From: Methanosarcina vacuolata Z-761
Lineage (GTDB): Archaea > Halobacteriota > Methanosarcinia > Methanosarcinales > Methanosarcinaceae
Assembly: GCF_000969905.1 (NCBI RefSeq)
Contig: NZ_CP009520.1
Span: 2,294,001 to 2,358,000 of the forward strand
Direction of reading: 5' to 3'
Length of the DNA stretch: 64,000 nucleotides
Under the pieces are notes generated by a model. It ran no database searches and was not told the DNA's origin. It saw only the letters and a list, made by a program, of their open reading frames with translations. The position numbers and the translations under genes were made by a program. Positions 1-64,000 of the stretch are shown one piece after another (the first letter of the stretch is position 1; every line of letters starts with the position of its first letter).

Positions 1-345
1 GCAATGGATGCCGGAAAGATGGCAGGAGAAGCTGCATATACAGCTATATCCGCAGGCGATGTCTCCCTAGAAAAACTCGAAGAACTTTATGAGAAACCAT
101 GGAGAGCAACCCTGGGTCACGAAATAGACATGAGCCTCATCGTAAAGAATTGCTTTATCAATCTAAGCGACGAGGACCTCAATTCGCTTGCGTATTCCCT
201 GAAAAATGTAAAATTCGAGAGAATGAGCCTTCTTGACCTGTTACAGGCCCTCTTTAAAGCCAATAAAAAACTTCTCTGGGACCTTCGAGTACTTTTCAAA
301 GACGCCGCAAAAGAAGTGGTAAAGAATAAGCTGAACGCAGACTAA
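1..345 (+). CDS. C-terminal part of a geranylgeranyl reductase family protein (5' end outside window)
   Basis: Only the last 114 codons lie in the window and the frame is open at base 1, so the gene starts upstream. The segment begins [12 protein letters not shown], the usual end of the FAD-binding part of geranylgeranyl reductase family flavoproteins, where the glycine/alanine-rich helix is followed by a short 'ISAGDVS...[10 protein letters not shown]' helix. A helical tail follows. In archaea such enzymes saturate the isoprenoid chains of membrane ether lipids (digeranylgeranylglycerophospholipid reductase). The family call is inference from this short tail; another FAD-dependent oxidoreductase of the same superfamily is possible. 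Dispersed repeats, not another gene, follow the stop. Confidence 0.6.
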
Positions 346-584
346 ATGTAATATAGAGTAAGATGTAACGCCTGGAAGCCCAGGCACTTTCTTCCATTTA
401 TTAGACTTCTTTTTTTAGGAACACCGAAGCAGAATCCCCGCATATTCAAACGTGGGATGAATGCGCAATCTATCTCAGCATCACGCTTTTAACTCTGATG
501 AGATATTTGTTTATAATCCCAGAAATTTGAGTAAATTAGCTCTCCTGAGAGCGTTGAAAATATAACCTTTTTCCAGAGATTACT
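346..584. other. Spacer after the reductase gene
   Basis: No coding potential is seen here. A short GC-rich inverted repeat near 371-388 (CCTGGAAGCCCAGG) lies about 30 bases after the stop and could be a transcription terminator hairpin. The remainder is mixed sequence leading into the repeat elements that begin at 585. Confidence 0.4.
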
Positions 585-726
585 CCGCTTGAGCGAACGA
601 AGTGAGCGAAACGGCCCCGTCCTCCCGAGACGGGACTCGTGAAGCGAAACTTTTGTGTTCATAAATTACCCCGCTTGAGCGAACGAAGTGAGCGAAACGG
701 TACCGTCCTCCCGAGACGGGACTCGG
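585..726. repeat. Two copies of a ~55 bp dispersed repeat
   Basis: Copy A (585-639) and copy B (671-726) share 'ccgcttgagcgaacgaagtg', then 'agcgaaacgg', then 'ccgtcctcccgagacggg'. A third, diverged copy lies at 32700-32757, just past the nac stop codon. The last block can fold as CCGTC-loop-GACGG. All copies sit in 3' regions between genes. No protein is encoded. It could be a structured RNA element or a non-autonomous repeat. Confidence 0.8.
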
Positions 727-895
727 GTGACGGGACTCGGGTGACGGGACTCGGGTGACGGGACTCGGGTGACGGGACTCGGGTGACGGGACTCGGGTGA
801 CGGGACTCGGGTGACGGGACTCGGGTGACGGGACTCGGGTGACGGGACTCGGGTGACGGGACTCGGGTGACGGGACTCGGGTGACGGAACTCGGG
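715..895. repeat. 14-bp tandem array abutting the trkH stop codon
   Basis: The unit gacgggactcgggt is repeated about 12.5 times, almost without variation; the last copies carry single changes (gacggaactcgggc). The unit equals the 3' tail of the dispersed repeat copy B at 671-726, so the array probably grew from that tail by slippage or unequal exchange. It ends three bases before the trkH stop codon on the opposite strand. Confidence 0.95.
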
Positions 896-898
896 CGA

Positions 899-2329
899 TT
901 ACTTGCTCCAGAACTCGGGCGTAAAAAGTAGAATTACAGTATAGACTTCAAGCCTACCGATCCACATATTTGCAATAAGGACCAGTTTACCCAGAGGTGG
1001 AATAGGAGCAAAACTGCCCATTGGACCTACGACATTCAGACCTGGCCCTATATTACCAAGCGTAGCTATGGACGCAGTAAATGAAGTTATAATGTCCATG
1101 CCCAGAACCGAGAGAATCAGGGTGCTTAAGAGAAAGACAAGCAGATATATGACAACAAATGAAACAATCGAATTGACAATCTCATCGGGTACATTTTTAT
1201 TGTTAAATTTAACGGCTTTTATGGCTCTCGGATGAATAGCTTTGAATAACTCCGCTCGACTGTGCCTGAGGAGAATAAGAACACGCACAACCTTCATGCC
1301 TCCACCTGTAGAACCGGCGCAGCCTCCAATAAACATCACCACTATAAGTACCATTTTGGCAGAATCGGACCAGAGATTAAAATCTGTTGTCGCAAATCCT
1401 GTACTTGTCATGATCGAAACTATCTGAAAAATGGCAAATCTGAAGGAGTTAAAAAATCCTGTGCCCATATCCCGCCAGAGCAGAATAGCAAGAATCGCGG
1501 TTGCTGAAAGGACCAGGACTGTATAGAAACGGAATTCATCGTCTTTAAAAAGAAACTTTTTGTCTATGTAAATTGCCCGATAGTGAAGCGCAAAGTTTGC
1601 ACCGGCAATGAACATGAAAAAGGTTATTATGAACTCAATAAGAGGGCTATTAAAAGCTTCAACGCTCAGAGCGTAATTGGAAAAACCTCCACATGCCATT
1701 GTAGTAAAAGTATGATTAAAAGAATCATAAAGGGAGACTCCCGCAAGCAGGAGGACAATAACCTGAAGAAGGGAAATTGCAAAGTAGACTACCCAGAGAA
1801 TTCTTGCAGTTTCCTTTACCCTTGGCTTTAGTTTATCCTCAGTAGGCCCAGGCGCTTCGGCCCGAAAAAGCTGGCGGCCTGCAACTCCGAGTTTGGGGAG
1901 GATAGCGATGAAAAGCACAATAATACCCATGCCACCAAGCCACTGGATCATTCCTCTCCAGAAAAGAATGCCTTTTGGATGGCTTTCTATGTCAGTAAGA
2001 ATTGTTGAACCTGTAGTGGTAAATCCGGACATGGATTCAAAGATAGCGTTTAAGGGAGAAATCCCATCCAGCATGAAAGGAATTGCACCGAAAACAGCGG
2101 CTGCAAGCCAGCTCAGGGCAACGATTGCAAAACCCTCTTTGCGCATCCATTCTTCTTCAGTCTTATAAGTGAGCAGGAGAAAACCTGTAAGGGTAGTTAT
2201 TAGAATCGAGACCAGGAAAGGAGTTAAACTCTCTCCGTAATAATATGCAACTCCGAGAGGGACTACCATGATCAGTCCCAGGAGCCGGAGCACACCACCA
2301 AGTGCATATAAGACAACTCTAAAATTCAT
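899..2329 (-). CDS. trkH: Trk-type potassium uptake membrane subunit TrkH
   Basis: The 476-residue product is a polytopic membrane protein of normal TrkH length. It has about ten hydrophobic segments and the repeated pore motifs of the SKT family, seen as 'SMSGFTTTGSTIL', 'MACGGFSNY', 'IMTSTGFATTDF' and 'ATLGNIGPGL', each with the glycine of the selectivity filter. TrkH forms the K+-translocating pore and works with the cytoplasmic nucleotide-binding subunit TrkA, whose gene lies 60 bases upstream on the same strand. A cotranscribed trkA-trkH unit is likely. The 60-base gap is AT-only and could hold an internal promoter. A 14-bp array begins directly after the stop codon. Confidence 0.93.
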   Translation of the reverse strand: MNFRVVLYALGGVLRLLGLIMVVPLGVAYYYGESLTPFLVSILITTLTGFLLLTYKTEEEWMRKEGFAIVALSWLAAAVFGAIPFMLDGISPLNAIFESMSGFTTTGSTILTDIESHPKGILFWRGMIQWLGGMGIIVLFIAILPKLGVAGRQLFRAEAPGPTEDKLKPRVKETARILWVVYFAISLLQVIVLLLAGVSLYDSFNHTFTTMACGGFSNYALSVEAFNSPLIEFIITFFMFIAGANFALHYRAIYIDKKFLFKDDEFRFYTVLVLSATAILAILLWRDMGTGFFNSFRFAIFQIVSIMTSTGFATTDFNLWSDSAKMVLIVVMFIGGCAGSTGGGMKVVRVLILLRHSRAELFKAIHPRAIKAVKFNNKNVPDEIVNSIVSFVVIYLLVFLLSTLILSVLGMDIITSFTASIATLGNIGPGLNVVGPMGSFAPIPPLGKLVLIANMWIGRLEVYTVILLFTPEFWSK

Positions 2330-2389
2330 GTGGGCCCTCGATTTTAAAAACTAATATACTGTTTTGAATTTTTTATATATATATATTAT

Positions 2390-3736
2390 TTACTTAAAAA
2401 ATTTCTCCACTGCCGAAACCGTGGAAGAAAGCGCAAAAACTATTACTCGGTCTCCTTCCCGAATTATGGAATCTCCTCTAGGTATGATGATGTCATCATT
2501 ATGAACAATAGTGGTAACGATTGCATCTTTAGGGAACTTGACCTTGTTGAGGGCCTTTCCTATAATTTTTGAATACTTTGAAGTCGTGTACTCTATGATT
2601 TCCGCCTTTTCACCTTCCAGCATGGTAAGCTTTTCAATACCTTTTCCCATTGTAAGCTTAAGTACTTCATTTACGGTTGCTTCCCTGGGGCTGACTGCCA
2701 TATCAATCCCAATCATTTCAAAAAGAGGCACATAGTCAGGGCGGTCAGCTCTTGCGATCACTTTCTTTGCCCCCATTTGCTTTGCCAGAAGCGAGCACAG
2801 AAGATTTTTTTCGTCATTGTCCGTAACTGCAAGCACGACATCCATGTCTTCGATATTCTCTTCCCTCAGAAGGTTGACGTCAGTGCCATCCCCATTTAAA
2901 ATAAGAGCGTTTTCCAGCATCTCTGCCACTTCTATGCAGCGGTTCTTCCTGTACTCGATAATCTTAAGGTCGGCATTCTCATCTTTGTCTATCAATTTGG
3001 CAAGATAAAAACCCACAATACCGCAGCCTATCAGGAGAATTCTATTTCTGTGAGGTTCTACGTTCCCAAAGACACGGCCAAGTTCTTCCAGAGCTCTGGG
3101 CTTGCCTACAACTACCATATGGTCGTTTGCCTTAATTAGATCATTTCCATGAGGAATAATTATTTCATGTTCTCGAAAAATCGCACTGACAATGCAGCAA
3201 TCATCAAGCATGAGATCCTGGATTTGCTTTCCTACAAGTTTGTTGTCAGGACGGATGGCAAATTCCATCATCTGAACTTTTCCTCCGGCAAAGACCTCCG
3301 TATCTATAGCTGACGGGCTCGAAAGGACCTCGGCAACCTCCGAGGCGAGCGCAAGTTCAGGACAGATCATTGTATCGACTCCAACCTGAGACCTTGAAGT
3401 TACAGGCACATCGATATAATCAGGGTTGCTAACCCTTGCAATTGTCTTTGTTTCTTTCCATCCTGGATGAGACCTTATGATCAGTTTTGCAGTCATACAG
3501 GCAACAATATTGACTTCATCAACACCTGTGACAGCAACCAGAATATCCGCATCGTGAATTATATTGGCAAGAATATCAGCGTTTGCACCATTTCCCTCCA
3601 GAACCTGTACATCGAGTTCATCGGCCCTTCGTGCGACATCCTCATCTTTTTCGACAACAATTACATCGTGTGTGGCGGAAAGAAACTTTGCAATATGATA
3701 TCCAACCTCGCCTGCCCCTATCACTATTGCTTTCAT
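2390..3736 (-). CDS. trkA: Trk potassium uptake regulatory subunit TrkA
   Basis: The 448-residue product has the two-fold TrkA layout: RCK_N (about 1-130, starting MKAIVIGAGEVGYHIAKFL, a GxGxxG nucleotide-binding loop), RCK_C (about 140-220), a second RCK_N (about 230-350, 'RILLIGCGIVGFYLAKLI') and a second RCK_C to the end. It binds NAD(H)/ATP in the cytoplasm and gates the TrkH pore. A Shine-Dalgarno GAGGG sits 6 bases before the ATG. It is first in a unit with trkH. Two additional RCK-domain genes occur near 47-49 kb. Confidence 0.93.
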   Translation of the reverse strand: MKAIVIGAGEVGYHIAKFLSATHDVIVVEKDEDVARRADELDVQVLEGNGANADILANIIHDADILVAVTGVDEVNIVACMTAKLIIRSHPGWKETKTIARVSNPDYIDVPVTSRSQVGVDTMICPELALASEVAEVLSSPSAIDTEVFAGGKVQMMEFAIRPDNKLVGKQIQDLMLDDCCIVSAIFREHEIIIPHGNDLIKANDHMVVVGKPRALEELGRVFGNVEPHRNRILLIGCGIVGFYLAKLIDKDENADLKIIEYRKNRCIEVAEMLENALILNGDGTDVNLLREENIEDMDVVLAVTDNDEKNLLCSLLAKQMGAKKVIARADRPDYVPLFEMIGIDMAVSPREATVNEVLKLTMGKGIEKLTMLEGEKAEIIEYTTSKYSKIIGKALNKVKFPKDAIVTTIVHNDDIIIPRGDSIIREGDRVIVFALSSTVSAVEKFFK

Positions 3737-4024
3737 AAGGTTCCCTCGAAAAAAAAGTTTGATTCCAGATAAATTAACCTGCTTACTTAAGTATTCTTTG
3801 GAAAAGGGAACTTAAAAGGGCATATTCTAAGGAATACTCTTTATGTAGAGGAATAGCTTAAGGTTCAGAGCGTTTAAGATGTGTATTTTATTTTACACCT
3901 TAACTATGTACTCATTTGACATGAAAGTTCTTTCAAGTACTTTCATTTCTTTGTGCCTGTGATTAGAAGAATTTCATATTATCGATTGAAATTGATTTTT
4001 ATAAAGTTTTATTACAAGTTAAAT

Positions 4025-4801
4025 TCAGAATTCAAGCTCAAGCCCTACAGGACAGTGGTCCGACCCCATTATTTCACTGTAAATCGAGGAGGATTTTACG
4101 TTTTCTCTCAGATTTTCGCTTATGAAAAAATAGTCCAGGCGCCACCCTACATTTCTTTTACGTGCGCCTGTTCTCATTGACCACCAGGAATAGTTTCCAC
4201 CTTCGCGATTAAACATTCGAAAGGTGTCAAGATAGCCAGCAGCAAGGAATTTATCCATCCATGCCCGCTCTTCAGGAAGAAAACCGGATATCATTTCATT
4301 TTGCCTGGGACGGGCAAGATCGAGCTCTTTGTGAGCGGTATTTACATCCCCGCAAATGACAAGTCTTTTGCCTTCAGTTTTGAGGGCATTTGCGTAATCT
4401 AAAAAAGCTTCGTAAAAATTCATTTTATATTCCAGGCGTTCCAGAGAGGCTTTGCCATTGGGAAAATAGATATTCATTAAGATAAAGTCCTCAAAATCGG
4501 CCCGCAGAAAGCGGCCTTCTCTATCAAATTTTTCGATTCCCATGCCAGTTTCGAGCTTCAGGGGCTTTTTCCTGGAGAAGAGCCCAACCCCGCTGTAGCC
4601 GTTCTGTTCTGCTGAGACAAAATAATTGTGGTAGCCTGGAATGTTCTTTGCTTCTCTCGGGAGTTTATCAGGAGAAACTTTAGTTTCCTGAATGCAGACA
4701 ATATCAAATTTCTGTTCCAGCAAAAGCTCAAGAAAGCCTTTTTTCATTGCAGCCCGAAGGCCGTTTACATTCCAGGAAATGAGATTATATTGACCAGACA
4801 T
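4025..4801 (-). CDS. xth: Exodeoxyribonuclease III (AP endonuclease, ExoIII family)
   Basis: 258 residues, the normal length. All family blocks are present in order: 'SWNVNGLRA' (metal-binding Asn), 'VCIQETKV' (catalytic Glu), 'YSGVGLFSR', 'MNIYFPNG', 'ICGDVNTAHKELDLARP' (catalytic Asp/Asn), 'GYLDTFR', 'RLDYFFIS' and the terminal 'GSDHCPVGLELEF' (Asp-His pair). The enzyme cleaves DNA at abasic sites and has 3'-5' exonuclease activity in base excision repair. A Shine-Dalgarno AGGG lies before the ATG. It stands alone; the upstream gene trkA is on the same strand but 288 bases away. Confidence 0.95.
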   Translation of the reverse strand: MSGQYNLISWNVNGLRAAMKKGFLELLLEQKFDIVCIQETKVSPDKLPREAKNIPGYHNYFVSAEQNGYSGVGLFSRKKPLKLETGMGIEKFDREGRFLRADFEDFILMNIYFPNGKASLERLEYKMNFYEAFLDYANALKTEGKRLVICGDVNTAHKELDLARPRQNEMISGFLPEERAWMDKFLAAGYLDTFRMFNREGGNYSWWSMRTGARKRNVGWRLDYFFISENLRENVKSSSIYSEIMGSDHCPVGLELEF

Positions 4802-5287
4802 TTTTTATCCCTAGCGATTTTTTGGAATTTTGCATTACAATAAAGGACCCGGAGAAACAGAATTTAAGCCGTTAAACTGAATTAAGTAAACAAAATTAAA
4901 CTGGAAATAATTCAGAGTTTTAGTAAATAAATGCTCCCTATTCTATGCAAAAAGCCTGCTTTGAGGATCTCAAATCAGCTTTTAAAATCTCCAATCTGAT
5001 ACCCACTTTTTGCAACCTGCTTTTTGTAGCTACTTTTTCAGTTTATAATTGAGTCGATATAATTGAGTCGATCCCAAAACTCCAGATTGTTTATACTCTC
5101 ATTTTTAAGTTTCCTTTCCTCTTTCGGAGTAATTATATGTTGAGTAATTATATATTAAAGAAAATAAAAGTACAATTGCTAATTTCCTGTAATTTGCTTC
5201 ACACGCCATTGTCCGACTGACTTAAGGCTAAATTTGAAGATATGGGGGAAATTTTAGAAGAAAAACCGGTTGGGGAGCCGTGATGTT
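4802..5287. other. Intergenic region between xth and the ThiN gene
   Basis: AT-rich spacer between divergent genes, so it must hold both promoters. It contains a perfect 14-bp direct duplication (ataattgagtcgat, about 5046-5073). The phrase 'gatcccaaaactc' nearby resembles the terminal repeat of the element at 10807-10938. No riboswitch-like TPP element was recognised ahead of the thiamine-related gene. Confidence 0.4.
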
Positions 5288-5887
5288 ATGGATCTTAATG
5301 AAAAGATAGACATGATAGGGCGTTTATATCTTGGGCTTGAACAAATAGAAGACTGTGAGGAATTCTCATCTTTGATTCCCGAGGTTCGAACAAATTTTGT
5401 TTATGCCTCAAAAGAATCAGCCACTCCTGAAGATGTTCTTGCAGTCGATGGGAGGATTTCGGTAGTTGATGGGTTTCCGAAAGCTATAGGAAGAATAAAA
5501 TTCGGGGCTTCTGGCTTTATGGCTCATCTTCTGCTAGAAATCCAGAAAAAAGATTCTGAGATCAGGTCTATTATAGATTTTGCAAATAACCCGAAGATTG
5601 CCGAGTTTTTGAAAGATTACTGTAAAGAAAAGGAATGGAATTTTTCAGTTGTAGACCGGCGCTTTGAACCTGATAATATGAAGGATACAGAAGGGGAGGC
5701 TATCTCATGGATGGTCGAAGAGGCTATTCGGGCTGCAGGGGGAAAAATACCCAGGATCTTTTACGAGACAGGTGCAGTTGGAAAAGAGCCGGTGAGTATT
5801 CTTCTAGGAAAAGACCCGCTAGAGGTTGCAGAACAGATCTGCGAGCTTGCCAGAAACTACCATGAATCAGGGCAAAGAACGAGATAA
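5288..5887 (+). CDS. ThiN-domain protein (thiamine-phosphate synthase family)
   Basis: A ThiN-like domain fills nearly all of the roughly 200 residues: 'SLIPEVRTNFVYASKESATP' and 'DVLAVDGRISVVDGFPKAIG' at about 29-68, 'KFGASGFMAHLLLEI' at about 71-85, 'VVDRRFEPDNMKDTEGEAIS' near 125, and the glycine-rich 'FYETGAVGKEPVSILLGKDP' near 165. ThiN is the archaeal thiamine-phosphate synthase, usually fused to ThiD or to a helix-turn-helix; here it is free-standing. I chose ATG 5288 because GGGGAG lies 10 bases upstream; a TTG at 5270 would add six residues. A regulator or sugar-phosphate-binding role of a lone ThiN domain cannot be excluded. Confidence 0.7.
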   Translation: MDLNEKIDMIGRLYLGLEQIEDCEEFSSLIPEVRTNFVYASKESATPEDVLAVDGRISVVDGFPKAIGRIKFGASGFMAHLLLEIQKKDSEIRSIIDFANNPKIAEFLKDYCKEKEWNFSVVDRRFEPDNMKDTEGEAISWMVEEAIRAAGGKIPRIFYETGAVGKEPVSILLGKDPLEVAEQICELARNYHESGQRTR

Positions 5888-6364
5888 AAAGAAAAGGCCA
5901 TATTTGAAAAACAGGAAATGGTACCGAAAGTGGGGAGGAGCGGGGAAAGGGTCATAGAAGCCCTCTCCTCCCATGGAGTAATGAAGAAAACCAGTTTTTC
6001 GGCTCTTCAATATTAACCGGCATCAGGAGGTTGGGATTGCCGAGTTCGAAATCCATTTTGAGATGCGCGGTTTGTTCGCATTTACACAATATTAAATAGT
6101 ATTTTTGAATATTTAAAATTATGTGCTGTGTTAGTATACCTCATGATAGCACGCCACAATTAATTTAATATTTTGAAAAACCATCGTTTTTCTAGAGAGT
6201 GTATAGTTGCCAGCTATAAGAGTCCTCATAAGTACGATTAAAGAAGCGGTCTTAAAATAGAAAACAAAAGTGTGAACACAAAATGAAAAAAAAGAGGGAT
6301 ATAAATCAAATATCTCATATGAAAAGCAGAAAAAGAGATAAGTATTGGCTCTTTTCAAATAGGC
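5888..6364. other. Intergenic region with hairpin and a possible 34-codon ORF
   Basis: A long inverted repeat (GGGGAGGAG near 5933 with CTCCTCCC near 5966) follows the ThiN gene and may be a terminator. On the minus strand, 6056 to 5952 is an ORF of 34 codons reading MDFELGNPNLLMPVN at its start, with a TTTAAATA box about 50 bases upstream but no clear ribosome-binding site. It may be a small protein or chance. Other short ORFs here have no protein-like features. Confidence 0.3.
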
Positions 6365-6817
6365 TTAAACATCTCCCGAGTTTCCAAGCTCAAGCGTCCT
6401 TCCTGCTCCGTCAACGATTGTCTTTTTTCCGTCCACGTCGATGAACCTTACTGAGACATTTCCATCCTTGTCGTATTTTGTCCAGACCGTGGTATTCTTA
6501 TCTTCGGACCACATGTACTCGAATCTGGAAGTATTTCCTTTAGTACCGGTTTCTACACAAGCTCTACAGAGAGTTTTGTTTTCAAATTTTTCGGTTCCGG
6601 TAATTGTCAAATTCAGGATTTTTCCGGTAGCCGGATCTTTGACCTGAAGCTGAGAACCTACAGGGCACGAGCTGCCATTACCTGACTCCGGAAAACTGAC
6701 ATTTATTTCAGTCTCATTATTTGAAACCGATAATTTTGTTCCCTCTTTAAAGATACAGCCAAAGCTGAGAAATGCTGCAAGAATGAGCAAGATAACTAAA
6801 ACTCGTTTTTTTGACAA
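6365..6817 (-). CDS. Small exported lipoprotein of unknown function
   Basis: The 150-residue product begins MSKKRVLVILLILAAFLSFG and then Cys21: a short basic n-region, a hydrophobic core and a lipobox-like LSFG-C. This suggests a lipid-anchored surface protein. The mature part is hydrophilic, rich in Asn, Thr and Lys with several N-x-S/T sequons, and has one internal pair of cysteines, about 66 residues apart. The start is TTG: AAGGTGG lies eight bases before it, and no ATG is better placed. I do not recognise a family. It stands alone. Confidence 0.65.
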   Translation of the reverse strand: MSKKRVLVILLILAAFLSFGCIFKEGTKLSVSNNETEINVSFPESGNGSSCPVGSQLQVKDPATGKILNLTITGTEKFENKTLCRACVETGTKGNTSRFEYMWSEDKNTTVWTKYDKDGNVSVRFIDVDGKKTIVDGAGRTLELGNSGDV

Positions 6818-6930
6818 AATCTACCACCTTAATTCGTGAATTTCAATTAAAATATTCAGGGCTTTTCACTCCATTAAATGCCTTTCATTTAAATTCCAAA
6901 CTATACTTTAGAATACATTGAACAAATATA

Positions 6931-7089
6931 GGACTTACGCACTTGAGGAACAAAATCAATTACGACAAAGACTGTGGATTAAAGTAAAGTTTTAGACAGT
7001 TTACGGTCTAATGCTGTTGATTTTACGGTTTAATGCTGTTGATTTTACGGTCTAATGCTGTTGACTCTTCAGTTCAACTGCATAAGTCC
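6931..7089. mobile_element. MITE-like element with GGACTTACGCA-type ends
   Basis: The ends GGACTTACGCACTTGAG (6931) and, on the other strand, GGACTTATGCAGTTGAA (7089) form inverted repeats with three mismatches. The 159-bp interior has no ORF but holds three exact or near-exact 22-bp tandem copies (7000-7065, unit tttacggtctaatgctgttg plus at). The element is flanked by a 22-bp duplication (tttagaatacattgaa...) at about 6908 and 7145. A single similar terminus occurs at 37885. Confidence 0.6.
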
Positions 7090-7360
7090 CAAAATATTAT
7101 CCACTGTAAAATAAAGTCTCGGATTCAAATTTCAAGAGATATATTTAGAATACATTGAATAAATCTGGGTAACACTTATTTTTATACAGAGTTCTTGCTA
7201 TCCTGCGCATGATAACATATCCCATATCAAGCGTTCTAGTTGATATTGCAGTTCAAGATAACACTCATTTTTTAATTAAGAATAAAAAGTAATATATTTT
7301 AAAATAAGAATATATATCTTTTAAAGCAAGAATGGAAGATATGCCTTTATCGTATCATAA

Positions 7361-7816
7361 ATGGGAGTGGATAGAACGGACGGAAGTCATTTCAAAAGAA
7401 TTCTGATTGCAACCGATGGCTCGGAAAATGCAGAAAGAGCGGCTTCTTATGGAATTAATCTCGCAAAAGCAGCAGGTGCTGAAGTAGACGTTCTTTATGT
7501 AATTTCGACTCAGCACGCAGTAACTACACGAACGGTCAAGGGCTGGAGCGAAGGATTGGAAGAATATCTTACGGATAAGGGGAGAGCTGCAATTAACTAT
7601 GTCGAAAAACTGGGAAAAGAAGCCGGGCTTGAAGTTAAGCCCGCGTTCCTGAAAGGCATTCCTGCTGATAAGATCCTTGAATATGCTCAGGAAAACAATA
7701 TTGACCTAATAATAATGGGCACACAGGGTCTGACAGGCATCAAAAAATTCCTTATTGGTAGTGTTGCAGAAAAGGTTGTAAGGCATTCAAGGATTCCAGT
7801 AATGGTTATTCGGTAA
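7361..7816 (+). CDS. Universal stress protein (UspA family)
   Basis: 151 residues, one Usp domain. The N-terminal strand 'KRILIATDGSENAERAASYG' and the C-terminal ATP-binding signature 'GTQGLTGIKKFLIGSVAEKV' (G-2x-G-9x-GS) are intact, so this is probably an ATP-binding member. Usp proteins are cytoplasmic dimers linked to stress survival; the exact role is unknown. No Shine-Dalgarno is visible before the ATG, and a long AT-rich TATA-like region lies just upstream, so the transcript may be leaderless. A strong hairpin follows the stop. Confidence 0.9.
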   Translation: MGVDRTDGSHFKRILIATDGSENAERAASYGINLAKAAGAEVDVLYVISTQHAVTTRTVKGWSEGLEEYLTDKGRAAINYVEKLGKEAGLEVKPAFLKGIPADKILEYAQENNIDLIIMGTQGLTGIKKFLIGSVAEKVVRHSRIPVMVIR

Positions 7817-7818
7817 AT

Positions 7819-7837
7819 GCAGGCCTTATGGGCCTGC
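7819..7837 (+). terminator. Hairpin after the universal stress protein gene
   Basis: GCAGGCC-TTATG-GGCCTGC is a perfect 7-bp stem with a 5-base loop starting three bases after the stop codon, followed by a T-rich run. This suits a terminator or a transcript 3'-end stabiliser. Confidence 0.65.
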
Positions 7838-7955
7838 TAATTCTTATTTACGATGTCGGAAATTATTTCTTAGATTTATTCTTAGATTTGCTTTAGAGCT
7901 ATTTGCTTTAGGGCTTGTTCGTATATTTGTTCTTTATTGTTCTTAGGTTACAGCT

Positions 7956-8234
7956 TCAATCTTCAAAGATTCCTGAACCTTTAAACACGTCTTTTGCTTC
8001 TTCAAGGCTCAGGTCTTCAGGGGGCACGATAATATCGGATTTCAGAAGCTCTTCCGCTTCAATCGGCTCCCCTTTTTCCTTTATTTTGGAGATCAATCTG
8101 GCAAGTTCGCTTCGGAACTCCTCGACTTTTCCTTCCTCAACAAGAACCACAATCCGGTTATCAATCTGGTTCAGTTCATCACAGAGAGCTTCAGGTGCCC
8201 TGTACTGGCCTTCACCCATAATCCTGATTATCAA
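7956..8234 (-). CDS. pspAA: PspA-associated protein PspAA
   Basis: The 92-residue product matches the PspAA domain: 'RIMGEGQYRAPEALCDELNQ' at the start, a middle helical part, and 'LLKSDIIVPPEDLSLEEAKD' towards the end. PspAA is a small partner found next to PspA homologues in archaea and some bacteria; its biochemical role is not settled. The gene starts with TTG, two bases after the pspA stop codon. The Shine-Dalgarno GGAGG lies inside the last codons of pspA, which implies translational coupling in a two-gene operon. Confidence 0.8.
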   Translation of the reverse strand: MIIRIMGEGQYRAPEALCDELNQIDNRIVVLVEEGKVEEFRSELARLISKIKEKGEPIEAEELLKSDIIVPPEDLSLEEAKDVFKGSGIFED

Positions 8235-8236
8235 CT

Positions 8237-8989
8237 TCAGACCTCCTTTCGTTCTTCCGTGCCTTCTTCTCCGGTTTTTGCTTTTTCAGGCCCTTTTCCG
8301 GACTCGGACTTAAGTCTGGCAAGTTCGGATTCTACATTACTCTGGGCACTGATTTTTGCAAGTTCCCTATCAATTTCGTCCCTGCCGCCTGTAAGGTCTT
8401 CGAGTGTGCCAGCTTCCATAAGCTCGTCAATTGCCTCAGCCCGCGCTTTCATTTCTTCGGTTTTATTTTCGGCCCTTTCGAGCGCAAGGCCCACATCTGC
8501 CATTTCTTCGCTGATACCGGTAACAGATTCGTTTATTTTCACCTGGGCCTCAGCAGCTGAGTACTGGGCTTTAATTGACTCTTTCCGGGTCCTGAAAATC
8601 TCCACTTTCGTTGAAAGGCGCTTTTCCGAGGCTATCAATTTTTCCTGCTGCTTTTCAAGATCTGAAACTTCCCTGTCGATTCCCTCGATCTGTTGCGCAA
8701 GGGCTGCTTTTCTCTCAAGGGCCAGCCTTGCAAGATCCTCCCTACTAGCAGCAACTGCATCTCTTGCCTGCCCTTCAAGCTTGTCTATATTTTGAACCAG
8801 TTTTGCACGCTGGAGTTCAAGGCGCTTTTTTGAACTTGTAACTTCCGCAACTCCTCTTTTCACGTTCTGAAGCAGTTCAAGTTGCCTCTCATAGGAATAG
8901 TCCAGTGTTTCCCTAGGGTCTTCCATCTTGTTAAGCACTGTATTCATCTTCGATTTAAATACTGTTTCCATCCTTTTGAATAATCCCAT
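8237..8989 (-). CDS. pspA: PspA/IM30 family membrane-stress protein
   Basis: 250 residues, almost entirely alpha-helical coiled coil rich in Glu, Lys, Arg and Ala, as expected of the ESCRT-III-like PspA/Vipp1 family. It starts MGLFKRMETVFKSKMNTVL, the amphipathic membrane-binding helix 0, followed by 'MEDPRETLDYSYERQLELL', the typical first hairpin. The last 30 residues are a charged, probably disordered tail. PspA forms oligomers on the inner face of the membrane and preserves its integrity under stress. A good Shine-Dalgarno (AAGGGG) precedes the ATG. pspAA follows directly. Confidence 0.92.
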   Translation of the reverse strand: MGLFKRMETVFKSKMNTVLNKMEDPRETLDYSYERQLELLQNVKRGVAEVTSSKKRLELQRAKLVQNIDKLEGQARDAVAASREDLARLALERKAALAQQIEGIDREVSDLEKQQEKLIASEKRLSTKVEIFRTRKESIKAQYSAAEAQVKINESVTGISEEMADVGLALERAENKTEEMKARAEAIDELMEAGTLEDLTGGRDEIDRELAKISAQSNVESELARLKSESGKGPEKAKTGEEGTEERKEV

Positions 8990-9185
8990 GTACTTTCCCC
9001 TTTGCTTTTTTTAAAGATCTCAAGTCGAATAGATTTGCAGTTTCTGTGCTTTCTTTATTATTTCTGACAAATTTTTTCCGACACCTAATCCGGTATTTCT
9101 GTTATTTTTGTATATTTGTTTTTTATCTATTTTTCGTTGGAGTAATATAATTAGCTTACCTATATTCCTATCTGTGAACTACCAC
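8990..9185. promoter_or_regulatory. Upstream region of the pspA operon
   Basis: This AT-rich sequence must contain the pspA promoter on the minus strand; I could not single out one TATA box. No gene is seen. Confidence 0.3.
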
Positions 9186-9361
9186 TCAGCAGCAGATTAG
9201 AGACAATAATTGAGGTTGCTAAAACCATTAACAGTATTGTACAGTTAATAAAAAGAAATGCTAGAGGGCATCGAAACATTAAGTATTTTATTACTATAAT
9301 ATAGATAAAATTCAGAAAGTTAGAGTTCAAACTACCCATATGAAATGACGAAGAGCCAAAA
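9186..9361 (+). pseudogene. Remnant of an ISL3-type transposase 3' end
   Basis: This stretch matches the last part of the ISL3 element at 25118-26442 (near 26204-26443) over almost its whole length but lacks about 72 bases in the middle. The same words recur: 'agcagattagag', 'acagttaataaaaagaaatg', 'ctacccatatgaaatgacga', 'agagcc'. It includes the right-hand terminal repeat. The left part of the element is absent. It shows that the ISL3 family has been in this region more than once. Confidence 0.85.
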
Positions 9362-9774
9362 TTCTCTGAACCCTGTTATGAATTACCGATCAAGTCTCCA
9401 ATATTTTTATCTTTTTTCTTTAAATGCACATATTTTAGTTCATTTCTGTTTTAAATATATCATTAAAAATTTCTAATTTAAACTATATATTGTTACCAAA
9501 ATAAATTGAAGTATTAATTTTTAAGATATTATTACAGAATAATGTTAATGCTTAAATAGTAAATCGCCATTATAATTCCTACTAAAAAAGTTCATATTCC
9601 TTCTGAAACTTCAAAAAGTATTGATATTTTGCAAAGAAGGAATATGTTAAGTTATAAATAAAAACGCTATGGGAGACACTCTATAAATATAATACTCTTC
9701 GGAAAAGGAGTACAGAAAAGCTGTAGATGTCGCCAGGGAATAAGGAGACTAAACAAAAATAAAGGGGAAATAAA
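9362..9774. promoter_or_regulatory. AT-rich leader of the DUF2795 gene with 12-bp inverted repeat
   Basis: The arms CATATTCCTTCT (9593-9604) and AGAAGGAATATG (9635-9646) form a perfect 12-bp inverted repeat with a 30-base spacer. It lies about 130 bases ahead of the DUF2795 start and could be an operator or a structured leader. The rest is AT-rich spacer without genes. Confidence 0.4.
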
Positions 9775-10008
9775 ATGGAAACTGAAAACAAAGCTGGATA
9801 CATTACCGAACTTCCTATTGAAATTCAAAAAATATTTAAAAATCTGGATTTTCCTATAGAAAAGAACGGGATTATTGAACAAGCAAGAAAAAGTAAAGCA
9901 ATTCCGGATATACTGCGGGAACTTGGCATGCTTCCTGACAAAAAGTACAATAGCGCTGAAGATATTGCAGAAGAACTTCATAAAACTTACATGGGGGTCC
10001 CAGTCTAA
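9775..10008 (+). CDS. DUF2795 family small protein
   Basis: The 77-residue product resembles DUF2795 proteins: 'ITELPIEIQKIFKNLDFPIE' then 'NGIIEQARKSKAIPDILREL' and 'LPDKKYNSAEDIAEELHKTY'. The family is a small helical fold with a 'LP...Y.s..dv...l' end, of unknown function; some members accompany stress or regulatory genes. A Shine-Dalgarno (AAGGGG) sits eight bases before the ATG. It stands alone, with an inverted repeat in its leader and a terminator hairpin behind it. Confidence 0.75.
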   Translation: METENKAGYITELPIEIQKIFKNLDFPIEKNGIIEQARKSKAIPDILRELGMLPDKKYNSAEDIAEELHKTYMGVPV

Positions 10009-10043
10009 AAAAAGTAAGTAATTTTCTCATTTGTTTTAATATT

Positions 10044-10061
10044 CTGCCGCAAATGCGGCAG
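10044..10061. terminator. Bidirectional terminator hairpin
   Basis: CTGCCGCA-AA-TGCGGCAG is a perfect palindromic stem flanked by T-rich runs on both sides. It lies between two convergent genes (ends at 10008 and 10138), so it can serve both. Confidence 0.65.
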
Positions 10062-10137
10062 ATCTATTTTCAATGATCTCGTTCCTGATTTTATAAAGTG
10101 CTCTATAATTAAATTTTCCCGATATTTTTTACTCTCT

Positions 10138-10437
10138 TTACATAATGTCCTTAAGGGCTTCAGAAGCTGTATAAACGCTTCCAACTCCAAAAATATACTG
10201 AGTTATTCTTATTGCCTGCATTACTTCTTCTTTTGTCGCCCCTTCCTGCATAGCCTGAACTGCAAGGAATTTTACTCCGTTTACCGCACCATTAGCTGCA
10301 TCCAGGGACATTGCAAGCAGCAATTTGTACTTGAGAGGTATTCCGTCCTCCACGAAAGCAAGTTCGCGTGTATTTTCAAGCAGGGCAAATAATTGAGGGT
10401 CCTGGTCCACAATAACCTGTAATGGATTTTCTGTCAA
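10138..10437 (-). CDS. Carboxymuconolactone decarboxylase / AhpD-like protein lacking the redox cysteines
   Basis: 99 residues in the all-helical AhpD/CMD fold: 'LAFVEDGIPLKYKLLLAMSL' is the typical lead-in and 'EGATKEEVMQAIRITQYIFG' the typical follow-up helix. In AhpD-type enzymes a C-x-x-C pair sits between them; here that segment reads 'DAANGAVNGVKFLAVQA', with no cysteine at all. A peroxidase or disulfide function is therefore unlikely, and a decarboxylase-like or non-catalytic role is possible. Translation starts at TTG, with GGAG seven bases upstream. It stands alone. Confidence 0.75.
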   Translation of the reverse strand: MTENPLQVIVDQDPQLFALLENTRELAFVEDGIPLKYKLLLAMSLDAANGAVNGVKFLAVQAMQEGATKEEVMQAIRITQYIFGVGSVYTASEALKDIM

Positions 10438-10806
10438 TGTACCATCTCCGTTTCTCTTGAAGGAATCTTGATTTTATTGCCTATTCCATTTATTAAATCC
10501 GTTTTTTTAATTATTATACTCATCAATTAATTTAAAGTCCTTCCTTCTAACTTTTGACGATAAAAAATATGTTTTTCAGACATAAGGGTCCCGCAGCGCA
10601 TTATTGACTCTGAAAGAGTTGCCAAATTTCTTTTGAAAATATATCTGAAAACTTCCCTCCACGCCCGCATGCTCACGAAGTGAGCAGATATCGGGCGGTC
10701 GCTTGAAAAAAAGAAGAAAAGAAGAATATGTAGCTGCCATAAAAAGCTCGTTATAGCTGGCACATTGTTAGCAGCAACTATGAGAGCAAGTCTGGATCAT
10801 AGTCTA
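10438..10806. other. Spacer with a long imperfect hairpin
   Basis: At 10663-10703 GCCCGC...GCTCAC-GAA-GTGAGC...CGGGCGG forms a two-part stem. The inner arm GAAGTGAGC recalls the core of the dispersed repeat at 585-726. A 78-codon minus-strand frame runs through it but looks non-coding. Confidence 0.35.
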
Positions 10807-10938
10807 TGAGCTGATCCCAAAACTCAAAATTGCTTCTCTGAATCCTGTATTCCGAATAATCAATCAAGTTTCTGATCATGAAAACAATTCTGAAAATTCT
10901 TGATGATTAAGAACTAAATGGCTTTTGGGATAGGCTCA
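10807..10938. mobile_element. Short MITE-like element, ends TGAGCYNATCCCAAAA
   Basis: TGAGCTGATCCCAAAACTC (10807) and, on the other strand, TGAGCCTATCCCAAAAGCC (10938) are inverted repeats bounding 132 bp without an ORF. The ends belong to the same loose family as the elements at 22323-22472 and 27693-27997 (consensus AGnnTATCCnAAA). Confidence 0.5.
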
Positions 10939-11053
10939 ATATATAACTACAATAAAAGAAATTAAAAAAGCGAAATAGTTCTGGGATAAAAAATTGTACT
11001 CATTAGTTATTGAAATATTCCCTAATATCTAAATTCTCACATATAATATTATA

Positions 11054-13057
11054 CTAATTATTATTTTTATTCTTTATTATATTTTCAACTATTTCAATCG
11101 CTAAATTAGTTTGTTTTATTTCTATTTTAATTTGTTCTTTTTCATACGAATCTTGAGAATTTGAAGAATTCAAACGATTCATTGTATGCTTCAACGTGAG
11201 TAGTAATTTATTATCTATTAAGGCTGGAAACATATTGAAAAATTCTTCCATGATCTTTTTATCAGGAATAATTAAAGCTATTACTAGTAATCTATTTTCT
11301 GTATTCAACTGCGGTAACATTCTTCGACTAATAACTGTACCATCTTTTTCGCCCAATTTAATTAATTCTTCTTCTACTAGATACAATAATTGCTCTGCTT
11401 CAACTCTGGTCTGTTTCTTACCCATTCCAAAATTTGTGACAAATTCGACATATAATTTTGTAAAGTCCTCGTTTAATTTTTTTATGTTATGAGAAGGCAT
11501 AGTAGCATTGTTTATCCATGGTCCTTTAGGAATATTATTTGGCAAATTAAGACCAAGAACTTTAGCTATCATTTTCGCAAGTGTTTCCCATCCATTTTTA
11601 TCATAAATATCAACAATTTTTTCCATATCAATTTTACAATACAAATCTTTATCCCGAATGTGTTTTATATCATTATATGAAGTCTGCGCTAAAACGGTAA
11701 TGATAGATTTATTCCCACTTAGTTCAATCCCAACCATAGGACGTTGAATACTTACGGGTGTAGCTATATATAATACACACTTTGACTTACTACTAGCTTC
11801 GTAGACAAACTGAAATAGAGGTATTCTATCTTCTGGCCTGCTACAATATATTTTTAATGAGGGCCAAATATTTAATAACCATTTATTAATATTATTAACT
11901 AGCTCTTGATCAAAATGTGCATGCGATATAAAAATATCAATATTTTTAGAAGATTTTAATGAATTGGATATCGTAAGTCGGTCGTCATATGCCTTTACAT
12001 GGCACACGTATTTAATTGATTCACCTATATCTCTGTTTGAAGGTATACGAATTAATTTCCCCTTTGGGTTTTTAGTTTCAATTACATATTTTTTATCATG
12101 AATATCAATAAAATTGGCAAATGTTAAATAATTTATTTTTATATTGCTTTCACCAATTATCTGTAAGACATGTGACATTTCATCTAATGTAATGTTACTT
12201 GCTGGCTGAGAATTCACTATTTTTGATAACAAAATATTGTTATACAAATCTAATACAAAAATAGCACATTTGGATTCTCTACATAGTCTAAAAGCAGTAT
12301 TTAAACCCGATATAGGTAAATCCTCATGTTGAATAATATGTATACCATTGATTTCTTGAGATATAGGGAATAAATTTAGATACATATTCTGCCATAATGG
12401 GTCATCAAAGTCATCAAAAACAACTGGAAGGACATGCATTACAGCAGGAAGTGAAGGAGGAACTGCATCAATTGAAATAATTATGCTTGCGTGGGTATCA
12501 TCATTTAATTGTGAACGAATTTGCGATGTCGAATGTTTTATCACAACTGCGGGTATAATAGAATGATTATAACGAATTAGTTCAATCGAACCAGTATTTT
12601 TTTTTGAATATGTGATTTTATCTTTAAAATTTACCTTCCCGGTTCGTAGGTCTTCGTAATCCGGATAATAATAAGGATCACGGTATTTATTACCTTCAGA
12701 TAAAGCAATCTTTGCCTCAAAAAATTCAGGGTCAGTTTTAATTGCCATCATCATACATTGAAAAAAATCCTCTTGATTTTCTTTTTTAAAACTTTTACTA
12801 AAAAAAATATTTTTTAAATTAAAACCATTTCTTTGATTATTTACCACGTTTATGTATCTACTCAGAATCCCTAACCAATAGTATTTTAAAGCCTCGTATT
12901 CCTTTGTTGAACGATCAGATAGGATCAGTTTCCTAGATTTTAAAAAAAATTGCAGTGAATCTTTTTTTAACACAGGTTTAGAAATATCTCCATTATAAAC
13001 AGGATAGCTAAAAGCTTTATCAATAGTAGTTAAAATATCTTTAATTTCCTTATTCAT
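11054..13057 (-). CDS. TIR-domain protein, candidate defence effector
   Basis: 667 residues from ATG 13057, where AAAGGTG lies six bases upstream (a GTG at 13066 would overlap that site). Residues 1-365 form a mixed alpha/beta region I do not recognise. A TIR domain follows at about 370-467: 'NIDIFISHAHFDQELVNNIN' is the first strand and BB-loop side, 'CVLYIATPVSIQRPMVGIEL' is the fourth strand and the helix carrying the likely catalytic glutamate, Glu445. The C-terminal 170 residues are helical and Lys/Glu-rich. Prokaryotic TIR domains commonly hydrolyse NAD+ or act in antiviral systems; that function is inferred. The gene is AT-rich, sits alone in an accessory region beside transposon debris, and has its own TATA box. 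Confidence 0.7.
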   Translation of the reverse strand: MNKEIKDILTTIDKAFSYPVYNGDISKPVLKKDSLQFFLKSRKLILSDRSTKEYEALKYYWLGILSRYINVVNNQRNGFNLKNIFFSKSFKKENQEDFFQCMMMAIKTDPEFFEAKIALSEGNKYRDPYYYPDYEDLRTGKVNFKDKITYSKKNTGSIELIRYNHSIIPAVVIKHSTSQIRSQLNDDTHASIIISIDAVPPSLPAVMHVLPVVFDDFDDPLWQNMYLNLFPISQEINGIHIIQHEDLPISGLNTAFRLCRESKCAIFVLDLYNNILLSKIVNSQPASNITLDEMSHVLQIIGESNIKINYLTFANFIDIHDKKYVIETKNPKGKLIRIPSNRDIGESIKYVCHVKAYDDRLTISNSLKSSKNIDIFISHAHFDQELVNNINKWLLNIWPSLKIYCSRPEDRIPLFQFVYEASSKSKCVLYIATPVSIQRPMVGIELSGNKSIITVLAQTSYNDIKHIRDKDLYCKIDMEKIVDIYDKNGWETLAKMIAKVLGLNLPNNIPKGPWINNATMPSHNIKKLNEDFTKLYVEFVTNFGMGKKQTRVEAEQLLYLVEEELIKLGEKDGTVISRRMLPQLNTENRLLVIALIIPDKKIMEEFFNMFPALIDNKLLLTLKHTMNRLNSSNSQDSYEKEQIKIEIKQTNLAIEIVENIIKNKNNN

Positions 13058-13114
13058 ATCTAACACCTTTATTTCTTGGGTGAATACTTAAGTAGGATAT
13101 GCTGAAGATATCAT

Positions 13115-13123
13115 TTTTATATA
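13115..13123 (-). promoter_or_regulatory. TATA box of the TIR gene
   Basis: On the minus strand TATATAAAA lies 58 bases before the ATG, which places transcription start near 13090 and leaves a short leader with the ribosome-binding site. Confidence 0.55.
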
Positions 13124-14006
13124 CTCTTAGAACGTCGAAAGATATTGATTATAACCTGAAAGCAGATGAGACATGTCAGATGCAAATCTAGGCAGATTTA
13201 GCCTATATGCTTTTAGAGAGTTTTTTGATCTAAACAACTAAACCTTTTTTGACGGGATATGCAAAAATATCCACTTTTACTGAGGGTGCCCAAAATATAA
13301 CACAAAGTCTTCAATTATGTTTTTGTGTCTTGGTAACCTTGCTTTCTATTTGGAGATGATAATTAAAGGACTTCTGCACTGGGGTAAAAAATCAAAATCT
13401 ATTAAATGGTTGCAAACAATATAGCGCAGTGCATGAAAGAAATTTTGCATCTATTCTATTTACTGTTATTTTTATTGGAAAATATGTAGATATATTTCAA
13501 ATAATAAAATTACATCATTATATATAATTAATTAATGCAGTTGCCAAAAGGCCATCAGACATATCTCCAAATATTCGTCTTACGATATAAAAACAGATTT
13601 TTATCTGTATTTGAACATATAATTATTTATAACCTCGAGATCTTCCATAATAGTTTAATTCCTTTTTTTTGGTTAAGTGTGAATCCAAAAAATCGTTATA
13701 TTTTTAAAAAATATGATGACTTTAAAAAGAGAAGAAGACCGATATATGTTAAAGAAGTTCAATCAAGTTGTAAGTTGATGGAGAAAAATCAATGGTGAGG
13801 GTTTGTCTATCATCTATAATGGTGAGGGTTTGTCTATCATCTATTTTCCTGAGTTTAATACCTCTACACTGCTAGGCTTATCCTCAACCCTTCGGTTACA
13901 AACCCTGATGAATGAGCTACAGAAATAAAAAGTTAAATTTGGGATAAACCACATCCACATATTCAGTTAGACAATCAAATAGTTTCAAAAAAGAAAAAAT
14001 AAAAAA
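13124..14006. other. Gene-poor AT-rich stretch with one duplicated 27-mer
   Basis: No convincing gene is seen. An 87-codon plus-strand frame at 13535-13798 has no ribosome-binding site and no recognisable domain. Immediately after it, at 13791-13817 and 13818-13844, a 27-bp sequence (begins aatggtgagggtttgtctat) occurs twice in perfect tandem. Confidence 0.5.
13791..13844. repeat. Perfect 2 x 27-bp tandem duplication
   Basis: Both copies begin aatggtgagggtttg and end tatcatctat with no mismatch, so the duplication is recent. Confidence 0.95.
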
Positions 14007-14882
14007 TTAGGCGTAAGGGTCCCTTAACGCCTTATTAACCCCAAAATTCCTGCGTTCCTCGAGCGTCTTCCGATTCTTATCGATCTTCTCCTTCGCAAGC
14101 TTCATGACGAGCCCAAGACCGGGCTTGACCTCTTCGATGGGCTTTGTCTCGAACAATCCCTCAGCGACTGCTTTAGACCAGATCTCGTTCCCTACCTTTG
14201 TGCGAATGAAGACTGTAGACCAGCCATCCGGGCTTCCAACCGAGCCGGTAGATATGTCAGCGAGATTAGATACATAATCGAGGCAGACATGGCAGCCTGG
14301 CTGCTCGTACTTATGCGTCTCCTTGAGAGGGACGGTAGTGACATTTCCGCGCTCGGTGTGGACAAAGAATTTTCCCTTCCCAAACTCCATCTTCTTCACG
14401 GAACTGAGGCTCTGGTTTGCGTGATCTTCAACAAGGGCCTGTATGGAATCATATGGAAAGTTCACCATGCAGAAGAGCCCTACTGTGAAAGCGATCTTGC
14501 CCGGGACATCCCTCATGTTGATGGGATAGAGCTGAGCCTTCCTGACCGCCTGCATCTGGCAGCAAACACCGGTAATCCCAACCTTGTCGAGACCAAATGA
14601 CCGTGTTGCCTCCTTGAGCCAGGAGATCTGGGGGCTGATGTTGTATTTCGCCCTCTGTGCCTTGAGGATGTCCTCACGGCTCATCGCAACAAACGGTCTG
14701 GGCTTCCATGGCAGGTCACCCTTGCCTGCCACAATAGCCCCGTCGATGATCCCCTGCTCAAGTGCATAAACCATGAGAGTGGTGGCTATGCCGCCGTCCT
14801 GTGCTTTCTTGAGGATCTCCTTGTCCGTGCTACGTGCCGAGACGCATGTCAGGTATTTACCGAGATACGGATCTTCAATCAT
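14007..14882 (-). CDS. freB: F420-reducing hydrogenase beta subunit (Fre type)
   Basis: 291 residues from ATG 14882, 'MIEDPYLGKYLTCVSARSTD', the usual FrhB start; a TTG 30 bases upstream lies inside freG. Features of the FrhB family are present: 'AQDGGIATTLMVYALEQGII' near 25-45, the Cys pair in 'GITGVCCQMQAVRKAQLYP', and 'CHVCLDYVSNLADISTGSVG' near 200, which together carry FAD, an iron-sulfur cluster and the F420 site. This is the subunit that passes electrons from H2 to coenzyme F420. The ATG overlaps the freG stop by eight bases, showing tight coupling. The naming follows the A-E-G-B order; an Frh paralogue is the alternative. Confidence 0.88.
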   Translation of the reverse strand: MIEDPYLGKYLTCVSARSTDKEILKKAQDGGIATTLMVYALEQGIIDGAIVAGKGDLPWKPRPFVAMSREDILKAQRAKYNISPQISWLKEATRSFGLDKVGITGVCCQMQAVRKAQLYPINMRDVPGKIAFTVGLFCMVNFPYDSIQALVEDHANQSLSSVKKMEFGKGKFFVHTERGNVTTVPLKETHKYEQPGCHVCLDYVSNLADISTGSVGSPDGWSTVFIRTKVGNEIWSKAVAEGLFETKPIEEVKPGLGLVMKLAKEKIDKNRKTLEERRNFGVNKALRDPYA

Positions 14883-15699
14883 CCTTCTCACCTTCCTTAA
14901 GCGCTCCAGCAATTATCTCGCTGATTGCTTCGAATTCAGAAATCACATCAGAGTTGAAGAACGACCTCGGACAGGCGCCATAGCAGGAGCCGCACTTGAT
15001 GCAGAGGTTAAGGTCCCCCTGCGGCTTCCCGAACTCGTGCGTTATCGCCCTCACCGGGCAGGATGCAGCGCAAATGCCACAGCCTATGCAGAGTCCCTGG
15101 TTAATCACGTCGTTCATCAGGTCACAGAAGCATCCGGTCGTGCCGCGCTTCGCAAGGTCCATGAGAGGCTTTAAGTACCTGCCTGCAAGGGCCTTCTGTT
15201 CCTCGTTTCCTTCAAGGAGCAGGTACGCCATGACAGCGACGTTCCTTATAAGCTCCGGGCTTGGAGGGCATCCTGGAATGTAAACATCCACGTCAATTAG
15301 ATCTCCGATAGGGAGGTAAGACTCGTGCTGAGGCTGATTATGCTGCCCGCCACGGCTGAAACGGGTGATGTTACCATAGCTCGCGCAGGAGCCGAGGGCC
15401 ACAACGATCCTGGACTTCTTCCGTGTCTCCTTTATATCCTCCACAGATTCACGGTCCTGGATGCAGACCGATCCCTCGACGATTGCCACGTCCATCTCCG
15501 GGATATGCCGAACGTCGGTAAGAGTGAGGCCGTAGACGAGGTCGGCATAGTCGTCCAGGATTTTAAGAAAACCCTGATAGTTATCGGCCACGGACACGAG
15601 GCAGCCGGTACAGCCGCTCAAGTGTACATGCCCGAGCTTGATCTTGTTTGCCACTGGTTTCGCCTCCTTTGTAGCTTCCACCTTCTTAAGCAGTTCCAT
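14875..15699 (-). CDS. freG: F420-reducing hydrogenase gamma (small) subunit
   Basis: 274 residues. The N-terminal small-subunit fold has 'GHVHLSGCTGCLVSVADN' (proximal cluster Cys pair), 'VALGSCASYGNI' and 'VYIPGCPPSPELI'. The C-terminal third is a two-cluster ferredoxin domain: 'CIGCGICAASCPVRAIT' and 'CIKCGSCYGACPRSFF'. It relays electrons from the Ni-Fe site of the alpha subunit to the flavin of the beta subunit. Its stop overlaps freB. Its 5' end is overlapped by a repeat-rich ORF in another frame. The sequence is clearly richer in G+C than the flanking spacers, as is the whole operon. Confidence 0.9.
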   Translation of the reverse strand: MELLKKVEATKEAKPVANKIKLGHVHLSGCTGCLVSVADNYQGFLKILDDYADLVYGLTLTDVRHIPEMDVAIVEGSVCIQDRESVEDIKETRKKSRIVVALGSCASYGNITRFSRGGQHNQPQHESYLPIGDLIDVDVYIPGCPPSPELIRNVAVMAYLLLEGNEEQKALAGRYLKPLMDLAKRGTTGCFCDLMNDVINQGLCIGCGICAASCPVRAITHEFGKPQGDLNLCIKCGSCYGACPRSFFNSDVISEFEAISEIIAGALKEGEKDD

Positions 15700-15947
15700 A
15701 ATTCATCCCGATTCCCTTCAGTATCTCGGATTACAGTATATCGGATTACAGTATATCGGATTATAGTATCCCGGATTTCAGTATCCCGGATTTCAGTATC
15801 CCGGATTTCAGTATCCCGGATTTCAGTATCCCGGATTTCAGTATCCCGGATACAGTGTCTGAAATGGCTCTCTGTACTTCGTATCCGTATGACCATCTTG
15901 AGGTTGACCATCTCAAGGGCAGAAATGTATTTCTTCTGGTATGGCAA
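15618..15947 (-). CDS. Repeat-rich ORF in the freE position
   Basis: A 109-codon frame between freA and freG. It begins MPYQKKYISALEMVNLKMVI, then contains about nine I-R-[DY]-T-[EIV] pentapeptides made by a 15-bp tandem array, and ends 82 bases inside freG in a different frame. In the M. barkeri Fre operon a gene called freE takes the place of the protease gene frhD between A and G; by position this is its counterpart. No FrhD-like protease signature is present. Whether this frame is translated is uncertain: the pentapeptide array may simply be an expanding repeat in a spacer. An overlapping short ORF with a better start lies just upstream. Confidence 0.4.
   Translation of the reverse strand: MPYQKKYISALEMVNLKMVIRIRSTESHFRHCIRDTEIRDTEIRDTEIRDTEIRDTEIRDTIIRYTVIRYTVIRDTEGNRDELWNCLRRWKLQRRRNQWQTRSSSGMYT
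15724..15855. repeat. 15-bp tandem array inside the hydrogenase operon
   Basis: About nine units related to cccggatttcagtat; the central five are identical, the outer ones read atcggattacagtat. Its length of 15 keeps any frame through it open. Confidence 0.95.
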
Positions 15948-16011
15948 GGACCTGGATCAGGATACCGTTCTTAATATACTGGATCGGTTCGGTCAGACCC
16001 AGAGTGGACAT
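15913..16011 (-). CDS. Short ORF after freA, possible true start of freE
   Basis: A 32-codon frame beginning MSTLGLTEPIQYIKNGILIQ, with a G-rich run eight bases before the ATG, located 85 bases downstream of freA. It stops at TGA 15913 within the start of the repeat-rich frame. A single-base shift near 15915-15947 would join the two into one protein of roughly 130 residues ahead of freG. Either this is a small separate peptide or a frameshifted freE. Confidence 0.35.
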   Translation of the reverse strand: MSTLGLTEPIQYIKNGILIQVLAIPEEIHFCP

Positions 16012-16095
16012 TCTTGTAACCCCCCAAGAAGAGTTCGTTAACGGTGAGCCACCTGAGCTTGCGAGTCCCCCAAAAATCCGCAAGTTTTATTCCCT

Positions 16096-17466
16096 TCACC
16101 ACTGCATGAGCTTCTGGGCGACTACCCTATTCTCCTCGTTCACCACTATCATATGGGTTGCACACGAGACGCACGGGTCATAGGCGCGGATAACCATCTC
16201 GGCGATCTGCCAGGGTGCTCCAGTCAGAGCGCGGCTGCAGGTAGGGAAGTTCCAGGTAGTGGGTACAAGCATCTCGTACCGCAGCACCCTCCCATCCTTC
16301 ACCCGTGCGATGTGGACATCGGTACCGCGTGGCGCTTCGTTTGCTGCCCAGCCCATAGATCCGTTTCCCAGAGGGATATTGTCAGCAAGAACCTTGCCCG
16401 AAGTATCCAGGTTGTCAAGGCAGTTGAGGATGGTGTAACAGCAATCGGTGTACTCCATCTGCCTGGCGATGTGCTGGGCGAAGGTGCCTTTCTCGGTAAA
16501 GTGCTTGAAGGTAGCAAGCCTTGCTCTCGGGCCGACCTCAACTGGCTGGCCGTCGTAGGTCGGAACAGTATTGCAGGCCTCCATCCGAGGATTGACTCTG
16601 GTGCCAACCTTCGTGGTGCCGCCAATCGGATAGCTCGGGTCCTCAAGATCGATGGTTTCCTCACCCATGTACCAGTCCCATGGTCGAGTCTCCTTCCATC
16701 GGGTAAAATCCCACATGGGCTTCTCGTCCAAACTGGATGAGCCGTACATTGGGGCTGTGGCCATGACCCCCTGGTTGTGGTATCCAAGCGTCCTGGGAAG
16801 CGGGATCTGCTTGCCTGCAACCTCGACAAACTCCCGGTCCTGCATGTTTCTGATTACATTAAGCATGAACTCCATCTGCTCGTGGGCAAGGACAAGACCT
16901 TCTTTCGCCAGGTCGGCAATCTTCTGCTTTGCCCTGGGACTTACGTTACGGTACATCCCGCCAACCCTCGGGTTTGAAGGGTGGATAGCCTCTCCGCCTG
17001 CGACGGCTCCAATGGTCTGTGCAATCTCGCGGATGCGGAAGATCCTCGTTGCAATGCTCCTTAAAGGCTGCTCCTTAGAAAACGGGTTGATCTTCGTTTC
17101 CGTACCCGGGATGTAAAAGTCCGGGAGGATCAGGATATTGTGCAGGGCATGGCTGTGAAGGCGGTTTGCTGCATGCAGAATGAACCGCAGGAGTTTTGCG
17201 TCCGTGGGGATCTCGCAGCCAATCGCAGCCTCCATGGCCTCAATACCCGCCAGGGTGTGGGCAATAGGACAGATACCACAGACCCGAGAGGCAATCTTTG
17301 GGACCTGATCCATTGTCTTACCTATTGCGAGCTTTTCAATACCCCTGACTGGGGTAATGGAGAGCCAGTCTCCTCGCTCGACAATACCCTCATTATTCAC
17401 TTTCAGGGTGAGCTTGGAGTGGCCTTCGTGTCTTGTGGTTGGAGAGATCTCTATGACTTTTGTCAA
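16096..17466 (-). CDS. freA: F420-reducing hydrogenase alpha (large, Ni-Fe) subunit
   Basis: 456 residues, the normal FrhA length. The two nickel-binding motifs are intact: 'RVCGICPIAHTLAGIEAMEA' (R-x-C-G-x-C-x3-H) near residue 62 and 'DPCVSCATHM' near the C-terminus. The 14 residues after that His (MIVVNEENRVVAQK...) are the extension normally cut off after nickel insertion, yet no maturation protease gene (frhD) is in this operon, so it must be supplied in trans. The start is TTG at 17466, chosen because GAGG lies eight bases upstream and homologues begin here. First gene of the operon freA-(E)-G-B, which lets the cell reduce F420 with H2. Confidence 0.92.
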   Translation of the reverse strand: MTKVIEISPTTRHEGHSKLTLKVNNEGIVERGDWLSITPVRGIEKLAIGKTMDQVPKIASRVCGICPIAHTLAGIEAMEAAIGCEIPTDAKLLRFILHAANRLHSHALHNILILPDFYIPGTETKINPFSKEQPLRSIATRIFRIREIAQTIGAVAGGEAIHPSNPRVGGMYRNVSPRAKQKIADLAKEGLVLAHEQMEFMLNVIRNMQDREFVEVAGKQIPLPRTLGYHNQGVMATAPMYGSSSLDEKPMWDFTRWKETRPWDWYMGEETIDLEDPSYPIGGTTKVGTRVNPRMEACNTVPTYDGQPVEVGPRARLATFKHFTEKGTFAQHIARQMEYTDCCYTILNCLDNLDTSGKVLADNIPLGNGSMGWAANEAPRGTDVHIARVKDGRVLRYEMLVPTTWNFPTCSRALTGAPWQIAEMVIRAYDPCVSCATHMIVVNEENRVVAQKLMQW

Positions 17467-18286
17467 TGGTATACCTCGTTTTCTGTTCGGTGTTCTTCAG
17501 GCTGTACCGCAGTTGAGGCACTTTCTGTGAGATTATTCTAAAATAGTTTCCTATACACCCTGGACATAAAGTACGTTAACCCCCCTTATTTCTCCATTGC
17601 ACAGCTATCGTTTTCGATTAGAATACAAAAAATTTTGATCGATTTAAAAATCACAAAGCCCGGTATTCCTAAAACAATATTTAGATCAGTCCTGAACTCC
17701 TGATTCATCGGAACTCCTGATTCATCGGAAACTCCTGACTCATCGAACTTTCTACGTGAAAAAGTTGAGCTTAAAGGAGTGATATACCTGGTACGTTGAG
17801 GAATGAATCTGAGATCTTCAGGAAATGAGCAAGGCTCAGAACGTCGATGAACTATACCCCCCGCGTCTAAATTTAGACATGAACCGCAGATTTACCTTAA
17901 GGATTTCTTAGTGCTGTGCCTACAAGTATTTCGTTTCCAAATTATATCCATAAAATATTATATTGACTTCTATATAATAACGTTGTGCCTCGCATAAGTA
18001 GCCTGCCAGACAGCTCTATTTTTCTGGCTATACAACCATAAGCTGATTTCTAGCTTAAGCTACCAAATTGTCTGTTTTCGCCATTTGGCGTATATTTCAA
18101 AGCATCCGAACTTGAATCGTCCTCATATCGTAAAAATCAAACTAGTTTCTGTAATTGATAAAGATTAATTATTTATAAACGGCCAATTGTTATTTACTTA
18201 TTAATATATAATTAGTTTTATTCAATGAAACCAATTTTATTCACCAGATTCAAATGATCTAATTTTTTTGGGGGTAAAGAAGGAAA
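17467..18286. other. 820-bp spacer upstream of the hydrogenase operon
   Basis: Divergent promoters for freA and for the secreted-protein gene must lie here. A 17-bp unit (gaactcctgattcatcg) occurs three times in tandem at 17694-17745, the last copy with one insertion and one change. No ORF with protein-like features is present. Confidence 0.5.
17694..17745. repeat. 3 x 17-bp tandem repeat upstream of freA
   Basis: gaactcctgattcatcg twice exactly, then gaaactcctgactcatcg. It lies about 230 bases before freA; as a repeated motif in an upstream region it could bind a regulator or be a neutral minisatellite. Confidence 0.9.
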
Positions 18287-18691
18287 GTGATATTGAGAAT
18301 TCCTCTGCTAATCCTATGCTTAGCTCTTTCTCTTGGATTAACGCAAGCGCAGACTGGTATGACTGGAAGTATGACCGGAAATATTACTGAGAATATAATG
18401 ATCAATGATATGGGTAACGTAACCGGAAGTATAAGTGGAACCATGATTTGCAACATGACTGGAATGACTGGAATGCAAAATATGACCGGAAATATGAGAA
18501 ATATGCCAATGATTGGAATCATAACCGGAAACATAACCGGGGGTCATATAACCACAATGCAGAATATGACCGGAAATATGGAGAATATTCCAATGACTGG
18601 AAACATAACCGGAAACATAACAGTGTATATGAAGAATATGACAGAAATGCAGAAAATGAAAAATGCAGAAAATGAAAAATGCAGAAAATGA
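18287..18691 (+). CDS. Secreted Met-Thr-Gly-Asn repeat protein, 3' end disrupted by a tandem array
   Basis: Residues 1-21 (MILRIPLLILCLALSLGLTQ-AQ) form a signal peptide. The mature part is made almost only of Met, Thr, Gly, Asn and Ile, with repeated (M/I)TGN, NMTGNM and NITGNIT motifs and about a dozen N-x-T sequons, suggesting a glycosylated extracellular protein. The frame then enters a 16-bp tandem array and stops; since 16 is not a multiple of three the array changes frame, so the natural C-terminus may be lost. AAGGA precedes the GTG (18287) closely and an in-frame TTG (18293) at better distance. I do not recognise a family. Confidence 0.5.
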   Translation: MILRIPLLILCLALSLGLTQAQTGMTGSMTGNITENIMINDMGNVTGSISGTMICNMTGMTGMQNMTGNMRNMPMIGIITGNITGGHITTMQNMTGNMENIPMTGNITGNITVYMKNMTEMQKMKNAENEKCRK

Positions 18692-18790
18692 AAAATGCAG
18701 AAAATGAAAAATGCAGAAAATGAAAAATGCAGAAAATGAAAAATGCAGAAAATGAAAAATGCAGAAAATGAAAAATGCAGAAAATGACAA
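18645..18790. repeat. 16-bp tandem array
   Basis: The unit tgcagaaaatgaaaaa is repeated about eight times almost perfectly, with a diverged first copy (atgcagaaaatgaaaaatgc). On the opposite strand it generates long phenylalanine-rich frames that are artefacts. Confidence 0.95.
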
Positions 18791-18905
18791 AAATATGGAA
18801 TGTGACAAGAACAGAGAAAACTCATAACTAATCTGTTGCTCGTGCCTAAAAGAATAAAATTCCAAATATGTTATGCGGAAGATCACGGTTTAGATATGAG
18901 AATGG

Positions 18906-19130
18906 GGTTCTTCGTCATTCCCAATGGATAAAATGATTTTCAATTCAAGACAGCATTGGTTTTTGTGGAGACATTACGAGGACATCCACACAAAACAACG
19001 AAGAGACAGAAATAACTCGTGAGCTTAAACTTAAGAACACAATTCGGTGTCAATAGAAAAGGCTATGTATCCAAAAACGCGGAACTAAGGATATAATTAT
19101 TTTCGACCCATATGAAACAGCGAAGAGACA
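18906..19130. mobile_element. MITE-like element with ISL3-type ends
   Basis: GGTTCTTCGTCATTCCCAAT at 18906 and, on the other strand, TGTCTCTTCGCTGTTTCATA ending at 19130 match the ends of the ISL3 element at 25118-26442 (GGCTCTTCG...ATATGGGTA). There is no transposase in the 225-bp interior. A second right-end-like word (caacgaagagaca) lies inside at 18996, so the element may be nested or rearranged. Confidence 0.55.
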
Positions 19131-19159
19131 CATCTTAAGTGCAATAAGCAAAATATAAT

Positions 19160-20218
19160 ATGGAGAATATGGTGGGTATTCAGCATAGCAGTTCCAGGGA
19201 AAAGGACTTTGTGGAAGTTCTCGGATTAAGGGAGGAGATCGAGAAAATCCAGTCAACAATTGCTGATTTTGAGACGGGAAAAAAGCTGAATATAGCCATT
19301 GTAGCCGAACCTCTTAAAGGAAAAACTACCCTGAGCGACAAAATAGAGAGAATAAATTTAAACAGGGCAGCAAAAATCACTTTTTCTAAAATTGTACAGA
19401 ATAAAAACGAAATTTCCCTCCCGGATGATACAAAAAAAATTGTAATTCTTGATAACTGTCATTTCCTGTATATGAGAAAGCCAGGTGGTTTTGATATCTT
19501 TTATGAGTTTTTGGATATGATTAGTTTTCAGAACAGGATATTTATCACTACCTGGAACACTAATTCCTGGAAATTCTTAAACGAAGCTTTCGGGCTTGGA
19601 AAATATTTTCCAGTACAGATCTTCATCCCTGCTTTTGAAAAGGAAAATCTCAGACTTTTTATTCTCAACAGATATGAAAAAGATGAGATAAAATTTGCTA
19701 AAGACGAAGAATCCGAAGAAGAACCCTTCTTCTATATAATGAAATATCCTTTAGAGCTAGCATTATTGGGCAAAAAAATTTTCATTCTTGTTCCTAAAAT
19801 AAATATATCTTATCTCAAGAATCGCCTTCTGAAAAAACAAAAAATAGAAGCTGCTGAAGACCAGGTATTTGAAAAGCTTTACCTGGAATCAAAAGGCAAC
19901 CCCGGAATTGCTTTGAGAATCTGGGAGCTTGGTCTTGACTATCCTGTTATGAAGCCTAAAAATATAGGCCAATTTTCGTATGAAGTAGACCTTGAATATG
20001 AAGAGGCTTTTACTTTGAGCCTTATTCTTTCTTATCAGGGCCTTACAAAATCTGAAATCACCGAAATAATGGGCCCCATGTCGAGCGTGGACAAAATTCT
20101 CTACCAGCTCTTAAGCCAGGAACTTATTTTAAAAGATGAAAATGACTCATATCGTGTCAGGCCTGAAGCCTTGAGCAGTGTTACTACATATATGGAAAAA
20201 CTGAGGCTGGTGTGGTAA
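19160..20218 (+). CDS. P-loop ATPase-like protein paired with an MscS channel gene
   Basis: 352 residues. Residues 40-60 (GKKLNIAIVAEPLKGKTTLS) look like a Walker A loop with alanine in place of the first glycine (A-x4-GKT). 'KKIVILDNCHFLY' near 92-104 is a Walker B with Asp98. The middle resembles AAA/STAND ATPases, and the last 80 residues ('LSLILSYQGLTKSEITEIMG', 'LLSQELILKDENDSYRVRPE') look like a winged helix. No exact family is assigned. The stop codon is immediately followed by the GTG start of the MscS gene, so the two are almost surely one transcript and may act together. An ATP-dependent control of the channel is conjecture. Confidence 0.6.
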   Translation: MENMVGIQHSSSREKDFVEVLGLREEIEKIQSTIADFETGKKLNIAIVAEPLKGKTTLSDKIERINLNRAAKITFSKIVQNKNEISLPDDTKKIVILDNCHFLYMRKPGGFDIFYEFLDMISFQNRIFITTWNTNSWKFLNEAFGLGKYFPVQIFIPAFEKENLRLFILNRYEKDEIKFAKDEESEEEPFFYIMKYPLELALLGKKIFILVPKINISYLKNRLLKKQKIEAAEDQVFEKLYLESKGNPGIALRIWELGLDYPVMKPKNIGQFSYEVDLEYEEAFTLSLILSYQGLTKSEITEIMGPMSSVDKILYQLLSQELILKDENDSYRVRPEALSSVTTYMEKLRLVW

Positions 20219-21124
20219 GTGGTAGACGGGAACACAAGCAGGGAGCAATTATTAGAAATTTTCAGGTCAGTTGATACGCAAACCCTCATAACTATGGCTC
20301 TTATTTTTTTAATTGCATATGTTCTTGGAAGGATCATTACCATTCTCTTATTAAAACTTTCAGAAAAATTGAGCCACACTGGCAGAATAAAAGTAGAAGT
20401 AGTTATTCCGATCATAAAATTTGTAATCTACCTCATAGCTTTTTATTTCATCTTTAGAGAAATATTCAAAATTTTCGGACCGGAGATCTTTCTCCTTGCG
20501 GGACTTCTGGGTGCAGCCATTGGATTTGGGCTTAAAGATCTTTTTTCAGATATTGTTGGAGGGCTGGTAATTACATTTGAAAAACCTTATCAGATAGGGG
20601 ATAAGATTTCAATCGGGAATTATTTTGGAGAAGTTACTGATATAGGTCTAAGGTCAACGAAACTGTTCACGCCTGATGCTAATGTCGTTACAGCCCCAAA
20701 CAGCCTGATTTTCAAAGAAACCGTTGCCAGTGCAAATTATGGGGTCTCGGAAATGATGGTTGTAATAGACCTGTATATTGCAGGAGAGTCACATGTAGAA
20801 ACTGCAATGAGAATTTTATGGGAAGCAGTCGTGAGCTCTAAATACGTTTATATCTCCAAAGAAAGGCCTGTTATTCTGCTGCATAAAGCCCTTCCATTCT
20901 ACACGAGGTTAAGGGCCAAAGCTTATGTCAATGACCTTAGGGACCAGTTCAAGTTTGAATCCGATGTTCACACAAGAGCCTGGGTAGAATTCCAGAAGAA
21001 TGGGATCAGGGCTCCCCAGCTCCATATTTTGAATATTCCTTCAATAGAAGAAAAGTATGAATCAGAAGCTACAACTCGGAGAAATATGGGGTCAAATGCA
21101 GAAGGTCTTAAAGATTCCAGATAA
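20219..21124 (+). CDS. MscS family mechanosensitive channel
   Basis: 301 residues. Three transmembrane helices: about 20-43, 62-82 and the pore helix 'LLAGLLGAAIGFGLKDLFSD' near 95-115 with the Gly/Ala packing pattern of MscS TM3. The beta domain follows ('PYQIGDKISIGNYFGEVTDI', 'LFTPDANVVTAPNSLIFKET') and then the alpha/beta C-terminal domain. Such channels open under membrane tension and release solutes in osmotic downshock. The start is GTG directly after the TAA of the upstream ATPase gene, indicating coupled translation. Confidence 0.9.
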   Translation: MVDGNTSREQLLEIFRSVDTQTLITMALIFLIAYVLGRIITILLLKLSEKLSHTGRIKVEVVIPIIKFVIYLIAFYFIFREIFKIFGPEIFLLAGLLGAAIGFGLKDLFSDIVGGLVITFEKPYQIGDKISIGNYFGEVTDIGLRSTKLFTPDANVVTAPNSLIFKETVASANYGVSEMMVVIDLYIAGESHVETAMRILWEAVVSSKYVYISKERPVILLHKALPFYTRLRAKAYVNDLRDQFKFESDVHTRAWVEFQKNGIRAPQLHILNIPSIEEKYESEATTRRNMGSNAEGLKDSR

Positions 21125-21297
21125 AAGAGAGCAAATTCACAAAAGTTTTTTCTTTGAGTCTTGATAACAATGTCTGTTACTTTTGTTTTTTCAGGCTGAA
21201 GCATTACATCCAGAGAATTCATAAATGACGATGGCGATTGTATTTGTTTTGTTCAGACTGAATCGCTACATCCAGAGAAATCGCTACATCCAGAGAA

Positions 21298-22239
21298 TTA
21301 TCGCCCCATAAGGTCGATACTTGTAGCAGTTCCAACCATTATGTCTTTTTCTTTTTCCAGGGCTTCAAGAATATTTGAGACCAAAAGGTGGCTGATTGCT
21401 CTCCTTTTCCTGGGTTCAACTACATATCTTAACCGCATTTCGATCCAATTTTCCTCCATTTTCATATAGAGCTTTGTCTGTACATCATAGGTAGTAATAA
21501 AATATTTTTGTCCCATTTGACGGAGTTCTTTCTGTGCCAGGTCTTCGAACTCTCCTAAAATTGAGCCTGCAACATTGAGAGCAATCCCTTCAGCTTTTTT
21601 CCAGTTGCTCCCATAAATAAGTAAAAACCGAACTTCATCCCAGATGAAGGAATAATCCCTAGTATAGTTTTTTATCGTCTTATTGAGGGCAAAGCTGTTA
21701 GGAATATGGAGAATTCTGCCAGTATACTGATCTGCATCCACCCATTCCCTTATTTCCATTATTGTGGTGCTTATGCTCCCTATATCGAGCACATCGCCTA
21801 CATTGTCTTCAACTTGAATCCGATCTCCTGCTTTAAAAGGGTGATACAAAATTAGGAGAATCCCTCCGGCTATGTTTCGCAAAAGGTCTTGAAGTGCAAT
21901 TGCGACTCCGGCGCTGAGAATCCCGTAGGCAATAAACAGGGTGCTAGTTCTCTTGAACCAGATTGCAAAAAGTGCGGCAAAAGCGAGTACTGTGATAAGG
22001 ATAGATGCAGTTTTCCTCAGAGTGTATCTGTCTCTGGCAGTTGATACTCTTCTAAGAATAAGATTTCCGGTAATGGAATTTATTATATAGGCCAGAAAAA
22101 TCACAAGCAAAGAGATGAGAAGAGCATCCAGGAGAGACCGGTCCTCGAAGATGTAAAAGTTAGTCAGGTATCGGATATATGCGATAAAAAGTATCAAAAT
22201 GAGCAAAATAAAAATATTCAGTCTCCTGATAACCCTCAT
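21298..22239 (-). CDS. MscS family mechanosensitive channel (second)
   Basis: 313 residues, convergent with the first MscS gene. N-terminal helices at about 8-28, 35-58 and 75-95 are followed by the pore helix 'LSAGVAIALQDLLRNIAGGI' near 115-135 and the beta domain 'HPFKAGDRIQVEDNVGDVLD'. 'WVDADQYTGRILHIPNSFAL' replaces the usual loop. It differs clearly from its neighbour, so it is not a recent duplicate. Two linked MscS genes point to a local osmotic-safety module. Confidence 0.88.
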   Translation of the reverse strand: MRVIRRLNIFILLILILFIAYIRYLTNFYIFEDRSLLDALLISLLVIFLAYIINSITGNLILRRVSTARDRYTLRKTASILITVLAFAALFAIWFKRTSTLFIAYGILSAGVAIALQDLLRNIAGGILLILYHPFKAGDRIQVEDNVGDVLDIGSISTTIMEIREWVDADQYTGRILHIPNSFALNKTIKNYTRDYSFIWDEVRFLLIYGSNWKKAEGIALNVAGSILGEFEDLAQKELRQMGQKYFITTYDVQTKLYMKMEENWIEMRLRYVVEPRKRRAISHLLVSNILEALEKEKDIMVGTATSIDLMGR

Positions 22240-22322
22240 GCATATAAATATAATGTCTTTTATATATCAATATGGCTGCAGTGACCGAGACTCCTTGATG
22301 CTTGATTCGGTCAATGTTAGTT

Positions 22323-22472
22323 TTGGACTAAGAGTTTATCCGAAAAGTAGTTACCTGCTGTAACTTTAACAAGCGGCAATATGTAAAACCGGAACGGATA
22401 CTCAGATATTATAGCTCGATTGTGATTTTTCAACATGCATTACTGACTTTTCGGATAGACTCTTAGCCAAAG
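22323..22472. mobile_element. MITE-like element with long terminal inverted repeats
   Basis: TTTGGACTAAGAGTTTATCC at the left and, on the opposite strand, TTTGGCTAAGAGTCTATCCG at the right form a near-perfect inverted repeat of about 30 bp (…CCGAAAAGT continues in both). The 150-bp element contains no ORF and lies between two convergently spaced genes. Confidence 0.8.
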
Positions 22473-22505
22473 ACGCATATATTTCACTTATTTCACTTCG
22501 TCTTT

Positions 22506-24986
22506 TCAAAACCACCTTCTGCGGTCCATTATCTCATAAAGTTTCACTTTCATAAAATCGGTTATAACAAAAGCCACAAGTGCGTAAATCCAGACAAAAC
22601 CTGCCAGTTTCCATCCAATTGGAGATATATAGAATCCATATACTGCAACGAGCGTTGCCAATACTTTTGTAACCACTGCAGCCCAAAAAAGGAGTTTTCC
22701 CGGAGGAGGAGACCAGAAGTGCCCCCTGTTGCGGGCAACGAATATGGTCAGGTGCCCGGCTATTGCAAGTTTCAGGAATATAAAAGACTGCAGTACACCC
22801 GGACTGAGATAAAGAACTCTGGCTCCGATATAGTATATTGCAAAAGAAAAAACCACACCTACTATTCCCAGAAATGTGGACATTCTCAGGACTTCACGCA
22901 TATTCCATTTTTCTGGCATTAAGGAATATTTTACATTGTCATACGCAATAGCCATTATAGGAGCATCATTGAGAATAGCAAGCAAAACAATCATTATAGC
23001 AGTTACAGGATAAAAATTAAACACAATTATTGAAGTGGCAATAAAAAAAAGCACCCTTACAGTCTCAGCGATTCTATAGATAGAATAGCTCTTCATCCTC
23101 TGAAATATCTTACGGCTTTCTTTTATCGCGTTAATAATGGTCGAGAGCCCTGAAATTGTAAACACTATATCTGCAGCGGATTTTGCAGCATCTGTAGCCC
23201 CCGCAACAGCAATTCCAGCATCAGCCATTTTAAGGGCAGGGACGTCGTTAACCCCATCGCCCGTCATGCCAACAATATGCTCTTTTTTCTGAAGGAGTTC
23301 AACAATCCTGTATTTGTGTTCGGGAAATACCTGGGAAAAACCGTCAGCCTTCTCTACAATTTCCTGGGCTTCGGAATCGGATTTTTCTACGAAATCATCA
23401 GCTGTAACTATCTTCGTACCCAGGCCTACCTGGCTTGCTATCTCTTTAGCAATGGCAAGATGGTCTCCGGTTACCATTTTCACGTCTACTTTAAGGGAGT
23501 TTGCCGTCTTTATGGTCTCAGCGGAATCTTCATGCGGTGGGTCATAAAGTCCAAAAAGTCCTGCAAACCTGTATTTTCCGTCCTCTTCTACACAAACCCC
23601 CAGGGCACGATATCCTTTTGAAGCCATAGAATTTACTTTTTCTTCTACATTCTGCCTTATTTCTTCTTTATTGCTTGACATACCCAGAATAACCTGGGGT
23701 GCGCCTTTGGCAATTTTAAACTCTCCTTCGGGTCCTTTAACCGTAGCTTCAGTGTGCTTTATGACAGGGTCAAATGGAGTGAATTTTGTCACTTCATAAG
23801 TTTTCATTTTCTCTTCAAGGGATTCCGTATCTTTCGCTTTCTGGAGGATCGCATTGTCAATCGGGTCATTATCCTCTTCTCTTGAAGTAAGAGAACCATA
23901 GATCAGAAGGTCGTTTTCTTTAAAGTCTCCGAAAGGCACTAACTCGGATAATTTTAGCTTGTTCTGGGTAATTGTACCGGTTTTATCCGAACATAGAATG
24001 TCCATTCCTGCCATTTCTTCTATGGAGACAAGTTTACTGACAATAGCTCCTTTGTTTGCAAGTTCGGTAGCTCCTACAGCCATTGAAACGGACATTACTG
24101 CTGGAAGGGCTGCAGGAATTGCAGCGACTATCAGAACAAGAGCAAACTGGAGGGTTTCCAGAAAAGGAGTGTGCCTGAAAAGTTCTTCTATAACTAAAAC
24201 AATTGCAACAATACAGCCTGCAAGGGCAATCAGGTAGTTTCCGATTTTGAGGACAGCTTTTTGAAAGTGGCTCCTGGTCCGAATTTCAGCCACCAGTTTT
24301 GTTGTCTCTCCAAAATAGGTATTCATGCCTGTAGCCACAACCAGAGCATTCATTTCCCCTTTCTGGATAACGGATCCTGAATAGGCAATGCCATCAGATT
24401 TTTTCTCTACAGGCAGGGATTCTCCCGTTAGGGCTGATTCGTCTACCTGCAGATATTCTCCTTCGAGGAGTTTGAGGTCAGCAGGAACAATATCCCCTGA
24501 ACGTACACGGACAACATCTCCAGGGACCAGTTCCCGTGCAGGTTTTTGGGTCCATTGTCCTTCTCTGAGTACTCTGGCATTCAGGGCCATTTTCTTCTTA
24601 AGAAGTTCAATCGCATTGTCAGCCTTATGTTCCTGCCAGAACCCCACAACCCCATTTAAGATAAGGAGCAAGGAGATGATCACAAAGTCTTCCCATCGAT
24701 GGATAATACCTGAAATTGCAGCTGCCACTTCGATCATCCAGGGAATTGGACCCCAGAAATAACCTAAAAATTTTCTAAGTGGGTTGACCTTCTTTTCGGA
24801 AATTTCATTATAACCATACTGCTTTATCCGATTTTCAGCTTCCGATGAAGAAAGTCCTTTATTACTGGAATCAAGTTTTTTCAGGACTTCATCTGCAGGC
24901 GAATCCTTTATTTCATCGATTTTGAGCTTTATATTTTCCCCTATAAATAAGCCCCCAATCCGTGTTTTCCCAATAAAAATGTCCAA
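22506..24986 (-). CDS. P3A-type plasma-membrane proton-efflux ATPase
   Basis: 826 residues with all P-type ATPase signatures: 'TGES' at 187-190 (actuator), 'VAAIPAALPAVMSV' (TM4), 'CSDKTGTIT' with phosphorylated Asp334, 'KGAPQVI', 'MVTGDHLAIAKEI' and 'MTGDGVNDVPALKMADAGIA' (hinge). The N-terminal 'GLSSSEAENRIKQYGYNEIS' and the compact C-terminus with ten predicted membrane helices fit the H+-ATPase (P3A) group known from plants, fungi and some archaea. It would pump protons out with ATP and energise uptake. The gene stands alone next to MscS genes; an ISL3 element lies 130 bases upstream. Confidence 0.88.
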   Translation of the reverse strand: MDIFIGKTRIGGLFIGENIKLKIDEIKDSPADEVLKKLDSSNKGLSSSEAENRIKQYGYNEISEKKVNPLRKFLGYFWGPIPWMIEVAAAISGIIHRWEDFVIISLLLILNGVVGFWQEHKADNAIELLKKKMALNARVLREGQWTQKPARELVPGDVVRVRSGDIVPADLKLLEGEYLQVDESALTGESLPVEKKSDGIAYSGSVIQKGEMNALVVATGMNTYFGETTKLVAEIRTRSHFQKAVLKIGNYLIALAGCIVAIVLVIEELFRHTPFLETLQFALVLIVAAIPAALPAVMSVSMAVGATELANKGAIVSKLVSIEEMAGMDILCSDKTGTITQNKLKLSELVPFGDFKENDLLIYGSLTSREEDNDPIDNAILQKAKDTESLEEKMKTYEVTKFTPFDPVIKHTEATVKGPEGEFKIAKGAPQVILGMSSNKEEIRQNVEEKVNSMASKGYRALGVCVEEDGKYRFAGLFGLYDPPHEDSAETIKTANSLKVDVKMVTGDHLAIAKEIASQVGLGTKIVTADDFVEKSDSEAQEIVEKADGFSQVFPEHKYRIVELLQKKEHIVGMTGDGVNDVPALKMADAGIAVAGATDAAKSAADIVFTISGLSTIINAIKESRKIFQRMKSYSIYRIAETVRVLFFIATSIIVFNFYPVTAIMIVLLAILNDAPIMAIAYDNVKYSLMPEKWNMREVLRMSTFLGIVGVVFSFAIYYIGARVLYLSPGVLQSFIFLKLAIAGHLTIFVARNRGHFWSPPPGKLLFWAAVVTKVLATLVAVYGFYISPIGWKLAGFVWIYALVAFVITDFMKVKLYEIMDRRRWF

Positions 24987-25117
24987 AATTCAGACTTATT
25001 TGTACTGTTGATCTCTTCTCTTGGACCTCTTCTTTTGGACCTCTTTTTTTGGACCTCTTCTTCCGAACCTGTCATTTTTCGCAGTTGTAAACCTGTATCA
25101 TAAACCCGATAAAATTC

Positions 25118-26442
25118 GGCTCTTCGCTGTATAATATGGGTAAGTTATTATATTAGTAATATAATATAAATAAGTATTATATTATTTAGTACAAATAACT
25201 GCAGGAGTTTGATATCCCATTTGCGAAAAAACATTTGAAATACCTTTGAATGTCAAAGACCCTTGGCAAATAACCAGTACTGAATTTGATTTAACATCTG
25301 AAAAACTTAATATTTGGATTGATTTTACACGTGGTTCCAAATTTCCCTGTCCTAAGTGTGGCAAACCAAACTGCTCAGCTTATGATACTAAGGAAAAAGT
25401 GTTACGGCACATTAACTACTTTCAATATTCTACATATTTATACTGTAGAATTCCAAGAATAGAATGTGAAAAATGTGGAGTTCTCCAAATAAAAGTTCCA
25501 TGGGCTCGCGAAAAAAGCAACTTTACTCTTCGAATGGAAGCTCATATCCTGGAGCTCTCAAAAAGAATGCCAGTGTTACAAATTGGGAAGTTGCTTGGAG
25601 AAAATGACACGAAACTTTGGAGAGTCATAAACCATTACACTGACAATGCAAGGTCTAAAGAGGATTTATCGGATGTATGTGTTGTTGGTATAGATGAAAC
25701 TTCATGCAAGAAAGGACATGAATACATAACTCTTGTTGTTGATATAAAAGATTCAAAAGTAATATTTGCTGTGAAGGAAAAGACTCTTCGACTATTACCA
25801 GTTTTAGCAAAGATCTGCAAGATCATAATGGAAACAAAAGCAACATTAAATCAGTATGTTGCGACATGTCTCCCTCATATATCAGTGGAATTTCTAAAGA
25901 ATTTCCAGATGCAAAAATTACATTCGATAGATTTCATGTGATGAAAGCGATGAATGAAGGATTAAATGAAGTAAGGATACAAGAACAAAAAAAACCAAGG
26001 AACTCAAAAATACCAAATTCATATGGATTACGAACAAGGAAAATCTAACTGATAAACAGAAAAAAAAGCTTTTAAACCTCCAAAATAAAAAACTGAATAC
26101 ATTCAGAGCATATAATATAAAAGAAAGTCTTAGAAAGTTCTGGGAATGCAAAAGCCGAGAGGAAGCTGAACAATATCTAAAAAAGTGGTATTTTTGGGCA
26201 ACTCATAGCAGATTAGAGGCAATAATTGAGGTTGCTAAAACCATTAAAAGTCATTGGGATGGAATTCTAAACTACTTTGATTCCAGGATTACTAACGGAG
26301 TTGTGGAAGGTATTAACAGTATTGTACAGTTAATAAAAAGAAATGCGAGAGGGTATCGAAACACTAAGTATTTTATTACTATGATCTATCTAAAATTAGG
26401 AAAGTTAGATTTCAAACTACCCATATGAAATGACGAAGAGCC
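25118..26442 (+). mobile_element. Decayed ISL3 family insertion sequence
   Basis: The ends GGCTCTTCGCTGTATAATAT (25118) and, inverted, GGCTCTTCGTCATTTCATAT (26442), both followed by GGGTA, delimit about 1325 bp. The single transposase frame inside is broken twice. Smaller elements with the same termini lie at 18906 and 28117, and a 3' fragment at 9186. Confidence 0.85.
25246..26428 (+). pseudogene. ISL3 family transposase, two frameshifts
   Basis: The reading passes through three frames: 25246 to about 25775, then to about 26000, then to the TGA at 26428. Joined, it gives about 390 residues with a zinc-finger start ('CPKCGKPNCSAYDT', 'RIECEKCGVLQIKVPW'), the DDE-type catalytic acids in 'VVGIDETSCKKGHEY', 'CCDMSPSYISGISKEFP' and 'NGVVEGINSIVQLIKRNARG', and the family ending 'YFITMIYLKLGKLDFKLPI'. 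The first shift is near a purine run (aaggaaaag), the second in a run of eight A residues. The present 5' start is a TTG and the natural start seems lost. It cannot make an active enzyme without frameshifting. Confidence 0.88.
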
Positions 26443-26643
26443 TAAAATTCCCATTTAGAACATAGAAGCAGAAAAAATAAAAATATATGACATAACTTAT
26501 AATTTATTATTGACCCGGAAACCCTGGGACCTCATATATAATGGCAATTTTTGGCAGTGAGCCCAGTATCTCCAAATGATATATGGATTTTGCATGCAGC
26601 AAGCTAGTTCTAACGAAAAAATAGAGTTGTTCCTGTATTCTGT

Positions 26644-26706
26644 TTTTTCAAGTTCTTTGCAATATTTTTCAAGTTATTTACACTATTTTTCAAACTATCT
26701 GCAGTA
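26644..26706. repeat. 3 x 21-bp tandem repeat abutting a stop codon
   Basis: Units begin tttttcaagttctttgcaat, tttttcaagttatttacact and tttttcaaactatctgcagt. The array ends exactly one base before the stop codon of the minus-strand GH130 gene. Confidence 0.85.
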
Positions 26707-27681
26707 TTATTCAGGACATTGCATCCCTGGACATTCATGGATATACTGCATAATGTCGCTCATTTTTGCACTGGCCATTGCTACAGACATATCTGCACTT
26801 CCGTAATAAATGCGGAGTTCATCGCCCACAAGGATCCATCCACACGGGAAAACAACATCATTAACGTCTCCAGTCCGCTCATACATTTCACGAGGCCCGA
26901 AAATCCAGCCTTCTGACCTATGGAGCACTTTTGTAGGATCTTCAAGGTCAAGAAGGGCAAGCCCGAGACGATAGCTCGTTTTAGATGTTGTCTGACGTAC
27001 CCCATAGTACATAATTAACCATCCATCAGATGTTTTCATTGGCGGAGGGGCTAATCCAATTTTACGTGCATCCCACCATCCACCTTCCCTGGCATACAGA
27101 AGAACCTCATGTTCTCCCCAGTATTTCATATCAGGCGAAAAAGATATCCAGATATTTGCCTTTGCACCCGCAATGTTAGATACGGGCCTGTGTAACATTG
27201 CCCATTTGCCATTAAGTCTTGTAGGAAAAATAGCAGCATCTTTATTTTCAGGCGGCATTATAGGCCCTACTCTCTCAAAATTAGTGAAATCATCGGTATA
27301 GGCAAGCGACGTTAATGGACCAGAGTCCGAAAAAGCCGTATAAGCTATAGCCCATTTTTCCATCTCATCAATGTAAGTTATACGTGGATCTTCAATACCA
27401 TATATCTCTTCAGAATAGTATGTTGGATCCGAGGAAAAGGTTGGTTTGGGATCAATTTCCCAACCGTCAATTCCATTTTTGCTTTTAGCTACGGTAAGAT
27501 GGGAAAAACCTCTGTGGTCTTCAACCCGTACCAGTAATATAGTTGTATTGTTGACCATAATCGCTGCAGGGTTAAATACCGAACTGACCTTATACGGCCA
27601 ATAATCAACTGTAAGTATCGGATTCTTCTTATATCTTACAAATAATTCTCCTTCATCTTTCCAGATCATATTATTCCCCAC
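26707..27681 (-). CDS. GH130 family glycoside phosphorylase/hydrolase
   Basis: 324 residues, a single five-bladed beta-propeller of the GH130 type. Motifs are 'NPILTVDYWPYKVSSVFNPA', 'LLVRVEDHRGFSHLTVAKSK', 'YGIEDPRITYIDEMEKWAIA', 'DAAIFPTRLNGKWAMLHRPV', 'WWDARKIGLAPPPMKTSDGW' and 'YYGSADMSVAMASAKM'. The Asp of 'IEDPR' is in the position of the general acid. Family members act on beta-mannosides (mannosyl-glucose or mannobiose/chitobiose phosphorylases); the substrate here is unknown. The gene has MITE-like elements upstream and a tandem array at its stop. Confidence 0.85.
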   Translation of the reverse strand: MGNNMIWKDEGELFVRYKKNPILTVDYWPYKVSSVFNPAAIMVNNTTILLVRVEDHRGFSHLTVAKSKNGIDGWEIDPKPTFSSDPTYYSEEIYGIEDPRITYIDEMEKWAIAYTAFSDSGPLTSLAYTDDFTNFERVGPIMPPENKDAAIFPTRLNGKWAMLHRPVSNIAGAKANIWISFSPDMKYWGEHEVLLYAREGGWWDARKIGLAPPPMKTSDGWLIMYYGVRQTTSKTSYRLGLALLDLEDPTKVLHRSEGWIFGPREMYERTGDVNDVVFPCGWILVGDELRIYYGSADMSVAMASAKMSDIMQYIHECPGMQCPE

Positions 27682-27692
27682 TCCTCCTGATT

Positions 27693-27997
27693 TAGAGCCT
27701 ATCCTAAAATGTGTGACGAATTGAAAATATTACAATGGCCACATACACAATTTGAATAGTGATAGATATCTGGTGATGCTAGTGTCATGGCAAGTTAATT
27801 ATTGGGCATAATACTTGGTGCCTTCTCATCAGCGTACAACGATTCAAAGTTTACTGGATAAGCAATAACTAAGTTTTCTTGACACTAGATATTGTAGTTA
27901 AATACCTGATGATGCTAGATATTATAGACTTATTGTATCTATATATAGACCTATTGCAACATTAAAACACGCTTTTACTGATTTCGGATAAGCTCTA
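27693..27997. mobile_element. MITE-like element, ends TAGAGCYTATCCNAAA
   Basis: TAGAGCCTATCCTAAAATGT at 27693 and, inverted, TAGAGCTTATCCGAAATCAG at 27997 delimit 305 bp without an ORF. It lies directly upstream of the GH130 gene and belongs to the family of the elements at 10807 and 22323. A second element is nested inside. Confidence 0.6.
27779..27898. mobile_element. Nested inverted-repeat element inside the MITE
   Basis: CTAGTGTCATGGCAAGTTAA and, inverted, CTAGTGTCAAGAAAACTTAG pair over about 26 bp (21 identities). The flanks share the direct repeat tga/ggtgatgCTAG (27766-27782 and 27902-27918), which may mark an insertion event. Confidence 0.5.
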
Positions 27998-28116
27998 GGT
28001 TTTAGATAAGCATTAGATAGGTAAAAAAGCAGGCTTTTTTATTCCGCAATATCAGTAACAGTTATTCTATTGCTGAAAGTTACTAAACTTTTTTGATCTT
28101 CCTAAATCTGTTATTC

Positions 28117-28295
28117 GGTTCTTCTCTGTTTCGAGTGGGTAATTTATACCCACTTTCTATATGTGAGAGTGACATATATAATATTTAGAAAAGTTTGTTG
28201 TTGAAAATCACATTCAAGCTTGATGTCTCTCTATTAGATTTGAATCTTTTTTAACTGATCAATTATTTTTAACACACACAAAACAGCGAAGAACC
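28117..28295. mobile_element. Second MITE-like element with ISL3-type ends
   Basis: GGTTCTTCTCTGTTTCGAGT at 28117 and, inverted, GGTTCTTCGCTGTTTTGTGT at 28295 resemble the ISL3 terminus and each other. A perfect small palindrome (GGGTAATTTATACCC) follows the left end. No ORF is inside. Confidence 0.6.
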
Positions 28296-28513
28296 AAATA
28301 AATAAAATGTCATAGAATACAAAGCCTTTTGCATCAATTAATTGTCTAAAAAGTGAAGTAATTCGTTTATTACCTGAGGTAATTGTCGGACAGATTTTAA
28401 AGGACAGGGCATTCGTGACCCTCTGCGCTCTCTTAGTAATAAAAAACTAATATAGCCCCTGGCTGAATGATGCGAACAAAGTTAAGCAAAAATATAAAAT
28501 TTTGGAGAAAAAA

Positions 28514-29188
28514 ATGAGCGAAATTAAAAGAAAGTTTGACGAAATTTCAAAAAAATATGATGAGCAGAGAAAGAAGTTTATTCCTTGTTTCGATGATTTT
28601 TATAGAGTGTCAGTATCCGTGGCATCCGTAAACACGGAAAATCCAAAAATACTGGATATGGGGGCTGGAACAGGACTTTTATCAGCGTTCTTGATGGAAA
28701 GATATCCAGATGCCTCATTTACTCTTATTGATATCTCGGAGAAGATGCTGGATATAGCAAAAGACCGGTTTAGAGGTAACTCAAACGTAAAATATATTGT
28801 AGCAGATTATTCAAAGTATTCTTTCGTCGAAGATTATGATATGGTAGTGTCTGCTCTATCTATCCATCATCTGGAAGACGAAGAGAAGAAGAAAATTTAC
28901 AAAAAAAGTTACTCTCTACTTAAACAAAATGGGATTATTATTAATGCCGATCAGGTACATGGAGAAACTCCTTTCATAGAAAACTTCAACAAAAATATCT
29001 GGAAACATTATGTAGAGAATAGTGGTTTGCCCGAAGAAGAACTCCTCGCTGGTTATGAAAGAACTAAGCTTGACAAGGACTCAACATTAGATCAACAAAT
29101 CAACTGGCTTAAAGAAGCAGGATTTTGTGATGTTAGCTGTATGTATAAATTCTACCAATTTGCAGTGATGTTTGGGAAAAAGGTATAG
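28514..29188 (+). CDS. Class I SAM-dependent methyltransferase
   Basis: 224 residues from ATG 28514, which has GGAG six bases upstream; a TTG at 28502 overlaps that site. The Rossmann-fold motifs are clear: motif I 'ILDMGAGTGLLSAFLMERYP', post-I 'FTLIDISEKMLDIAKDRF', motif II/III 'DMVVSALSIHHLEDEEKKKI' and 'LLKQNGIIINADQVHGETP'. It resembles the UbiE/COQ5-like small methyltransferases; the substrate cannot be deduced. It stands alone between MITE-like elements and a two-component remnant. Confidence 0.85.
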   Translation: MSEIKRKFDEISKKYDEQRKKFIPCFDDFYRVSVSVASVNTENPKILDMGAGTGLLSAFLMERYPDASFTLIDISEKMLDIAKDRFRGNSNVKYIVADYSKYSFVEDYDMVVSALSIHHLEDEEKKKIYKKSYSLLKQNGIIINADQVHGETPFIENFNKNIWKHYVENSGLPEEELLAGYERTKLDKDSTLDQQINWLKEAGFCDVSCMYKFYQFAVMFGKKV

Positions 29189-29570
29189 TTTCGGGATTAT
29201 CTTAACTGTTATTTATATTTTATTTTTCACTAACGTTTGGATTTGCAATGTCAGTATAAAAACGTCAGTATAAAATTAACTCAAACAAGCGGTCTCAAAA
29301 CTATATTTGATTCTATAAGCAGGATAATGTGCTATATTTCAAGGCAAATACATACCTGAATTTCAGAATAATTTTCGATATGAATTTAAAGTCAACAATT
29401 CCAATTATCTAATTGTAGAAATGAGTCGAGTTTTGAGGCAACCTGCAAAGAACAAAATTCAAAAAAAATAAATATTTTTGATAGAAGATTCATAATATGT
29501 AATATTTTAGTTATCAAAATCGAAACTATTGAATATAATTAACGTGAAATAACCGGGATAAAACATCAGA
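29189..29570. other. AT-rich spacer
   Basis: Nothing recognisable. It may include decayed sequence of the kinase gene whose end is readable from 29571. Confidence 0.3.
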
Positions 29571-29859
29571 ATAGAAAAGAGAAATCCGAATAAAACTAGC
29601 TGACGAGAATGTAAAGAATAAAAGTATAAGTAATATCACCAATAATATTGGTGCAAAGAGCTCAATTAATAAAAGTAGTCAATATTTACTGGTAGTTTCG
29701 GACAATGGGTTGGGTTTTCCGGAAGGTCTTGATTTCAGGAACACTGGTTCTTTGGGTCTACAGCTTGCAAACATTCTTGTTGAACAACTGGAAGGCACAA
29801 TTGAACTTCAAAAAGATTCAGGGACTACCTTCAAAATATTATGTAGGGAAAACAACTGA
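29571..29859 (+). pseudogene. C-terminal remnant of a sensor histidine kinase
   Basis: One frame, open from about 29571 to TGA 29857-29859, encodes the last part of an HATPase_c domain: 'YLLVVSDNGLGFPEGLDFRN' (the D-x-G-x-G box), then 'TGSLGLQLANILVEQLEGTI' (G2 box and last helix) and 'ELQKDSGTTFKI'. There is no start codon, dimerisation domain or N box upstream, so the kinase has been lost apart from this end. It lies 38 bases before the response regulator, the normal arrangement of a kinase-regulator pair in Methanosarcina. Confidence 0.75.
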
Positions 29860-29897
29860 TTATCCGGAGGCTTATCCGATATCAAAGGGGAGATACA

Positions 29898-30329
29898 ATG
29901 AAAAAAGCAAAAATTCTGGTTGTCGAAGACCAGAATATAGTGGCTCTTAATATCAGAAACAAACTGAAAAATCTTGGTTATACTGTGCCGGGTACTGCAT
30001 CCACAGGAGAGGAAGCAATAAGAAAAGCAGAATTGACGAATGCAGACCTTGTTTTGATGGATATCATGTTAAAAGGTGAAATGGACGGAATTGAGGCCGC
30101 CCGTGAAATTAAAAACCGGCTCCGAATTCCAGTATTATATCTTACCGCCTATACTGATGATGAAACTCTTGAGAGGGCAAAAACGACAGAGCCTGCAGGA
30201 TATATTTCAAAACCTTTTAAGGAAGAGGACCTGCACAGCAATATCGAAATGGCACTTCACAAGCACAGAGCCGAAAAAAAAGAAACTGAAAAAGAAGCTG
30301 GCAAAGAAAATGAAAAGACTCCTGAGTAA
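29898..30329 (+). CDS. Stand-alone response regulator receiver protein
   Basis: 143 residues with a complete CheY-like receiver: acidic pocket in 'ILVVEDQNIVALNI', phospho-acceptor Asp55 in 'LVLMDIMLKG', the conserved Thr in 'YLTAY' and Lys105 in 'ISKPFKEEDL'. The last 25 residues are a charged Lys/Glu tail; there is no output domain. The ATG is preceded by AGGGGAG. With the neighbouring kinase reduced to a fragment, this regulator must take phosphate from another kinase or be idle. Confidence 0.9.
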   Translation: MKKAKILVVEDQNIVALNIRNKLKNLGYTVPGTASTGEEAIRKAELTNADLVLMDIMLKGEMDGIEAAREIKNRLRIPVLYLTAYTDDETLERAKTTEPAGYISKPFKEEDLHSNIEMALHKHRAEKKETEKEAGKENEKTPE

Positions 30330-30673
30330 ATGTTTTACTGCATACAGGGACCTGTCAGATCTCGATAAAAACTTTAGACGAAATTCTTACTGGATACAGA
30401 GGATTTGAAAACCAGAAAAAAGTAAAATTAAAATTGGAGAAAATAAGCAGAGAGAATAATCTCATCCAATGGTAAAAGGATCCTCTGACTCCTTGTATAA
30501 AAGACAAAACACTATTTTGATTCACCTGTAAAATTGAAACTAAGAAAGTTTTTTCTTCAAAATGGTTTCTTTCCCTAAAAACATCTTATCTATCTCCATT
30601 TTGAATCAATGAGACCCACTAAAAGCTGAAAGTATCCCAGCACTCATTCTTTAGAACCTGACTTCCGCTTTTT
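30330..30673. other. Spacer, possible gene remnant
   Basis: From 30374 to 30475 the plus strand reads LDEILTGYRGFENQKKVKLK and then a short helical end before TAA. It has no start codon; it may be the end of a decayed gene downstream of the regulator. Beyond it nothing is recognised. A small hairpin CGCTT-TTTTT-AAGCG overlaps the transposase stop. Confidence 0.3.
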
Positions 30674-32261
30674 TTAAGCGCATAAATTCAATTTTTCCAT
30701 AATTTCTTTTTGCTTTCTTGTGAGTTCTGTAACTATTACCTCTCCATTTTGCAGTTCTACTTTTCTGATCTTCTCAAGCTCTAAAAGTAAACTCTCTACT
30801 GTATAATCCTCAATAATTTTTGTTTCCTTCATCATACTCAGTAGCTTCATTCTAATAATTAGTCCGATAAAGCAGACAAAAATGAATCCCTTTGTTGTTG
30901 AATCTTTGTTTGTGTTTAGTGGAAGCGACTGAATATCATTTTTCATTACTTTGAATCCTTTCTCAACAATATCTCTTTCTCTGTAGTAAGTGAGACATTC
31001 TACCCAATCACGTTCTCCATAATAAAAAAGGAAAAACTTCCCCATTCTGTTTATTCTCTGCGATACTGCATTTTTCTTGATATTGATTTTGAAATGGTCA
31101 TCTATCTTTTTCCACGAATAGAAACTTGCCATTTCCCTTGCTCTCTCTTTGAACACCTCTGCCGCATTTCTCCATCCTGGTATTGCTGTTTCTTCCAGTT
31201 TTTCCTTCATATCATAAAGACGGGAGTAAAATGTGCTTTTTTCGTCCATTTCTCTCTTTGGATCATAGAAACAGTATCCATTGATCTTGAATTCCTTTTC
31301 CTCAAGAGTCACTGGCTTTACAAATATTGGTTTTTTGTGAAACTTATGAAGATATTCCGGACTTTCGATGTCTTTTTGTACTGAACTCATAAGCTCTTTG
31401 ACACTTTTAAGTGCCATTGTAGCTGGCATAATAAAAGGAATCTTTTCCCTTACTAATTCCTCAATGTTTCCCTTGCTGAAAAATCCTCTATCCATTACCA
31501 GTGTATAGTTTTCCATTCCATGAGCTTCTATCTTTTTTAGAGTATTTTTAAGAGTTGTAACGTCTACAATACTTCCAGGATAGATGTCATACATCACCGG
31601 GAATTCCTTTTTCCTTATCCACAATCATGGAGAGATTTATTTGAGGAAGATCGCAATTGTCTCTATTGTATCCGTATTCAAGAAGATTAATTAGTTGTGA
31701 GTAGCTCGATAAACTGGTAAGATCGTACATTAATGTGCGTTTTGTCCCAAGATTTCTAAACATTTTACCCATAAACATGGATGGAATGTCGCTATTACCT
31801 ACTTTTGCAAGTAGATTACTGATGTTTTGACTTTTCAAGGGTAACTCAGGCCACTGGAGAGAAAGAACAGAATTCTCATACCAGGTTTTAAGGTTATACA
31901 TAGCTGTAGGACGAATTACACGATTAAGTGCCATTGAAAGTATCATGTTTCTGTCTTTCTCATTGAACAGATCACCAAGATACTCTTCAATTTTGAGTTC
32001 TTCTACGATTTTTTGCAATGGAAGGAACTCACCATAGTTATAAGCATTTATAGGTTTGCTGGAAACGAAAGAAGTCTCATCTTGCACGATTTCATCGGAA
32101 GAGTTTAATGCGTCACGAACTCTAACAGGTTTACCGCTTATGTTTCTGCCAACATATTTGGATTTATGGCGAATTTGTTTCTTTTCCTTATCGTAATAAG
32201 GAATATCTTCGTACCAGTACTCAATTCCATTTATTTTCTTGATGCGGAGTGTGGACTTCAT
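30674..32261 (-). pseudogene. IS1634-type (IS4 superfamily) transposase, one frameshift
   Basis: Two overlapping frames make one protein of about 530 residues. The first (32261 to about 31610) starts MKSTLRIKKINGIEYWYEDI and carries 'TLMYDLTSLSSYS' with the first catalytic Asp. The second (about 31620 to 30674) continues with 'PVMYDIYPGSIVDVTTLKNT', 'YTLVMDRGFFSKGNIEELV' with the second Asp, and 'YYRERDIVEKGFKVMKNDIQ' with the catalytic Glu. The shift lies in 'IVDKEKGIP'. Only one shift is needed, so decay is recent or the site is a programmed slip. Clear terminal repeats were not found. Confidence 0.85.
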
Positions 32262-32281
32262 GTGCTTATTATATAAGCACA
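32261..32281. promoter_or_regulatory. Palindrome over the transposase start
   Basis: TGTGCTTAT-TAT-ATAAGCACA is a 9-bp-arm palindrome whose edge is the A of the transposase ATG. It contains a TATATAA-like box on the minus strand. It could be an operator for the transposase or a hairpin hiding its start codon. Confidence 0.45.
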
Positions 32282-32699
32282 TAAGAGTATATAAAAGTTT
32301 TGAATTGTTGTTTGGAAATGAATAAGTTCGCATGCATCTGCACACGAATTAATTGAGCAAAATAGGGATACAAGAATTATGCGCTTAAAATTTGGGAATT
32401 AAGGTTAGAATGTATCGTCTAACAACTATTGACTCGCAAACGTTGACCCGCAACCGTTGCGCCGGTTTATCACAAACCGTTGCGCCGGTTTATCACGCCG
32501 ATAGGGTTTGGGGATAAGGTTATCAAACTCAAACGGTTATTGGGGTTTTCGATCAAGCCTTTTTTCAAAAGGGTTGCAGGCAAGCTTTTTTAAAAAAAGT
32601 GTGATCACGCTTATTGGTAGTCCAAACGAAATTTGGGTAATTTGGGTAAATATACCCATGGACAAATTGAAAATCAGTGTCTCAAGCCCATAATTCAGC
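32282..32699. other. Spacer with short duplications
   Basis: No gene is seen. A 23-bp sequence (aaccgttgcgccggtttatc plus ac) is duplicated in tandem at 32451-32496. 'ttttcaaaagggttgcaggc' and a nearby 'ttttttaaaaaaagtg' are low-complexity. Confidence 0.4.
32451..32496. repeat. 2 x 23-bp tandem duplication
   Basis: aaccgttgcgccggtttatc followed by ac is present twice in direct succession, with one difference in the first base pair of bases. Confidence 0.9.
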
Positions 32700-32757
32700 C
32701 CTCTTGAGCGAACGATGTGAGCGAAAAGGACACCGTCCTCCCGAGACGGGACTCGGG
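32700..32757. repeat. Third copy of the dispersed ~55-bp repeat
   Basis: The words cttgagcgaacg, gtgagcgaaa and accgtcctcccgagacggga match copies A and B at 585-726. Like them it lies in a 3' region, 31 bases beyond the nac stop codon, but here it has not expanded into an array. Confidence 0.8.
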
Positions 32758-32788
32758 AAAGAATTATAAAAATCCACAAAAAAATAAG

Positions 32789-33151
32789 TCAGGCAGAAGA
32801 AAGTGCCACAATGGCTTCTGCCAGATCTCCATTTGAGTTCTTCAGGGCTTTCCGGGCTTCATCTTCAGAGACACCGGTCTGCTCCATTACAAGTTTTATA
32901 TCTTCAGAGGGAATTTCCAGTTCTTTCGGGACTTCTTTTACGTCACCTACGATCTGGTATGTTTCCGAACCCTGGACTTTCATGATAGTGACATTTGCAT
33001 TCTCTATAATGATATTAGAGTCTGCAGTCTTTATTACTACTTCCTGAACGTCCTTGAGTTCTTTAACATCAATCCCCATCTGTTTCATCATCTGCTTCAT
33101 TTTAGCCGGGTTCATTCCCCGGCCTCCCATACCTCCCATTCCTGGGAACAT
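32789..33151 (-). CDS. nac: Archaeal nascent polypeptide-associated complex protein
   Basis: 120 residues in the normal order: a Met/Gly-rich N-terminus (MFPGMGGMGGRGMNPAKMKQ), the NAC beta-barrel domain ('DVQEVVIKTADSNIIIENAN', 'VQGSETYQIVGD') and a C-terminal UBA helix bundle ('IKLVMEQTGVSEDEARKALK'). The archaeal protein is a homodimer that binds ribosomes and shields emerging chains. It is read alone on the minus strand, with the iscA-like gene 69 bases upstream on the same strand. Confidence 0.95.
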   Translation of the reverse strand: MFPGMGGMGGRGMNPAKMKQMMKQMGIDVKELKDVQEVVIKTADSNIIIENANVTIMKVQGSETYQIVGDVKEVPKELEIPSEDIKLVMEQTGVSEDEARKALKNSNGDLAEAIVALSSA

Positions 33152-33220
33152 AGGCTTACTTCTCCTTTATTTTCGTTTATTTTTCAGATTTAGGTTCAAT
33201 ATCAGCGCAATTTTACTTAT

Positions 33221-33541
33221 TTAATGGCATCCACCACAGGTGCCGCATCCAGCGCCGGCACTTGGATTGCGGATAAGGAATCCCTTTCCGTTTTCGTCCT
33301 CAATAAAGTCAATACTGCCCTCAGAAAAGTTCTTCTCTATATCTTTTGCCATAACGAGTTTAATCCCGTTACTTTCCATAGTCACGTCATCTTCCTTTGT
33401 TTCATCATCAAAGGCTAAGCCATACTGAATTCCACTGCAGGCAACCCCGGCAACAAAAATTCTGAGAGCAAGCTCAGGCTTCTCTTCCTGTTCAATCAGT
33501 ATTTTCAATTCTGCAGCAGCTTTGTCTGTTACTTCTATCAT
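33221..33541 (-). CDS. HesB/IscA family iron-sulfur cluster carrier
   Basis: 106 residues with the A-type carrier cysteines: Cys35 in 'AGVACSGIQYGL' and a C-terminal 'GCGTCGGCH', which has Cys99, Cys102 and Cys105 rather than the usual C-G-C. The fold signature 'VTDKAAAELKILIEQEEKPE' begins the protein and 'FIEDENGKGFLIRNPSA' precedes the tail. It would hold and hand on Fe-S clusters, a major need in a methanogen. It lies upstream of nac on the same strand. Confidence 0.9.
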   Translation of the reverse strand: MIEVTDKAAAELKILIEQEEKPELALRIFVAGVACSGIQYGLAFDDETKEDDVTMESNGIKLVMAKDIEKNFSEGSIDFIEDENGKGFLIRNPSAGAGCGTCGGCH

Positions 33542-33832
33542 TTACGCACCTCTTTTTTATTTTTCATACTTACATAGTTGTGGTTTTATTTCCTATAAGA
33601 TGCCATCCGTTACAGCTCAAGGATAATTTCCAAACTTTATATACTCTTGCATCGGTCAAATATAACATTTATCGTAAAATTGCGCTTTTTTCTGAAAAAG
33701 ACTTTTTCACAGGAATCTTGGAGGATAGGGTCTGGATTCTTTTTCAAGAAATCCTTTCTATTCTGCCAGTATATATAAATCTATTTTCTATTTTATATAT
33801 TTTTCTTCTAATACTTTTTTCAGATTCCTGAT
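33542..33832. other. Spacer between convergent-side genes
   Basis: AT-rich; holds the presumed promoter of the iscA-like gene. No gene recognised. Confidence 0.3.
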
Positions 33833-34987
33833 TCACAGAAATTCAGCATCTTCATCAACAGGCTCCTCAAGAACCTTTGCATTATAAGCATTAATCTCCA
33901 CGGAGTTACGTTTTCCCTTCACTTCCCAGACAGGGATATACACAAGCTCCATATCGAGCTGTATTTCATCAGACCTGGGGCCGATATTCCTGTGCTCATA
34001 TATAACAGCCTGTCCTTCTGTATTGTTAAAACGTATCTCGCGTGTATTTTCCTCTTTAATATAGTCCAGAAGAATCCTTTCTGCCTGTTTTTTGTCCACA
34101 TTCGGTCTTTTTAACTCGTAATGCACGGCAGGAACCCTTGTAGGTGTGCCAAACCCTTCTATCTCCATCTCTTCCTTTGACTTATTTAGAGCATTAAGAA
34201 AACCCTTTCCCTTTCCGGCAATACTCAGGACTTTTGACCTGAAGCGTTTTTCTGCTTCAACATTGTATCTATATTTCCAGAAAGGTACAAACTTTAAAAC
34301 TGAATCCATAGAGTTGTATATATAGGGTTTTGCAATAATAATAGCCTGGTTTTTAGAAATCCTTGGTTCTACAGACCGTATATTCAGCATTTCGTACGAT
34401 TCAGTTTCCGGGGCCTCAACCTGTTCCGGCTTCCTTAACTCTTTTTTCTCTTCCAAGCTCCGTCTCAGAGGTTGATATTCAAAATGAATTTTCTCAGCCT
34501 CTGATTGCTGGTTCTGCAGAGGCAAGAGATCTTCTTTAAAGTAAGGTTTCTCTCTGGATTCTTTTTTTAACTTCCAGCTTTCGACAGGTAATTCGAAAAT
34601 TGTTTGCCTGTGCTGGTCTCGTGAATCATTTGATGTTTGAGCCTCCGTTTCAGGATACGAAATCTTTGATTTCTGCTCCAGATTTACAAGAACCGATCTT
34701 CCAATTTGAAGAGCCAGTTCATCCCTATTCCAAACATGGATCCCAAGTTCAGCTGCATAATCAATTAATTCTTCAGGCCCTTTCTGGGTCATCACATAGA
34801 TTCCTGTACAGTCCACTATCTTTTCTGAAAAAGCTTTTATTTCCTCGCGACCTGGCTGTAGGGCACATTTGACATAAGCTTTATGCCTGTTTTTCTCCAC
34901 AAAAATGTCATACTGGCTGGATATTGTGGCATTGTATCCGGAGGATTTGAAGATATCAACAAGGATTTCTAAAAGGTCTTGCTTCAT
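33833..34987 (-). CDS. Protein with a restriction-endonuclease-like N-terminal domain
   Basis: 384 residues from ATG 34987, which is better spaced from GTGAG than the GTG at 34996. Residues 1-100 have the order of a PD-(D/E)xK fold: 'LLEILVDIFKSSGYNATISS', then Asp in 'YDIFVEKN', 'KAYVKCALQPGREEIKAFSE' and 'CTGIYVMTQKGPEELIDYAA', 'LGIHVWNRDELALQIG'. The usual catalytic E-x-K is replaced by V-K, so activity is doubtful. A charged linker (110-200) leads to a C-terminal domain from about 215 with two similar beta-rich halves. No family name can be given; an RNA/DNA-binding or membrane-associated role is open. Confidence 0.5.
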   Translation of the reverse strand: MKQDLLEILVDIFKSSGYNATISSQYDIFVEKNRHKAYVKCALQPGREEIKAFSEKIVDCTGIYVMTQKGPEELIDYAAELGIHVWNRDELALQIGRSVLVNLEQKSKISYPETEAQTSNDSRDQHRQTIFELPVESWKLKKESREKPYFKEDLLPLQNQQSEAEKIHFEYQPLRRSLEEKKELRKPEQVEAPETESYEMLNIRSVEPRISKNQAIIIAKPYIYNSMDSVLKFVPFWKYRYNVEAEKRFRSKVLSIAGKGKGFLNALNKSKEEMEIEGFGTPTRVPAVHYELKRPNVDKKQAERILLDYIKEENTREIRFNNTEGQAVIYEHRNIGPRSDEIQLDMELVYIPVWEVKGKRNSVEINAYNAKVLEEPVDEDAEFL

Positions 34988-35158
34988 GATTCTCACTTTC
35001 TTATATCCTGCACAGCTAAAATAGTTTATGATTACATTAGAAATTTAATAACCTGGCATATTTTATTATAACTTGATTTTTTTCCCTTCTTAGATCTCCT
35101 CAACTTTTATTCCCAGGGATACAAATATTTAAGAAATTAAATCCTAACCACATATATT

Positions 35159-37150
35159 ATGAGTGGAATTCTGAGTGGAATCAGGTTTGGAGCAGATTCC
35201 TTTTCCACATACGAGGAAGGGATAAAGAAAGAGTGGATCGTAGGGAACGGACTCGGGGGATATGCCTCATCTACAGTAATAGGGGCAGGCACAAGGACTT
35301 ATCATGGACTGCTTGTGGCAGCTCCAGAAAACTCTCCAGGAAGGTTTGTATTGCTTTCTTCCCTTGATGAGGAAATTTCGATTAACAAGGAAGTTTATCG
35401 GCTTGCAACCCATAAGTATCCTGGCACTGTTTTTCCTTCAGGCTTTAGTTACCTCTCCAAATTCATCCTTGTTCCTTTTCCTCTCTGGGTTTACCAGCCA
35501 GGCGATTTTACCATAAAGAAAAAAGTCTTCATGACTCACAATAGCAACACAACCTGCATTCTCTATGACATCAAGTCCAGGAGAGAAGGAGCTCTGCTAA
35601 GGATCTTTCCACTGGTAAATTCCAGAAATTTCCATTACACTGTTCGCTCAGGAGAACTTTCCTTTACTCAGAAAACCGACCCTGAAGGAGTAAAATTGCA
35701 AAGCTCAAACGGCTTTACCTTCTCGCTTTCATCCAATCTCCAGTATCATTCCGATCCCAAATGGTATTATAACTTTGAATATGATGCTGAGAAGCAAAGG
35801 GGACTCAACTTCCAGGAAGATAATTTCAATCCGGGTTACTTTGAAAGCAAACTCAAACTGGGCACTTCCCATTTTTTCATTGCCGCTTCAACCGAAGATA
35901 TTTCGTCTCTTACTCTCGAACAGGTCGAAGAATTCTATACAAGGGAAACTTACCGACAGAATCTTCTTGCCTTCAATTCAAGGCTTACCGAACCCTTTGC
36001 TCTTAAGCTTCTCAGGGCAACAGACCCTTTTATAGTGAAGAATCCTTCTTCAGGTGAAAGTACGGTGATTGCAGGATATCACTGGTTTTCTGACTGGGGG
36101 CGGGACACCATGATCTCCATGCCTGGCCTGCTTTTAATTCCCCGTCGTTTTGAGGAGGCAAAATTCATTCTCAAAAACTTCTCCAGGAATTGTAAAAAAG
36201 GACTGATCCCGAATGCTTTCCTGGCACTTGGAGGGGATCCAATTTATAACACTGTGGACGCTTCTCTCTGGTTTATTCACACTGTGGGCCGATACTTCGC
36301 ATATACGAAAGACTTCCTTTTCCTCTCGGACGTCTGGGATACCGTGGAGAATATCATAGAGAATTACCGCAAAGGTACGGACTTTGGGATCGGCATGGAC
36401 TCCGATTATCTTATCCGGCAGGGCCCTCAGCTAACCTGGATGGATGCTAAAATAGGGGAACAAGCAGTGACCCCAAGAGCAGGTAAAGCCTGTGAAATTA
36501 ATGCTCTGTGGTATAATGCCCTGAAAACAGCCTCCAATCTGGGCACCTATTTAGGAAAAAACATTTCCTCATATGAAATTCTTGCAGCCGGAGTGGCTTC
36601 AAATTTTGAGAGTGTTTTCTGGAACCCTGAGACCAATTGCCTCTTTGACCTCGTGTCTCAGGACAAAGCAGGAAATGAGGTTAAAGACCCTGCGATCCGC
36701 CCCAATCAAATTTTCGCAGTAGCCCTGCCTTATACTATCCTTTCACCTGAAAAAGAAAAAGCAATAGTGAACAGAGTTGAAAAAGATCTCCTGACTCCTT
36801 TTGGACTTAGAACTCTTTCAAGTGATCATCCCGCTTATAAAGGACACTATCAAGGAGATGCCGCAGCCAGAGATGCCGCTTATCATAACGGGACAGTCTG
36901 GCCCTGGTTACTTGGCGCTTATGTAAAAGCTTACCGGAAGGTTCACAACTATTCTAAAGAAAGCCTTGAAAATATGCGGGCTCTTCTGCAGGGTTTTGAT
37001 ATAAACCTTGAAACTGCAGGCATAGGCACAATTTCCGAAGTATTTGATGGGGATTATCCCTACACTCCAGGAGGCTGCATTGCCCAGGCCTGGAGTGTGG
37101 CGGAAATTTTAAGGGCATATGTTGAGGATGTACTTGGGATCAAACCCTGA
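35159..37150 (+). CDS. Archaeal glycogen debranching enzyme (amylo-alpha-1,6-glucosidase)
   Basis: 663 residues, the size of archaeal/bacterial type debranching enzymes. The N-terminal beta-sandwich begins '[20 protein letters not shown]' and '[13 protein letters not shown]'. The C-terminal (alpha/alpha)6 barrel has '[19 protein letters not shown]' (catalytic region), '[20 protein letters not shown]', '[20 protein letters not shown]' and '[18 protein letters not shown]'. It removes alpha-1,6 branches during breakdown of glycogen, a reserve in Methanosarcina. The next gene, hisI, starts 91 bases later in the same direction and may be cotranscribed. Confidence 0.92.
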
Positions 37151-37241
37151 AAAAAGAGCCAGGTTTAATTTCGTCTCTATTGCGCTTCCCTTAAGATCTA
37201 ATGCCCTCTCTTTTTTATACTTGTTCTGCAATCTATCTCCC

Positions 37242-37610
37242 ATGATTGATTTTGATTCTTTGAAATCCGAAAAGGGTCTTATACTTGCTGTGGTTCAGGA
37301 CCAGCTTAGCAGGGAGGTGCTTATGTGCGCCTATATGAATCGGGAAGCTCTTGAGAAGACCGTGGAGACCGGAATCGCACACTTCTGGAGCAGAAGCAGA
37401 CAGCAGTTATGGAGAAAAGGAGAGACTTCGGGACATGTACAGAAAGTGAAAGAAATCAGGGTCGACTGTGACATGGATTCTCTTCTCCTGCTAGTGGAAC
37501 AGGTAGGGGGAGCCTGCCATATGGGATACAGATCCTGTTTTTATCGAAACCTTGAAGGAGAGGTTGTAGGAGAAAAGGTCTTTGAGCCTGATGAGGTATA
37601 TAAACCTTAA
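37242..37610 (+). CDS. hisI: Phosphoribosyl-AMP cyclohydrolase
   Basis: 122 residues from ATG 37242 ([20 protein letters not shown]); upstream in-frame ATGs lie in or next to the preceding gene and have no family match. The Zn and Mg sites are complete: '[20 protein letters not shown]', 'DCDMD' at 75-79, '[14 protein letters not shown]' with Cys92, His93 and Cys99. It opens the purine ring of phosphoribosyl-AMP in histidine biosynthesis (third step). It is not fused to HisE. A tandem array begins at its stop codon. Confidence 0.95.
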
Positions 37611-37830
37611 AATTAAAGAAACTAAAATTGAAAAAACTAAAATTTAAGAAACTAAAATTGAAAAAACTAAAATTTAAGAAACTAGAATTAAAGAAACTAG
37701 AATTAAAGAAACTAGAATTAAAGAAACTAGAATTAAAGAAACTAGAATTAAAGAAACTAGAATTAAAGAAACTAGAATTAAAGAAACTAGAATTAAAGAA
37801 ACTAGAATTAAAGAAACTAGAATTAAAGAA
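37606..37830. repeat. 15-bp tandem array starting at the hisI stop codon
   Basis: Fifteen units: ten identical copies of actagaattaaagaa (37681-37830), preceded by four alternating variants (actaaaattgaaaaa / actaaaatttaagaa) and a first partial copy that includes the hisI stop. The gradient from varied to identical copies suggests growth at the distal end. It opens a spurious Lys-Leu-Glu repeat frame. Confidence 0.97.
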
Positions 37831-38133
37831 AATAAAAAAAATATTGAGTTATTTGTTTCTTATTTCATTTTTATATTTTATGGAGAGGACTTACGCGGTT
37901 AAATCAAAAAACAGCGGTATGCAATCTGAAATATACTTATTACAATACTTGTTACAGAATTCTTCGCACTTCATTTTAGCTCATTTACTGCATATAGTCC
38001 TATCCATAAAAGACTCAATATACTTTTAGAGTTTCACTGTTTCACTATTTCTGCAATCCGATGCGGAGTGTACAAATGAACCGTATTAGTATAATTTATC
38101 TACAGTTTAATCTATTGTTAGGATTGTCAACAA
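37831..38133. other. Spacer with a transposon-end motif
   Basis: GGACTTACGCGGTTAAA at 37885 matches the terminus of the element at 6931-7089; no partner end was found. Otherwise no feature. Confidence 0.35.
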
Positions 38134-38589
38134 TTAACAGTCCCAACAGTCATCCCAATCGTCGCCGAACCATCCGTTGTCACAATCGCATCCCCATCCA
38201 TTGTCACAACTGCATCCCCGACTGGTACCGAACCAGCTATTTTCTACGAAGTCTAACAAGTTAGTGCCCACTTTATCATTATCTACTACCTTTCGATCAA
38301 AGACTCTTTCTCTAGCTGCCTTTTTAACCACTTTTTCTTTAGCTACCTCTTTAACCACCTTTTCTTTAGCTACCTTTTTAACAGCTTTTTCTTTAACTGC
38401 CTCTTTAACCGGTTTCTCTTTAGCGACTTTTTCTTTAACTCCCTTTTCTTTAGATACCTCTTTACATTTGCCATCGCTAGTCTTTGAATACCATGCACTT
38501 GCTGATGCAGCTGTCAATGATAATACTAAAAAGACAGCTAACAAAATAAAGACTGTTTTCTTTATTTTGTTATATCTTTGTTCTCTCAT
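38134..38589 (-). CDS. Secreted Lys-rich repeat protein with Cys/Trp/Asp-rich tail
   Basis: 151 residues. A signal peptide (about 1-32, 'KKTVFILLAVFLVLSLTAAS') is followed by a region of some ten degenerate KEKVVKE/VAKEKAVKK units, strongly basic with balancing Glu. The last 30 residues 'GCSCDNGWGCDCDNGWFGDD' plus 'WDDCWDC' hold six cysteines amid Asp, Gly and Trp. That tail could bind metal or be cross-linked by disulfides outside the cell. I know no family for it. The ATG is preceded by GATGGAGATG-like sequence; the gene stands alone. Confidence 0.6.
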   Translation of the reverse strand: MREQRYNKIKKTVFILLAVFLVLSLTAASASAWYSKTSDGKCKEVSKEKGVKEKVAKEKPVKEAVKEKAVKKVAKEKVVKEVAKEKVVKKAARERVFDRKVVDNDKVGTNLLDFVENSWFGTSRGCSCDNGWGCDCDNGWFGDDWDDCWDC

Positions 38590-39097
38590 CTATATCATCT
38601 CCATCATTCTGCTAGGTTCGATACAATTTCACCTTTACTGGTTCCCCAATTCACTTTTTATGGGCAAATCTACTTGATTTAAGAATAAGTAATCTGCTTA
38701 CATTTCTGGAAGACTATCTAATGAGTAAACTATGTTGCTTCATTATTTGCCGCTAAAAGTGATTTTTTATTGTATCGCTAGTTTATTATTATCCAGCGCA
38801 TATAATAATTGTAGAAATATAAATTAGAAACCGATATTAATTACAATCCGATTTTTGATATTCAAAATAGTTTTAAATATTTATTAGATTACTATATTTA
38901 TTAAAACTAGAATTTAAAAGTTTAAATGATAATTTTATTCAAAATAATTATGATTAAATTTAACCCAGTACAAAAATTCATTGAAGAATGTTAAATATAA
39001 AATCACTGAATTTTGGTACTGAATCCTTGTGTGGCTAATTTTATATAAATAATGTTATCATTATGAATGCATCCAAAAAATAAGATTATTTGTTGAG
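38590..39097. other. AT-rich spacer with a minimal inverted-repeat element
   Basis: Apart from the 64-bp element at 38962-39025, no features are seen. The promoter of the secreted protein gene must lie near 38600. Confidence 0.35.
38962..39025. mobile_element. Minimal element made of two terminal repeats
   Basis: CCCAGTACAAAAATTCATTG on the left and, inverted, GATTCAGTACCAAAATTCAG on the right match the ends of the 198-bp element at 46597-46794 (CnnTACCAAAATCnAGTGAT). With only 64 bp it is essentially a hairpin. Confidence 0.45.
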
Positions 39098-39988
39098 TTA
39101 ACGAATACTTGAAGCGACATCTGTCGCAAATAGTCTGAGCGAAAATTCTCCGCCGCTTTTGACCCTAAAGCCCGCCGCTCCTCTGTGACCTCCTCCACCA
39201 TATTTCTGAGCTATTTCGGCACAGTCTGTAGAGTTCGATCTAAGCGATACCTGAACCATATCATTAACGATCTGCCACATGACAGCTATATCATATTCTG
39301 GCTTCTGGTAAACATATTCTCCAATGTCGCTGGCATCCGATGTAGTATTGATAAGTCTCGCTCTGAGACCGTGAAAATTGATGTCTGTGCCTCTTTCAAA
39401 CGCTTTCTCAATCCTAACTTTCTGTACGTCTGCAAGTGCACGTCCAATTATTAGGTAGAGTTCAACTTTTTCTTTTCCATTGTTGCTCGATGCCAGCAAA
39501 TCTTTCCAGTCTTCATCTTCTGGGGAATGAATAAGAATTTGGCAAGCTTCCGTAAATGCTGAAATTTCCTCCTTCTTGTCCCCGAATTGCCAGATGTCCC
39601 GCCTAGAAATGTACTCAACTGCTGTAGGGAGTGGCTGATCATTTTTAAAATATTCCCATGTAAGCTGGGAGGCAGCTTTTGTGATATCCCTTTTTCCCAG
39701 AATGTTTGAGTTCCACAATTCCTTGTGCTCTTCCATTGTCGTTTTGTGATGATCTATCCATATTAATTTTTTTCCTGCTATTTCTACAAGAGTTTCCATA
39801 TCTGGAAAAGTGAAATCGAGGACATAGACTTCGTTAGCTTCTTCGATTTCTTCTTTTTTCCATGTATTGCCACTATACTGCACTGCAATGCATTTTATTG
39901 GATTATAGGTAGTTTTTTCCGTTGCCTCTCTGGCCTGAGCTGCTGAGCACTGACCGTCAAGGTCATCGTGATGATATATAACAATCAT
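39098..39988 (-). CDS. DHH superfamily phosphoesterase (NrnB / cyclic nucleotide phosphodiesterase-like)
   Basis: 296 residues with DHH-family metal motifs: 'YHHDDLDGQCSAAQ' (Asp8, Asp9, Asp11), 'VLDFTFPD' and 'IWIDHHKTTMEEHKE' (Asp79-His80-His81), and the C-terminal DHHA1 signature 'YGGGGHRGAAGFRVKSGG'. The layout matches the group that contains NrnB oligoribonuclease and putative cAMP/cGMP phosphodiesterases. It would cut short RNA or cyclic/linear dinucleotides with Mn2+. The ATG has AAAGGAG upstream. It is the next gene downstream of the STING-like protein, on the same strand with a 504-bp gap, which makes a nucleotide-signal turnover role attractive but unproven. Confidence 0.82.
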   Translation of the reverse strand: MIVIYHHDDLDGQCSAAQAREATEKTTYNPIKCIAVQYSGNTWKKEEIEEANEVYVLDFTFPDMETLVEIAGKKLIWIDHHKTTMEEHKELWNSNILGKRDITKAASQLTWEYFKNDQPLPTAVEYISRRDIWQFGDKKEEISAFTEACQILIHSPEDEDWKDLLASSNNGKEKVELYLIIGRALADVQKVRIEKAFERGTDINFHGLRARLINTTSDASDIGEYVYQKPEYDIAVMWQIVNDMVQVSLRSNSTDCAEIAQKYGGGGHRGAAGFRVKSGGEFSLRLFATDVASSIR

Positions 39989-40492
39989 TTAGTTCTACTC
40001 CTTTGGTAAATCCCTACACTTGTAACTCACATAGTCTGAAATATAGGCAATTATTATTGATGTCACTTGGATAATGACGTTTGCGTATGTTGACATCTAG
40101 TTTCCTCCATTTTAATAGGAAAGAGGGTCTGCAAAATTCTTAATTTGCTGCAAACTGTTCCGCATTTTTTATCATACACAACCTTTTTAGTGAAAGAGAG
40201 GAGGGAGAATCATTCATCATTTAAAAACTCTCAGTAAATTGCCTATTCTTCCAAGCTATAGTTTAATATTTAACAGTAAAACAAAAAAGAATCGTATTCT
40301 TTTCAAATTCGATGGAGAATTTTCCAACTCGAAAAATATGCATAATTTTATCATACATTTATAAAGTTGAATACATCTCTTGAAGTTCTTTTTTAAACTT
40401 GGTTAAATTTTTAACTATTTAGTAAATACGTGAAATTTACTTTTACCCATACAATTTGAAGAGGATACAAAGAATCTACTAAATAATATTCC
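39989..40492. other. Spacer between the DHH and STING-like genes, possible leader peptide
   Basis: On the minus strand, ATG 40097 is preceded by a perfect GGAGG seven bases upstream and opens a 27-codon frame (MSTYAKRHYPSDINNN...) ending at 40014, just before the DHH gene. It may be a leader peptide or small protein. The rest is AT-rich with no feature. Confidence 0.3.
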
Positions 40493-41527
40493 TTAATTGT
40501 TTTCAAACAAATTTTTAATCTCGGTAGCTTTGAGATCTTTGATATCTTTAATATTAAAAGTTTTGAAATTTCTTAGAATATTTGATGAATGAGTGCCTAA
40601 ATCATTATATGCAAATCTCTCAAGGTAACGTTTAAACTGTAAAATTTCATCGGATTGAATTTCCTGATAATCAGGAGAATTTGGCTTGGGATTTGCATTT
40701 CTACCTAATCTGGAAAGAACACTCTCTCTCAGACTCGCTAATGTAGTAGGAATGTCAACAATAACTGGATCCGCATTCTGTAAAATCTCGTCTGACAATA
40801 AATATATAGTGATTTCTCTTCCATAAGCATTCAATTTGACAGGAACAAAACTTCTTCTTTTAACTAAAAAATCAATTTCGCGGCGAGTAGCTTGTTCCAA
40901 ATTCCCAGGAATGATACAAACCATTTTTCTATCAATTATTTGACTCTCTTCCTCTAAAGCAAAATCAGGTCCATCTATTATTTTTCCTTCAAAACATGGA
41001 ACTACTAAATTGCGATAATAACTTCTGGCAATCCCATAAGCTGAAGACATACTATTCAATGGTATTCCAAAGTAATCTGTCATAGGATTCTCTATTAGAT
41101 CTCCATCTTGCCGTGCTTGAAGAACTTTGTGGATAACCGGCCCCAATTTATTTATGGCTTCTTCCGTTTCACGAGCATTAATCTCAAAGTGGCGATATTG
41201 AGCCCTATCAAAAAGCTGGAGATCTTTTTCATTATCTGCAACATCTCTTATTTTGACAGGAACGCAGGGTCTTCCCATTGCATCGATAATAGCCATTTCG
41301 TAAAGGACATTTGGATTGTTTCCGGTGACATCAGCAATTACTAGCTGTGCTCTGTCACAGGAACGGATAATATGGTGCATAATATTCCCGAATTCTGGCA
41401 CATCAGGCGTGAAGACTTCGAAGTTATTATTCTCAAGAATCTTTTCTACTACATCATGAGCGAGCCATTCCAAAAGTTTAATATGTTTCTCGTTCATTGG
41501 CCCTATAACGAAACAACGATTTGTCAT
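40493..41527 (-). CDS. STING-like receptor with N-terminal TIR/deoxyribosyltransferase-like domain
   Basis: 344 residues. Domain 1 (1-140) is a Rossmann-like nucleoside deoxyribosyltransferase/TIR-type fold: 'RCFVIGPMNEKHIKLLEWLA', 'AQLVIADVTGNNPNVLYEMA' with a candidate catalytic Glu77, and 'IDAMGRPCVPVKIRD'. Domain 2 (about 150-310) has landmarks of prokaryotic STING: 'YGIARSYYRNLVVP' (164-177), comparable with G-L-A-W-S-Y-Y of animal STING, 'MVCIIPGNL' (strand), 'NAYGREITIYLL' (Arg237), and 'VIVDIPTTLASLRE' (256-269), comparable with the D-I-P-T-T ligand-contact motif of bacterial STING and L-E-Y-A-T-P-L of animals. By analogy, a cyclic dinucleotide bound by domain 2 would activate NAD(P)-degrading domain 1. 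No CD-NTase cyclase is in the window. Assignment by motif reading only. Confidence 0.65.
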   Translation of the reverse strand: MTNRCFVIGPMNEKHIKLLEWLAHDVVEKILENNNFEVFTPDVPEFGNIMHHIIRSCDRAQLVIADVTGNNPNVLYEMAIIDAMGRPCVPVKIRDVADNEKDLQLFDRAQYRHFEINARETEEAINKLGPVIHKVLQARQDGDLIENPMTDYFGIPLNSMSSAYGIARSYYRNLVVPCFEGKIIDGPDFALEEESQIIDRKMVCIIPGNLEQATRREIDFLVKRRSFVPVKLNAYGREITIYLLSDEILQNADPVIVDIPTTLASLRESVLSRLGRNANPKPNSPDYQEIQSDEILQFKRYLERFAYNDLGTHSSNILRNFKTFNIKDIKDLKATEIKNLFENN

Positions 41528-41548
41528 AATAACATATTAACTATCAAA

Positions 41549-41557
41549 CTTATAAAA
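41549..41557 (-). promoter_or_regulatory. TATA box of the STING-like gene
   Basis: TTTTATAAG on the minus strand is centred 26 bases before the ATG, so transcription would begin almost at the start codon and the mRNA would be leaderless. No Shine-Dalgarno is present, in agreement. Confidence 0.6.
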
Positions 41558-42100
41558 CTAGCTACTATAAAGACTGAAATTATAATATATTTATATTATA
41601 TTAGATAAATAGCAGGGCATCATATTTTATTAATAAAAATAAATTTATAATATAAAAGTTTAATATATAATTTGCAGATAATTCTAATTAAAAATAAACC
41701 AATCTACTCAAAAGTGCTTTGTCTATTATTGTGTCAATTTAGTACATTAGCTACATTAATATTAAAATAAAATTAATCATAATAATACACTTTTCGGAAT
41801 ATTTTTTTGATAATCAATACTCCTTACGATAGCGTTTTCTAAATCATCTTCAAATAAAAGAGAAAACAAATGAAACTTGGTGAAAATTGAATACTACCGT
41901 TTTTTAGTTTCTAAATACGTCAAATTTAAAAGGCTTCCAAACCGATCATAGGAATTTTAGTATTTTCGTCCGACATAACACTATCAAAAATAATATTAAG
42001 TATAATAAGAGTTTGTAACTCATTTGAATCCTACATTAGAACTTATGGTACCGCCTAGGGTATAGGTTATTATATATCATCTAGTTCTATATCTCCTTTT
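41558..42100. other. AT-rich divergent intergenic region
   Basis: Separates the STING-like gene from the PIN-ATPase gene. It holds the latter's promoter; 'ggttattatatatcat' 35 bases before its ATG is a likely TATA region. No other gene was found, and in particular no cyclase-like ORF. Confidence 0.4.
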
Positions 42101-44023
42101 ATGGCAGAAGAGAAGCAGATGCTGAGGATTATTCCGGATACGAGTACCGTTATTGACGGGAGGCTTTCGGTTAAGGTCAAAAGTGGGGAATTCAGAGGTG
42201 CTGAAATCGTAATTCCTGAAGCTGTGGTATCTGAACTTGAAGCTCAGGCAAATAAGGGTCGGGAAATAGGTTTCAAAGGAATCGACGAACTTTTAGAACT
42301 TCGTAAGCTTGCAAATCGGGGAGAAATTAACCTTCAGTTCAGTGGAGTTAAGCCCACTCTTGAAGATATCCAGCTGTCCAACGAAGGCAGGATAGATGAC
42401 CTCATCCGAAACACAGCTAGTGAAGTAGGGGGACTGCTTGTGAGCGAAGACAGGTTACTGTCTCTAGTAGCTGAGGCTAAAGGGCTTAATGTCGAGTATA
42501 TGCATCCTAAAGTCCTGGAACCATCCGAACTTCCGCCTCTTAAAGTAGAACATTTTTTTACTGACGATACGATGTCCGTACATCTTAAAAATGGGGTATC
42601 TCCTATGGCCAAAAAGGGGCCTGTAGGGGATATACGCTATGTAAAAATTCGTGATGAGCCTGTTACTTCTGCGGAACTTTCCAGTATCTCAAGAGAACTT
42701 ATTGAAAGGGCCAGACTGGACCCCGAATCTTTTATCGAGATGTCTTCAAGTGGAGCTACTGTCCTGCAAATCCGGAATATGCGAATTGCAATTGCTCACC
42801 CGCCTTTTTCCGATGATATGGAAATTACAATTGTGAGACCAACTGTGGTTGTGGACCTTGAACACTACCGGCTGAGCGATAAACTCAAAGAACGGATTGT
42901 AAGCCAGCGTGGTATTCTTATTGCCGGCCCTCCCGGAGCCGGAAAGTCTACTTTTGCCGCCGGAGTTGCTCGATACCTGAATGACCGCGGACAGGTAGTT
43001 AAAACAATGGAGTCACCAAGAGACCTCCAGGTGCCTCCTGAAATCACCCAGTATTCACCTTTGAACGGCAGGATGGAAAATACTGCAGACCTTTTGCTTC
43101 TGGTCAGGCCGGATTATACAATCTATGATGAAGTCCGTAAGACCGGCGATTTTCTTATTTTTGCGGATATGCGGCTTGCAGGCGTGGGAATGATCGGGGT
43201 AGTACATGCAACCAGGGCAGTGGACGCAATTCAACGCCTGATAGGAAGGGTTGAACTGGGCGTGATCCCTCAGGTAGTCGATACCGTTATTTTCATTGAT
43301 AAAGGAGAAGTGGCAAAGGTTCTGGTACTTGAGTTTACCGTCAAGGTCCCTCATGGAATGACCGAACAGGATCTTGCAAGGCCGGTAATCGTCATTGCCG
43401 ATTTTGAGACCCGAAAAACAGAATATGAAATATATACCTATGGGGAACAGGTTGTTGTTATGCCAGTAGGGCCTCCTACCGAGCTAAGGAAACCTGCCTG
43501 GAAGCTTGCGGAAGAGGAAATAAGAAATGTTATTGGCAGGTACGCCTCCGGCCCGGTTGAAGTTGAAGTGACTTCAGACGACAGTGCACTCGTAAAGGTC
43601 CGGGAAGACGAGGTACGAAAAGTTATTGGCAAAGGTGGGAATGTCATTGACCGGATCGAAAATGTTCTTGGCCTGCATATTGACGTAAGAGAACTGGAAA
43701 TCGGAGCCTCAGGGGCTGCAAAAGGCCGGAAGTATGGAGCTGAAAGTAAAGCTCTCCGAGGGAAACTAAAGACAACCAGCTTTGAGGAAGAGCCCAGTGT
43801 TTCTTCTGTTCATCCTTTCATAGAAAGAGATAAAAAGCACCTTATTCTTGGAGCACCGGAGCTTGCAGGAAAGGATGTGGAAATATATCTTGAAGACCAG
43901 TATCTGTTCAGTGCAACCGTAAGCCGACATGGAGATGTGAAACTCAGGGCGAACTCGGATCTTGCATCTGAGATTCTGGATGCTCAGGATAAAGGAGAAA
44001 CAATTGAAATCAGAATGATCTGA
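42101..44023 (+). CDS. PIN domain-ATPase-KH protein (COG1855 type)
   Basis: 640 residues, an archaeal three-domain protein. PIN nuclease domain at about 1-135: 'RIIPDTSTVIDGRLSVKVKS', 'VIPEAVVSELEAQANKGREI' and 'DDLIRNTASEVGGLLVSEDR' carry the acidic pocket. VirB11/PilT-like ATPase at about 200-470: Walker A 'LIAGPPGAGKSTFAAGVARY' near 275, 'LLVRPDYTIYDEVRKTGDF' as Walker B, 'GVVHATRAVDAIQRLIGR'. A KH RNA-binding domain lies near 505-530: 'RKVIGKGGNVIDRIENVLGL'. An RNA-processing or quality-control function is inferred from the domains. It stands alone. Confidence 0.9.
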   Translation: MAEEKQMLRIIPDTSTVIDGRLSVKVKSGEFRGAEIVIPEAVVSELEAQANKGREIGFKGIDELLELRKLANRGEINLQFSGVKPTLEDIQLSNEGRIDDLIRNTASEVGGLLVSEDRLLSLVAEAKGLNVEYMHPKVLEPSELPPLKVEHFFTDDTMSVHLKNGVSPMAKKGPVGDIRYVKIRDEPVTSAELSSISRELIERARLDPESFIEMSSSGATVLQIRNMRIAIAHPPFSDDMEITIVRPTVVVDLEHYRLSDKLKERIVSQRGILIAGPPGAGKSTFAAGVARYLNDRGQVVKTMESPRDLQVPPEITQYSPLNGRMENTADLLLLVRPDYTIYDEVRKTGDFLIFADMRLAGVGMIGVVHATRAVDAIQRLIGRVELGVIPQVVDTVIFIDKGEVAKVLVLEFTVKVPHGMTEQDLARPVIVIADFETRKTEYEIYTYGEQVVVMPVGPPTELRKPAWKLAEEEIRNVIGRYASGPVEVEVTSDDSALVKVREDEVRKVIGKGGNVIDRIENVLGLHIDVRELEIGASGAAKGRKYGAESKALRGKLKTTSFEEEPSVSSVHPFIERDKKHLILGAPELAGKDVEIYLEDQYLFSATVSRHGDVKLRANSDLASEILDAQDKGETIEIRMI

Positions 44024-44135
44024 AAAGTAACTGCCGAAAGATAAATTAGGCAACACAGATAAAGCCGCAAGATAACGGAAAATCACTCATCTTTGAAAGT
44101 AAAGTATAAGGTTCTTCATGTTTCTAATAGGCCCT

Positions 44136-44861
44136 TCACACCTCCAATAGGTCATTCATGCCTTTAATAATTTTTATCCCTTCTGGGGTAATATCAAATA
44201 GGGAATACTTGATCGGGACAGCCTTGTCCCGCATTTTCTCAATGTAAAGATATTTCTTTGTCTTTCCGTAGTTGAAATTCTCCTGTGAAGTAAGCCTGAT
44301 TAACCCGAAAACCATGTAGCCAGTAAGCCTGTGGGTGAGATTATAGGAATCCTCATCCATAACAAAAAGACTTGTGCACCCGTTTTTTAGAAGTATAATG
44401 CTTATCGAACTGAATTCATCGGCAAATTCTCTTATGTCATGGTTTATGGCCATTACCCCTATGTTGTCGATAACCATGACATCAACTTCCGAAGACATGG
44501 AACTTAAATACTCGATTATATCAATATCCACAGCACATAGCCCTTTACCAAATTTCGAAGCGCTTTTGATTTTGTTCATTTTATCTTCAAAGATATTCTT
44601 GATACTGAGGTGTTTACTTTCAACGAAAGGCTTGAGGTCAAGGTTAATGCTTAGGGATTGGCTGAGGATATCTTCCGTAAGCTCTCTTGTAAGAATTAGT
44701 ATGCACTTCTTGCCTTCATTGCAGCTTCTGTGCAGGAAATGAATTCCAAGAATTGTTTTTCCGGCGCCTGGAGGACCCGTAACCAGAATGCTTTTTCCTT
44801 TAGGAAAACCTCCGTCCATTAGCGTATCCAACCCTTCAATCCCTGTAGATAAACTTTCCAT
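44136..44861 (-). CDS. KaiC/RadA-like RecA-superfamily ATPase
   Basis: 241 residues, one KaiC domain: 'LSTGIEGLDTLMDGGFPKGK' leads to Walker A 'VTGPPGAGKT' (27-36), 'KCILILTRELTEDILSQSLS' and Walker B 'EVDVMVIDNIGVMAI'. The usual acid next to the first strand is replaced (T-R-E), as in several archaeal stand-alone KaiC-like proteins with unknown roles. No DNA-binding domain is added. It lies convergent with the PIN-ATPase gene, about 110 bases away. Confidence 0.8.
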   Translation of the reverse strand: MESLSTGIEGLDTLMDGGFPKGKSILVTGPPGAGKTILGIHFLHRSCNEGKKCILILTRELTEDILSQSLSINLDLKPFVESKHLSIKNIFEDKMNKIKSASKFGKGLCAVDIDIIEYLSSMSSEVDVMVIDNIGVMAINHDIREFADEFSSISIILLKNGCTSLFVMDEDSYNLTHRLTGYMVFGLIRLTSQENFNYGKTKKYLYIEKMRDKAVPIKYSLFDITPEGIKIIKGMNDLLEV

Positions 44862-45593
44862 ACTATCACATCTTAAACTCAGGTATATTTCTTAGTTATT
44901 TTAAGGTGTTTTAAGTAATATACTCTTCCTTTAAAAAGTTCATAAGTTGGTTTGGATCCTCAAAGGAAAAAGCAATGCTGGAGATAACATAACAAATTAT
45001 GTGAATGCAAATTCCAATGTAATCAAAAGTTATGCTAAAAAGCAGAAAAAACGAAAAGAAAAAAATCATATTACCAAATGAAAATAATCGATTTCAAGAA
45101 ATCATTATAACCATAGTGAGGGCGCGAACATACCCATTGCTTGCAGCGGGGTGCACCAGAGCAACTTTGATTCATTTTTAATCAATAAGAGTTTATCAAT
45201 AAGAGTTTATCAATAAGAGTTTATCAATAAGAGTTTATCAGTAAGAGTTTATCAGTAAGAGCTTATCAATAAGAGTTTATCAGTAAGAGTTTATCAATAA
45301 GAATTTCAGAGCTATTTTTCACGATCCAAAACCTGATTATTTTGAATCTGAGGTTTGTGGAAGTGAAATTAACTGTTTACTATTACAATTGCATCGCAAC
45401 TAAAAAAACAAGGATTTTTCCTTCCCGAGAAAAATTCAGGCAAGATGAAGCTCAGGGAGAATAAATCCTTGTATTTCTAATTTTCTGCTTATTTTTATTT
45501 ATTCATTCTATTGCATGTTAATAGCGTCACAGGACTTTAATTAGCAAATTCAATTTTTAATAATATTTTTCATGAAGTCGGATTTCAGAAGGG
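44862..45593. other. 732-bp spacer with a 14-bp tandem array
   Basis: Contains the array at 45181-45306. The sequences around it are AT-rich without ORFs. Confidence 0.4.
45181..45306. repeat. 14-bp tandem array containing a MITE-terminus motif
   Basis: Nine units of atcaataagagttt with variants (atcagtaagagttt, one atcagtaagagctt). Every unit junction contains TAAGAGTTTATC, the 12-mer found in the left terminal repeat of the element at 22323-22472. Confidence 0.95.
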
Positions 45594-46235
45594 TTATTTC
45601 TTATTTCCAGGCTTCAGCTCAATTGTCTTTTTAGAATCTCCTATATATATGGTGTACTTGCCTGCCGGCATCCCGGAAGTGTGGTAATTGAATTCGAATT
45701 TCCCTTTTGAATTAGCTTTCAGGGTCTGAGATGCCTCAACTTTAAGGTTTACAGAGTCTACACTCGGGGCAGCATCGCCATCAATAAGAACTTTGTAAGT
45801 AAAGGGCGGAATATGTCTCTTAGAAATAACTGCAATTCCTTCGGGTGATGCATCAGAAGACCGCTCGATCCAGAATAGTTTTTTTAAGTGTATGTTCAGG
45901 TTCTTTACTTCCTCGGTCGTGACCGTAAAGCGGGCATTTTTACCTTTAGGGATCTTTATCTTATCAAGCGAATACTGGTATCTGCCATCGGTAACAGAGA
46001 GTTCCTTTACAAAAGAAACTTGAGCTCCAAGTTCCTCTCCCGGAGAAGCCGTACCTTTTATTTTCAGAGTATCTCCCACAGTAGGATTGGAGGGAGAAAT
46101 CTGCCAGTCAGTCTTAGCTGCTGACGGAGAAATAAATAAACCAAGCAAAAGAAACACAGACAGAAACCCGAAAACAAGTTTTGTTCTTTTTAATTTCACG
46201 AGCTTTATGTTGTTTATATAACTATTACTTTTCAC
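45594..46235 (-). CDS. Exported protein with Ig-like beta domains, unknown function
   Basis: 213 residues. A signal peptide spans about 1-41 ('LVFGFLSVFLLLGLFISPSA' before AAKTDW). The mature part reads like two beta-sandwich domains: 'QISPSNPTVGDTLKIKGTAS' and 'VKVEASQTL' type strands with 'GKFEFNYHTSGMPAGKYTIY' at the end, typical of archaeal surface proteins of the MEMO/TQXA-like exported class. It starts with GTG, with GGAG at proper distance. There is no transmembrane anchor or PGF-CTERM. I do not recognise a precise family. Confidence 0.65.
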   Translation of the reverse strand: MKSNSYINNIKLVKLKRTKLVFGFLSVFLLLGLFISPSAAKTDWQISPSNPTVGDTLKIKGTASPGEELGAQVSFVKELSVTDGRYQYSLDKIKIPKGKNARFTVTTEEVKNLNIHLKKLFWIERSSDASPEGIAVISKRHIPPFTYKVLIDGDAAPSVDSVNLKVEASQTLKANSKGKFEFNYHTSGMPAGKYTIYIGDSKKTIELKPGNKK

Positions 46236-46596
46236 AAGAAACTCCTCTTTTTAAGATTAACAGATATTAATAAAAACACAAAACATTTTTAAATTATTTT
46301 TATTTGATTTTAATATTAAACCCTGGCAAAAAAAATTTTAACTAAATATAAATTTTAGATAATACGTTTTTTAAGATCTAACGTTTGTTTATTGTTAATA
46401 AGGATTTTGTCTTATAGCAAAATTATGAGAAATTAAATGCAAATTGTGTATTTTTAGCCTAAAATGTGAAGATATGAAGTCTTTATAGATATAGATATAA
46501 ATAAATTGATCACGTCATTTAATATATTAAAAAACTAGACTATTTGAGCAAACAAACGTTGATAGTAAAAGTAAGTCCATAAATACTAAAAATATG
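46236..46596. other. AT-rich spacer
   Basis: Promoter region of the exported-protein gene plus AT-rich sequence; nothing else recognised. Confidence 0.3.
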
Positions 46597-46794
46597 GACT
46601 CTGGTCCAAAATCCAGTGATTTTTGCATTTTTTGATTGAAAATCTGAATTAGCAAGAAAAATTCGGTTTTCACTAAAATCAATATTCGGTATCTAAAGAC
46701 GTCAATCCCTAAGTTGTATTACAAGGATTGTGACCAATTACAAAATCTAGTGATTTTGAATTTTACATTCATCACTAGATTTTGGTACTGAGTC
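46597..46794. mobile_element. MITE-like element, ends GACTCNGNNCCAAAATCYAGTGAT
   Basis: GACTCTGGTCCAAAATCCAG at the left and, inverted, GACTCAGTACCAAAATCTAG at the right; both continue TGAT. The interior also holds an internal copy of the left end (ACAAAATCTAGTGATTTT near 46739). No ORF. It lies 70 bases beyond the RCK gene's stop. Confidence 0.65.
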
Positions 46795-46863
46795 AAATAT
46801 GTGTAAAATAATAATTTTTGTCAACTTTAACAAAATATCAGTCAAATAAATTTTTAAAAAGCC

Positions 46864-47553
46864 TCAATTAACATACCTTTCCTTAAACTCTAAAATCTGC
46901 TTGCTGCTTCCCACAACTGCAATGATGTCTCCTGCCCTTATTGTTGTCTGCTTTTTGATAGCCGTTATGACGAGTTTTCCTCGCTCGATGCCTATTATAG
47001 TACAACCGATCTGTCCTTCCAGGTTAAGTTCCTCTATTGACTTGCTGTCAAGAAGAGAACCTTTATCAATGTGGCATTTCTCGATTTCTATGCCTTCGTA
47101 AAGCATTATGTCTTCATCGATTCTACAGCTTTTTCCCATGCAGTTTGCAGTCATTTTGGCAAGCATCTGCCCGGCTACTATAGAAAGAGAACCTACATAG
47201 TCGGCTCCTGCTTTGTAGATCTTTTCAATCGATTTTACGGAATTTGCCCTTGCTACAATGGTAATTTCCGGATTCAGGTTCCTGGAAATGAGAGTTGCGA
47301 AAATAACATTGGTATCGTCATTAAGAGCCACAAACTCAAAGGAAGCTGTCTTTACTCCAGCTGCCAGCAGTATGTCTTCATCTGCCCCGTTCCCAACAAG
47401 ATGTTCGAAGTCTACGTTTTCAAAAACCTTATCATTAGAGTCCACAACTACAAAGCGAAACGGACTTCCATAAAGTATATCTACTATGCTCTTTCCGACA
47501 TCCCCATATCCCAGTACGATAAGGTGCCCTTTTGGCTCCATTTCTGCTCCCAT
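46864..47553 (-). CDS. RCK (TrkA-type) potassium channel regulatory protein
   Basis: 229 residues, one RCK_N ('GHLIVLGYGDVGKSIVDILY', GxGxxG-type loop, near 8-130) and one RCK_C ('DSKSIEELNLEGQIGCTIIG', 150-225). There are no membrane helices. It would bind nucleotide or ligand and gate a potassium channel or transporter. The two candidate starts, Met1 and Met5, cannot be decided: GGGAG is ahead of Met5, CAGGAC ahead of Met1. The next gene upstream, 298 bases away on the same strand, is an RCK-linked channel, a natural partner. Confidence 0.88.
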   Translation of the reverse strand: MGAEMEPKGHLIVLGYGDVGKSIVDILYGSPFRFVVVDSNDKVFENVDFEHLVGNGADEDILLAAGVKTASFEFVALNDDTNVIFATLISRNLNPEITIVARANSVKSIEKIYKAGADYVGSLSIVAGQMLAKMTANCMGKSCRIDEDIMLYEGIEIEKCHIDKGSLLDSKSIEELNLEGQIGCTIIGIERGKLVITAIKKQTTIRAGDIIAVVGSSKQILEFKERYVN

Positions 47554-47679
47554 GTCCTGTAAATTTTATTCGCCAAATTCAGTTTAGAGTTGTTAGCTTA
47601 GAGTTTTTATCCTTAAAGCTCGCCTTTTTACCCGCTAATGCAAATAAATTTGGCGGGCATATTATATTATTACAACTGT

Positions 47680-47875
47680 TTCGTATTTCTTTCAGTTTTG
47701 AATCTCAGATTTATGTGTCAATCTCTCACATTTGTGAATCTCAGATTTATGTGTAAATCTCTCCCAGTTTTGAATATTATATCAGTGTGTAAGTTTCTTC
47801 AGTTTTGAATATTATGTCAGTGTGTAAGTTTCTTCAGTTTTGAACCTCATATTAATGTGTAAGTTTCTTCAGTTT
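47680..47875. repeat. ~35-bp degenerate tandem repeat reaching into the channel gene
   Basis: About five units, each with a cagttttgaat start, an atgtcagtgtgtaag middle and an tttcttcag end. The last unit forms the 3' coding end of the channel gene (stop 47852), so the array probably arose by copying that gene end outward. Confidence 0.85.
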
Positions 47876-48919
47876 TGAAAGTTCTCCACGAGTCCCTACC
47901 GCCAATAAAACGGTATTCTCCCGGACAATATCTTCTTCCTTGGGATCAAAAGATAGAGTCCCACTATTCCAGATTCCTACAATCTTTGCACCTGTGAGCT
48001 GCTGGTTGGAGATTTCCTTAAGTGACTTACCTATAAGAGGACTTTTCAGGTAAACGGGAAACTCAACAATATGGACTCCCTCAAAAACCTCAGTCGCCCC
48101 CGTAACCCGGCTTCCGAGCCTGTCCATTGCCTTCCTGCCAATAAACTCCCCGAACATCGATTTAGGAGAAACTACTGTATCGGCTCCTGCATATTTGAGA
48201 TATCTTGAGTTAGATTGGTCCTCTACAATAGCAATAATGTTGACATACTGAAATTCCCTGGCAGTCAAAACGATATTCGCATTTTTTTCGTCCGACTTAT
48301 TTGCAATAAGGAGTTTGGCTTTCTCTATGCCAGCGTTCAGAAGGGTTTGCTTATCAGTCGGAGACCCAAAAATGCAGGGAATATTTTTATAAACAAGTTC
48401 CCTGATGAGGTCTTCTTCTTCTTCGACTATTACAAAAAGCATATCCTCCTCGGTCAATTCATCTATCAGGGTTTCAACCAGTTGATTGTATCCGCAGATA
48501 ATTATGTGATCTTTCATGCCTGAAGAGACCATTCTTGGCATCCTGAACTTGATAACTCTGTCCATCCAGGGAGCAACAACATAGGTTATAAGAAAACCCG
48601 AAATCAAGATTATGCCCATAATCTGCACGATTATAGCAAAAAGTCTTCCTGGCAGGGAAGTGAAGACTACGTCGCCATACCCAACGGTTGCAATAGTTGT
48701 TGTGGCCCAGTAGATAGCAGTAATAAGGTTTGCATTTTCGGGCTGGTTCTCAAAAATCATGAGATACTCAAAAGTAAAAACATAGATAACAAACAGGAAC
48801 ACAGCCGCTATTTTGTACGCGATATAGGGATGCCTGTGCAGTATCTTCCGAAACCCTGATAACCTGAAATTCTTGCGCCCGGAAATAACCATCTTTGAAT
48901 CCCCGCCTGAATTTTTCAT
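47852..48919 (-). CDS. RCK-gated potassium channel (MthK-like)
   Basis: 355 residues: two membrane helices (about 34-54 and 93-115) around the pore loop 'TTTIATVGYGDVVF' with the K+ selectivity filter TVGYGD at 78-83. An RCK_N domain ('HIIICGYNQLVETLIDELTE', 135-265) and RCK_C ('FPVYLKSPLIGKSLKEISNQ', 280-350) follow. This is the architecture of calcium-gated MthK and of KCNQ-like archaeal channels. It moves K+ across the membrane; the gating ligand is unknown. The start could be Met1 or Met10. It is in a cluster with a separate RCK protein. Confidence 0.92.
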   Translation of the reverse strand: MKNSGGDSKMVISGRKNFRLSGFRKILHRHPYIAYKIAAVFLFVIYVFTFEYLMIFENQPENANLITAIYWATTTIATVGYGDVVFTSLPGRLFAIIVQIMGIILISGFLITYVVAPWMDRVIKFRMPRMVSSGMKDHIIICGYNQLVETLIDELTEEDMLFVIVEEEEDLIRELVYKNIPCIFGSPTDKQTLLNAGIEKAKLLIANKSDEKNANIVLTAREFQYVNIIAIVEDQSNSRYLKYAGADTVVSPKSMFGEFIGRKAMDRLGSRVTGATEVFEGVHIVEFPVYLKSPLIGKSLKEISNQQLTGAKIVGIWNSGTLSFDPKEEDIVRENTVLLAVGTRGELSKLKKLTH

Positions 48920-49280
48920 ATAAGGTTAAGCTGAAGCGTCCTGTAGCTGTTTTACTTGTAAACGTCTCGTGGTTTTTACTGGTAAATGCCGTAACTATCT
49001 ACTGAAAAACATCTTATAGCCGACTGGTAAGCACCTTATAACCATTGCTAATAAATGGCTTGTGATGCTTGTAGATATTACTGATATTTCTATATATCTC
49101 CAGTTTAACAAAAATTTGATGCAAATAATATTTTGGGATTAAAACTGGAAAAGGGTTTTGAGAGCAAAAAGAAAAAAGTAATTGAATGATATTGCATGAA
49201 TAAGAAACAGGGAAAGAAAGTAAAACCCAAGCCTTATAACTTCCTTGAAGGCCAGGGTTCATCTGAGATTTCGATGTCAA
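48920..49280. other. Spacer between channel and protease genes
   Basis: Degenerate short repeats of the type ttactggtaa are seen at 48955-49040. An 88-codon minus-strand frame (49014-49280) starts immediately at the protease stop and looks non-coding. Confidence 0.35.
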
Positions 49281-51104
49281 TCACATCCACTGTCCTATAT
49301 AGGGCCCAAATATCATAAATATAAACGAGAACAGGATCAACATCGAAAAGCTCGCTGTGATAGAGTTTGAGATCTTTTCTGAGATTGAATCGTTCCTTGT
49401 GAACCGGTATACAAAGGAATAGATGGAATCCTTAAACACGTGTCCTCCGTCCAAGGGTACGGCAGGCAGACAGTTGAACAGTCCTACATAAAAGTTCAGC
49501 CAGCCAACCCAGAGCAGAGTATTTGCAATCCAGAAAATCCCTATTCCCAGAGGTTCTGCCCAGCCCACAGGATGGAAAAACTGCATGAAAGTACCTGAAA
49601 AACCTCGGAATCCTTCACCTGCAAATCCATAGATGGGAAGTCCAAAGAGAATGATCCAGCCTGCAGGTATGGTTAGCAAGGACGGTATTTGATTCAGGGC
49701 TTCAAGATACACCTTTGATTGGGGTATCAACACGGAAATTCCGAGCATAGGGAGTTCCATAACTGCATTATTCCCGTAAATAACTCCTAGGAAACCGTAA
49801 TCATTTTCCGAATTAGATGATAGTTGCACATCGAAAACGACAGTGCCTTTTTCAGTGAGGTCGCCTGTGTAGTTTTCAGAGGGAAGAAGTTCTACTTCTA
49901 CGGTCTGGTTTACCCTTGTGGTTTTCATAAAATTTACGAAACTTGAAACATTTTGCATTTCTGTGTTGTTGATCCTGATCATTGTCATTCCGGTTTTGAT
50001 CCCTGCAGATTCGGCGGGACTTCCTGAAACAATTCCTCCCACGGACACTCCGCCAATGTAGTCTTCGGGGACTGAGGCAACCTGTAAATCATGCGTGGAT
50101 AATGTACCGTTTTTTGTGGCATAAATATGAACCGTCTCTCCGGGACTGATTTTTTCGAGGTATGTTTGTAGCTCTTCGGCTGTAGTGATATTGGTATCAT
50201 CAATCTGTGTTATTATCATGCCGTTCTCAAGCCCTGCATGGGCAGCCGGAGAACTTTCGTTTACACTCATGATCATTGCATCACTTAAAGGCGCGATTGC
50301 CCCGAGTACGGGCCCGAAGAAAAGCAGGAAAGCGATAAAAGCCACGGTAAAATTGGCCATAACACCTGCTGCAAGAATCCGGGACCTCTGAGTTCTTGTT
50401 GCGCCTATAACAGGTTCGGGCTTCGGCTCCTCAGGCTTTGTGATCTCAGTTTCTTGCCTTGTTTTTTCTTCTTTTTCCCATTTCTCGATTTCTTCGATTG
50501 TGGCTGTCAGTGGAAGTTCTCTTGTTGTTTTCTCTTTAGTCCCGAAAAGCTGTTCATCGTCAGGCTCCGCAAAGCCTCCTATAGGAACCAGAGCATACAG
50601 GATTCCCATCGATTTAACCCGGATGCCTTCAACTCTGCAAAGAATCGCATGCGAAAACTCGTGCACGACAAGCGTGACTATAAGGGCAATAGCTCCCCAG
50701 GTAAAAGGAATGAACTCATTTAATCCCGGAATGAGAAAGATATTTCTCGGAGAGTTATATTTTCCCGGTTCAGGCATGTTTCCGCTAAGGAAAGAAGTAT
50801 ACATCCCAAGATCCGAGATAGCTATGACTATAAACATTGCAATCATGCCTGCAAACATCAGCAAGATTCCAAGGTTTGCAAAGTTTCTCCAGTAAGATTT
50901 CGGACGGGCGAGTACATCGAGCAGCTTGAGGCCCTTAGTTGTCCTAATCATAAGGATGGGAAGTGGCCCAAAGGTGCTTATGTTATACTTCTCCAGAATA
51001 CCTTTCCTGTCAAGAACGGAAACTGCGAACCAGTACAGTAAAAAAATACTCAGTGCAATGCTTGTGCCATTCAAGGGAATTCTCCGAGTTATTGAACTGA
51101 ACAA
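49281..51104 (-). CDS. Site-2 protease family intramembrane metalloprotease with two PDZ domains
   Basis: 607 residues, polytopic. The zinc motif 'VVHEFSHAILCR' (H148-E-F-S-H152) lies in a membrane helix and the second motif 'LPAVPLDGGHVFKDSI' near 565 supplies the metal-binding Asp. Two PDZ-like domains sit between (about 265-340: 'VNESSPAAHAGLENGMIITQ'; 345-430: 'SGSPAESAGIKTGMTMIRIN'). A long cytosolic insert rich in Glu and Pro is near 180-235. It cuts membrane-embedded substrates; targets are unknown. The gene stands alone; 900 bases of repetitive AT sequence precede it. Confidence 0.9.
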   Translation of the reverse strand: MFSSITRRIPLNGTSIALSIFLLYWFAVSVLDRKGILEKYNISTFGPLPILMIRTTKGLKLLDVLARPKSYWRNFANLGILLMFAGMIAMFIVIAISDLGMYTSFLSGNMPEPGKYNSPRNIFLIPGLNEFIPFTWGAIALIVTLVVHEFSHAILCRVEGIRVKSMGILYALVPIGGFAEPDDEQLFGTKEKTTRELPLTATIEEIEKWEKEEKTRQETEITKPEEPKPEPVIGATRTQRSRILAAGVMANFTVAFIAFLLFFGPVLGAIAPLSDAMIMSVNESSPAAHAGLENGMIITQIDDTNITTAEELQTYLEKISPGETVHIYATKNGTLSTHDLQVASVPEDYIGGVSVGGIVSGSPAESAGIKTGMTMIRINNTEMQNVSSFVNFMKTTRVNQTVEVELLPSENYTGDLTEKGTVVFDVQLSSNSENDYGFLGVIYGNNAVMELPMLGISVLIPQSKVYLEALNQIPSLLTIPAGWIILFGLPIYGFAGEGFRGFSGTFMQFFHPVGWAEPLGIGIFWIANTLLWVGWLNFYVGLFNCLPAVPLDGGHVFKDSIYSFVYRFTRNDSISEKISNSITASFSMLILFSFIFMIFGPYIGQWM

Positions 51105-51189
51105 ATTATAATTAAGCTTAACCGTTCATGAATTAAACGTAAAGTTCGCGAATTAAGCCAAATCAGTTGTTAATTAAATTTAATCAGCT

Positions 51190-51545
51190 ATGAAGTAAGT
51201 TAAATTGGTATGTAATCTAGTATAAATTTTAATATTTATTTTAGTATATGGTTTAGTATATATTTTAGTATAAATTTTAGTACATATTTTAATATGAAAT
51301 TTATATTAAAATTTGGCATGAAATTTAATATAAAACTAATATAAATCATAATATATATTTTGATATGCTTTTTAATATAAAATTTATAGTAATTTTAATA
51401 TAAACTTTATTTTAAAGCTAATATAAATTTTAATATATATTTTGATATGTTTTTTAATATAAAACTTATATTAAATTTTAATATAAACTTTAATATAAAT
51501 CTGATATAATTTTTAATATCCATTTTGGTATAAATTTTGAATTAA
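51190..51545. repeat. Degenerate AT-only repeat tract
   Basis: About 350 bases almost wholly of A and T with recurring ttttaatataaa / ttttagtataaa words at 10 to 13-base spacing. It lies upstream of the protease gene. It resembles an old, decayed microsatellite or an intrinsically bent, easily melted region. Confidence 0.7.
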
Positions 51546-51963
51546 ACTGTATATAAGAATTAAACTGTATATACAAAACTGTTGAGAAAAATATATTTAT
51601 AAATTTTTTTATTGTTGCTATGTATATATAAACGTTAACATCGTTATTATATAACTCTGCGTATAATGTTCTGCGCCAATTAATTCATTGTGTTAAGTTC
51701 TACTGCTCAATATGATATAAAAATATTATATTATGCCTTACTATTTTGAATCAATATATATTCCGTTCCTTTTCAAAAATACTCTTATCTGGAAAAGGAT
51801 ACATAGCAATACATACTAATTATATAAAAATATATATGAAAGTTTATATAATAGCCAATGCCGAGACATTTTATAGCCAATGCCCGGGAGTTCGAATGCC
51901 AGGTAGATAGACACTATTTACAGATGGAATAATGTGCTTTAAATTAAATATCTTGTTCACTAA
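51546..51963. other. AT-rich spacer before cutA
   Basis: No gene. A palindromic-looking 'atatatgaaagtttatataat' near 51833 is the best TATA-like candidate for cutA but is far upstream. A tandem duplication starts at 51964. Confidence 0.3.
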
Positions 51964-52014
51964 ATCAGGTTTCTGTGGAGATCAGGTTTCTGTGGAGATC
52001 AGGTTTCCGTGAGG
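51964..52014. repeat. 3 x 17-bp tandem repeat that supplies the cutA ribosome-binding site
   Basis: Two identical copies of atcaggtttctgtggag, and a third, atcaggtttccgtgagg, whose final GAGG is the Shine-Dalgarno of cutA. Each of the first two copies ends in GGAG. Confidence 0.93.
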
Positions 52015-52023
52015 TGTCTGCTT

Positions 52024-52347
52024 ATGCTTGGAATTGTGTATATTACCGCAGGAAACATGAAGAATGCGTCACAGATTGCAAGAGAACTGGTTTCAAAGAG
52101 GCTTGCAGCCTGTGTGAATATGTTTCCGGTATCTTCGGTTTACCGATGGAAGGAAGAGATTGAAGAAGACAATGAGATTGCCATGTTTGTAAAAACTGAT
52201 TCTTCACGCTTTGAAGAAATCACAAAGCTTGTAAAGTCGCTACATACATACGAGATGCCTGCAATAGAATTCTGGGGAATTGAAGGAGAAAAGGAGTATC
52301 TTGACTGGGTTCATGTTAACAGTTCAGGCGAAGAAACCAAAAAATAA
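52024..52347 (+). CDS. cutA: CutA1-type divalent-ion tolerance protein
   Basis: 107 residues from ATG 52024, which has GAGGTG seven bases upstream. The fold markers are complete: 'GIVYITAGNMKNASQIAREL', 'RLAACVNMFPVSSVYRWKEE', 'NEIAMFVKTDSSRFEEITKL', 'LHTYEMPAIEFWGIEGEKEY' and a final 'YLDWV'. CutA forms very stable trimers of PII-like fold and has been linked to copper and other metal tolerance; its precise function is unsettled. The region before the start is a triplicated 17-mer. Confidence 0.9.
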   Translation: MLGIVYITAGNMKNASQIARELVSKRLAACVNMFPVSSVYRWKEEIEEDNEIAMFVKTDSSRFEEITKLVKSLHTYEMPAIEFWGIEGEKEYLDWVHVNSSGEETKK

Positions 52348-52562
52348 GGCAAGACTTAAAGTTTGAAGGCTGAAGGCCTGAAATCGAAAAACCTAGTTAA
52401 TAACGGCAATAACTCCCGAATTTAAATTTTTACAGAACTGGTTTACTTATAGAATTAGTTTAATTTTCAAGAGATTCTACTTACAGGATTTTGCAGAATA
52501 GTTTGTTTACAGGATTAGGTTTATATGTTAGTTCTATCGTTACCTTATTGGATTCCGTAAAT

Positions 52563-52645
52563 GCGGGAGTAACCAAGCGGTCAACGGTGGCAGACTCAAG
52601 ATCTGTTCGTGCAGACGTTCAGGGGTTCGAATCCCTTCTCCCGCA
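52563..52645 (+). tRNA. tRNA-Leu (anticodon CAA)
   Basis: Acceptor GCGGGAG pairs with CTCCCGC (52638-52644), followed by discriminator A and no encoded CCA. D-arm ACC/GGT, anticodon stem GCAGA/TCTGT around the loop CTCAAGA (anticodon CAA), a long variable arm, and T-arm AGGGG-TTCGAAT-CCCTT. A class II tRNA of 83 bases, for UUG codons. Confidence 0.95.
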
Positions 52646-52820
52646 CTAAAATTATTAAGTTTTTCCTATCTTTTTTAGATTATTGTTTTCGCTCAAATTC
52701 TCTAATTCTATCTAATTCTATTACATTTCTTTTAAGTTGCGGCAAGCAACTCAGTCAAGGTACTGTATTCAAAGTACAATATAGAGGACTAAATAATATC
52801 AAAGGTAAACAAACCAACAT

Positions 52821-52905
52821 GCAAGAGTTGCCCAGCCAGGTCAAACGCGCCAGGTTCAGAGCCTGGTCTCGTAGGAGTTCGTGCGTTCGAATCACACCTC
52901 TCGCA
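52821..52905 (+). tRNA. tRNA-Leu (anticodon CAG) with three stem mismatches
   Basis: A class II tRNA of 85 bases: anticodon stem CCAGG/CCTGG around TTCAGAG (anticodon CAG), variable arm, T-loop TTCGAAT. Three stems each have one non-pairing position: acceptor GCAAGAG/CTCTCGC has A823 opposite C902, the D-stem GCC/CGC has C opposite C, and the T-stem GTGCG/CACAC has C opposite A. It may be a degenerate copy, or be corrected or tolerated. It lies 175 bases after tRNA-Leu(CAA). Confidence 0.8.
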
Positions 52906-52917
52906 CTAAATTTTTAA

Positions 52918-53235
52918 TTAACTCTTATTTTCACTTAAATTATCTAATTCTATTTCATACGTCTTTGAGTAAGTGGGTTCTGGTGCAAAAATACTATTTC
53001 CGCAGTTTGATACTATAATTTCTACCTTTAGGTACCATTTTCCCAGGTGATGATATTTGATTAACTTTCCTAATTGCGAAGGATTACACTGATTTTTCAA
53101 GGAAGCCAGATTTTTTGCAACGGAACCTATCTCTTTGGGTAAAAGTAAAGAGACTCGTACGCTTACATTTTCAGTAAGTGACACCACGACCGAGAAGTAA
53201 AACAAAAAAATAAGATGAAGATATTGAATCTTCAT
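52918..53235 (-). CDS. Hypothetical exported protein or gene fragment
   Basis: 105 codons on the minus strand. It starts with a hydrophobic stretch (KIQYLHLIFLFYFSVVVSL) that could be a signal peptide, then a mixed beta-like body ('VRVSLLLPKEIGSVAKNLAS', 'KWYLKVEIIVSNCGNSIFAP') ending at the stop next to the tRNA gene. Its first codons lie in the perfect hairpin that ends the surface-protein gene, so the start is suspect; it may be the remains of a larger gene. No family recognised. Confidence 0.35.
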   Translation of the reverse strand: MKIQYLHLIFLFYFSVVVSLTENVSVRVSLLLPKEIGSVAKNLASLKNQCNPSQLGKLIKYHHLGKWYLKVEIIVSNCGNSIFAPEPTYSKTYEIELDNLSENKS

Positions 53236-53251
53236 CTTATTTTTTTGTTTA
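53199..53251 (-). terminator. Perfect 24-bp hairpin after the surface-protein gene
   Basis: aaataagatgaagat and its exact complement, extended by A and T runs to about 24 bp, surround the loop attga. It lies 18 bases past the stop of the minus-strand surface-protein gene and ends in a T run on that strand, the form of a strong terminator. Confidence 0.75.
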
Positions 53252-53268
53252 TTTTCTTATTACTTTCC

Positions 53269-55701
53269 TTACTTTCTTTTATGCAAAAATACAGCAAGCA
53301 AGCTAACCACACCGTAAATAGTTTCAAATCCAGGTGTTTTCATACTTCCATTCCTAGAAGTTTTTGGGCTTTGCGTCTGCTCTACAGTTTTTTCTCCTAT
53401 AAAATTTCCCAAGGCCTGAGGAGAGCCTCCTACAGGCACTGTGGCTGTAACAGAGTCGGTTGAGGTGTCAATTACAGATACAGTGTTGCTGACAGAGTTC
53501 ACCACATATACTTTTGTCCCTGCAGGATTGACTGCAACTCCGTAAGGATAGCTTCCTACAGGCACAGTGGCTGTAACAGAATTGGTTGAGGTGTCGATTA
53601 CAGAGACAGTATTGTTGCCATCATTTGACACATATTCCTTTGACACATATACCTTTCTTCCATCTGGAGTGATCGCAATTCCGTAAAGATAGCTTCCTAC
53701 ATTTACAGTAGCTGTAACTTTATTGGTTGCAGTGTCAATTACAGAAACAGTGCCGTTTCCAGTAGCCATGTCATTGCTCTCCACATATACCTTTGTTCCC
53801 ATCCGGTTGACTACAACTCCATAAGGAGAGCTACTTACATTCACAGTAGCTGAAACAGTATTGCTTGCTGCGTCAATTACAGAAACATTGTTGCTGTTTA
53901 TATTTGTCACATATACTTTTGTTCCTGCCGAGTTGACTGCAACTCCGAAGGGAGAGCTTCCTGCAGGCACAGTGGCTGTAACAGTGTTTGTAGCTGTATC
54001 AATTACAGATACGCTGTCACTGCCAGAGTTCGTTACATATACCTTTGTTCCTGCCGAGTTGACTGCAACTCCATAAGGAGAGCTCCCTACAGGCACAGTA
54101 GCTGAAACAGTGTTTGTAGCTGTATCAATTACAGATACGCTATCACTGCCAGAGTTTGTTACATATGCCTTTGTTCCCGCAGAATTGACTGCGACCCCCC
54201 AAGGTGAGGGACCGACATCCACCGTGGCTATAACAGTGTTTGTAGTTGTGTCAATTACGGAGACATTGTTGTCCCAAGAGTTCGTAATATACGCATATGG
54301 TCCCATGGATGAAGAATTCTTAACATCTATTTCGTTTGTCTTTGAATCTGTACCGTTCGCATTGCTTACTGTCAAGTTAACTTTATAGGTTCCTGCTTTG
54401 GAGTAAACATGCGTTGGATTCTGATGTGTTGAATTAGCTCCATCTCCAAAATTCCATTCCCATACAGTAGGTGTACCTTTGGTTTTGTCAGTAAAGGTGA
54501 CATTCAGAGGCGCCTTTCCAAAGAGAGGGGATACAGAGAAAGCAGCAACTGGAGGAAGTTTGACAGGGAAATGGCAGATGAAATCATTTTCAGAGGAAGC
54601 ATCAAATGGGAGTTTTGAACTAAGATTATACATGTAGAGATAGGGGATTCCATTGCGATAATTCATCCAGGCTATCCTATCATCATAGATGGCAGGACTA
54701 TCTGCTGATACACTGAAAACGAGTGGAGTTTCGATGGAAGTAGAAAGGTTGTACATGTAGAGACAGGAGGGACCACGAGAATCAATCCATACTATCCGGT
54801 CTCCGTAAATAACAGGGGGGTTTGCGGATCCGCTGTTGGTTATTTGAGTTTTATTGGAGGTGGAAATATTGTACATATATATATCGAAGCTTCCATTGTA
54901 AATATCCCAGTGCTCCCACACTATTATGTCTCCGTATATAGCAGGGTTAATTTCAGATCCATCTGTGGTGATTTTAGTTTCCATATGAGTGGAGATATTG
55001 TACATATAGAGGTTGAGATCTAAGTTTCCATTGCGATTATCCACCCAAACTATCCTGTCACCAGAGATAGCAGGATTCCCTTGAGTTGAGTTACTAGTGG
55101 TTATCTGGGTTTCAGTGGAAGTGAAGATATTATACATATAGACATTGGAGCCATTTCCATTACGACTATCTGCCCACACTATCCTATCACCAGAGATTGA
55201 AGGGTTACCTTTAGTTGAGTTATTGGTAGTTATCTGGGTTTTAGCGGAAGTGGAGATATTATACATGTAGATATCGGAGTTTCCATTGCGATTATCCGCC
55301 CACACTATCCTATCACCATAGATTACAGGATTGGTTGCTGATCTGTGGTTAGTGACCTGAGTTTCGTTGTGAGTGGAGAGATCGTACATGTAGATATCGG
55401 AGTTTCCATTGCGATTATCTGTCCACACTATCCTATCACCATAGATAGCAGCAATCGATCCTGTGGTAATATCTACTGATTCTTCATTGGCAGAATTCTC
55501 CTCTGATACTTCGGTAATAGAATTCTCCTTTGATGCTATAGTATTATCCACTAATCGGTTGGTGATCATCGAAGTTTCAGTTATTGTGGGCGAAGCGCTT
55601 TGTGCAGAAGCCATCGATGCTGCAGATGAAATGAGAATTAAAAATAAAGGAAGTGCTATTAAAGCTAAAACAACTTGGTCTGATCTTTCCTTCTTTCTCA
55701 T
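53269..55701 (-). CDS. Surface protein: TolB-like propeller, PKD domain, YVTN propeller, PGF-type anchor
   Basis: 810 residues. Signal peptide about 1-34. Residues about 80-375 hold seven repeats around 'YGDRIVWADNRNGNSDIYMY', a TolB/DPP-like beta-propeller. A PKD domain follows near 385-465 ('APLNVTFTDKTKGTPTVWEW', 'NFGDG', 'HVYSKAGTYKVNLTVSN'). Then seven YVTN repeats near 475-765 ('AGTKVYVTNSGSDSVSVIDT') make a second propeller. The end, 'TPGFETIYGVVSLLAVFLHK', has the PGF motif, a hydrophobic stretch and basic residues of a PGF-CTERM archaeosortase target. It is an S-layer-associated protein, typical of Methanosarcina, probably glycosylated (many N-x-S/T). Confidence 0.92.
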   Translation of the reverse strand: MRKKERSDQVVLALIALPLFLILISSAASMASAQSASPTITETSMITNRLVDNTIASKENSITEVSEENSANEESVDITTGSIAAIYGDRIVWTDNRNGNSDIYMYDLSTHNETQVTNHRSATNPVIYGDRIVWADNRNGNSDIYMYNISTSAKTQITTNNSTKGNPSISGDRIVWADSRNGNGSNVYMYNIFTSTETQITTSNSTQGNPAISGDRIVWVDNRNGNLDLNLYMYNISTHMETKITTDGSEINPAIYGDIIVWEHWDIYNGSFDIYMYNISTSNKTQITNSGSANPPVIYGDRIVWIDSRGPSCLYMYNLSTSIETPLVFSVSADSPAIYDDRIAWMNYRNGIPYLYMYNLSSKLPFDASSENDFICHFPVKLPPVAAFSVSPLFGKAPLNVTFTDKTKGTPTVWEWNFGDGANSTHQNPTHVYSKAGTYKVNLTVSNANGTDSKTNEIDVKNSSSMGPYAYITNSWDNNVSVIDTTTNTVIATVDVGPSPWGVAVNSAGTKAYVTNSGSDSVSVIDTATNTVSATVPVGSSPYGVAVNSAGTKVYVTNSGSDSVSVIDTATNTVTATVPAGSSPFGVAVNSAGTKVYVTNINSNNVSVIDAASNTVSATVNVSSSPYGVVVNRMGTKVYVESNDMATGNGTVSVIDTATNKVTATVNVGSYLYGIAITPDGRKVYVSKEYVSNDGNNTVSVIDTSTNSVTATVPVGSYPYGVAVNPAGTKVYVVNSVSNTVSVIDTSTDSVTATVPVGGSPQALGNFIGEKTVEQTQSPKTSRNGSMKTPGFETIYGVVSLLAVFLHKRK

Positions 55702-56552
55702 TATATTTTCAGCCTTTACTTTATATCATTTACAAAAGATATAAGATTAATACTAAAATTTATACACAATTCTTAAAGTTTTTGTTTTTAATCTAAAATT
55801 TATAAGAATAGTAGGATTTTTTATGGATAATATAATCCTATTTGCCTTATTTTTTACTAAACTCCCAATTGACCAATAGGAATCTAGACTTGTCATAACT
55901 TGTTTTACCCATCAGTCATTCTTCTGTAGTTAAAAAATGTTAATAGTTCTAATTAATACTATTTATCAAAATATACATACGATTAAAGTGAATGGTGTTT
56001 AATTCAAGTCTTACTGAGCACGTAGTAGCAAAAAAACCATAAAGTAAGTCAGTTCATTCTAAGACCACAAGATAAGTTTTCTTTTGTTGGAAGAATAATT
56101 TCCTCGTCTTAATATCTATTGTAGGGGTTCTTATGAGACAACTCTAACTTATTGTAAAAATACTGTTCTAACTAATAGTAAAAATACTATTTAGAAGATC
56201 TTACTGAAAAAATCAGCACGTAAGCAGGAAATTTTTTACCAAGGTTAAAAAGCTAATTCAAAACATTTATTTTTACTAACTGTTATAATATAAACTGTAT
56301 AATATCATTCAAAAGAAAAATCGTGATTTAAGATAGTGAAACTTACCCCCCTTAATGTGAAAATTCGTAAAAAGAGCAAAAGTTAAAAATAAACGAGAAT
56401 AACTGAGTACACGGCAAGAAATCACAAAACCACTAGCTGAGAAAGCATAGGATAGACAGTGTATCGACAGTGTATCCCTGAAAAATATGAGAATCATTTC
56501 CATGTGCTTGCTCTTTCCATGCATTCCAACCTCATGATTTAGAGGAATAACA
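55702..56552. other. 850-bp AT-rich spacer before the restriction operon
   Basis: Divergent promoters for the surface protein and hsdM must be here. A 24-bp sequence with tctaact..t.gtaaaaatact is repeated in tandem at about 56145-56192, and gacagtgtatc occurs twice at 56453-56475. No gene is supported; a 102-codon minus-strand frame overlapping hsdM is not convincing. Confidence 0.4.
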
Positions 56553-58091
56553 ATGATCACAGGTGAACTGAAAAACAAAATAGACCGCATATGGGACACT
56601 TTCTGGTCCGGCGGCATAGCAAACCCCCTTGAGGTTATCGAACAAATTACCTACCTGCTATTTTTACGGAGGCTGGACGACCTCCAGACGCTTGAAGAAA
56701 ACAAATCAGTCCGCCTTAAACGCCCTATGGAACGCCGTATTTTTCCTGAAGGCCAGGACGATAAGGGCCGATCTTACGAAGACCTGCGCTGGTCCCATTT
56801 CAAAAACTTTACTCCGGCAGAGATGTTTACAATAGTCAGCGAACACGTCTTCCCCTTCCTGCGAAACCTGGGCGGAGACGACTCAACCTATGCCAAACAC
56901 ATGGAAGGCGCCCGCTTCACCATTCCCACGCCTGCCCTGCTTTCAAGAGTGGTGGACCTTCTTGACGACGTGCCGATGGAAGACCGTGATACCAAAGGCG
57001 ACCTATACGAGTATATGCTCGGCAAGATCGCATCTGCTGGCCAGAACGGACAGTTCAGGACCCCGCGCCATATTATCCGCCTGATGGTTGAGCTTACTTC
57101 GCCGCAGCCGACAGACATCATATGCGACCCCGCGTGCGGGACAGCCGGATTTCTGGTATGCGCTGGCGAACACCTGCGGGAACACTACCCGAATATCTTG
57201 CACGACGAAAAGCTGAAACAGCACTTCCACCAGGATATGTTCCATGGATTCGATTTCGATAACACCATGCTCCGCATAGGCAGCATGAATATGCTCCTGC
57301 ACGGCGTGGAAAACCCGGACATCCGCTACCGCGACTCTCTTGCCCAGGACTATTCCAGCGACGAAGAAGCTTATACTCTTGTCCTTGCAAATCCTCCTTT
57401 TGCCGGCTCGCTGGACTATGAGAGCACTTCTAAGGAACTCCTGAAGGTCGTCAAGACCAAAAAGACCGAACTGCTTTTCGTTGCCCTTTTTATGCGCCTT
57501 TTGAAGCCAGGCGGGCGGGCGGCTGTTATCGTTCCTGACGGCGTGCTTTTCGGCTCAAGCAAAGCCCATAAGGAGCTTCGCCGCATGCTTGTCGAGGAGC
57601 AGAAGCTTGACGCGGTTGTTTCACTTCCGGGCGGCGTTTTCAAGCCATATGCCGGTGTTTCTACTGCTATCCTCCTTTTCACGAAAACAAATTCAGGAGG
57701 CACAGACCATGTCTGGTTCTACGATATGCAGGCCGACGGCTGGAGCCTTGACGATAAACGGAGCCCGCTTTTGAGCGAGGACAAACTGGGCCCTGTTCCT
57801 TCAACCGGGCTTAACGAGGACGAGCACGCCAAAAATAACCTTCCTGACGTCTTTGCCCGCTGGCAGGAGCGCAATAAGAGTGAACTTAAACGCGCCAGGA
57901 CCGAGCAGAGTTTCTGCGTGCCAAAAGCCGACATTGAAGCCCAGGGGTACGACCTTTCCCTCAACCGCTACAAGGAAGTTGTGTATGAAGAAGTGGAATA
58001 CAGAGCCCCGAAAGAGATACTCGAAAGCCTCGCAAAGCTGGAAGTTGAGATTCAGCAGAGGATGAAAGAACTGGAAGGGATGTTAGGATGA
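56553..58091 (+). CDS. hsdM: Type I restriction-modification system methyltransferase subunit
   Basis: 512 residues. N-terminal HsdM helical domain ('IDRIWDTFWSGGIANPLEVI', 'EQITYLLFLRRLDDL'), then an N6-adenine methyltransferase: SAM motif 'DPACGTAGFLV' at 192-202 and catalytic 'NPPF' at 280-283, 'GGRAAVIVPDGVLFG'. It methylates adenine in the target sequence with HsdS and SAM. GAGG lies seven bases before the ATG. First gene of hsdM-hsdS-hsdR with four-base overlaps. The DNA is markedly more G+C-rich than the spacer before it, suggesting acquisition. Confidence 0.95.
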   Translation: MITGELKNKIDRIWDTFWSGGIANPLEVIEQITYLLFLRRLDDLQTLEENKSVRLKRPMERRIFPEGQDDKGRSYEDLRWSHFKNFTPAEMFTIVSEHVFPFLRNLGGDDSTYAKHMEGARFTIPTPALLSRVVDLLDDVPMEDRDTKGDLYEYMLGKIASAGQNGQFRTPRHIIRLMVELTSPQPTDIICDPACGTAGFLVCAGEHLREHYPNILHDEKLKQHFHQDMFHGFDFDNTMLRIGSMNMLLHGVENPDIRYRDSLAQDYSSDEEAYTLVLANPPFAGSLDYESTSKELLKVVKTKKTELLFVALFMRLLKPGGRAAVIVPDGVLFGSSKAHKELRRMLVEEQKLDAVVSLPGGVFKPYAGVSTAILLFTKTNSGGTDHVWFYDMQADGWSLDDKRSPLLSEDKLGPVPSTGLNEDEHAKNNLPDVFARWQERNKSELKRARTEQSFCVPKADIEAQGYDLSLNRYKEVVYEEVEYRAPKEILESLAKLEVEIQQRMKELEGMLG

Positions 58092-59305
58092 GTGCCACCC
58101 TTCATATGGAAAAGCTTTGCAATGTTGCTGAACTGAACCCAAAATTCAAGGAAAAACTGAAAAGCGACTCAAGTGTTTCTTTTGTGCCAATGGCAGCAGT
58201 TCTAGCCGAGATGAGCACAGTAACCGGCGAAGAAAAACAATATTGTGAAGTAAGTAAGGGCTACACATCCTTTGTTGATGGCGATGTGCTGGTTGCAAAA
58301 ATCACTCCCTGTTTCGAGAACGGAAAAATTACTCAGGCGAAACTAAAAAATAGAGTGGGATTCGGTTCAACAGAGTTTCACGTAGTTCGTCCTGTTGAAG
58401 GAAAATTAGATGCACGTTATTTACTTCACTTCTTAAGACAGGAACGTATCCGACTAGAGGGTGAAAGAAAGATGACTGGCAGTGCAGGACAACGCCGTGT
58501 ACCTGCGAATTTTCTTGGTAGTTTGGAAATCCCTCTTCTCCCCTTACCAGAGCAAAAGAGAATTGCAGATATTCTGGATCGTGCGGAGGCTCTTCGAGCT
58601 AAACGTCGAGTAACTCTCGACCAGCTTGATGAACTTGTTCAATCTATTTTTATTGAGATGTTTGGAGATCCTCGCTCTCCAACTAAAAGAAAAAATGAAA
58701 AAATTAGAGTGAGAGATGTAATCGACATCATTGTCCCAACTAGAGATAAACCAAAAAGTTTTACAGGAAATATTCCATGGATCACTCTTCCTGATCTTGC
58801 AAATTCCATTTACATCGAAGATTCAAAATATAAACTCTCGAAAGAAGAAGCAAGACCTACAAAAACTCGTTTGTTCCCGAAAGAGACTGTCATTCTTAGC
58901 TGTGCCGGAAGCTTGGGAAAGGTTGCAATATCTACGAATGAAGTTTATACTAATCAACAATTTTATGGTTTGGTATGTGATAAAAAAAGAATAATTCCTG
59001 AATTCTTAGCGTATTATCTTTTACTTCTTGGTGAAGATTATTATCGAGGTATTAGTGGAACCTCAATTCTAGCTTTCTTCAAAAAGGAGTCTGCGCTAAA
59101 TATCGAGATCATGCTTCCTGAGATCTCCAATCAAATACATTTTTCACAAACCGTTAAACAAATAGAAAAAATTAAGCAATCTCAGCAGCAATCTCTTCTC
59201 GAACTCAATAACCTCTTTGATTCACTAGCGCATGAAGCCTTCACTGGAAAACTTTTTTCACATCAATTATTTGAGCAAGAAATAGAGAATGGAGTAAAGA
59301 TATGA
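58088..59305 (+). CDS. hsdS: Type I restriction-modification specificity subunit
   Basis: 405 residues in the two-half layout: target-recognition domain 1 (about 1-155), conserved helix 1 ('LPLPEQKRIADILDRAEALR', 155-200), target-recognition domain 2 (about 205-350), conserved helix 2 ('EKIKQSQQQSLLELNNLFDS', 355-395). It decides the bipartite DNA sequence read by the complex. ATGA overlap with hsdM. The second half (from about 58690 on) is clearly more A+T-rich than the first, which suggests that TRD2 was exchanged. Confidence 0.93.
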   Translation: MSATLHMEKLCNVAELNPKFKEKLKSDSSVSFVPMAAVLAEMSTVTGEEKQYCEVSKGYTSFVDGDVLVAKITPCFENGKITQAKLKNRVGFGSTEFHVVRPVEGKLDARYLLHFLRQERIRLEGERKMTGSAGQRRVPANFLGSLEIPLLPLPEQKRIADILDRAEALRAKRRVTLDQLDELVQSIFIEMFGDPRSPTKRKNEKIRVRDVIDIIVPTRDKPKSFTGNIPWITLPDLANSIYIEDSKYKLSKEEARPTKTRLFPKETVILSCAGSLGKVAISTNEVYTNQQFYGLVCDKKRIIPEFLAYYLLLLGEDYYRGISGTSILAFFKKESALNIEIMLPEISNQIHFSQTVKQIEKIKQSQQQSLLELNNLFDSLAHEAFTGKLFSHQLFEQEIENGVKI

Positions 59306-62300
59306 CCAATTTTGCCTTTCTCGAAGCCGAATGGCCTTCTTTGTATGAGGCAGCCGAAAAAGCCTCAAATGCGGTTTATCCTGACCCTCGCACTGCCTGT
59401 TTTTACGCTCGCAGGGCTCTGGAACTGGCTGTGCAGTGGATATACAAGTACGATTATTCACTGCTCCTGCCGTATCAGGAAAATTTGAGTGCTCTCATTC
59501 ATGAGCCTACATTCAAAAAAGTTGCGGGAGAGGCAATCTTCAACAAAGCACGGGTCATTATCCAGCTTGGAAACGAGGCTGTGCACAGCAACAGTTCCAT
59601 TCAGGCATATGATTCAGTGACAGCCGTGAGTGAACTTTTCCACATAACCTACTGGCTGGCACGCACCTATGCCCGAAAAGAAAAGCCTGAGCCCGGGCTG
59701 AGCTTCAACCCTGACGACCTGCCGAAAACAACAGTCCCGAAGCAGACAATAGAGCAGCTTCAAAACCTGGAAAACAGCCTCCGGGAAAAAGACGAAAAAC
59801 TCTCTCTACTTCTGGCCGACAAATCCGCAATGGACGAAGAACTAAAACGCCTGCGTGCCGAGGTTGCAAAGGCAAAAGAAGCTTCAGCCCTACAGCCGGA
59901 CACACACGACTATTCCGAAGCTGAGACCCGAAAAAGCCTGATTGACCTCCTGCTTAAAGAGGCAGGCTGGGCCCTTGACAAAGCTCAGGACAGGGAATTT
60001 GAAGTCTCAGGCATGCCAAACGAAAGCGGGGTCGGTTTTGTAGACTACGTGCTCTGGGGCGACGACGGAAAGCCCCTTGCCCTCGTTGAAGCAAAGCGCA
60101 CTACCAGAGACCCGCAGGTCGGCCAGCAGCAGGCAAAACTCTACGCCGACTGCCTGGAAAAACAATTCGGGCAAAGGCCTGTGATCTTCTATTCAAACGG
60201 GTACGAAAACTGGATCTGGGACGATTCCAGTTATCCTCCGAGGCAGGTGCAGGGTTTCTACAAAAAATCCGAACTCGAACTCCTTATCCAGCGGAGAAGC
60301 AGCCGCAGGTCTCTTTCTGGAGCCAGAATTAACTCAAAAATTGCAGACCGCTACTATCAGAGCCGGGCCATCCGCCGCATAGGAGAATCCATTGAACAGG
60401 ACAACGACAGAAAAGCCCTGGTAGTAATGGCAACAGGCGCTGGCAAGACCCGTACAGTCATTGCACTCTGCGATCTTCTCATGCGCTGCAACTGGGTTAA
60501 ACGCGTGCTTTTCCTGGCCGACAGGGTAGCTCTGGTCAACCAGGCAGTAAACTCCTTCAAGCGGCACCTCCCTGACTCCGCACCTGTGAACCTTGTAACG
60601 GAAAAGGACACCGACGGGAGAGTGTTCGTTTCAACCTACCCGACAATGATGAAGCAGATCGAAGAAATGAACAACGGACAGCGCCGCTTTGGGTCCGGGC
60701 ATTTCGACCTTGTAATTATCGATGAAGCGCACCGTTCTGTTTTCAAGAAGTACAGGGCGATTTTCGACTACTTTGACTCTTTCCTTGTTGGCCTTACAGC
60801 AACGCCCAAAAATGAAATCGAACGAAATACCTACAGCCTCTTTGACCTTGAACCCGGCGTTCCCACAGACGCCTACCAGCTCGAAGAAGCTGTAAAAGAC
60901 GGTTTCCTTGTCCCTCCAAAAGCAGTTTCAGTTCCCCTGAAGTTCCAGCGCCAGGGGATCAATTATGACGACCTCTCAGACGAGGACAAGGAACAGTGGG
61001 AATCTCTTGACTGGGGAGACGAGGAAGGCGAAATTCCTGGCCGTGTAGAAGCCGATGCCGTCAACAAATGGCTGTTTAACAAAGACACCGTAGACAAAGT
61101 GCTGGCTCACCTGATGGAACGGGGCCTGAAAGTCGCTGGCGGTGACCGCCTGGGCAAGACAATCCTCTTTGCAAAAAACCAGGCTCACGCTGAGTATATT
61201 GCCGAGCGGTTCAATGCCAGTTATCCGCATTTCAAAGGCGAGTTTGCCCGTGTTATAACTTTCAAGACCGAATACGCCCAGAGCCTGATAGACAACTTCT
61301 CTATCAAAGAAAAAGCCCCTCACATTGCCATCTCAGTGGACATGCTTGACACAGGGATCGATGTGCCTGAGGTCGTAAATCTTGTTTTCTTCAAACTGGT
61401 GCGTTCCAGGACAAAGTTCTGGCAGATGTTAGGACGCGGTACCCGTCTCTGTCCCGACCTTTTCGAACCCGGAACAGACAAACAGTTCTTTTATCTTTTT
61501 GATTACTGCCAGAACCTGGAGTTTTTCAGCCAGAACCCGGAAACCACAGACGGTTCACTGGGAGATTCTCTTGGCACGCGCCTGTTCAAGTCACGTCTTG
61601 AATTGCTCTCAGTGCTTGACCGAAAACTTGAATCTGACAGCGATTGCGAAGCCGGTGCCGAGACCTCGGAAATATACGGTGAACCGAAAACGGAAGCCGA
61701 AGTCCGCTTTTCGGTTGCCGGAATGCTGCACAGCGAAATTGCCTCAATGAACCTGGACAACTTCGTAGTGCGTCCAAGGAGGAGGCTGGTCGAAAAATAC
61801 TCAAAACCCGAAGCCTGGATAAAATTATCCAGCGAAGACCTCTCCGAGCTTTCCCATGAAATCGCAGTTCTTCCCTCAGAATTACAACCGGAAGCCGAGG
61901 AAGCAAAACGTTTTGATCTCCTGGTCCTGAACCTGCAACTGGCTTTACTGCGTGCCGAGCCTGCCTTTGAGCGCCTGACCAATCAGGTAAGAAATATCGC
62001 AGGTCTCCTTGAAGAAAAATCAGCCATTCCAATGGTACGTGACCAGATGGCTCTAATTCTTGATGTGCAGACCGATGAATGGTGGGAGAATGTGACAACT
62101 CCCATGCTGGAATCTCTTAGACGGCGCCTCCGAAACCTGGTTAAACTCGTAGAAAAACACCACAAAAAGCCGATTTACACTGACTTCAAAGACGAAATTG
62201 GCAGCGAAACCGACGTGGAATTACCGGGCTTTGCCGAAGCCGGAGATTTTGAAAAGTTTCGCGCAAAGACCCGTGCCTTCCTCCTGGAACATCAGGACAA

Positions 62301-62742
62301 TAATGTAATCCACAAGCTCCGGATGAATATCCCACTGGCTGCACCCGATCTTGACGAACTGGAACGGATACTCTCTGAAAGCGGGCTGGGAGGGCCGGAA
62401 GAAATTGTCCGTGCCAGAGAGGTGTCAAACGGCCTCGGCCTCTTCGTGCGTTCACTCATAGGGCTTGATAGGGAAGCTGCAAAACAGTCGCTGGCCACAT
62501 TCCTTACAGGTAAGACCCTGACTGCAAACCAGATAGAGTTCATAAACCTGATAATTAATCATCTTACCGAACACGGAGCAATGGACGCTGCATTACTTTA
62601 CGAGTCGCCATTTACCGACCTTACGCCACAGGGCCCAGATGGGCTTTTCACCTCAACTCAAATTGATGAATTGATAGCTACATTGGAACAGATCACGGCA
62701 ACAGCATTAGTGCCCCCATGCTCGCAACAAATTACGGCTTGA
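59302..62742 (+). CDS. hsdR: Type I restriction-modification restriction (motor-nuclease) subunit
   Basis: 1146 residues. A DUF4145-type helical domain comes first (about 20-125: 'DPRTACFYARRALELAVQWI'). A coiled coil follows, then the PD-(D/E)xK nuclease (Asp248 in 'GFVDYVLW', Glu263-x-Lys265 in 'ALVEAKRT'). The SF2 helicase motor has Walker A 'MATGAGKTRTVIAL' near 376, DEAH in 'VIIDEAHRSVFKKY', 'VGLTATPKNEIERNTYSLFD' and motif VI 'QMLGRGTRLCPDLF'. The C-terminal helical part binds HsdM/S. The complex translocates and cuts unmethylated DNA. ATGA overlap with hsdS. No break is seen, so the system looks functional. Confidence 0.94.
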   Translation: MTNFAFLEAEWPSLYEAAEKASNAVYPDPRTACFYARRALELAVQWIYKYDYSLLLPYQENLSALIHEPTFKKVAGEAIFNKARVIIQLGNEAVHSNSSIQAYDSVTAVSELFHITYWLARTYARKEKPEPGLSFNPDDLPKTTVPKQTIEQLQNLENSLREKDEKLSLLLADKSAMDEELKRLRAEVAKAKEASALQPDTHDYSEAETRKSLIDLLLKEAGWALDKAQDREFEVSGMPNESGVGFVDYVLWGDDGKPLALVEAKRTTRDPQVGQQQAKLYADCLEKQFGQRPVIFYSNGYENWIWDDSSYPPRQVQGFYKKSELELLIQRRSSRRSLSGARINSKIADRYYQSRAIRRIGESIEQDNDRKALVVMATGAGKTRTVIALCDLLMRCNWVKRVLFLADRVALVNQAVNSFKRHLPDSAPVNLVTEKDTDGRVFVSTYPTMMKQIEEMNNGQRRFGSGHFDLVIIDEAHRSVFKKYRAIFDYFDSFLVGLTATPKNEIERNTYSLFDLEPGVPTDAYQLEEAVKDGFLVPPKAVSVPLKFQRQGINYDDLSDEDKEQWESLDWGDEEGEIPGRVEADAVNKWLFNKDTVDKVLAHLMERGLKVAGGDRLGKTILFAKNQAHAEYIAERFNASYPHFKGEFARVITFKTEYAQSLIDNFSIKEKAPHIAISVDMLDTGIDVPEVVNLVFFKLVRSRTKFWQMLGRGTRLCPDLFEPGTDKQFFYLFDYCQNLEFFSQNPETTDGSLGDSLGTRLFKSRLELLSVLDRKLESDSDCEAGAETSEIYGEPKTEAEVRFSVAGMLHSEIASMNLDNFVVRPRRRLVEKYSKPEAWIKLSSEDLSELSHEIAVLPSELQPEAEEAKRFDLLVLNLQLALLRAEPAFERLTNQVRNIAGLLEEKSAIPMVRDQMALILDVQTDEWWENVTTPMLESLRRRLRNLVKLVEKHHKKPIYTDFKDEIGSETDVELPGFAEAGDFEKFRAKTRAFLLEHQDNNVIHKLRMNIPLAAPDLDELERILSESGLGGPEEIVRAREVSNGLGLFVRSLIGLDREAAKQSLATFLTGKTLTANQIEFINLIINHLTEHGAMDAALLYESPFTDLTPQGPDGLFTSTQIDELIATLEQITATALVPPCSQQITA

Positions 62743-62995
62743 AAATCTTTTGAGATGCTTTGGATAAGTAAGACTTTCAAACAATGGCAGGGAATTTATT
62801 CAATGCCCATTTTGAATGAACGGAAAAGGGTTAAACATAAATCACACAATTAACATTATTTAAAAAAGAGTTTTCGGAGTGAGTCGACCAAATTTTGTAA
62901 CTAGCCGACTGAGTTTACTGCCGATTCAATTTAGTAGTTGGTTTTTAGTAAATGTTACGTATTAAGCCCGGAAGCAAGAGCTTTTTACAGGCTTC
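62743..62995. other. Spacer after the restriction operon
   Basis: No gene; AT-rich between convergent hsdR and purE. Confidence 0.3.
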
Positions 62996-63397
62996 TTAAG
63001 GCTTCGCGGTGTCAATCAAATCCAGGATTCTCAGAGCAAGATGTGCGCCGTTTGCTCCATTATCGATCCCTACGCTTCCGACAGGCACTCCTGGGGGCAT
63101 CTGGGCAATGGAGAGCAGGGCATCGAGTCCGCCAAGTTTCGCGCTTACCGGGACTCCTACTACAGGTCTTTTTGTCCTGGAAGCTACAACCCCGGGAAGG
63201 GCTGCGGACAAACCTGCAATCGTAATAAAGACCTTTGCATCAGTGCTTGAGACATAATTTTCAAGTTCTTCAGGGTTCCTGTGAGCAGAGATAACCATTA
63301 CTTCGTAAGTGTATTTACTCTTTTCAAGCACGGATACCGCACGGTTGGCGATAGGCCTATCGGATTCGGAACCCATAATTACTGAGATATCAACCAT
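62996..63397 (-). CDS. purE: 5-(carboxyamino)imidazole ribonucleotide mutase
   Basis: 133 residues, class I PurE size. The family core is intact: '[20 protein letters not shown]', '[20 protein letters not shown]', '[20 protein letters not shown]', '[20 protein letters not shown]', '[20 protein letters not shown]'. It moves the carboxyl group to the imidazole carbon in purine biosynthesis. GGAG lies nine bases before the ATG, and the chorismate mutase gene ends 20 bases upstream, so it is the last gene of an aroK-mutase-purE unit. Confidence 0.95.
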
Positions 63398-63417
63398 TTT
63401 TAGCTTCTCCTGAGCAG

Positions 63418-63705
63418 TCAGGGCAGGCTTCCTTTGCCGCTTAACTCGTTTTGGCGTTCAATACTCATCCTGATAAGAGTCTCAAAAATAGACTTTACAG
63501 ACCCAAGATCAAGGTTGAGCTCGGTTGCGGCATTTAAAGCTCTGTTAATTACAACCTCATTTTGCTTCTGGTCATTTATCGAAGTCCCATTTATTCTTTT
63601 TGATTCAAGTACTCTTTCAGCCAGATTTACTCTTCTATCAATGAGGGCAAGAATTTCCCCATCAATCTCTTCTATTTCTCTGCGGACATCCTCAAGTTCG
63701 CTCAA
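63418..63705 (-). CDS. Chorismate mutase (AroQ class)
   Basis: 95 residues, all helical: '[20 protein letters not shown]', '[20 protein letters not shown]' with the active-site Arg and Lys, and '[20 protein letters not shown]' as third helix. The enzyme turns chorismate into prephenate for Phe and Tyr. Its ATG overlaps the end of the shikimate kinase gene by four bases, so the two shikimate-pathway genes are coupled. Confidence 0.9.
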
Positions 63706-64000
63706 GTGAACCCCTCGTTTTCTAAAGACATTGCGTCTCTGTTATTTATAGAGGTTTCTATAACCCTGCCTTCGATCCCACAGCTTTCCCAGGCCGACCT
63801 GAGTTCTTCAATCTGGTTTTCTTTGACAAGCGCAACATACGCCGGGCCCGACCCGGATAGACTTGCCCCTTTTACACCACATTCCAGGGCTCGAAGAATG
63901 CACTCAGTATCAAAACCAAGAGCGCTGCAGTAGAGAAAACCGTTTAAAGTCATTGCTTTTTCATACTCTCCTGCAAGTGCAAGTTCATATGCCATATCTA
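63702..64000 (-). CDS. aroK: C-terminal part of archaeal shikimate kinase (GHMP type), 5' end outside window
   Basis: The last 99 codons or so of a GHMP-superfamily kinase; the frame is open at the right edge. 'GVKGASLSGSGPAYVALVKE' is GHMP motif 3, 'ALGFDTECILRALE' is typical of the archaeal shikimate kinase, which is unrelated to the bacterial AroK. It phosphorylates shikimate. The linked chorismate mutase supports this over homoserine kinase or mevalonate kinase. Confidence 0.8.
   Translation of the reverse strand, partial: DMAYELALAGEYEKAMTLNGFLYCSALGFDTECILRALECGVKGASLSGSGPAYVALVKENQIEELRSAWESCGIEGRVIETSINNRDAMSLENEGFT

Follow-up and report, generated by a model that had tools for sequence, protein, structure and literature searches.

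MscS channels are usually seen as self-sufficient tension valves. In the window, by which we mean the whole 64,000-nucleotide stretch of the Methanosarcina vacuolata Z-761 genome analysed here, a gene for an MscS-type channel follows without a gap on a gene for a P-loop protein (gene 1), raising the question of whether the two products work together and, if so, how. The first-pass annotation of this sequence had proposed that an ATPase senses or controls the channel. In the literature searched (titles and abstract openings, with subscription literature mostly outside the search, together with passages of PMC11337218 and PMC6741144 and a term look-up in PMC7159879), none of the papers listed dealt with an MscS partner of the AAA+ or P-loop type. 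A partner-bound clade would put such a channel under protein control, and an archaeal family so far without annotation would gain a function.

Results

Gene 1 and the channel gene abut in the window

The features of the two genes are collected in Table 1. The start of gene 1 is likely the ATG at 19169 because relatives start there in the alignment. As the first-pass annotation had described, the TAA of gene 1 is followed immediately by the GTG of the channel gene, and the gene 1 product has a non-standard Walker A motif (A-x4-GKT) as well as a Walker B motif (IVILDN, residues 94-99). The reading of the second open reading frame as an MscS channel was likewise confirmed, the protein scoring 73.2 bits against MS_channel_2nd (PF00924; cut-off 20.2). 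We take the FITTWN...W stretch of gene 1 to be the sensor-1 position, and the GGTG shortly before the channel start is a plausible ribosome-binding (Shine-Dalgarno) site for the channel gene. A promoter scan with a sigma-70 model, which is not meant for archaea, returned 5 matches compared with 6.6 expected by chance.

Table 1. Features of gene 1 and the paired channel gene (coordinates are positions in the window)
Feature	Coordinates	Strand	Remarks
Gene 1, AAA+-fold P-loop protein (predicted), 352 aa, undescribed family	19160..20218	+	Open reading frame, alignment, model
Walker A, AEPLKGKTT, residues 49-57	19304..19330	+	GK[ST] in 27/59 family members
Walker B, IVILDNCH, residues 94-101	19439..19462	+	Asp without a following acidic residue in the window's gene 1
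FITTWN...W conserved stretch	19541..19573	+	W132 and N133 in 58/59, W137 in 59/59
GNPG motif, residues 246-249, helical lid	19886..19915	+	
Acidic winged helix, residues 277-340	19988..20179	+	Mean net charge -5.3 (59 members)
RLVW, last codons of gene 1, conserved R-x-V-W tail	20204..20215	+	W352 in 51/59
GGTG inside gene 1, 6 nt before the channel GTG	20209..20212	+	
TAA stop of gene 1; zero gap, frame shared with the channel start	20216..20218	+	
MscS-type channel, 301 aa, paired subfamily, GTG start	20219..21124	+	PF00924 E=1.9e-20
Lys106, pore-lining helix of the channel	20534..20536	+	Lys in 92% of 59 paired channels
MscS beta domain (PF00924) of the channel	20537..20728	+	
Cytoplasmic subfamily signature P-x-Y-x-R-L-R-x-K-x-Y-V-x-D-L-R-x-E-F	20894..20977	+	

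Upstream of the pair lie genes that we presume to be hydrogenase-like. Nine copies of a 15-base repeat encoding repeated RDTEI are present at 15717-15851, just upstream of the start of one of these genes, and about nine copies of a 16-base repeat (AAATGCAGAAAATGAA) are present at 18629-18792, between these genes and the pair. On the downstream side, a second MscS paralogue (21298-22239, minus strand) is convergent to the pair. It was rejected as a third part of the unit: its sequence is that of another paralogue (PF00924 score 46.7 bits), and an opposite-strand MscS gene neighbours the pair in some relatives only. The second gene downstream of the pair (22506-24986, minus strand; 826 aa) presumably encodes a P-type ATPase-like protein.

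The two genes co-occur and are adjacent across the phylum

Among 59 genomes of near relatives, gene 1 was detected in 22 (E≤1e-3) and the channel subfamily in the identical 22 (E≤1e-30). Across the phylum (392 genomes), gene 1 was detected in 66, the channel subfamily in 65 (E≤1e-40), and both in 64. G260 has gene 1 without the channel, and this gene 1 is a 72-residue remnant; in G333, also counted as having gene 1 without the channel, both genes are broken and the best channel piece has E=8e-38; and in G408, counted as having the channel without gene 1, the channel match sits at the edge of a contig, preceded by the tail of gene 1 (E=2.8e-7). Because the pair recurs in every one of the near relatives that has either gene, and across the phylum, its occurrence is more than chance.

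The first-pass annotation had named separation of the genes in most relatives as the finding that would speak against a link. At 61 of the 67 loci inspected in the 66 genomes with gene 1, corresponding to 60 genomes, the channel start lies -10 to +5 bases from the gene 1 stop. The six genomes with non-adjacent genes comprise two contig ends, one transposon insertion and three broken or decayed copies. In G165 and G396, contig edges cut the pair; in G396, the tail of gene 1 and the channel gene are on another contig, while in G165 the other contig begins within the channel gene or immediately ahead of it. In G097, a transposon gene that we take to be TnpB-like (L121:1849-2997, plus strand) lies between the two genes, both of which are still open. 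Finally, gene 1 is broken in G384, and G260 and G333 are the other two decayed or broken cases. With adjacency in 60 of the 66 genomes and an explanation for each of the other six, we conclude that a functional link between the genes is well supported.

In G321 and G353, both among the 61 adjacent loci, gene 1 is interrupted and the channel gene is open; in the near set gene 1 is interrupted in G018 and G019, with the channel start of G018 frameshifted as well. These interrupted copies are possibly the result of decay or sequencing error.

In the 60 neighbourhoods, which reach approximately 3 to 6 kb to each side and less at contig ends, no family besides the two was present in more than 6, and a larger operon was rejected on this ground. 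A plasmid collection contained one match, a haloarchaeal pair annotated as 'hypothetical protein' and 'mechanosensitive ion channel family protein', and a scan of 84,980 species using narrow patterns identified 22 loci, all of which are archaeal. In total, the side-by-side arrangement of the genes across many archaea suggests that the two proteins form one working unit.

Both genes share their inheritance and are under purifying selection

The gene 1 and channel trees, built by different methods (IQ-TREE and FastTree, respectively), have most well-supported groups in common. The genus g5 contains two distant versions, one in G182, G255 and G423 and the other in G306, G311 and G385, and the first group clusters with G226 from another genus. 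Since both genes follow the identical split, they move or disappear together. Moreover, gene 1 distances and channel distances are correlated (0.86 over 59 rows, a value that includes shared species history).

For gene 1, dN/dS was 0.13-0.34 in 11 of 12 chosen pairs, one pair being not computable, and 0.13-0.27 in pairs lacking the Walker Lys; for the channel gene, dN/dS was 0.08-0.24 in the chosen pairs. By these estimates, gene 1 is under purifying selection, and this includes members with a degenerate P-loop.

The paired channels form a clade of their own

The channel aligns to the MscK, MscM, YnaI and MscS chains. Paired channels score at least 198 bits to their own profile, and other MscS open reading frames found in the loci score at most 83. 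At pore-helix residue 106, at which the paired channels mostly carry Lys (Table 1), Gln is present in all 38 alignable unpaired paralogues (39 rows, one with a gap at this residue). Also, many residues of the cytoplasmic stretch 226-253 are private to the paired clade. The window's own genome (G000) has seven places with an MscS domain, one of which belongs to this clade. We conclude from the sequence comparisons that the partner channels are a separate clade marked by distinct pore-helix and cytoplasmic signatures.

Gene 1 is predicted to encode an AAA+-fold protein outside the families tested

Gene 1 matched no Pfam or NCBIfam family over cut-off, 19 family members also being scanned against Pfam, and no PDB chain was matched by its sequence profile. 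An AlphaFold2 model (19 alignment rows; pLDDT 75.2, pTM 0.63) contains a P-loop core with strands 45-49, 70-74, 94-98, 127-133 and 152-155, a beta-hairpin insert (191-214), the helical lid with the GNPG motif, a winged helix (helices 280-291, 297-304 and 307-319; strands 323-325 and 330-333) and a C-terminal helix. The winged helix, which the first-pass annotation had considered probable, is thus present in the model and is also in line with weak Pfam matches at the C-terminus (SMC_ScpB, E=0.00098, below its own cut-off; TrmB, E=0.14).

In a Foldseek search with the model, the best matches were RuvB (1in4, E=1.7e-8) and Orc1 (2qby_B, E=7.9e-7), and a clamp loader was matched as well; the query TM-scores of the best 50 matches were low (0.29-0.44). 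In VIA-align, the cores of NSF, p97 and Vps4 ranked top with Z of 14-15 over approximately 200 residues. In profile comparisons, Orc1/Cdc6 reached a probability of 59% and ATPase_2 of 55%, compared with 0.2% for the paired channel as an unrelated control. Both profile relations are remote. Gene 1 did not match the Orc1/Cdc6 family model TIGR02928, and the STAND/ATPase_2 model PF01637 was also unmatched. The model, Foldseek and VIA-align agree on an AAA+ core fold. In total, the structure prediction supports that the gene 1 product is an AAA+-fold protein outside every described family tested, in which an AAA+ core is combined with an acidic winged helix and which is nearest to RuvB and Orc1/Cdc6.

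The window's gene 1 departs from the canonical Walker A motif G-x4-GK[ST], and its Walker B motif has D98-N99. Among the 59 aligned members, GR[ST] is present in 17 and other sequences in 15 in addition to those with GK[ST] (Table 1), i.e. the P-loop is degenerate in 32; the Walker B residue is Asp in 45 and Glu in eight. In a tree built without the Walker columns, the state of the P-loop changes at least five times. G110 and G246, like W137, are invariant. As a general description of the family, the ATPase of the first-pass annotation was therefore not upheld. Members with a degenerate P-loop have nonetheless kept both the channel gene at their side and the signature of purifying selection, so that ATP hydrolysis can hardly be the mechanism common to the family.

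These data bear on what the gene 1 product might do other than gate the channel. It could be a chaperone-like AAA+ assembly or stability factor that folds or assembles the channel, as would be in line with the AAA+ fold, the top ranks of NSF, p97 and Vps4, and the position of gene 1 directly and tightly in front of the channel gene. However, remodelling machines require hydrolysis, and Walker A is degenerate in more than half of the members; to our knowledge, ordinary MscS channels do without a factor of this kind. We consider this explanation unlikely.

Alternatively, the pair could be a defence or abortive-infection unit in which an AAA+/STAND-like protein recognizes an invader and responds by opening the channel, thereby killing or arresting the cell. 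The motif order of gene 1 is, as we take it, STAND-like, and both the patchy spread and the presence of two versions in a single genus point to transfer. By contrast, PADLOC models were unmatched except for a stray match (E=0.017), the gene 1 model consists of core, lid and winged helix with no extra sensor domain, no neighbour family recurs, and by the patterns used no relative was found in viral contigs, all of which make a role in defence improbable.

Gene 1 could also regulate transcription of the channel gene through its winged helix, given that the winged helices of its Foldseek neighbours Orc1/Cdc6 and RuvB bind DNA; however, its own winged helix is acidic in 56 of 59 members (Table 1), with a net charge of -0.7 in the recognition helix, which argues against DNA binding and leaves this role very doubtful.

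Near-contact rather than exact abutment is conserved

In a sample consisting of 58 pairs picked as intact and the window, in which start codons were picked by rule and some overlaps may be shifted, the gap between the genes was 0 in 28, -1 in 10, +2 in 10 and +1 in five pairs; the remaining six gaps were -10, -7, -4, +3, +5 and +5. At 22 named loci, from organisms that overlap with the 59-pair set, the gap was 0 in 21 and the last locus is frameshifted. The genes typically abut exactly in Methanosarcina, Methanoperedens and related lineages, i.e. in the nearer relatives. Because gaps vary across pairs, the conserved trait is near-contact and not an exact zero gap. Thus, of the extreme coupling emphasized in the first-pass annotation, the functional link was supported while a significance of the exact zero spacing was not. 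The C-terminal Trp of gene 1, absent in eight of 59 members, is kept also at non-zero gaps; this points to selection acting on the end of the protein and not on RNA alone.

Readthrough of the gene 1 stop codon to give an ATPase-channel fusion protein, as the zero gap and shared frame in 28 of the 59 pairs might suggest, is rejected as a general explanation because the frame is not kept (gaps of +1, +2, -1 and -4 break it), and is scarcely credible given that the stop codon is TAA, TGA or TAG depending on lineage and that, with the N-terminus of a three-helix MscS being outside, the fusion would place the ATPase part outside the cell.

Discussion

Altogether, we favour, with a probability of roughly 0.55, that the pair is a two-gene unit consisting of an MscS-subfamily channel and a cytoplasmic AAA+-fold subunit dedicated to it, by which the channel is controlled or held. 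Both genes are probably on one message, from which the partner would be translated first. The partner would then dock onto the channel's cytoplasmic part, with its conserved R-x-V-W tail and its acidic winged helix as candidate contacts, and the docked partner would hold the channel or set its gating. In members with an intact P-loop, as in the window, nucleotide binding may act as a switch, while in members with a degenerate P-loop the partner would have to be a hydrolysis-independent latch or scaffold; ATP hydrolysis would, accordingly, not be the core of the mechanism. In this scheme, physical contact, stoichiometry, the direction of control and the stimulus are elements that we infer.

A joined-chain prediction of gene 1 and the channel was weak (pLDDT 65.4, pTM 0.50, no interface measure). 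Counting against the proposed unit, operon partners can share a process without touching, and in a few genomes (G019, G321 and G353) the channel gene is open although the adjacent gene 1 is interrupted.

More tentatively, this MscS subfamily may be gated via its dedicated cytoplasmic AAA+-fold subunit, which would be switched by nucleotide in some archaea and be a pseudo-ATPase latch elsewhere, making the channel a valve under metabolic or signal control and not under tension alone. The natural series from intact to lost P-loops would allow the role of nucleotide to be asked, and the question is testable in Methanosarcina, which is genetically tractable.

Among known systems, the archaeal STAND-like ATPases of the ATPase_2 family (PF01637) share a profile match with gene 1 over the P-loop and Walker B; however, PF01637 had no match among the 19 gene 1 members scanned. 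Orc1/Cdc6 and RuvB have an AAA+ core, a lid and a C-terminal winged helix in common with gene 1, whereas the gene 1 family differs in having many degenerate Walker motifs, an acidic winged helix and a membrane channel as genomic partner. MscS, YnaI, MscK and MscM of E. coli, to whose chains the window channel aligns, likewise have the MS_channel_2nd domain. The window channel differs from these kin in belonging to a clade of its own (198 versus 83 bits), in having a pore-helix Lys for Gln and in the constant AAA+-fold partner gene; we know of no such partner for the four E. coli channels. In the passages of the study on Haloferax that we drew on, mscS2 is in an operon with dacZ, i.e. an archaeal MscS gene beside a gene for a nucleotide-handling protein, and this arrangement is kept in all halobacteria (PMC6741144). 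There, mscS2 could be deleted, and it was not a main c-di-AMP target under the conditions used (PMC6741144). DacZ is a di-adenylate cyclase and not an AAA+ protein (PMC6741144). In the literature searched, dacZ-mscS2 is the nearest likeness to the pair described here.

Follow-up and report, generated by a model that had tools for sequence, protein, structure and literature searches.

The DRT-STING gene and its surroundings

The window analysed here is a stretch of 64,000 nucleotides from Methanosarcina vacuolata Z-761 (NZ_CP009520.1, positions 2,294,001 to 2,358,000), and the archaeal host that the initial annotation had supposed from the letters alone is borne out. The features discussed below are collected in Table 1. 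Central to them is a minus-strand reading frame that begins with an ATG at 41527 and ends with a stop codon at 40493-40495, whose product is referred to as DRT-STING. The motifs on which the initial annotation had relied are all present in this protein, at the given residues wherever it had numbered them, namely GIARSYY (165-171), PGNL (207-210), R237 within NAYGRE and DIPTTL (258-263), as is the glutamate E77 within NVLYEMA.

Table 1 Features of the DRT-STING locus (positions are those of the window)
Feature	Position	Strand	Description	Basis
Species-specific island	38963..42066	.	At most ~3.1 kb	Synteny with six same-genus genomes
DHH/DHHA1 phosphoesterase gene	39098..39988	-	Extra copy	PF01368, PF02272 over cut-off
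MITE-like dispersed repeat	40294..40471	.	~175 bp, 16-bp inverted ends GTATCCTCTTCAAATT/AATTTGAAGAGGATAC; in the DHH-STING intergenic gap	
DRT-STING gene	40493..41527	-	344 aa; DRT/DNPH1-like N-terminus and prok_STING C-terminus	ORF, PF20300, fold match
STING cyclic-dinucleotide-binding domain (predicted)	40550..41050	-	Residues ~160-326	PF20300, profile alignment to 8hwj/9lmq
Ligand positions in STING domain			N173, L174, R237, I239, D258, T261	Contacts from PMC8748872
N-terminal effector domain	41105..41527	-	Residues 1-141, catalytic-type Glu E77	PHROGs, PF05014 in relatives, fold match
PIN-ATPase-KH gene	42101..44023	+	Conserved right border, outside the system	Pfam PIN_4, T2SSE, KH_1

The gene for DRT-STING is part of an acquired island. 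The block matching 32.7-38.9 kb of the window is followed directly, in six relatives, by the PIN-ATPase-KH gene, the product of which is 83-92% identical in relatives. The nearest aligned edges are separated by about 0.17-0.28 kb in the four closest-aligned relatives, with 167-277 bp in L049, L051 and L052, versus about 3.1 kb here. The island turned up in none of 31 same-genus genomes searched, and no STING was found in the other 30 genomes of the genus. The GC3 of the DRT-STING gene (0.27) is the lowest among 15 local genes examined. An Rfam search of the island returned no RNA.

The DHH/DHHA1 gene on the island is found at this site in this genome alone in the same-genus comparison. A second copy at C2:1111760, which is 48% identical to the island copy, is the version that other Methanosarcina have. 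The island protein has weak similarity to NrnA/PAP phosphatases, and it is possible that it acts as a signal- or product-degrading partner of DRT-STING. An operon of the two genes was considered and rejected as unsupported; they are separated by a 504-bp gap, and because the MITE-like repeat lies within it, joint transcription is unsupported, while joint acquisition is only suggested. The repeat has at least eight further copies in the genome (81-85% identity) and many in other Methanosarcina-like genomes. A second dispersed repeat family, also present in several same-genus genomes, occurs upstream of the STING gene at 41789-41919 of the window. Elsewhere in the window, two adjacent minus-strand ORFs (30674-32345) resemble one transposase split in two.

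The C-terminal half is a STING domain

Identification of the C-terminal half as STING, made at first by recognition of motif order, is upheld by a profile search, a genome search and a whole-chain model. The prok_STING profile (PF20300) matched residues 164-302 with 52.3 bits (E 7.9e-14) against a curated cut-off of 27.1, and a search of the whole genome gave DRT-STING as the single match (54.3 bits). The same profile had no match in 14 control genomes, and the match of DRT-STING is well above chance level. The PADLOC model for the CBASS TIR-STING effector also matched the STING half (E 1.1e-12). In a sequence search the nearest solved sequences were Cap12/bacterial STING chains, and a profile made from 40 relatives sharpened the matches to solved structures (8hwj, E 2.8e-10). 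The NCBIfam equivalog for Cap12 (NF050172) scored 26.1 bits against a cut-off of 450, over the STING part only.

The N-terminal domain resembles deoxyribosyltransferase-like enzymes

The N-terminal domain had been called TIR/deoxyribosyltransferase-like. It appears to lie nearer the deoxyribosyltransferase/DNPH1/MilB group, with the catalytic-type Glu kept as E77, than a classical TIR. Pfam gave no match on residues 1-141, TIR included, and the PADLOC TIR effector models touched this region weakly. The same residues matched PHROGs of unknown function (E 3e-13) and belong to a large, widespread family that carries C-F-x-I-x-P near its start together with A-D-x-T-x-x-N-P-N-V-x-Y-E. The nucleoside deoxyribosyltransferase profile PF05014 did not match DRT-STING itself, but did match several relatives, among them proteins of a Pedococcus (L081, 30.9 bits, above the cut-off of 28.8) and of a Chloroflexota MAG (L073, 25.1 bits).

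E77 is invariant in the alignment of 40 relatives, and in a comparison made through L081 it falls on the Glu of the Rcl/DNPH1 yELG motif. In the rat Rcl/DNPH1 protein we take both E93 and D69 to be catalytic. The position equivalent to D69 is not Asp in the alignment of either DRT-STING or L081, and since this second catalytic residue is missing at the equivalent place, the substrate of DRT-STING may differ. A related TIR/NDT-like domain, DUF4062, is an NADase (PMC13174449). Our best guess is that the effector would be an N-glycosidase acting on NAD+ or on a deoxynucleotide. Searches of plasmid and phage proteins recovered the N-terminal domain only, joined to other C-termini. The same genome also encodes a paralogue of the DRT-like domain (L033, 1489-2361) with another C-terminal half and without STING.

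Predicted structure and comparison with known systems

An AlphaFold2 model of the whole chain, built from the alignment of 40 relatives, had a mean pLDDT of 85.1 and a pTM of 0.79. Foldseek placed TIR-STING/c-di-GMP complexes at its top ranks (9lmq, E 5e-15). With VIA-align, the model aligned with SfSTING (7un8) at Z 21.0 and rmsd 3.2 over 273 residues, and with the E. lactis TIR-STING (9lmr) at Z 20.2 over 281 residues. Because both domains align with these proteins over the whole chain, the domains and their order are predicted to be those of the bacterial TIR-STING architecture. Residues 160-326 of the model aligned with solved bacterial STINGs at Z 13-16; the fold of this region, which had been named beforehand as a point on which the STING call could fail, does match STING. 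The DRT half aligned with DNPH1 and MilB at Z 12.9 over 118-136 residues. Likeness of a modelled fold is by itself no proof of function.

The closest known systems are the Cap12/TIR-STING proteins of CBASS, which include SfSTING of Sphingobacterium faecium, ElSTING of Epilithonimonas lactis, PcSTING of Prevotella and MySTING of Myroides. DRT-STING resembles these in having a glycosidase-type effector (here predicted) at the N-terminus and prok_STING at the C-terminus, with whole-chain Z of 18-21, and it appears to keep the guanine-reading Arg and Asp, the phosphate Thr and the pocket Asn. It differs from them in an effector that is DRT/DNPH1-like and not TIR, in a lid that reads R-E-I and not RX(Y/F), and in its archaeal host, the genome of which has no detectable CD-NTase. 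Fusions of a deoxyribohydrolase with STING in bacteria are mentioned in PMC10732462, where earlier comparative genomics is cited, and going by that mention they probably have the same architecture, so that the architecture of DRT-STING is not unique. What is new in DRT-STING is the archaeal host, the lack of a detectable CBASS-type cyclase and the lid motif.

DNPH1 (Rcl), MilB and the PF05014 enzymes resemble DRT-STING in its predicted fold and in the residues surrounding the catalytic Glu; unlike in these enzymes, the domain is fused to a receptor and the position of rat Rcl D69 is not Asp. The STING domain is likewise shared with the TM-STING of Flavobacteriaceae (FsSTING, 6wt4, class II), but DRT-STING is not a TM-STING and has no RXR. 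An archaeal TM-STING (L002) does match 6wt4 (E 5e-20).

The predicted ligand pocket has an aliphatic lid

The pocket was mapped by sequence alignment to solved bacterial STINGs, using the contacts of PcSTING and MySTING with c-di-GMP that are defined in PMC8748872. In this alignment, N168, L169, R230, D251 and T254 of MySTING correspond to N173, L174, R237, D258 and T261 of DRT-STING, and Y232 corresponds to I239. Five of the six published ligand positions are thus kept, and the base-stacking aromatic of the lid is replaced. By alignment to the solved structures, GIARSYY and DIPTTL would also look into a single pocket. The lid reads R-E-I in DRT-STING, R-A-L in L081 and R-D-M in L073, giving an R-x-(I/L/M) motif common to all three DRT-STINGs that is neither the RX(Y/F) of class I nor the RXR of class II (PMC8748872).

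R237 and D258, whose counterparts in class I STING are the guanine readers (PMC8748872), argue for a purine ligand, classically guanine. In MySTING, replacement of the lid aromatic by Arg lowered the affinity for c-di-GMP about 1200-fold (PMC8748872). With I239 in place of the stacking Y/F, binding of c-di-GMP may be weak or the ligand may be a different one, and so the ligand of DRT-STING cannot be read from its sequence. We infer that it would be a cyclic dinucleotide.

Relatives and their distribution

An alignment-based scan covered the genomes of 84,980 species, and among the best 80 loci, which were those considered, there were two full-length DRT-STINGs, L073 and L081. Both have both Pfam domains and are 25-31% identical to DRT-STING. 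The Pedococcus gene lies in an operon-like, effector-rich cluster (L081, 1436-9351) that encodes, besides DRT-STING, a patatin, TRPM-SLOG, DRT-TPR-S, TIR_2 and a protein of 740 aa with no match in Pfam, in contrast to the M. vacuolata gene, which is alone with DHH on its ~3-kb island. No CD-NTase was found in 13 kb around the Pedococcus DRT-STING; the CD-NTase of this organism lies elsewhere in its genome, paired with its own patatin (CBASS). The L073 contig ends beside the DRT-STING gene.

PF20300 was present in 3 of 238 genomes of the same class, matching DRT-STING and the TM-STINGs L002 (1429-2199) and L003 (1273-2013). The lid of L002 is of the class II RXR type; in L003 the lid is incomplete and its Arg is missing. 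Sampling 393 genomes spread evenly over the phylum added a CAP12-type TIR-STING, L071. Such rare and patchy occurrence in the phylum fits the expectation for transferred defence genes. Judged by eye, the neighbours of the Halobacteriota TIR-STING of L071 and L072 (L072 4830-6017, within a cluster at 1609-9845) are DUF4062-like NTPase-TPR and RyR/TrkA-N-like proteins. The L072 cluster, which has no CD-NTase, resembles an uncharacterised conflict system. No CD-NTase lay beside L002, L003 or L071 in the neighbourhoods read. In two of the genomes (G127 and G071), SMODS matched proteins as long as the CCA-adding enzyme, a reading that uses length alone. A DHH/DHHA1-type protein (L006, 15922-16887) is encoded at a distance of 1.8 kb from L002's TM-STING gene, which may be chance.

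Peptide-pattern searches of the genome and viral collections with DRT-STING alone found no relative. STING-domain alignments found nothing among viral contigs, and no viral ORF matched a STING profile; what the alignment of the three DRT-STINGs recovered from viral contigs was limited to DRT-domain proteins.

Possible sources of the signal

The initial annotation had seen no CD-NTase near the gene, and with the SMODS and DncV-like profiles this holds for the whole genome (4.56 Mb, 99.99% complete). No SMODS match exceeded the cut-off, so that a CD-NTase of the CBASS kind was detected neither adjacent to DRT-STING nor elsewhere in the genome, and GGDEF, mCpol and DncV-like cyclases likewise had no match over cut-off in profile searches of the whole genome, a statement limited by the sensitivity of the profiles. 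One sub-threshold SMODS match was rejected as a CD-NTase, as it is the archaeal CCA-adding enzyme (535 bits). With no recognisable CD-NTase in the genome, the signal would not come from a CBASS partner.

The only known cyclic-dinucleotide synthase found in the genome is a DacZ-type diadenylate cyclase, for which DacZ was the nearest NCBIfam model (E 1e-33, below that model's cut-off). For archaea, a study documenting c-di-AMP in Haloferax also compared DAC sequences, one of them from Methanosarcina mazei (PMC6741144). Since no CBASS-type enzyme is detectable, DRT-STING may read the cell's own c-di-AMP, or else an unknown or externally made signal.

Proposed mechanism and alternative explanations

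We consider it likely that DRT-STING is an effector of the bacterial STING type, horizontally acquired by a Methanosarcina, that a cyclic dinucleotide switches on and that kills the cell or depletes a metabolite. Its STING domains would dimerise, and on binding a 3',3'-cyclic dinucleotide the lid would close and the dimers would stack into filaments. The filaments would pack the DRT/DNPH1-like domains so that E77 could cut an N-glycosidic bond, in NAD+ or a deoxynucleotide, and this cleavage would starve both virus and cell. The DacZ-type diadenylate cyclase would be the resident source of the signal, with an unrecognised or virus-borne cyclase as the next possibilities. Weighing against this mechanism are the Ile in the lid, the absence of an Asp at the D69 position, and the behaviour of c-di-AMP, predicted to be the sole cyclic dinucleotide of the cell, which a bacterial STING binds (8hwj) but which failed to activate ElSTING (PMC12421889). 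Filament-gated activation has been published for TIR-STING (PMC9402430, PMC12421889); for DRT-STING, we infer filament formation, the substrate and an antiviral role.

A more specific proposal is that DRT-STING guards without a dedicated cyclase, reading the housekeeping c-di-AMP of the DacZ-type enzyme and firing when infection or osmotic shock shifts its level, with the adjacent DHH/DHHA1 protein holding down the level of the signal or of its linear product. The standing of that cyclase as the only known synthase in the genome favours this, as does the extra DHH/DHHA1 gene on the same island, DHH/DHHA1 being the fold of c-di-AMP/pApA phosphodiesterases. The solved complex 8hwj, a bacterial STING crystallised with c-di-AMP, and the departure of the lid from the guanine-stacking class I motif point the same way. 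However, R237 and D258, guanine readers in class I STING, are kept (PMC8748872), and ElSTING bound c-di-AMP, yet its NADase was switched on by c-di-GMP only (PMC12421889). The DHH protein moreover leans weakly toward NrnA/PAP phosphatases and its gene is no operon partner, given the 504 bp and the repeat in between, and an ever-present ligand would be dangerous unless affinity were tuned. On balance we regard such a guard as unlikely. That Archaea have an immune module built on STING that needs no CD-NTase, reads c-di-AMP through an undescribed R-x-aliphatic lid and has the co-acquired DHH phosphoesterase as its off-switch seems to us quite improbable.

Alternatively, the activating cyclic dinucleotide could come from an invading element or from a cyclase family that the profiles do not cover, in which case DRT-STING would work like any other CBASS effector, its fixed partner either lost or never present. 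L002, L003, L071 and the Pedococcus DRT-STING, which also have no adjacent CD-NTase, are consistent with this, but the genome yielded no candidate enzyme, a result that profile sensitivity limits in either direction, and we hold the idea only tentatively. If DRT-STING had been transferred recently without its cyclase, it might also be a stray, non-functional effector that is drifting. Its GC3, its restriction to one species, the missing cyclase and the adjoining MITE-like repeat would agree with that. Against drift, the reading frame of 344 codons is unbroken, E77 is kept along with five of the six ligand positions, and the AlphaFold2 model folds well, which makes a decaying gene distinctly unlikely.

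The usual view of STING is of a CBASS effector of bacteria that eukaryotes acquired later. Among open-licence papers, we found none that names an archaeal STING or uses phrases such as "archaeal STING" or "orphan STING". The four divergent archaeal STINGs comprise two effector styles plus TM-STINGs, none of them beside a CD-NTase. They make it testable whether STING acts without a dedicated cyclase and whether archaea had a part in its spread, and the clade with the R-x-aliphatic lid offers a test of how ligand choice in STING evolves. The Methanosarcina host may allow genetics on DRT-STING.
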